DNA of 21,877 nucleotides from the IMG/VR virus record IMGVR_UViG_3300050016_000161, positions 1 to 21,877 of that record; one strand, written 5' to 3'. Position 1 is the first letter of the stretch. Every line of letters begins with the position of its first letter. The stretch is from a virus. A program made the translations under genes and the position numbers. This document shows, in pieces, positions 1 to 21,877 of this stretch. The notes beneath the pieces were generated by a model. The model saw only the letters and a program-made list of their open reading frames with translations, did no database searches and was not told the origin of the DNA.

Positions 1-330
1 AGCGGCAGTACAGCAGCCCTGGCGTTGTTGGCACTAGCAGGGTTCGGTGACCTGGATGGAATGACGAACGGGATGCCTGACTGGCGACCGCCCGAGCCTG
101 ATATAGACCCCGCTTACGACGCGCTGGCTAATGCCGCAGCGGTCGCCGCCGCAGGGGTTCGAAAAGCCCGCAGGAATGCGCAACGACTTTGGGCGCATGC
201 CCCGTCTCTCCACAACGGTAAGCAGGTGCGCGGCCCTGGTTTTGTTTTCAGGCCCGTCGCGCAGGCACGACCAGATGTTCCCGCCAGCACTCGCGCAGAA
301 CGGCGCCGCGCCAAACTCGGGCGGGCATAA
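1..330 (+). CDS. Hypothetical protein, 5' end cut by window edge
   Basis: The reading frame is open from the first base to TAA at 328-330, so the gene begins outside the window. A TTG at 25 could act as a start, but the frame upstream is also open and codes for an Ala/Leu-rich stretch. The visible 109 residues have an Ala-rich helical middle (about residues 39-55) and a strongly basic, Arg-rich C-terminus with two RRxR-like clusters. No known family is recognised. The stop codon overlaps the start of the next gene by one base (TAATG), which suggests translational coupling. Confidence 0.55.
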   Translation, partial: SGSTAALALLALAGFGDLDGMTNGMPDWRPPEPDIDPAYDALANAAAVAAAGVRKARRNAQRLWAHAPSLHNGKQVRGPGFVFRPVAQARPDVPASTRAERRRAKLGRA

Positions 331-479
331 TGCTACGCACTCTTTGGGCGGTGGATTTGATGGGCGCCATCGCTGTGATGATCGAATCGTCCATCTACCC
401 CAACAAATTTCTTTGTGTGGTTGGTTGTATTATTTCCTTGACATGTGTCCTGACATTAGGTAGACTCAGGATCGAATAG
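330..479 (+). CDS. Small membrane protein, 49 aa
   Basis: A short gene starts at ATG 330 and shares one base with the TAA of the upstream gene; it ends at TAG 477-479. The product has two hydrophobic segments, about residues 5-18 and 28-43, separated by a short polar stretch (SSIYPNK). The second segment contains three cysteines. This is the layout of a small two-helix or re-entrant inner-membrane protein. No independent ribosome binding site is visible, so translation probably depends on coupling to the upstream gene. The function is unknown; a holin-like or accessory membrane role is possible but nothing specific shows it. Confidence 0.5.
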   Translation: MLRTLWAVDLMGAIAVMIESSIYPNKFLCVVGCIISLTCVLTLGRLRIE

Positions 480-486
480 GAGCCTT

Positions 487-669
487 ATGAACCTTGAGCG
501 CGCAGTCTACCGAGACGAAACCGCCAGATGGTATCAGGCAGGGTTCGAGTTCAAAACCCCAGGCGTCGTCGCCAGCAGCTATCCCGAAGCGTTCCAATTG
601 TTGTACGGGCATTCGATGCCCATCCCGCCGCCAGTACGTGCCGCGCGCAGAGAGGTCCTCCTGCCATGA
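487..669 (+). CDS. Hypothetical protein, 60 aa
   Basis: The start ATG at 487 is preceded by a clear Shine-Dalgarno AGGAG at 478-482, which overlaps the stop of the previous gene. The product is soluble, with aromatic residues in the first two thirds (RWYQAGFEF, SYPEAFQLLYG) and a Pro/Arg-rich end. It matches no family I recognise. The TGA at 667-669 overlaps the ATG of the next gene (ATGA), so the two are probably translated together in a small-gene operon. Confidence 0.65.
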   Translation: MNLERAVYRDETARWYQAGFEFKTPGVVASSYPEAFQLLYGHSMPIPPPVRAARREVLLP

Positions 670-908
670 CATCCGACGACATCAAGAGTTACGACGCCCG
701 CATGGACTCAGCTTTCTGGTTGCAAGAGATTGCCTACCAACTCGCGGTCATGAACGAGCGTAACGCCGCGCCTGACACCGAAGAATATATCCTCAAATTG
801 AGTGCGCTGGCTTCCGTACTCTCAGACCCAACCGCCCAGCAGCGCATCGACGAAACCAAGGCCCGATTTACAACGGTACGAGAGACCAAAATTCAAACTA
901 AGGAATGA
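666..908 (+). CDS. Hypothetical acidic/helical protein, 80 aa
   Basis: ATG 666 overlaps the previous stop by four bases (ATGA). The frame stays open further upstream, but an earlier start would overlap the 487 gene over most of its length. The 80-residue product looks all-helical: a central segment around WLQEIAYQLAVMNERN is followed by a second helix with regular hydrophobic spacing. No cysteines or catalytic motifs are seen and the family is unknown. Its stop overlaps a possible in-frame start of the secreted-protein gene, so the pair is probably co-translated. Confidence 0.6.
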   Translation: MTSDDIKSYDARMDSAFWLQEIAYQLAVMNERNAAPDTEEYILKLSALASVLSDPTAQQRIDETKARFTTVRETKIQTKE

Positions 909-910
909 AC

Positions 911-1660
911 ATGAAAATCAAATTGATCGTATTCGCGGTCGTCCTCGCTATCACATCCTTGTTGGCCGCGCCCGCAAAGTCCCAGACCATCGAACAGAAG
1001 CTGACGACGATCCTCGGGGCGCCTGACTCAACCGCAAGCAAGATCGGAACCGTCCATGATTTACTTCAAGGCGCCGCCAACACGCGGGTTGCTCTCCGCG
1101 CCGAAGGCGATAAGGGCCGCGCACGACTGGCGGACATCACGACTCAAGAGGCGAACTTCGCTACCGCGATTGCTCGTCACAACGCCGAAGCGGCTGCGAA
1201 CGACGAGAAGGTCCGAGCATCTGATGATGCGGTCGAGGCACACAACGCATCTCAATGCAGTTATCCAGACGGACACCCCGAGCAGTGCGCTGGATACAAC
1301 GACGAGTCACGCTCCCTCAACGCGAACAAAGAATATCTTCAAAGCATCGCTGACGGATTGAACCGCGAGAAGACAAACCTCGATGCCGCTGGGGAAGGTC
1401 TGCAGATGCAGGTCGATGATTTCAATAAATTCAAGGATGACTTCAACGCCCGCAACGATGCAAATGAGCACTCTATCGATGTCCTGATGCGTGTACTCGC
1501 AATGTTGCAGAAGACGACCGCCTCCTGCCAGGATGTTCTACAGGACCCGACGACTACGCCCGAACGCCTTCACGAAGCCTGCGGCCAGGGTGCGGACGGT
1601 AACAGCACCAAACCCCCGCTCACTCATTCAGGTACAGGCGGCGCGTCCCAAAACAAGTAG
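911..1660 (+). CDS. Secreted helical-hairpin protein with two Cys pairs, 249 aa
   Basis: I chose ATG 911 because AAGGA at 900-904 lies six bases upstream; an ATG at 905 would add two residues. The N-terminus is a classical Sec signal peptide: MKIK, then a hydrophobic core (residues 5-20), then a probable cleavage near APAKS-Q (residue 24). The mature part is rich in Ala, Asp, Glu and Asn with heptad-like spacing. It reads as two long helices joined by a loop bearing one Cys pair (C-SYPDGHPEQ-C). A second Cys pair lies near the C-terminus, then a Ser/Thr/Gly-rich tail. The four cysteines would suit disulfides in an oxidising compartment. Export suggests a role in the host periplasm or envelope, for example superinfection exclusion or lysis, but no family is recognised. 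Confidence 0.75.
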   Translation: MKIKLIVFAVVLAITSLLAAPAKSQTIEQKLTTILGAPDSTASKIGTVHDLLQGAANTRVALRAEGDKGRARLADITTQEANFATAIARHNAEAAANDEKVRASDDAVEAHNASQCSYPDGHPEQCAGYNDESRSLNANKEYLQSIADGLNREKTNLDAAGEGLQMQVDDFNKFKDDFNARNDANEHSIDVLMRVLAMLQKTTASCQDVLQDPTTTPERLHEACGQGADGNSTKPPLTHSGTGGASQNK

Positions 1661-1670
1661 TACGTCAGTC

Positions 1671-1712
1671 GAGCGTCCGAGGGTTCGGTTCCTCGGGCGC
1701 TCTAGCGGACGC
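1671..1712. other. GC-rich hairpin with a competing alternative stem, possible terminator/attenuator
   Basis: In the 135-base gap after the secreted-protein gene, GAGCGTCCGAGG (1671-1682) pairs with CCTCGGGCGCTC (1691-1702), with one G-U pair and an 8-base loop. The GCGTCCG part (1673-1679) can instead pair perfectly with CGGACGC at 1706-1712, so two stems are mutually exclusive. No run of T follows, so this is not a textbook intrinsic terminator. Its place between one operon and the next promoter-like site suggests it ends, stabilises or attenuates the upstream transcript. Confidence 0.45.
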
Positions 1713-1737
1713 ACATAGTGCTGAAGACTTATTACAG

Positions 1738-1763
1738 AAGTTGACTTTTGATTCCATAAGTAG
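1738..1763 (+). promoter_or_regulatory. Candidate phage promoter, copy 1
   Basis: GACT (1743-1746), seven bases, then CCATAAGTAG (1754-1763), followed by AGAG. This has the same geometry as four other sites in the window. The left box is the most divergent copy (AAGTTGACT instead of TTTAAGACT). It lies 33 bases upstream of the ATG at 1796 and downstream of the hairpin, so it would start the 14-gene transcript that ends at the terminase small subunit. Confidence 0.65.
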
Positions 1764-1795
1764 AGAGCCCCCGACGGGATTCTCTGGAGCAAGCA

Positions 1796-2329
1796 ATGAG
1801 CGTCCTGACCCTCAACATCAAAAGCATGTGGGATTATATCTGCGGCAATCAGCACACGTTTGTCGGGCAGCAGGTGTTCGAGCCCAGCGACGTTGATGTA
1901 GAACGCGGCGCGCGCCGTACGCTTCATTTCTTTGGACAGACCCCAAAAGACCGCAACGGCCAGGACGTACAACTGACCCAATCATTCAGTTCGCTGAGCC
2001 CCGTCGCGGACGCACTCGATGCAGCCCATGAGAACCTTGCCGCGCAGGCTGCGGAAATTCGGCAACTCAAATTCCTTCTCGCCTCCGCACCGATGATTGA
2101 TGCGCCGATTTTGCAATTCGCGCACGTGGTTGCTACAACATCCAAATCACCGTTCGCATATATCAACCCGAAGACAATGGCTAAACTCTTCCCGAGTGCG
2201 TCGTCACGATTCTTTTATGTATTTCCAGGCTCGCCGACCAAATGGGTTCTGCTCTCTACGATGCCCGAAGGCCGCGTGATCTATTCGCTGTTCCCGATTC
2301 CCGGGCTCGAAAAGATTCTGGCGCAGTAA
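1796..2329 (+). CDS. Hypothetical protein, 177 aa
   Basis: This is the first gene after promoter-like copy 1. The start is supported by GGAG at 1786-1789, six bases before ATG 1796. The N-terminal half contains a short predicted coiled coil (about residues 65-95, around DALDAAHENLAAQAAEIRQL). The C-terminal half is richer in aromatic and beta-type residues (RFFYVFPG, KWVLLS, VIYSLFPIPG). No signal peptide or clear membrane segment is seen. The family is not recognised. TAA overlaps the next ATG by one base (TAATG), indicating translational coupling. Confidence 0.7.
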   Translation: MSVLTLNIKSMWDYICGNQHTFVGQQVFEPSDVDVERGARRTLHFFGQTPKDRNGQDVQLTQSFSSLSPVADALDAAHENLAAQAAEIRQLKFLLASAPMIDAPILQFAHVVATTSKSPFAYINPKTMAKLFPSASSRFFYVFPGSPTKWVLLSTMPEGRVIYSLFPIPGLEKILAQ

Positions 2330-2538
2330 TGCCGAACGCGCTCCAGTGGCGGGGTCCGCTGTGTCTGAGCAAGCGGTTTGATTCGGACGCCGTCGTGACG
2401 AACACCGAAGTGGAGTTTTCAGGCAGGCAAGTGTACTGGGAGAAACAAGTTCTGATTGACGCCATCGAACCGTGGCTGGAAAGTGTCGAGGAGAAATCAT
2501 GCGACAACCTACAATGTCCGTGTTCGTCGCGGGGATAG
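2329..2538 (+). CDS. Hypothetical protein, 69 aa
   Basis: ATG 2329 shares one base with the stop of the upstream gene, which decides the start; the open frame extends further back but only inside that gene. The small soluble product has a central stretch around VYWEKQVLIDAIEPWLE and ends with three cysteines in a CxxxxCPC arrangement. This end might bind metal, but it overlaps the next gene, so its composition is also constrained by the other frame. Function unknown. Confidence 0.5.
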   Translation: MPNALQWRGPLCLSKRFDSDAVVTNTEVEFSGRQVYWEKQVLIDAIEPWLESVEEKSCDNLQCPCSSRG

Positions 2539-2672
2539 AATACAACGTCCGTGAATGCGGCGAAATCCTGAAGGCCGACATGGACGGATACTACGGGTGG
2601 ACTTCGGTTTGGGCACCTGATGTTGATGGAATCAAGCGACGAATCAAACAAGTACGAAGCGGTGGACAATGA
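2499..2672 (+). CDS. Hypothetical protein, 57 aa
   Basis: ATG 2499 has a strong ribosome binding site, GAGGAG at 2488-2493, five bases upstream, inside the preceding gene. The two genes overlap by 40 bases in different frames, long even for this phage. A start at ATG 2514 would reduce the overlap. The product has a hydrophobic/aromatic core (VFVAGIEYNV, YYGWTSVWAP) and a basic tail. Not recognised. It ends in ATGA overlap with the following gene. Confidence 0.55.
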   Translation: MRQPTMSVFVAGIEYNVRECGEILKADMDGYYGWTSVWAPDVDGIKRRIKQVRSGGQ

Positions 2673-2908
2673 AAAACAAAATTCTAGGGTATGTGATTCT
2701 GGCTCGGGACGGCAGCGGGTTCCACACAGCGTCTGAATATCCAGGCGATAGCCCCTCGTTGTGGTTCGGGAATCATCTGACGCTCTTCGCCACAAAGCGG
2801 CAGGCTCGGATACACATCGACCGCACGATAGCGTTTGCTGCCGAACGCGGGTATAACTGGCCGTGGATCACCGATGCTGTCATTCACCCAATTAAGGCGG
2901 CGAAATGA
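2669..2908 (+). CDS. Hypothetical protein, 79 aa
   Basis: Starts at ATG 2669, overlapping the previous stop by four bases. The sequence suggests a small mixed alpha/beta fold: a strand (KILGYVILA), a loop rich in Gly/Ser/Pro, and a helix with KRQARIHIDRTIAFAAERG. This resembles many small uncharacterised phage proteins, but no family can be assigned. It overlaps the next gene by four bases (ATGA) and so belongs to the same coupled series. Confidence 0.65.
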   Translation: MKNKILGYVILARDGSGFHTASEYPGDSPSLWFGNHLTLFATKRQARIHIDRTIAFAAERGYNWPWITDAVIHPIKAAK

Positions 2909-3135
2909 TAATCACAAAGTACGGTATCGTGGTGCTAACTGAAACCCAAGGGATAAAGATCGAGAACTGGCATGTCGAGCGCGAAGACTCCGACCCCTCG
3001 GATGCGACCGATGAACAGATGCTGCTGGAGACTGTCATCCCGTGGGCGCAGCGGAAACTGAACGATGCAATTCTGCAGAACCTCAAACGCATCGCGCGCG
3101 AGAAGAAGGCCGAGCAGAACCTGACGGAGAACTGA
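2905..3135 (+). CDS. Hypothetical acidic protein, 76 aa
   Basis: ATG 2905 overlaps the upstream stop (ATGA). The product begins with a beta-like segment (IITKYGIVVLTE), continues with a strongly acidic stretch (EREDSDPSDATDEQ), and ends in a long amphipathic, Lys-rich helix. No family is recognised. The next gene begins one base after its TGA, again indicating coupling. Confidence 0.65.
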   Translation: MIITKYGIVVLTETQGIKIENWHVEREDSDPSDATDEQMLLETVIPWAQRKLNDAILQNLKRIAREKKAEQNLTEN

Positions 3136-3136
3136 A

Positions 3137-3439
3137 GTGCGCTATTTCATAAGGCTCAACCCGAAGGCCATCAACCCGCTGACGATGCGGGTGAATGCAA
3201 AGTTGCTGTGGGAAGTTGAGCAGGCCGAGCACCTCGGCACCAACGGACGGATAGATAGCGAAGCGGTCATCTGGCATTGCGCCGATGTTCGCATTGACGA
3301 CATTCATGTCCGCGAGTTCTTTCAGTTACCGAAGCCAGGCGAGCCGCCATGGCAGATAGAACGGTTCGGAGTTTGTGTTCGAGCGCAGGACAACGTTATT
3401 GTGATTATTACAGGACCGCCCGACGCATCAGGCAATTGA
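3137..3439 (+). CDS. Hypothetical protein, 100 aa
   Basis: I used GTG 3137 as start because GGAG at 3126-3129 lies seven bases upstream and the previous stop is at 3133-3135. The product looks like a small alpha/beta protein with a His/Cys pair (WHCADVRIDD) in the middle and a hydrophobic strand near the end (VIVIITGPP). No family assigned. The following gene has its own strong ribosome binding site overlapping this stop. Confidence 0.65.
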   Translation: MRYFIRLNPKAINPLTMRVNAKLLWEVEQAEHLGTNGRIDSEAVIWHCADVRIDDIHVREFFQLPKPGEPPWQIERFGVCVRAQDNVIVIITGPPDASGN

Positions 3440-3450
3440 GGAGTAGTTCA

Positions 3451-3666
3451 ATGAGTATCAAATTAGTTCTGGAAAAATTCACGAACGACCTGCATGTACC
3501 GATTGCCTTGCTTGTCGTCGCCGCCACGAGCGGGTATCACTTCTACTCGGGAAAAGATTTAGGTTCGGGATATGTTTCGAGCCTGTACGCATTCTACGGA
3601 TTTTTGGGCGGTCACTTCGGCCTGTCTCAGAAGTGGCCCGACAAAGACCAAGGGGCACAACAATGA
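3451..3666 (+). CDS. Small two-helix membrane protein, 71 aa
   Basis: ATG 3451 follows GAGGAG at 3438-3443 with seven bases of spacing, which decides against the longer upstream frame. Two membrane segments are visible: about residues 16-31 (VPIALLVVAATSGYHF) and 40-58 (YVSSLYAFYGFLGGHF). A polar loop containing GKDLGSG joins them and the C-terminus is charged. Size and topology match class II holin-like proteins and other small phage membrane proteins. Holin is only a possibility, because no endolysin gene is recognisable nearby. It overlaps the exported protease gene by four bases, so the two are probably made together. Confidence 0.65.
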   Translation: MSIKLVLEKFTNDLHVPIALLVVAATSGYHFYSGKDLGSGYVSSLYAFYGFLGGHFGLSQKWPDKDQGAQQ

Positions 3667-4646
3667 AACGATTTCTGATTGCCGCGCTGATTTTTATTCT
3701 GGCTGGATTGTCGGTTGGTGCTGATTCTATCCGCGCACCCAAAGGGTTTGCAGGTCAGGCATGGAAGAGTACGTTCGCCCTTTACGGCACCAGCGCCACT
3801 AAGACGCAATTCCTTTGCACCGCTGAAGCGTACGCGAAAATTCCAGGCGGCTATCGGCTGTTGAGCGCAGGGCATTGTGTCCAGACCGAGCCTGCGGATT
3901 TGGTGTTTTCGGTCGCGGAACAAATCGGCGGCACTCGCCAGCCTGTCGTGATGGTGAAGGCATCGTTAGAAGATAAGTTTGATTTTGCCATCTTCGATTT
4001 GAAAACGGACAAGGTATATCCCGTCATCCCGCTAGGAGATGATTTGAACTTGCAGGTAGGCGATAAAGTATTCAATACGAATTTCACATGGGGACTGGGA
4101 GAGCAATCTGGTAGCGGCAGGATTTCGTCGCAGACGCTTATCGCATCCGACCATTGCGGTCAGATGTGCATTGGCGGGTTCTTAGTTCAATTAACAGGCG
4201 CGGGGGCTGGCGCATCTGGGTCCGCAGTTGTATCGGCGCGTACCCATAAAATCATCGGCATCGTGACAGGTGAATGGGACGAACCGTTAGGGTTTGCTGT
4301 CCGACCGATTTCCTACTTCGCAGCTTTCTTGGCGTCGCCTACTCAACCGCATCCAGCAGAGACGGAACCGAAGGCAACTCCGACAGCCTCGGTGCAGATT
4401 CCAGCGAATGTATTCGCCGCGCAATTCGGGGAAGCCCATCCGTTTATGCTAACGGCGCACGGACCCAACCCGACGTTTGTTCAGGCAGGCTATCAGTTCC
4501 GCGTCGACATAGACGGCTTCGAGTTGTCGGACGATTACTACTACAACGTCCCTGTGTATATCGTCCATGATGCCGAAGGTTATTGGTTGACAAGCACCAA
4601 AGATGGGTTCGAGGTTGAAGTGACTGTCCTGGGGCCAGCGAAATGA
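3663..4646 (+). CDS. Exported trypsin-like serine protease, 327 aa
   Basis: ATG 3663 has AGGGG at 3651-3655 upstream and overlaps the previous stop. The signal peptide is clear: MKR, hydrophobic core (residues 4-18), likely cleavage near SVGA-D (residue 20). The chymotrypsin-fold catalytic triad is readable: His71 in LLSAGHC, Asp107 in KFDFAIFD, and Ser185 in GASGSA. A Cys pair in DHCGQMC may form a disulfide. After the protease domain (to about residue 225) come a Pro/Thr-rich linker and a C-terminal domain of about 75 residues of unknown type. Such a protease would act outside the cytoplasm, on envelope or surface proteins or on another exported phage protein. A capsid-maturation role is unlikely given the signal peptide. 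The target is unknown. Confidence 0.85.
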   Translation: MKRFLIAALIFILAGLSVGADSIRAPKGFAGQAWKSTFALYGTSATKTQFLCTAEAYAKIPGGYRLLSAGHCVQTEPADLVFSVAEQIGGTRQPVVMVKASLEDKFDFAIFDLKTDKVYPVIPLGDDLNLQVGDKVFNTNFTWGLGEQSGSGRISSQTLIASDHCGQMCIGGFLVQLTGAGAGASGSAVVSARTHKIIGIVTGEWDEPLGFAVRPISYFAAFLASPTQPHPAETEPKATPTASVQIPANVFAAQFGEAHPFMLTAHGPNPTFVQAGYQFRVDIDGFELSDDYYYNVPVYIVHDAEGYWLTSTKDGFEVEVTVLGPAK

Positions 4647-4954
4647 CTCTCTACGACAAGAATCAAACCCTTCTTCCTCCTGCTGGCTATCTGTTTACTC
4701 GGCTGCGCGTGGAGGGTTCGTTTCTTCGTGTGGAGTATCGGCGAATCGATTCTGAGAATGTTTCGGTCGTAACGATTTATTTGAACGACATGGGTAGGGA
4801 AGTAGCCCGCTCGGTGGACGAAGAGGATTTGGACTTGGAGAGTTTTCCTGAGCCCCAGTTTCTTACCAAGAAACATTTGACTCGGTGGAGTCGTTTCAAG
4901 TTGTGGTTGTCGCTTTCAATCTACGGTATACGGGAGCCGATATGTCGAAACTGA
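4643..4954 (+). CDS. Hypothetical protein, 103 aa
   Basis: ATG 4643 overlaps the protease stop by four bases (ATGA), arguing for co-expression with it. The product is mostly beta-like in the first half (FLRVEYRRI, VSVVTIYLND), then has an acidic segment (VDEEDLDLESFPEP) and a basic, Trp-containing C-terminus. No signal peptide or catalytic motif. It could be a cytoplasmic partner of the exported protease, but only gene position suggests this. Its last 13 bases overlap the next gene. Confidence 0.6.
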   Translation: MTLYDKNQTLLPPAGYLFTRLRVEGSFLRVEYRRIDSENVSVVTIYLNDMGREVARSVDEEDLDLESFPEPQFLTKKHLTRWSRFKLWLSLSIYGIREPICRN

Positions 4955-5247
4955 TAATCAGTCAGAAGATGGAAATGACCTGCGAAGCCTGCGGGGAAAA
5001 GAAAGAATGGGAACTCGTCGGCGCCGACAACAACCCCGCAATCCTGCAGGAGATGCAAGCGTGGTTTATAGTCGGGCGTAAGATCGTAGACCCACGGACA
5101 GGACAACTCACCCAACTCGGGGGCGATGCGTGCAGCATCCCGTGCGTGGCTGTTCTAGCCGTGAAGCTGGCCGTCCCGCCAGAAGAGCCTGCGGAGAACA
5201 TCGACCTGGCGTCCCTCCGCGTGTCGAACTTCACGCAACCGAGTTAA
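4942..5247 (+). CDS. Putative zinc-binding protein, 101 aa
   Basis: Start ATG 4942 is chosen because GGGAG at 4932-4936 precedes it by five bases; an upstream in-frame ATG at 4885 lacks such a site and would overlap the previous gene more. Cys14 and Cys17 form a CxxC knuckle (TCEACGEKKEW). Cys64 and Cys68 (DACSIPCVAVLAVKLA) sit at the start of a helix, the usual second half of a treble-clef-like zinc site. No nuclease motif is seen, so this is probably a small structural or protein/nucleic-acid binding zinc finger. It sits directly upstream of groEL. Confidence 0.6.
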   Translation: MSKLIISQKMEMTCEACGEKKEWELVGADNNPAILQEMQAWFIVGRKIVDPRTGQLTQLGGDACSIPCVAVLAVKLAVPPEEPAENIDLASLRVSNFTQPS

Positions 5248-5265
5248 GAATTGACGGAGAGAACA

Positions 5266-6864
5266 ATGAGCAAAACTATTTTGCATGGAAAAGACGCACG
5301 AGATGCCTTGATGCGGGGTATCGATTTCTTGGCGGACGCCGTAAAAATTACTGAAGGACCCCGAGGACGCAATGTTATTCTCGGTCAAAGAGCCTTGGGT
5401 CAATCCCCGAAGTGCACGCGCGATGGCGTGACCGTCTGCAACTACGTCGACCCTTCCGACCCGACCGAACAACTTGGCGCGGACCTTGTGCGCGAAGCCG
5501 CGCAGAAGACTGACAATGCGGTTGGAGACGGCACCACTGCTTCAATTGTTTTGGCTCAGTCAATGATCCATACAGGATTCGAGTTGATTGCCAAGGGCGC
5601 GAACCCTATGGCTATGGAGCGCGGCATTCACAAGGCGACCGATGCCGTCATTGCGCAGTTGAAGAAGATGGCGATTGAGGTAGATGAAGTCGGCAGGAAA
5701 GTGACTCAAATCGCAACTGTATCGGCGCACGGCGATTCATACATCGGGGCCCTTGTTGCGGACGCGGTCATGAAGGCTGGCAAAGATGGAATCGTAACCG
5801 CCGAACCGTCGACGACTTCGGAGACATACTGTCAGACGGTGGCTGGCATCGAACTGGAAAAATCGAATCTGATTCACGGCGCGTTCATCAATCACCCTGA
5901 AACGATGTCCGCCGAACTTGCCGATTGTCGCATCCTGTTGTGGGAGGGAGTGATTGCTACGGCGAAGTCGCTCGTGCCGATTCTTATGCAAGTGAAAGAC
6001 TCAGGCACTCCGCTGATTATCATTGCAGGCGGCTACGAGGCCGAGGCATTGTCGGTCATCATCAACAACAAAATCAAACTCGCCCTGCCGCTTATCGCGA
6101 TCAGGATGGAAGCGTACGGCGAACGGCGGAAGGAAGTCATGCGCGATATCGCGGCGTTGACTGGCGGCACCGCATATACCGAGGATATGGGCTTGAAGAT
6201 TGAAAGCGTCATCCTGACGAAACTCGGCACCGCACGCAAAGTCATCACGAACATGTCCAAGACCCAAATCATTGAAGGGAAGGGCAACCAGGCGGAAGTT
6301 GCGGGGCGCGTGGCCCACATCCAACAGTCCATTGAGTCTGCCGCTCCTGCTGAACGCGGCGCATTGCGCCAGCGTCTCGCGGCACTCCTCGGCGGTATCA
6401 CCATCATCAAGGTCGGCGGTGTGACCGTCACCGAGATGGAGGAGAAGAAAGACCGCGTTATCGATGCGATGTCTGCGGCAAAGGCTGCGGTAGAATCTGG
6501 AATCGTTGCAGGCGGCGGCACCGCGCTATTCAACGCATCTGCAGTTCTCGCTACGGGTCTGCATCTCAACCGCGCCGAGATGGAAGGTCTGGTTGTAGTT
6601 CACCAAGCCTGTCAGGCAGTAGTGAAACAGATTGCGGAGAACGCAGGCATCAATGGTGACTTGTTAGTGTCTCAACTGATGGCGAGCGCGGACCTCGGCT
6701 ACAACGCACTAACAGACACGTTTGAAGATTTGGTTGCGTCAGGCATCATTGACCCTGTTGCCGTCGTTGTGGAATCTTTGAAGAACGCATCGGCGGTTTC
6801 GTGTTCCATCCTTACGATGGGGGCCACGGTATCCGAAAAACCCCAGGAGAAGACCAATGGATAG
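5266..6864 (+). CDS. groEL: Phage chaperonin GroEL (Cpn60), 532 aa
   Basis: Group I chaperonin, a ring-forming ATP-driven protein-folding machine. ATG 5266 has GGAG at 5256-5259. The product aligns through its whole length with bacterial GroEL. Equatorial ATP-site motifs are intact: TEGPRGRNV, Asp53 in CTRDGVTV, GDGTT with Asp88, the GGGTAL loop, and Asp400 in RVIDAM, equivalent to the hydrolysis Asp398 of E. coli. The apical domain keeps AFINHPETM in place of the bacterial YFINKPETG. The C-terminus ends SEKPQEKTNG and lacks the Gly-Gly-Met repeats usual in bacterial GroEL. All key catalytic residues are present, so it should be active. In phages, chaperonins are thought to fold capsid or other virion proteins. 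groES lies downstream after a 68-residue gene, the reverse of the usual bacterial order. Confidence 0.97.
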   Translation: MSKTILHGKDARDALMRGIDFLADAVKITEGPRGRNVILGQRALGQSPKCTRDGVTVCNYVDPSDPTEQLGADLVREAAQKTDNAVGDGTTASIVLAQSMIHTGFELIAKGANPMAMERGIHKATDAVIAQLKKMAIEVDEVGRKVTQIATVSAHGDSYIGALVADAVMKAGKDGIVTAEPSTTSETYCQTVAGIELEKSNLIHGAFINHPETMSAELADCRILLWEGVIATAKSLVPILMQVKDSGTPLIIIAGGYEAEALSVIINNKIKLALPLIAIRMEAYGERRKEVMRDIAALTGGTAYTEDMGLKIESVILTKLGTARKVITNMSKTQIIEGKGNQAEVAGRVAHIQQSIESAAPAERGALRQRLAALLGGITIIKVGGVTVTEMEEKKDRVIDAMSAAKAAVESGIVAGGGTALFNASAVLATGLHLNRAEMEGLVVVHQACQAVVKQIAENAGINGDLLVSQLMASADLGYNALTDTFEDLVASGIIDPVAVVVESLKNASAVSCSILTMGATVSEKPQEKTNG

Positions 6865-7063
6865 ACAAGGAACCGTCAACAATCCAATTCCCAATGTAAT
6901 AGCAGGCAGCACGATTTACTTCTGGTGCGTGCTGCTGCCCAGCGGCGAGGAACTGCAGATTTGCACTCGTCTACCCATCCCGCTTGACACTGTCACCGAT
7001 ATCAATCGATGCGAAATTCTCGCAGCGCAAGTTTATCCTCGGAGGCTTGACTCCAATGTCTAA
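6857..7063 (+). CDS. Hypothetical protein between groEL and groES, 68 aa
   Basis: ATG 6857 overlaps the last eight bases of groEL and has AGGAGA at 6845-6850, six bases upstream. Its end overlaps groES by eight bases. The product is a small, probably beta-rich protein (NVIAGSTIYFWCVLLPSGEEL) with two cysteines. I recognise no family. Being locked by overlaps between the two chaperonin genes, it is expressed with them at a similar level and may be a chaperonin accessory factor; this is positional inference only. Confidence 0.65.
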   Translation: MDRQGTVNNPIPNVIAGSTIYFWCVLLPSGEELQICTRLPIPLDTVTDINRCEILAAQVYPRRLDSNV

Positions 7064-7334
7064 AACTTATCTTGAACCCGCCACAGACCATATCCTGGTT
7101 GTTGATGGCTCGCAAGTCACAACTATCGACGGTATCGATATGCCCGACAACGCCAAGCAAAAGGATATGCTGGCGGGCTCGGTTGTATTTATAGGACCCG
7201 ATGCGCGTCACACACAGCTTGCGGATACGGTTCTTTATGGACCGTATGCAGGGAAGAGCGTCGTCGTGGATGGTATGGAGTTTCGGCTTTTGCGCGAAGG
7301 CCAGATTGAAGCGTACCTCAGAAAGAGTAACTAA
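7056..7334 (+). CDS. groES: Phage co-chaperonin GroES (Cpn10), 92 aa
   Basis: GroES forms the lid of the GroEL chamber. ATG 7056 is preceded by GGAGG at 7041-7045; a longer frame from 6984 has no such site. The Cpn10 pattern is clear: LEPATDHILVV at the N-terminus, a mobile-loop region (residues 17-33), the strand GSVVFIGPDA, VLYGPYAGKSVVVDG, then FRLLREGQIEAYL at the end. Length matches the family (about 95). The mobile-loop hydrophobic triplet that docks on GroEL, usually IVL or similar, reads Ile-Asp-Met (GIDMPDNA), so binding to GroEL may be tuned differently. Its stop overlaps the terminase small-subunit start (TAATG). Confidence 0.93.
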   Translation: MSKTYLEPATDHILVVDGSQVTTIDGIDMPDNAKQKDMLAGSVVFIGPDARHTQLADTVLYGPYAGKSVVVDGMEFRLLREGQIEAYLRKSN

Positions 7335-7840
7335 TGAGTAACAACAAACGTCTGACGCTCGCAGAAGTTAAAGACACGCAGGAGTACAGCATCCTGACTG
7401 GTAAGCAGCAACTGTTCGCGGAAACATATATCGCGGGCGGCATCGGCACCGGGACGTACGACCCTATCGCGGCGACGCTGCTGGCGTACACCTGCAAATC
7501 AAAAGAGAACGCGCGCGTGATGTCGTACGCGCTGATGGCGAACATCCGTATCGTCGCCGTCCTGAATCGGCACTTCAACCGCGAACCGCTCGAAGCGTTT
7601 TTGATTCAGGTAGACCGCGCAATTCAAAATAAAAAGTTGAGCGTTGCGCAAATGAACGCCTTGAAGTTAAAGGCCGACATCCTCGGGTACGGCGCCAGGC
7701 TCCCCGGTACGGACAGGAACGCGACGGACGCCATCCCACCAGATGTACGTGCCGCCAGCAAGGCCGCCAAGAAAGCCGCCCGGAAGAAGCCCGTTCGCCC
7801 CGCCGCGCCCGAACCATCCAACCCGTTCTTCGACCGATAG
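7334..7840 (+). CDS. terS: Terminase small subunit, 168 aa
   Basis: The small terminase recognises phage DNA at the packaging start and hands it to the large subunit. Residues 21-85 follow the pattern of the Terminase_2-type DNA-binding domain: LTGKQQLFAETYIAGG, then a helix-turn-helix with DPIAATLLAYTCKSKENARVMSYALMAN in segments, then VAVLNRHF. A helical oligomerisation region follows (IQVDRAIQNKKL), then a Lys/Ala/Pro-rich tail (about residues 140-168). Length is typical. The gene is the last of the run starting at 1796. The large subunit is not adjacent but lies about 9.5 kb downstream, which is unusual. Identification rests on pattern and genome context. Confidence 0.75.
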   Translation: MSNNKRLTLAEVKDTQEYSILTGKQQLFAETYIAGGIGTGTYDPIAATLLAYTCKSKENARVMSYALMANIRIVAVLNRHFNREPLEAFLIQVDRAIQNKKLSVAQMNALKLKADILGYGARLPGTDRNATDAIPPDVRAASKAAKKAARKKPVRPAAPEPSNPFFDR

Positions 7841-7842
7841 GC

Positions 7843-7868
7843 TTTAAGACTAACAAATCCATAAGTAG
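7843..7868 (+). promoter_or_regulatory. Candidate phage promoter, copy 2
   Basis: TTTAAGACT (7843-7851), seven bases (AACAAAT), then CCATAAGTAG (7859-7868). It begins two bases after the terminase small-subunit stop, and the following gene starts within about 58 bases. The same boxes at the same spacing recur at four other gene-block boundaries. Confidence 0.75.
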
Positions 7869-7925
7869 GTGGACACCTTTTCGATTTCGGGCACCGAGAC
7901 CCTCGGGCAACCACGTCACGGCTTG

Positions 7926-8171
7926 GTGCCTATAAACTCGTCCGCGATTAAAGGTGAGCCTGGGACGGGGTTCGAAAAACGAGGGGATAAAGGTCCGTTT
8001 GATTGCGGCAACTGCACATACTTTGATGCCGCAGCGGGAGCCTGTGACCAGTGGGATATGAAGATGAAATCAAGGCAACCTAAACTCGACGACGGGCGGA
8101 TTTCTGTTGCATTTGATGACTGTTGCGAGTATATTGAACGCATAGGTAAATCAAATGCTTCGAACACTTGA
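7926..8171 (+). CDS. Cys-rich hypothetical protein, 81 aa
   Basis: The frame is open from GTG 7869, directly against promoter copy 2. I prefer GTG 7926 because the conserved-looking part begins there; neither start has a good ribosome binding site. The N-terminus carries KGEPGTGFEKRGDKGPF. Then come Cys27 and Cys30 (DCGNCTYFD), Cys40, and a late Cys-Cys pair (DDCCEYIERIG). Five cysteines with this spacing suggest a metal site, zinc or possibly Fe-S. Similar small phage proteins with a GPFDCGNC-like motif seem familiar, but I know of no function. It overlaps the endonuclease gene by 17 bases. Confidence 0.6.
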   Translation: MPINSSAIKGEPGTGFEKRGDKGPFDCGNCTYFDAAAGACDQWDMKMKSRQPKLDDGRISVAFDDCCEYIERIGKSNASNT

Positions 8172-8667
8172 TTTGGCGGGACAGAGATTTGGGCGGCTTG
8201 TTGCTGTCGGCTGCGTGGGAAACAGTTTATCAGGTCAAGGTCGTGTTTGGATTTGCGATTGTGATTGTGGAAATATTACAACGGTGCCTGGGAAAGCGTT
8301 AAAACGTCCGATCAAACCTACTCACAGTTGTGGATGTCTGTGGCGGGAGTGGCGTCACACCTCTCGAATAAGACGCAGCAAAAACAACTATCAAAGGGCG
8401 AACGGAGCCTTATCGTGCAGCAGCCCAGGGGCGACGCGACTGAAAGAGAGTAAGTACCAAGAACAGTGCGGGAAGTGCGCCTTGTGCGGAAGAGATTTAC
8501 CCGCAGATTTTCGAAGAGCCCATTGGGACCACAATCATGAAACAAAACAGTTTCGAGGACTCGTACATAACGTCTGCAATATTATCATTGGATATGTAGA
8601 AGTCCATCCCGAATTAATCGAGAAAGTGCAGGGCTACATCCATGACCACGAACCAAGCATTTCATGA
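8155..8667 (+). CDS. Zinc-domain / endonuclease VII fusion, probable homing endonuclease, 170 aa
   Basis: Residues 8-62 form the small zinc domain often found at the N-terminus of phage HNH/AP2 homing endonucleases: GQRFGRLVAV, WICDCDCGN, THSCGCL. The C-terminal part (about 100-165) is recombination endonuclease VII type: Cys108-x2-Cys111, then WDHNHET with the His-Asn-His core at 126-128, RGLVHNVCN, and a helix ending PELIEKVQGYI. The usual second zinc knuckle (LC..CN) here has His138 in place of the first cysteine, so the zinc site would be C-C-H-C. The DHNH core is intact. It could be a selfish homing nuclease or a Holliday-junction/debranching nuclease used before packaging. The DNA-binding fusion favours homing. 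Confidence 0.82.
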   Translation: MLRTLDLAGQRFGRLVAVGCVGNSLSGQGRVWICDCDCGNITTVPGKALKRPIKPTHSCGCLWREWRHTSRIRRSKNNYQRANGALSCSSPGATRLKESKYQEQCGKCALCGRDLPADFRRAHWDHNHETKQFRGLVHNVCNIIIGYVEVHPELIEKVQGYIHDHEPSIS

Positions 8668-8803
8668 ACTCAAAGCGAACCCTCCAGCTATCCTCGCAAA
8701 AACCGCCAAGAAATCAGGCGCCGCTCAAGCTAACAAGCAACGCATAGCCATCGCCCTCTCGAAAGCTGGAATGTCGAAGCCTGGGAAGAATGCCAAGAAA
8801 TAA
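8642..8803 (+). CDS. Small basic protein, 53 aa
   Basis: The gene starts at ATG 8642, overlapping the end of the endonuclease gene by 26 bases, and ends at TAA 8801-8803, eight bases before promoter copy 3. The product is rich in Lys and Ala and resembles a frequent type of short phage protein with a core like KSGxxxxNKQRIAIALSKAG and a Lys-rich end. Function unknown; nucleic-acid binding is plausible from the charge. Confidence 0.6.
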   Translation: MTTNQAFHELKANPPAILAKTAKKSGAAQANKQRIAIALSKAGMSKPGKNAKK

Positions 8804-8811
8804 CCCCTTCA

Positions 8812-8837
8812 TTTAAGACTTTCCTTTCCATAAGTAG
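8812..8837 (+). promoter_or_regulatory. Candidate phage promoter, copy 3
   Basis: TTTAAGACT (8812-8820), a pyrimidine-only spacer TTCCTTT, then CCATAAGTAG (8828-8837). It starts eight bases after a stop codon and ends 17 bases before the ATG of the large fibre gene at 8855. It is the closest match to the consensus. Confidence 0.8.
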
Positions 8838-8854
8838 CGGGGATATCCAACTCC

Positions 8855-11800
8855 ATGAACGCGATAATCGTTGGTCAAGGTGGTAGCGGCGGCTCTAGTT
8901 CTGGAAGCAATGCTTCCGTTGGTCTGAACGGCGGACCTGGGCCCACCAGTTCAACCCAAATCGGAGACATCGTTGCGGGGGTTTTTACTCCATTCAGTGC
9001 GACGAATCCCATCCCGATCACGGGAACCATTCTCGCCAACAACTTGTCGGTTGGCCCAACAGGATCGCCAGTTCCTCCTGACGCCACCTTCATAGGAGTG
9101 CGTGACGCCAGTGGGAATCTTGTCGGAGCGAGCGCAGCCAATCCTGTCCGCATCGATCCAACTGGGACGACTGTTCAACCTGTCAGCGGAACCATCACCG
9201 CGAATCAAGGCACGTCGCCCTGGGTGGTCAGTCTTGCGTCTACGACAATCACTGGCAGCGTGGCCGTAACGGGAACATTCTTTCAGGCGACGCAACCCGT
9301 GTCTGGAACAATCACCGCGCTGCAAGGCACGTCTCCATGGGTTGTAAGCGGCGCGGTCACCGTGAGCGGGACGATAGCGGCGACTCAGTCAGGCACATGG
9401 ACTGTCGGCATCTCGGCTGGTCAGACCATCGCGGTCACCAACACAGGCACCTTCGCCGTACAGGCGACGCAGAGCGGCACATGGAACGTCGGAGTCACAG
9501 GCACTGTAGCCGTTACGCAATCGACTTCGCCATGGGTGGTGAGCGGCACCGTCACCGCCAACGCGGGCACTGGAAACTTTACGGTCGTTCAGCCGACTGG
9601 AACCAACCTTCACGTCGTAGTGGATTCGGGCGTCATCACGTCAATCACAAACCCTGTCGCAGTCACAGGGACGTTCTTTCCCGCGCTTCAAAATGTGAAC
9701 GTCACTCAATGGGACACTACCGCGCTCGGCGCTCCGTCCGCGTACGGAACATCGCCAGGCGCCGTGAACGTCATCGGCGTCAATGCTTTCATTACGAATA
9801 CTGTTCCCGTGACTCTCGCTTCAACCACAATCACAGGCACTGTGGCGGTCACACAAAGCACATCGCCGTGGGTCGTGTCTCTGGCGTCGACAACTATCAC
9901 GGGCACCGTCGCGGAAAACCTGACGCAAGTGGCTGGCGTGGTTCTTGGCGCGACTGGTGTCGTAGCCTACGGATCAACACCAGCAGCCGTGAACGTCCCT
10001 GCGGTGAATGCGTTCATCACGAACACCGTTCCAGTCACGTTGGCGTCCACGACAATCACAGGCAACGTGACCGTCGTGCAGCCTACAGGTACGAACCTTC
10101 ATGTGGTAATCGATTCAGGCTCAACCATCACTGCGACCGTTAGCGGCAACAGGTCGAACAATACGGCGGTTCCAGGGGCCACAAACATCGGCGCGCTCGT
10201 CGCGCAGGCTCTGACGACTCCTGCTGCGGGATATACAACTGGCAATGAAGTTTTGCTCGTCACCGATTTGGCGGGCAACACAAACACAGACCTTCAGGCG
10301 TACAACAACAACGCTGTGGTTGGCGACGGCATCAATGGTTTGATTCCTGTCGGCAACTATGGTACGAGCGTCACCGCCGATGCGACGTGGACTTCAGCGA
10401 CTGGTCTCAATACTGCAGTCACGCTGGTCTCCAACATCGAGGGCTACAGTTCCATCGCCATCACGCTCAACCAAACAGGCACTCTGACTGCGGGCGCCGT
10501 GACGTTTGAAATCTCAAACGATAACACGAACTGGTATCCAGTCGAAGGCGTTGACCCGAACACAGGCGTCATCGTTCCATCAACCTACACTCTAGTCATC
10601 GGGTATTTTATTTTCTTGTTCACAGTGCCGACGCCGTATTTCCGTGTCCGACTCAGCACGGCAATCGTGGGATCAGGTACTCTCATCATCGGTCACAACG
10701 TAAAGACTCTGCCGCAGGTTCACAATATCGCAGGTATCATCTCTGGCACTATCGGCGGCGCGTTAACAAACAACAACGCAGCACCTGTAGCGACCTTGTT
10801 GGGCGTACTTCCAGCTATCGCTGAGACCGCGTACAATACAATAACATACACGACTGGTAATCAAGTTCTGCCCGTCACGGATTTGCATGGCGCGTTAAAC
10901 ACCGACGAGCAAGCGGTAGCGGGTGTCCAACTCGGGGCCACTGCTGTTGTTGCGTTTGGCGCCGCTCCTGCTGCCGTGAATGTACCTGCCGTCAATGCAT
11001 CGATCTTCGCGGGCGTTACTCCCGTTACGGCGACTGGCTCCTCACTGAACGTCAACGTCACCAACACCGTCAGCGGAAACCCAATTGCGGGCAATCTTAC
11101 CAACAACAACGCAGCACCCGCCGCGAGCAATGTTGGATCATTAGTGGCACTTGCTAATGCAGTCTCTCCACTATGGACTGAAGGGAATCAAGTTTTACTG
11201 TCTACTGACCTTCATGGGGGACAGCGCGAAATTGGCGGCAACATCCCTGAAATTACCGCAGCCTGGACTTCTGCAACAGGCGTCAACACTGCTCTCACTC
11301 TTACTCCAATTTTAGGCTACGGCACGGTTGTGGTAACCTTGATGGGTACGGGAACAGTTACTCCAGGTGTGGTTACATTTGAGGTTTCAGATACTGCTGC
11401 GGGTACGAACTGGTACGTCATTCAAGGCTCTTTGACAGTTGCAGGAAATCCAGCATCAACTTCTACTCTGGTGGCAGAAAACAACGCTTACTTCTTTAAC
11501 GTCGAAGGATGGGCGGCTTTTCGAGTCCGCCTTTCGACTGCGATTACTGGCAGTGGTACAACCAATGTGGGGATTCAGGCAGGAGCATTCCCAGTTGCAA
11601 CTTCGACCACCATTGCAAATCAACTGGGGGTTCGTTCAACAGTTGGTGCCAATGCTGCGAGCGATAATCAAAGTAACACGACTTTTTTTACTGATTCTGG
11701 TAACGTCTCTGATCCCTTGGCCGTCGGTGATTGGGTGTATGGCGGTGCATTTAGCGGCACAACAGACGCCGTACGCAGAGGTTGGAGCAAGATGCGCGCG

Positions 11801-12166
11801 TCGACGGTTTTCAGAACCGTTGCAGCAACAGCATCTGGAAATACCGTCATTTGGACTCCAGGCTCAGGAAACAAGTTCCGATTGCTCCAATTGTTTATTC
11901 AAGTTAGCGATAACGCATCCTTGGCGGCGGGCGGTGTTTTGACCGTCGATATCCAAGATGCGACAACGTCCACAAACATAACTTTCAGTGTGTTTGTCCC
12001 AACCACCGCCGTTACTACTGTAATCGGGGACGGTGCTGAAGTATCGCTGAACTTAGGGGCGATTGGAATTTTATCTGCCGCAGCAAACAATACATTGAAC
12101 GTGAATTTGAGTGTCGCACTTGCAACTGGTGTTTGCCGTATAATAGCTATGGGAACCGAGGAATAA
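8855..12166 (+). CDS. Large repetitive fibre/virion protein, 1103 aa
   Basis: A Thr/Val/Ser/Gly-rich, low-charge beta protein typical of phage tail-fibre or virion-surface proteins. The N-terminus is Gly-rich, followed by a head-like segment to about residue 105. Residues 105-430 hold degenerate repeats around GTITANQG, TSPWVVS (four copies), LASTTITG and TQSGTW. A module with NNxAxPxAxxxGxL...TGNxVLLxTDLxG occurs three times (near residues 430, 640 and 750). Two paralogous beta-sandwich domains, about 508-621 and 800-913, both begin WTSATGxNTA and end RVRLSTAIxGSG. The C-terminal domain (about 973-1103) is again beta-rich. No enzymatic motif is seen. It is the first gene after promoter copy 3, with a weak GGGG site upstream. 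Probable role: host-binding fibre or virion decoration. Confidence 0.75.
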   Translation: MNAIIVGQGGSGGSSSGSNASVGLNGGPGPTSSTQIGDIVAGVFTPFSATNPIPITGTILANNLSVGPTGSPVPPDATFIGVRDASGNLVGASAANPVRIDPTGTTVQPVSGTITANQGTSPWVVSLASTTITGSVAVTGTFFQATQPVSGTITALQGTSPWVVSGAVTVSGTIAATQSGTWTVGISAGQTIAVTNTGTFAVQATQSGTWNVGVTGTVAVTQSTSPWVVSGTVTANAGTGNFTVVQPTGTNLHVVVDSGVITSITNPVAVTGTFFPALQNVNVTQWDTTALGAPSAYGTSPGAVNVIGVNAFITNTVPVTLASTTITGTVAVTQSTSPWVVSLASTTITGTVAENLTQVAGVVLGATGVVAYGSTPAAVNVPAVNAFITNTVPVTLASTTITGNVTVVQPTGTNLHVVIDSGSTITATVSGNRSNNTAVPGATNIGALVAQALTTPAAGYTTGNEVLLVTDLAGNTNTDLQAYNNNAVVGDGINGLIPVGNYGTSVTADATWTSATGLNTAVTLVSNIEGYSSIAITLNQTGTLTAGAVTFEISNDNTNWYPVEGVDPNTGVIVPSTYTLVIGYFIFLFTVPTPYFRVRLSTAIVGSGTLIIGHNVKTLPQVHNIAGIISGTIGGALTNNNAAPVATLLGVLPAIAETAYNTITYTTGNQVLPVTDLHGALNTDEQAVAGVQLGATAVVAFGAAPAAVNVPAVNASIFAGVTPVTATGSSLNVNVTNTVSGNPIAGNLTNNNAAPAASNVGSLVALANAVSPLWTEGNQVLLSTDLHGGQREIGGNIPEITAAWTSATGVNTALTLTPILGYGTVVVTLMGTGTVTPGVVTFEVSDTAAGTNWYVIQGSLTVAGNPASTSTLVAENNAYFFNVEGWAAFRVRLSTAITGSGTTNVGIQAGAFPVATSTTIANQLGVRSTVGANAASDNQSNTTFFTDSGNVSDPLAVGDWVYGGAFSGTTDAVRRGWSKMRASTVFRTVAATASGNTVIWTPGSGNKFRLLQLFIQVSDNASLAAGGVLTVDIQDATTSTNITFSVFVPTTAVTTVIGDGAEVSLNLGAIGILSAAANNTLNVNLSVALATGVCRIIAMGTEE
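9166..10110 (+). repeat. Degenerate protein-level repeats in the fibre gene
   Basis: The peptide TSPWVVS is encoded near 9211, 9331, 9521 and 9857, and once more near 12790 in the next gene. LASTTITG and AxxxTNTVPVTLASTTITG segments also recur. The codons differ at most third positions between copies, so repetition is strong in protein but weak in DNA. A module running from LGAxxxxAYG to AVNVxxVNAFITN appears near 9720 and 9940, with a related copy near 10930. Confidence 0.8.
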
Positions 12167-12167
12167 A

Positions 12168-13352
12168 ATGCTATTTGACACCGCTGGAAATTTAAAAGTG
12201 ACTGTGGAGTTGAGTACTTCGGCTCCAGCAGCGTGGACCCCCGCCAATTGGACTGGGGGCTTTGTTTCTGTCCTTACGCAAGACGCAGGTTTTCAATCTT
12301 TATTAGTTACGTTGAATCATAATGCGTCTGTCACCGCTGGTGCAGTAACGTGGCAAGGGACGTACGATGGGATTAACTGGGTAACGATTCCTGCAAGTCA
12401 GGTGCTCGACCCCTCCTCCCCAACTTTCGCGCAAATCGCAAATCCATATACCTTTGTTCCTTCTGCTCAGCAATCGTTTCTTATTTTAGTAGGCGGATAC
12501 CAAGCCCTTCGTGCATTCGCGTCCACGCCTATGACTGGCGCAGGGGCGTCTATCTCTCCCTTCGTCTCATACTTACCTTACTCGCCCGTCGGCTACGCGC
12601 TGACAAACGGATCGGCAGTCACGCAGCCGATTAGTGGGGCCATCTCCTTCACCGCGCCGCAGCATGTCATCAACGATGCCAGCGCAGCGGTTATCGGTCA
12701 TGTCATCAGCGACACGGGCTCGGTGGTTGCCGTTTCCAATTTCCCAGTGACCCAGCCTGTCTCGGGAACAATCACAGCGAACCAAGGCACCAGTCCTTGG
12801 GTGGTTTCACTTGCGTCAACCACGATCACGGGAACCGTCGCCGCTACGCAATCGGGAACTTGGAATGTCGGCACCGTCGCATCCATCACCGCCGCGCTGC
12901 CGACTGGCGCGAACACAATCGGCAAGGTGGATATCCTCGGGAACGCGGGCGCGACGCTGGACGCAGCCATAAACGGGGCGGCATCAACCAACGCGCTGTG
13001 GGGTATGCACGCGCCATCTACGGCAGCCGCCGCAGCGATGGCGACTCCAACGACTATCGCGGCGCTGACTGTAGCGAACGTCAAAGCCTCGGCGGGCAAT
13101 GTGTACGGGCTGTCAGTCAACAACACGTCAGGCACGCCTATCTTTCTCCAATTTTACAACACCGCAGGCACCCCTGTACTCGGGACGAGCGTGATTTTCT
13201 CGATCCCCTGCGTCATCGGCATCACGAACATTCCGATTGCGCCGTTTGCGATAGCAAATTTTGCAACAGGAATTGGGGTCGGAGCATCCACATCTGCGCT
13301 TAGCACAGGCACGCCGTCGGTTGCTCCTGCCGTCACAGTATTCTTTAAATAA
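12168..13352 (+). CDS. Fibre/virion protein sharing modules with upstream gene, 394 aa
   Basis: ATG 12168 follows GAGGAA (12158-12163) and lies one base after the previous stop. Residues about 15-140 are a third copy of the beta-sandwich domain seen twice in the 1103-residue protein (WTPANWTGG, FQSLLVTLNH, VTAGAVTWQGTYDGINW, RAFASTPMTGAG). Residues about 195-240 repeat QPVSGTITANQGTSPWVVS and TQSGTWNVG. The C-terminal region from about 275 is Ala/Thr-rich and then beta-rich (YGLSVNNTSGTPIFLQFYN), a pattern common in phage virion proteins. No enzyme motif. It probably assembles with, or exchanges modules with, the upstream fibre. Confidence 0.72.
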   Translation: MLFDTAGNLKVTVELSTSAPAAWTPANWTGGFVSVLTQDAGFQSLLVTLNHNASVTAGAVTWQGTYDGINWVTIPASQVLDPSSPTFAQIANPYTFVPSAQQSFLILVGGYQALRAFASTPMTGAGASISPFVSYLPYSPVGYALTNGSAVTQPISGAISFTAPQHVINDASAAVIGHVISDTGSVVAVSNFPVTQPVSGTITANQGTSPWVVSLASTTITGTVAATQSGTWNVGTVASITAALPTGANTIGKVDILGNAGATLDAAINGAASTNALWGMHAPSTAAAAAMATPTTIAALTVANVKASAGNVYGLSVNNTSGTPIFLQFYNTAGTPVLGTSVIFSIPCVIGITNIPIAPFAIANFATGIGVGASTSALSTGTPSVAPAVTVFFK

Positions 13353-13362
13353 CGAGCATCCC

Positions 13363-14226
13363 ATGGCGATGGTCCAAGCATTTTCGTATAACTTCTCCAT
13401 CATTGAGAACCCGCTCAGTGATGGGGGTGTTTTCACGACGATAGCTGACGCTGATTTTACTGGCGTTCTTAAAGCTATCGCTGGAAATTTATGCGAGCCT
13501 ACCACTCTTAATACGGCGTCGGCGTCGTTCTATTCTGGCACCGTTCCCGCACCTGGGGGCACTTGGCCTGCCGACCAGTATGCGGAGATGACGCTCACAA
13601 CGTGGGCAACAGCAGCCGCTTTCGTATATTTCATATTGCGGCAAGGGTCCGCCGCGTCAGGCACTCAGTATATAGCAAACCTGAGTAGGTCTGGTCAACA
13701 GTGGTCTCTGTTTGCGGTAGTAGCTGGAACAGTTCATACGCTTGTCAGCGGTGCGTCTCAAGCGAACGGACAAGGGGATGTGTTTCGGCTGTCCATTACG
13801 GGTAATGTTCTGACACTATCTCGAAATGGTTCGGTTGTTCAAAACTTTACAGACACCAACAATTTTATTACGGCAGGGTCGCCAGGATTCGGATTATTGG
13901 CTCCAACAGCCATCACCAACACGCAAACAGGTCTGGTTGCATTCGGCGCAAATCAAGCCGCGACTCCGACGTTTCTTGTGACGGGGAACGGCCTAACAAC
14001 CACCACAGTTACAATCACATCGGCGTCAGGCGGAACGATTTACTATACAACAGACGGAACAATCCCGACGCACGCATCCAGTTCAATTGCGAGCGGGGGC
14101 TCGGTTGTGATTAGTCGGACGGCTACACTCCAAGCGATTGCTTCGGCTACAGATTTTCTCGACAGTTTAGTTGGCAGTTTCACGTCCCCAAATGCCACAC
14201 TTCAATTCGCAGGATTGCTTTGGTAA
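13363..14226 (+). CDS. Probable carbohydrate-binding virion protein: LamG-like domain plus chitobiase-C-like domain, 287 aa
   Basis: I placed the start at ATG 13363, just after the previous stop; an upstream open frame lies inside the other gene. Residues about 1-205 look like a concanavalin/LamG-type jelly roll: YAEMTLTTW, FVYFILRQGS, FRLSITGNVLTLSRNG, PGFGLLA, VAFGANQ. Residues about 207-275 match the CHB_HEX_C-type beta-sandwich found at the end of chitobiases: TIYYTTDGTIPT, then SGGSVVISRTATLQAIAS. Both folds are common sugar-binding or spacer modules. No catalytic residues are evident. As part of the fibre block it is a good candidate for receptor recognition. Confidence 0.65.
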   Translation: MAMVQAFSYNFSIIENPLSDGGVFTTIADADFTGVLKAIAGNLCEPTTLNTASASFYSGTVPAPGGTWPADQYAEMTLTTWATAAAFVYFILRQGSAASGTQYIANLSRSGQQWSLFAVVAGTVHTLVSGASQANGQGDVFRLSITGNVLTLSRNGSVVQNFTDTNNFITAGSPGFGLLAPTAITNTQTGLVAFGANQAATPTFLVTGNGLTTTTVTITSASGGTIYYTTDGTIPTHASSSIASGGSVVISRTATLQAIASATDFLDSLVGSFTSPNATLQFAGLLW

Positions 14227-14240
14227 TCTCAGGAGAAGAT

Positions 14241-14495
14241 ATGCTTATCGAAACTATCGTCCTCGTCGGCACCGCAGTCCTGTCCGTAGTGAACTTCGCT
14301 CGGGGACTCAAAACAGGCGAGCCAGGACCCCAAGGGATACAGGGTGAACGCGGCGTCCAAGGTGTGCCAGGACCCCAAGCTGCTCATCAGTTGGGCGCGG
14401 AACACGCTCTGTGTGGCGGATGCGGGAGAGTGGTCGCGCACTTCAGCCTAACCCCGAAAGGGTTGCGTTGCGCAAATTGTGCCCCAGTGGAATAA
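14241..14495 (+). CDS. Membrane-anchor / collagen-like / zinc-ribbon miniprotein, 84 aa
   Basis: ATG 14241 has AGGAGA at 14231-14236, so the seven-residue longer frame is rejected. Three parts are readable. Residues 3-23 are a hydrophobic helix (IETIVLVGTAVLSVVNF). Residues 26-46 are seven perfect Gly-X-Y collagen-type triplets (GEPGPQGIQ, GERGVQGVP, GPQ). Residues 58-80 are a zinc-ribbon-like CGGC...CANC with CxxC pairs at 58/61 and 77/80. Collagen-like triplets in phages form short trimeric stalks in fibres. Joining one to a membrane helix and a zinc knuckle in so small a protein is unusual. It may be a trimeric virion or membrane-attached connector. The stop codon overlaps promoter copy 4. 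Confidence 0.7.
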   Translation: MLIETIVLVGTAVLSVVNFARGLKTGEPGPQGIQGERGVQGVPGPQAAHQLGAEHALCGGCGRVVAHFSLTPKGLRCANCAPVE

Positions 14496-14516
14496 GACTA
14501 TCCTTTCCATAAGTAG
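14491..14516 (+). promoter_or_regulatory. Candidate phage promoter, copy 4
   Basis: AATAAGACT (14491-14499), spacer ATCCTTT, then CCATAAGTAG (14507-14516), followed by GGAGA. The left box overlaps the TAA of the upstream gene. The ATG of the next gene is 12 bases after the motif, so the bases just after it (GGGAG, 14516-14520) would also serve as ribosome binding site. Confidence 0.78.
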
Positions 14517-14528
14517 GGAGACATCTCT

Positions 14529-15071
14529 ATGCCCGACACACTCAGCGACGCCAAAGCATCTTTGGCTCATGCAAATAAAGCCTTTCCGACATCCGTTGCG
14601 GCGGCGCAGGCTCCTAAAGCTGCGGTGGCGGCAGCCGCAACTCCCGCGCCTAGTATCGGGCAGGAACTAGCGGTCAAGAAAATCATGGTGGATAAAGCGC
14701 GGTCGGCTCTTCCGAAACTGCATAAGGGCGGTCCAGTGCCTGCTGATGGCGCGTATCAACTGAAGGCAGGAGAACACGTTCTGACGGCGCCTGAAGCCGC
14801 CAAGGCGCGCACACACGCCATGCTGGCGAGTGGTATGAAGTCTCTCGCGAAGCCCGCGCCCGCGCGCAAGGGAAACGCATCCATCGGCGCGATTGACCCG
14901 ATGCCTGCGAAACCGAAGACGACTACAGACACGAATCTGGATACGGGGTTTGGAGTTGGCGGCGCAAACGGCGTCTCAACATCAGGCGCAAAACCTGGCG
15001 GATCGATTAAGCCAGAAATCAACGCGACGCCGAAAATGAAATTGCCCGTCAGTGGCTTGACAAAGACGTAA
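14529..15071 (+). CDS. Ala/Lys/Pro-rich hypothetical protein, 180 aa
   Basis: First gene after promoter copy 4. The N-terminal 45 residues are Ala-rich and helical. Around residues 64-93 is a motif common in phage structural proteins: LHKGGPVPADGAYQLKAGEH in two parts, then VLTAPEA. The rest is low-complexity (Pro, Lys, Thr, Gly), ending in KMKLPVSGL. No transmembrane or catalytic motif is seen. Low complexity and position among virion genes suggest a minor structural or scaffold-like protein. I do not recognise a named family. Confidence 0.6.
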   Translation: MPDTLSDAKASLAHANKAFPTSVAAAQAPKAAVAAAATPAPSIGQELAVKKIMVDKARSALPKLHKGGPVPADGAYQLKAGEHVLTAPEAAKARTHAMLASGMKSLAKPAPARKGNASIGAIDPMPAKPKTTTDTNLDTGFGVGGANGVSTSGAKPGGSIKPEINATPKMKLPVSGLTKT

Positions 15072-15091
15072 AGGTGGGGTAGAATGCCAAT

Positions 15092-15640
15092 ATGGGATTC
15101 TATACCTATTTGTGGCTTCGGGAAGACGGGACACCCTACTATGCGGGGAAGGGTAGCGGCAAGAGGGCATTTATAAGTGCGGGACATGTTTGTCATCGGC
15201 CTGTTGATAAGAACCGAATTTTAATTTTTTCGCATGTGTCGGAGTTGGAAGCATTTGAATCCGAGATTGCTTTTATCAAATGGTTTGGACGCAAAGACCT
15301 CGGCACAGGATGTTTACGAAATCTTACGAATGGTGGAGAGAATCCGCCTAGTTGGAAAGGCAAAAAGCGCGGAGCGGAATTCTCTCAACGGTGCGCGCAG
15401 CGTAACCGAGATAATCCGCCATCCGAAGCAACGAAAGAAAAAATTCGAGCTATTCGTTTAGGAACACACTGGACGCAAGCGGCCCGAGATAAAATGAGCA
15501 GAACTCGAACAGGGGTTCCTTATTCTCCGTCACATAAAGCGGCGGCGAAATTAGCACATCAGACATCCTGTGGCTGTTTTTTACATGTTCGAACACGAAA
15601 TTTGGCACGAGAAGTACAAGAAAATGAATTGAGAGGGTAA
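15092..15640 (+). CDS. GIY-YIG homing-type endonuclease with NUMOD3-like motifs, 182 aa
   Basis: The N-terminal GIY-YIG nuclease domain is recognisable: FYTYLWL (Tyr4, Tyr6), TPYYAGKG (Tyr17-Ala-Gly), a basic residue pair at 24-25, Glu-rich helix ELEAFESEIAFIKWFGR (with the likely metal-binding Glu), then GTGCLRNLTNGGENP. This is the subtype common in phage and soil-metagenome sequences. Residues about 90-160 hold NUMOD3-like DNA-binding repeats (SEATKEKIRAIRLG, ARDKMSRTRTGVPYSPSHKAA). Start ATG 15092 has only a weak site. The gene's DNA is visibly richer in A/T than the flanking virion genes, consistent with recent arrival. It would cut DNA of relatives lacking the insert and spread by repair. 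Confidence 0.85.
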   Translation: MGFYTYLWLREDGTPYYAGKGSGKRAFISAGHVCHRPVDKNRILIFSHVSELEAFESEIAFIKWFGRKDLGTGCLRNLTNGGENPPSWKGKKRGAEFSQRCAQRNRDNPPSEATKEKIRAIRLGTHWTQAARDKMSRTRTGVPYSPSHKAAAKLAHQTSCGCFLHVRTRNLAREVQENELRG

Positions 15641-15644
15641 TAAT

Positions 15645-16358
15645 ATGGGTGCAGTGCGTACACTTGGTTTGGTAACCGCAATCAAAGGAACTCCGACTCC
15701 CGTTGTGTTGGCTGCAGCCTACTATACGAGTTCGAATTTGGCGACGCCTGGAGTTGTAATTCCTGTCGCATCGTTCTCGATTTTGAACAATATCGCAACC
15801 GTCGTCTTGGGCGGCAGCGGGTTGCCGACCATCGGGTTTAACGGCGAAAATGGGTATATCCCCACTCCAACATTTTCACCAGCGAACCCAACCCAAGAAG
15901 TTAACCTTTCGAAAGGCAAGCCGTTTGATATTTACGGCGGCATTGCGCCTGGACCTCGTGGTAGGGGGGAGCAAGTCACTTTGTGGGGTTTCGGCACGGG
16001 GACATATTTCAATGGCAAGCGGATTACGGTTCTTGACAACAATCCCGCCACTAATTCGTTTCGATTTTATTTCGCGCACGCGAACGTAGCCAGTACTGCA
16101 GATACAACAGGGTTCGCTGCACCCAGTCCCGCGCAACATTATCGAGTGATTCGCATTGAGTGTGCGCAGACGCTCGGCACCGATCTTTTATATGTCGGCG
16201 ATTTAAATGTCAGTTCGACTCAGTACATGGCCGCTCTGTCGCTCGCGGGACAATTTTCCATCGAAGTCGCAGGGGAGAATATCCCACCCGAGGGCTTGTT
16301 TTTGGACACATCGGGCACCGCAGGCACGACGCAAGCAATGATTTCAGTCATCTACTAA
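15645..16358 (+). CDS. Putative virion protein, 237 aa
   Basis: ATG 15645 follows GAGAGGG (15631-15637). The product is beta-rich with few charged residues in the first half (PVVLAAAYYTSSNL, VVIPVASFSILNN). It then has FNGKRITVLDNNPATNSFRFYF, a pattern typical of Ig-like or jelly-roll virion proteins, and a C-terminal region with GTDLLYVGDLNVSSTQYMAAL. No enzyme motif is found. Its place between fibre genes and the terminase large subunit suggests a structural role, possibly neck or fibre-associated. Confidence 0.6.
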   Translation: MGAVRTLGLVTAIKGTPTPVVLAAAYYTSSNLATPGVVIPVASFSILNNIATVVLGGSGLPTIGFNGENGYIPTPTFSPANPTQEVNLSKGKPFDIYGGIAPGPRGRGEQVTLWGFGTGTYFNGKRITVLDNNPATNSFRFYFAHANVASTADTTGFAAPSPAQHYRVIRIECAQTLGTDLLYVGDLNVSSTQYMAALSLAGQFSIEVAGENIPPEGLFLDTSGTAGTTQAMISVIY

Positions 16359-16370
16359 AGAGGTATTATC

Positions 16371-17309
16371 GTGGCAGTACTAGGCGGAACAGAGATAGTC
16401 GCATCGTGGCTTCGAGGCGGTAGCGGAGGCGGGGTATCCTCGCTTAACGGCCTGACTGGGGCTGTGTCGATTGTCGCGGGAGCAAACACCACGGTGACGC
16501 CGGGGGCGGGCACCATCACCGTCGCATCGTTTGGAACCATCGCGGGAAGTATTGCGGTCAACCAAGTCGCGTTCGGCTCTGGCGCAAACACCATCGCAGG
16601 TGATCCTAATTTTACGTGGAATTCCTCAACAGGATTGTATCAACTGCAATCGCTCGCGGGGCCTTTCTTTCAATTAGGACCAGGTGTCGCAGGAGGCGCA
16701 GCGGGCATCACAATGTCCTCTGGCCTATTCAGTTCCTCAATGACTATATATCCGGGGTCTTCTCCGGGCAACATAGGCGTTGATATAGGACTAGGCGGGG
16801 GAAACAACATCTTCTGGATTTCCTCTGGAAAAGGAAATTGGCAGTACAATTCCGGCAACGGCATTTCTTCCTGGTTCGGTACCACTTCGGGGTCCGCAGG
16901 TTTAGGCGTTGCAGCAATTGCTGGAACTCCAAATTCTATTTTACTGCCTATCACAACCGGTACTGTTGGACAAGTTCTTACAACAGATGGTGGAAACCCA
17001 CAGCAAACTAGCTGGACAACGGTTGGTGGTGGCGGCGTCTCGCTAATCGCCAGCGGAAACGCTACGCTGAGCGTGACTGCAATTCCTGCCAACACCGCCC
17101 AAACTGTGGTCACGGTTGCTGCCACAGGCGTACTTGCTACAGACTCCATCGATTGGTCATTTAATGCCATCCCTGGACTTGGGTATAACCAAGGGCTTTA
17201 TGTTCTGGCATATCCCTCGGCAGGCGCCGTGAATTTCTTAGTCGTGAACGGAACCGCGAACGCCTATACGCCTGGCGCCGCCCAACTCAACTGGCGCGTT
17301 AATCGATAA
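16371..17309 (+). CDS. Putative tail-fibre/virion protein, 312 aa
   Basis: The start is GTG 16371, with AGAGG at about 16359-16363. The N-terminus contains LNGLTGAVSIVAGANTTV and TPGAGTITVAS, a pattern widespread at the beginning of phage tail-fibre shafts. The middle is Gly/Ser-rich (FSSSMTIYPGSSPGN, GLGGGNNIFWISSGKGNW). After GTVGQVLTTDGG comes a compact beta domain that ends TPGAAQLNWRVNR. The Gly/Ser-rich shaft and beta-rich tip fit a short fibre or spike. No depolymerase motif is seen. Confidence 0.65.
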   Translation: MAVLGGTEIVASWLRGGSGGGVSSLNGLTGAVSIVAGANTTVTPGAGTITVASFGTIAGSIAVNQVAFGSGANTIAGDPNFTWNSSTGLYQLQSLAGPFFQLGPGVAGGAAGITMSSGLFSSSMTIYPGSSPGNIGVDIGLGGGNNIFWISSGKGNWQYNSGNGISSWFGTTSGSAGLGVAAIAGTPNSILLPITTGTVGQVLTTDGGNPQQTSWTTVGGGGVSLIASGNATLSVTAIPANTAQTVVTVAATGVLATDSIDWSFNAIPGLGYNQGLYVLAYPSAGAVNFLVVNGTANAYTPGAAQLNWRVNR

Positions 17310-17334
17310 TTCGTAAGGAAGGGTGAGCAGACCC

Positions 17335-19257
17335 GTGGAAGCAGAATTTAAAATCGACCCAATTCTCCTTGAAAATTACCGCAAGTCTATAGACTTGTCT
17401 GTATTCCCCAGGCAATTTAGAAAGCAGTTTGAATCGATCACAGATGAAGAGCGCACCGAATGGTTTGAGGGCAGATTTCGCTGCCTGAAGTATCACCTTT
17501 ATCTTAGCGGGTTCGCGGAAGCCAGGAAAACGGGCGACCCCGACCTGCCGAAAGAATTCGTTCCGATTCTCGGAATGGATTTCCAACCCGACCCACACTC
17601 CCGACTCTTCGCTTGTTTTTTGCAGAAGCGACCAGGCGAAAATCTTGTCCTGACCGACTTGGATACGTTGACCAAAAAGAGAATGATTCTCTGGCCGCGC
17701 GGTCTCTTCAAGACATCGGCGGTCAGGGTTGATATCATCCAAACGATTCTGAATTATCCTGATGTTCGCATATGCTTTTTGACGGGCAGCGATAAACTCG
17801 CGAAGATACAACTGGCAGCCATCAAGAAATTCTTTGAGAGACCTACTGGCCGATTCAAATGGCTCTTTCCCGAATTTTGTTTGAAGGATGTGCGGAATAA
17901 AAAAATCAAGGAATTTGACGATGAGGGTGTTCCCGACCCGCGCGCCTGGACCTCTGAACTTTGCAGAATGGGTAACGCGCATGAGTTCACCGTCCCATGC
18001 CGTACGAATGATATTTTGGCTGAGCCGACGTTTGTCATCTCCACCACCCGCACCACTAAGGCAGGTTCCCACTACGACTTGATCTATGTGGACGACCTTG
18101 TGAACGAAACCAACTACCGAAAAATCGACGCACTAGAGAAAAGTTACGACAGCTATATCGATATTTGCCCGATTCTGGAGCCCTTCGGATTCATGGTGAT
18201 AACGGGAACCCGCTACTCCTTCGGCGACACCTACGAGCGCATTCAGGAGGACGCGCAAAAGGAAATGAAGGAGATGGGTCAGACCATCTGGAAGTTTTTC
18301 ATTCGCGATTGCTGGAGCCACGGCTGTCAAAATTGCGCTCACACCGATGTATATCATGACTTTGATGTCAACATCGTGCAACCGCCCTGCACTGTGCCAG
18401 GCTGCCAGTGCCCTGGATTCAAAGACCGAGGAAATAAAGACGTACTGTTCACCGCGACTCGTACTCGCACAGGGCGTGCAATCGGCCATACGTTAAAGTT
18501 ACTCGCTCAGAAACTGATTGAATCGAGCCCTGAGTTTTTTGCGAACCAGTATGAGAACAAACCCATCGCGACGGGCGCGCAGACGTTTGATGAAACTCTG
18601 ATCGGGCGGCAAACAATGCATTCGATGGAGCAGATTCCGCCATACAGTTCGGGATTCACTTTTGTGGTGGGGGACCTTGCGTATATAGGGCAAGCGGGAA
18701 AAGACTATTCCGTCCTGTTCATCTGCCGTTTGTTCAAAGGACAAATTTTCGTCTACGCCTGCGAATTTGGGAACTGGGATTCTGGACAGGTCGCAGAAAA
18801 TATCGTCAACGTCCTGTTGGTCCATCGTCCGAATGTCATCTTCCTTGAGAAGATGAACGGCTGGGAACCTATGGAGCGCATTATCGCCGCGCACGCATCC
18901 TCCCGAGGAGTCGTAAAGGTTCCAATTCAATGGGAAAAAGGCTCTCAGGCCGCAAACGCCAAGCTGATTCGTATTGGGGCCGTTAAGGGTCCTCTCTCGG
19001 CACGGCGGCTGTGGTTCTTTGCGGGCATGAAAGGGTATGACCAACTCGTCCAGCAACTGTTGAAGTGGCCCAAGTCAGGAAAACATGACGATTTTGCGGA
19101 CTGCGCGGGGATGGTTGTAGAGGCTCCGACGGGATATCAGTTGGAGAACCCGCCTGTCGCGGTCTCTGTCGCCAACTGGTTACGGAAATTGAGCGTGGAG
19201 CAGATACCAGAAGACCAGTACTACGATAACGGCGGGGGAACGGGCTTGTGCATGTAA
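17335..19257 (+). CDS. terL: Terminase large subunit (ATPase/nuclease) with Cys-rich insertion, 640-644 aa
   Basis: The packaging motor. I prefer GTG 17335 because GGAAGG (about 17317-17322) is well spaced for it; an in-frame GTG at 17323 is too close. Residues here count from 17323. Walker A-like WPRGLFKTS has Lys130; Walker B LIYVDD has Asp257-Asp258; the coupling motif VITGTRYS is at 292-299. The RNase-H-like nuclease acids are readable: Asp451 (VVGDLAY), Glu509 (IFLEK), Asp590/Asp593 (KHDDFADC). Between the ATPase and nuclease lies an unusual Cys/His-rich segment, 330-363 (C330, H333, C335, C338, H340, H345, C356, C361, C363), which could bind one or two zinc ions. All motor motifs are intact. 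Length is somewhat above the common 450-600. Confidence 0.9.
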   Translation: MEAEFKIDPILLENYRKSIDLSVFPRQFRKQFESITDEERTEWFEGRFRCLKYHLYLSGFAEARKTGDPDLPKEFVPILGMDFQPDPHSRLFACFLQKRPGENLVLTDLDTLTKKRMILWPRGLFKTSAVRVDIIQTILNYPDVRICFLTGSDKLAKIQLAAIKKFFERPTGRFKWLFPEFCLKDVRNKKIKEFDDEGVPDPRAWTSELCRMGNAHEFTVPCRTNDILAEPTFVISTTRTTKAGSHYDLIYVDDLVNETNYRKIDALEKSYDSYIDICPILEPFGFMVITGTRYSFGDTYERIQEDAQKEMKEMGQTIWKFFIRDCWSHGCQNCAHTDVYHDFDVNIVQPPCTVPGCQCPGFKDRGNKDVLFTATRTRTGRAIGHTLKLLAQKLIESSPEFFANQYENKPIATGAQTFDETLIGRQTMHSMEQIPPYSSGFTFVVGDLAYIGQAGKDYSVLFICRLFKGQIFVYACEFGNWDSGQVAENIVNVLLVHRPNVIFLEKMNGWEPMERIIAAHASSRGVVKVPIQWEKGSQAANAKLIRIGAVKGPLSARRLWFFAGMKGYDQLVQQLLKWPKSGKHDDFADCAGMVVEAPTGYQLENPPVAVSVANWLRKLSVEQIPEDQYYDNGGGTGLCM

Positions 19258-19266
19258 CCCTTGCAC

Positions 19267-19292
19267 TTTAAGACTTCTTTTCTCATAAGTAG
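19267..19292 (+). promoter_or_regulatory. Candidate phage promoter, copy 5
   Basis: TTTAAGACT (19267-19275), spacer TCTTTTC, then TCATAAGTAG (19283-19292), followed by AGAG. It lies ten bases after the terminase large-subunit stop and nine bases before the portal ATG. The leader is so short that the AGAGAG following the motif would have to serve as ribosome binding site. Confidence 0.78.
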
Positions 19293-19301
19293 AGAGCATT
19301 T

Positions 19302-21542
19302 ATGCCTGAAGATACTAAAACTGCGCTTACGAAAACGTCGCATTTTCTCGACGAAGGGCAAATTCGCCTCCTTGATTTGCCTGGAGCGGTGCCGTACGGC
19401 GAAACCGCGCTTCCGATAGGGCCGACAGAGGTCGCGTTTCAGGACCAACTGCGATCCGACCTCTCGATGATGAAGGAAGCAAACCTCAACCGCGAGGAGT
19501 CCGAATCTTTTATCTCTACCCGAGGGCTGATTGGCCGATGGAACACCGCCGAACTGATGCTTCGTGCGTGGGTGGATCCCGTCAAGTGGAAAGGCAGCGA
19601 CCAATATCGTTCACACCTTGGCGTGCCGCTCGTCGCCGAACAATTTTACAGCATTCACAGCGTCGTCAATCAGACTTTGCTCGGGGGATATCAGTCATTC
19701 AAGATTGACGCAACTTCTGGCACTCCGATGGAGTGCGCCGAAGCGCAGCAAGCGATTGTTACCGCGCAATTAAAGACGTGCGGATTCAAAGGCGTCTCAT
19801 GCAAGACTGAAATGCGGGAAATTACATACGACGGACTGTTCTATGGGTTCGGCATCGCGCATTATGGATGGAAGACGCAGAAAAAGAACATCATCAAGAA
19901 AGTGCAGAAGTCTCATCCTGAAACCGTCGTCGTCAACGGTATCGCCGTCAGCATTCCTGTTGAGGATGAGGATGATGTCGAAGATAAAGTCGTCGGAATT
20001 CAAGAAGTCAATATGCCTGTGCTGGAGCATGTGCCAGTTCGTCGCGCGCGCTACGCGCCTGACCTGCGCCGTGGCGACCCTCGCGTTGCAGAATGGTTCG
20101 GGCGCCTGATATATCCAACAGGATACGACTTGGATGCGTTGCGGAACACCGAAGGCTGGAATATTCCTTCGCGCGCGGACCTCGTGAAGTTGATGGCGCC
20201 GCAAATGCAGAGCACGGCAGCATCAAACCCGCTGGAAACGCAAAACGCGAACACTGGGAACAACATACTCCAACAAGGTACGACCCCGCAGAAGGCAATA
20301 CTGGAAACTCAGACCGAGCGCCTTCAAGCCGACCCGCTCGCGCGCAAATTTGAATGTTTTGACTACTGGACAGGTTCGCGGCACTGCATTGTTCTTGGAA
20401 AAGAGTACCCAATCCTGAACGAAACGCATAATTTTGGTCGCGTTCCGTTTTTGGGGTTCTGTTTCCGCAATGCGCCCGACTCCGCGCACGGATACGGCAT
20501 CGCATATTGGCTGACGGACTTCCAACGCATCTGCCAAGGTGTCATCAACGCCTTTTTGGACGATCTGAACCTCAATCTGATGGGAACATATACATCGCCT
20601 GCTGGCGCGAACAACTCGGCGCAGAATCAGTGGATTTTCCCAGGAAAAATCTTCAAATCCGACCCGCAAGGGGACATCAAGCCGCTCACGCGCAACTCCG
20701 TCGCCGCGCAAGAGCCTTTGGCGGTCATCGCGCAGATGAAAGCATGGGCGTCGTCGATTACTGGCGCAGGACCGAGCACAATGGGTGGAGGATCGGGCCC
20801 TGCAGGCGCGATGCGCACACCCGACGGCGCGGCTGCGGTCACGGGTGGCGAAAACGTGAAATTACAGGACCTGATTGACGTTATTTCTGAACAGGTGTTC
20901 GTTCCGTTCATCGAATTTTGTATCGAGCAAAATCAGAAGCTGAAACCGTCGCAGGTTCGCATGTTACTGTCCGATGCGCTCGGCAGCGCGTTCCAAGCGA
21001 CTCCGTTGAGCATCATTAACGGCACGTATCGTGTCGACATCTCCGCAGGCACCAAACTCGCGGCGCGCGAAGCCCTAAACAAATACATGGGCATCCTGCA
21101 GACATTCTTGAGTTCACCTGGGACGGTAGAGAATCTGGCCGTCCAGGCGATGAAGCTGGACTACAACGCAATGTTCTCCGCGCTGTATGATTCGTTCGGC
21201 GTGCCGTACAAGGAAAAGGTTATCGTTCCGATGGATGATTCCGACAAACAACGCCTGGCGGCGAACACCAAGGCCGCGCAAGCGCAAGGAAAGATTGCAG
21301 GCATTCAGGCGCAGGGCGAAGTGAAGAAAGATGTGGACAACAACCAGAGCGAGAATCGTATGCTTATCGAAACAGGTAAGCACACGCTGAACACAGCGGC
21401 GGGCGCAGCAGACCACCAGAACAATTTGGAGTTGCAAGAGAAAGCTGCCGCCGCTAAAGCGCAAGAGGCTACGCCCCAAGCCAAAGGCTTGAGTCGCGCG
21501 GCGACGGGCGCGTTCGCAACGATGGATAGAACAGCATTCTAA
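19302..21542 (+). CDS. Portal protein, 746 aa
   Basis: The portal forms the dodecameric ring at the capsid vertex through which DNA enters and leaves. It follows terL directly, as portals usually do. The N-terminal third has the helical portal body pattern (RSHLGVPLVAEQFYSIHSVVNQ, GLFYGFGIAHYGWK). The middle contains FGRVPFLGFCFRNAPDSAHGYGIAYWLTDFQ in pieces and a Gly-rich loop (GAGPSTMGGGSGPAGAM) that may be the tunnel or crown loop. It is followed by QDLIDVISEQVFVPFIEF, the usual late portal helix. The C-terminal 100 residues are Ala/Gln/Lys-rich and coiled, like the barrel of podovirus portals. Length (746) fits P22/T7-style larger portals. Family is inferred from pattern and context. Confidence 0.8.
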   Translation: MPEDTKTALTKTSHFLDEGQIRLLDLPGAVPYGETALPIGPTEVAFQDQLRSDLSMMKEANLNREESESFISTRGLIGRWNTAELMLRAWVDPVKWKGSDQYRSHLGVPLVAEQFYSIHSVVNQTLLGGYQSFKIDATSGTPMECAEAQQAIVTAQLKTCGFKGVSCKTEMREITYDGLFYGFGIAHYGWKTQKKNIIKKVQKSHPETVVVNGIAVSIPVEDEDDVEDKVVGIQEVNMPVLEHVPVRRARYAPDLRRGDPRVAEWFGRLIYPTGYDLDALRNTEGWNIPSRADLVKLMAPQMQSTAASNPLETQNANTGNNILQQGTTPQKAILETQTERLQADPLARKFECFDYWTGSRHCIVLGKEYPILNETHNFGRVPFLGFCFRNAPDSAHGYGIAYWLTDFQRICQGVINAFLDDLNLNLMGTYTSPAGANNSAQNQWIFPGKIFKSDPQGDIKPLTRNSVAAQEPLAVIAQMKAWASSITGAGPSTMGGGSGPAGAMRTPDGAAAVTGGENVKLQDLIDVISEQVFVPFIEFCIEQNQKLKPSQVRMLLSDALGSAFQATPLSIINGTYRVDISAGTKLAAREALNKYMGILQTFLSSPGTVENLAVQAMKLDYNAMFSALYDSFGVPYKEKVIVPMDDSDKQRLAANTKAAQAQGKIAGIQAQGEVKKDVDNNQSENRMLIETGKHTLNTAAGAADHQNNLELQEKAAAAKAQEATPQAKGLSRAATGAFATMDRTAF

Positions 21543-21560
21543 TTTTGAACGGAGCATAAA

Positions 21561-21877
21561 ATGAGCGCAACATTTGAGCCAATATCCACACCTGCAATTG
21601 AACGCGCGCAGCGTTTGATGAGCGTCAGGGCGAACCAAGGTTTTCGGGATATCATTCAAATCTCCCTTGAAATTGTAAACTCTCTGACCGCCATTGCGAC
21701 AGATTATCCAGGCTGGGATAAAGACCAGTTGATGGTGTTGAATGTGCGCGCGAAAACGGCCAAAGAGCATCATGAACTTCTCTTCGCCAGAATCCAAGAC
21801 GCGATTCGCACAGGCGTACAGGAACAAGCCGCGCATACCAATCTAACCGACAAGTCCGTTACGGAAGTTCTTGAGAC
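21561..21877 (+). CDS. Hypothetical protein downstream of portal, 3' end cut by window edge
   Basis: ATG 21561 has GGAG at 21551-21554 with six bases of spacing; no stop occurs before the window ends, leaving about 105 residues. The sequence is helical and soluble (SLEIVNSLTAIATDYPGW, AKTAKEHHELLFARIQDAI). The gene after the portal is often a scaffold, protease or small head protein. No active-site motif is seen in the visible part, so none of these can be claimed. Confidence 0.7.
   Translation, partial: MSATFEPISTPAIERAQRLMSVRANQGFRDIIQISLEIVNSLTAIATDYPGWDKDQLMVLNVRAKTAKEHHELLFARIQDAIRTGVQEQAAHTNLTDKSVTEVLE

Follow-up and report, generated by a model that had tools for sequence, protein, structure and literature searches.

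Introduction

Phages are already known to carry chaperonins together with a GroES, and the gene order groEL-groES is also known among them. The GroEL-like proteins encoded by Pseudomonas phage EL (gp146), OBP and AR9 function with no co-chaperonin (PMC9598537), and the EL chaperonin did not interact with E. coli GroES (PMC7185714). Phage T4 gp31 serves the host GroEL and has the GroES fold without roof loops (structural match 1g31); the missing roof is thought to let the large capsid protein fit (PMC6318259). Both genes are present in Cellulophaga phi40:1, in the order groES, small gene, groEL, and in the cultured Flavobacterium phage vB_FspP_elemoA_7-9A (~60 kb), in which groEL comes first and overlaps groES by 1 base.

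The GroELs described from viral metagenomes by Marine et al. in 2017 are reportedly not recent host copies, and their subunit order is said to follow GroEL phylogeny. Uncultured-virus GroELs that are not recent host copies were also reported by Wu et al. 2021 (PMC8390657) and resemble in this the family described below, which was compared with both sets by description.

Here we describe a groEL-groES pair from a family of uncultured soil phages. In contrast to EL, OBP and AR9, which act without one, members of this family encode a GroES that is always adjacent to groEL. Their GroES resembles gp31 in its fold, but T4 relies on the host GroEL and gp31 has a mobile loop of 22 residues, whereas the family loop has 16 and a GroEL gene lies alongside. 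The proteins are homologous to those of the bacterial groE operon, most closely that of Acidobacteriota, and have intact catalytic aspartates, but they differ from it in the reversed gene order, in an identity of at most 45%, and in the missing conserved allosteric contacts, GGM tail and GroES roof. Judging from the predicted proteins and their conservation, we think it likely that these genes give a phage family, whose hosts are probably Acidobacteriota, a self-sufficient chaperonin module in which GroEL rings and a dedicated GroES would fold one or more phage proteins.

Results

Chaperonin genes in a tailed-phage record

The window, that is, the whole stretch of DNA analysed, is a 21,877-base IMG/VR virus record. 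Its plus-strand genes for the terminase large subunit (TerL; 17323-19257) and an SU10-type portal protein (SU10_portal, with Pfam and PHROG matches; 19302-21542) mark it as a tailed phage, and the portal links it to the podovirus Tunturi 3. The chaperonin cluster lies on the same strand, with each gene overlapping the next. Its first gene, groEL (Cpn60; 5266-6864, from an ATG at 5266 to a TAG at 6864), encodes a divergent group I chaperonin large subunit of 532 aa. It is followed by a 68-aa accessory gene (6857-7063, plus strand) with start/stop overlaps of 8 nt with groEL and with groES (ATGGATAG, ATGTCTAA), by groES itself (Cpn10; 7056-7334, from an ATG at 7056 to a TAA at 7334), whose 92-aa product keeps the mobile loop and lacks the roof hairpin, and by a 168-aa terS-like gene (7334-7840, plus strand) whose start shares 1 nt with the groES stop. 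The positions of all four genes agree with the initial annotation. Directly upstream of groEL, a conserved plus-strand gene (4936-5247) is kept in 11 of the 11 loci first examined.

Pfam and PHROG profiles agree that a full 532-residue GroEL and a 92-residue GroES are encoded together, as had been claimed. The GroEL matches Pfam Cpn60_TCP1 (PF00118) over its full length (1.3e-59; 202.7 bits against a cut-off of 34.3) and the PHROG groEL profile (2.3e-118). It passes the NCBIfam subfamily NF009487 (516.6 bits against 352) and falls below the cut-off of the NCBIfam GroEL equivalog TIGR02348 (504.3 against 582.1 bits), which the elemoA GroEL also fails (453.5) and the Flavobacterium immuto GroEL passes (712.8). 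The GroES matches Pfam Cpn10 (PF00166; 5.5e-9, 36.4 bits against a cut-off of 21.1) and PHROG GroES (2.3e-4), and stays under all NCBIfam GroES cut-offs (for example 38.3 against 96). The gene after groES, first annotated as terS, has a weak match to the terS profile phrog_51 of PHROG (E 1.3e-3, 71 residues) and none in Pfam, but it is conserved beside groES across the family. Scans for promoters, RNAs and repeats around the chaperonin genes found nothing.

Several neighbouring genes complete the picture of the record. The terS-like gene and terL are ~9.5 kb apart (7840-17323), with long, repetitive fibre-like genes between them (8855-12166 and 12168-13352) that vary strongly among relatives. 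A trypsin-like protease gene upstream of the module (3660-4646), found in about 7 of the 11 related loci first examined, possibly encodes a maturation protease or a secreted enzyme. An endonuclease VII/HNH-type gene is located at 8155-8667, and the gene at 15092-15640 has relatives at differing places in other contigs (L005, L006, L008), in the manner of a homing endonuclease.

A virus family with a fixed groEL-groES order

Searching IMG/VR with the window GroEL recovered eleven contigs at 72-78% identity, of which several reach 96-100 kb, and scans with GroEL and GroES alignments raised the number of further IMG/VR contigs to sixteen, with groEL then groES at the same spot. This order holds in every one of the 15 family loci, among them the window, that contain enough sequence, and two more family contigs end inside groEL with the same junction visible. 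In nearly all family loci, terS follows groES directly or past one HNH-type gene. Contigs that have TerL but no GroEL stop short of the chaperonin site or close to it. Among five family genes compared, groEL is the most conserved (mean distance 0.28 versus 0.38-0.50). The groEL-groES module is a conserved, selected feature of this virus family.

That the order is opposite to the bacterial one, as first noted, was upheld: groES precedes groEL in 75 of 80 bacterial loci, four have no groES in reach, and one is reversed. The sole reversed case, with groEL before groES, comes from a Candidatus Omnitrophota MAG (L065). Other viral GroEL loci have a groES nearby in 27 of 79 cases, and in all 27 it lies just upstream of groEL. 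The statement in the initial annotation that phage pairs with a cognate GroES are rarer still was overstated in view of these 27 loci and of the 257 GenBank records in the phage collection with a GroEL match, although some of the latter are host contamination. Nor are the reversed order and the pair new to phages, since the cultured elemoA_7-9A has both and Cellulophaga phi40:1 has the pair. Phage elemoA_7-9A differs from the family in its unrelated neighbourhood of tail-fibre genes, in having no gene between the two chaperonin genes, and in keeping E386, E409 and R501.

An accessory gene at the groEL-groES junction

The 68-aa gene had been described as locked between the chaperonin genes, but it is an accessory present in only 4 of 17 family loci (the window, L003, L008 and L025, at the same place). 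These homologues are 59-72% identical, and none was found elsewhere in IMG/VR. Ten of the 17 junctions have no intervening gene and three loci carry others: different small genes in L001 and L002, and in L006 a NUMOD3-containing gene that resembles a GIY-YIG endonuclease. These counts reject a fixed role of the gene in the machine. In the ten insert-free loci, groES starts within the end of groEL through an 8-nt overlap (ATG...TAA) of the kind seen on both sides of the window insert, which indicates that the 68-aa gene is cargo that entered a coupled junction without disturbing it. Because it changes mainly at third codon positions, it is translated, and by this pattern of substitution it is a real gene. 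Its protein has no match in Pfam, PHROG, NCBIfam or PADLOC, and its predicted structure (pLDDT 70) has no viral fold match. Endonuclease-like genes were observed at the groES/terS or groEL/groES junctions of relatives (L004:9873-10400, L025:6005-6565 and L006:9592-10230), and the module junctions seem to be insertion hot spots.

Exchange of the chaperonin cassette

The sister contig G012 (L017; also L257 and L258) hardly differs from the window in TerL (99.5%), portal (98.7%) and the gene before groEL (98%) and is close to it in terS (93%), whereas its GroEL and GroES are only 72% and 63% identical and the 68-aa gene is absent. DNA identity between the two falls abruptly where groEL begins and is regained just as abruptly where groES ends, which delimits a cassette at 5240-7330. 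A near-identical sister with a different, sharp-edged groEL-groES allele indicates that the module was exchanged as a unit, and replacement of the whole cassette by recombination in the flanks is the simplest reading. The two genomes are mosaic elsewhere too, for example in the protease at 3660-4646 (61%); exchange is therefore not special to the chaperonins, yet the pair stays together and functional.

Loss of allosteric contacts in GroEL

GroEL residues were read by alignment to Salmonella GroEL and are given in E. coli numbering; the comparison sets are best matches obtained with two conserved peptide patterns rather than random samples, and one of these patterns covers position 409, where it allows both E and S. 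The initial annotation credited the window protein with all ATPase residues. This is true of the catalytic aspartates, as the equivalents of D52, D87 and D398 are conserved in 13 of 13 family sequences, but not of the pocket residues L31 and T91, both of which are replaced clade-wide.

Three salt-bridge pairs that almost every bacterial or other viral GroEL sampled retains are broken throughout the family: D83-K327 (0/13 versus 84/84 bacterial GroELs), R197-E386 (0/13 versus 82/84) and E409-R501 (0/13 versus 84/84). The D155-R395 pair is kept in 13/13. At position 82/83 the family has D-N where the others have N-D, leaving the acid one residue away. The inter-ring residue K105 is basic in one of 13 family sequences, compared with 83 of 84 bacterial GroELs, and E461, also inter-ring, is likewise lost. 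The clade-wide swaps at near-invariant sites comprise L31E, T91A/C, D83N, K327M, E386V/L, E409S and the replacement of R501 by mostly hydrophobic residues. The face that binds substrate and GroES in E. coli is changed at three residues (Y199L, Y203A/V and V264N/K), and pairing of the family GroEL with its cognate GroES is thus an assumption.

In E. coli GroEL, the taut state owes stability to D83-K327 and R197-E386, and negative cooperativity between rings is carried by K105 and abolished by K105A (PMC5941174). A disulfide that locks D83 to K327 blocks GroES binding and ATP turnover (PMC3326522). E409A has been reported to stabilise the T state (PMC2741606), an effect that runs opposite to the other contact losses in the family. 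With the contacts that hold the bacterial chamber closed lost, the cycle is probably altered. The rarity, reversed order and locked gene stressed in the initial annotation are weaker than stated there; the new element, and the more interesting one, is this loss of allosteric contacts across the whole clade beside intact catalytic aspartates, which that annotation could not have seen.

A GroES with a conserved mobile loop and a shortened roof

Nearly all family GroES carry the mobile-loop signature G-I-x-[L/M]-P, at bacterial length in the alignment; the window loop reads GIDMPD, and I27 and P30 are invariant in 13 sequences. The roof region, however, comprises 8-10 residues in 14 of 14 family GroES, against a median of 17 (12-18) in 80 bacterial GroES. 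The window GroES was modelled with middling confidence (pLDDT 72; a single model out of five). The prediction shows the GroES fold, places no strands from residue 46 to residue 58, and matches solved GroES structures (Foldseek E 2.4e-5, VIA-align Z up to 9.3) as well as T4 gp31 (1g31). Equally short roofs occur in the GroES of elemoA (L034) and of Bacteroides phage DAC16 (L028), the latter encoded by an unannotated hypothetical gene. Roof loss thus probably arose more than once, and it may be common among phage co-chaperonins.

These features raise the question of whether the large subunit works as in EL, OBP and AR9, lidless and perhaps as single rings, with a GroES that can be spared or that, like gp31, serves the GroEL of the host. 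The EL chaperonin, which has also lost D83-K327 and R197-E386, splits into single rings when ATP is present (PMC7185714); the family likewise lacks the inter-ring residues K105 (in all but one member) and E461, and the roofless GroES resembles gp31. Such a working is nevertheless unlikely, given that groES adjoins groEL in every family contig reaching the site, unlike in EL, that the two genes were exchanged together, and that the mobile loop is conserved.

Origin, relatives and host

In a FastTree phylogeny of 190 GroELs the family came out as a single clade (support 1.0), its stem measuring 1.25 changes per site. A mixture-model tree without the long rows recovered the same clade (100/100) on a stem of 2.4, joined to six Acidobacteriota GroELs (88/82), and depending on the model the stem ranges over 1.25-3.1 changes per site. 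The quick tree put the clade with phages, the careful tree without long rows put it with Acidobacteriota. A grouping of elemoA and the family, both of which are on long branches, would explain their shared gene order by kinship and was not rejected by the AU test. The sole firm part of this placement is that the family GroEL is not a recent copy. The best bacterial match belongs to an acidobacterial MAG, and no bacterial GroEL found exceeds its 45% identity. Family-specific patterns, scanned against 84,980 species genomes of bacteria and archaea, found no close family member; such a scan needs exact short peptides and could miss distant members. The phylogenetic check proposed in the initial annotation therefore places the genes in a single, fully supported, long-stemmed clade and not inside the operon of a bacterial species, and the long stem and absence from the species genomes scanned point to an old capture rather than a recent one.

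The nearest cultured relative, and the sole cultured phage with a matching portal, is Tunturi 3, a 97.6-kb podovirus infecting the acidobacterium Tunturiibacter psychrotolerans (27% identity in the head protein, 23% in TerL and 56% in RecA). Neither GroEL nor GroES was found in it. Its host, the tree neighbours and the best bacterial match together indicate that the family probably infects Acidobacteriota and that an ancient acidobacterial source of its GroEL is likely.

The absence of the module from Tunturi 3 would agree with an auxiliary gene that aids host physiology during infection, through stress or the folding of host enzymes, rather than virion assembly, and in soil, viral chaperonins have been reported to be both transcribed and translated in situ (PMC8390657). 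The fixed site among packaging genes and the family-wide retention at 72% identity suggest, indirectly, a core phage need, and we hold the auxiliary role to be improbable. Another reading is that a host groE operon was captured recently, or is decaying, and serves no purpose in the phage. In its favour, phages do acquire host genes and the clade lies weakly beside Acidobacteriota GroELs. This reading is effectively ruled out by the stem length, the low identity to bacteria and the absence from the species genomes scanned, and further opposed by intact frames, strong conservation in 13 sequences and a gene order opposite to that of the host.

Discussion

We favour a self-sufficient pair, an altered group I chaperonin belonging to the phage. 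The GroEL rings, with their ATPase, and the GroES lid would be made together from overlapping, co-translated genes in the packaging region. GroEL and GroES would then work with each other, the phage GroES capping the phage GroEL rings, and late in infection at least one phage protein would be folded by the pair. Because the T-state salt bridges and the K105 contact are gone, the rings may open more readily and signal less between one another, and the roofless lid could give bulky phage substrates a wider top opening, an idea already put forward for T4 gp31. The proposal in the initial annotation that capsid or fibre proteins need the pair draws on gene neighbourhood. It is a guess that capsid or other virion proteins are the substrate; the major head protein of the relative G010 (331 aa, ~36 kDa) would fit the cage, and TerL (644 aa) and the portal (746 aa) are above the usual cage size. 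Counting against this explanation, Tunturi 3 does without a chaperonin despite its related head protein.

A more specific version is offered tentatively. The family may have dropped the closed-state locks and the main inter-ring signal, taken up an open-topped lid and rebuilt its allosteric cycle, which could be readily open, symmetric or single-ring, into one that suits phage substrates and passes from phage to phage as a cassette.

Engineered D83A/R197A and K105A mutants have been used to dissect GroEL allostery. Here a whole viral clade appears to combine equivalent changes with catalysis while its cognate lid is kept, which would make it a natural test of which contacts a functional chaperonin requires. 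Sister phages that differ mainly at the chaperonin allele are usable for asking what the module does. The family provides a phage chaperonin pair that is defined and open to testing, from phages that probably infect Acidobacteriota; very few phages of that group have been isolated.
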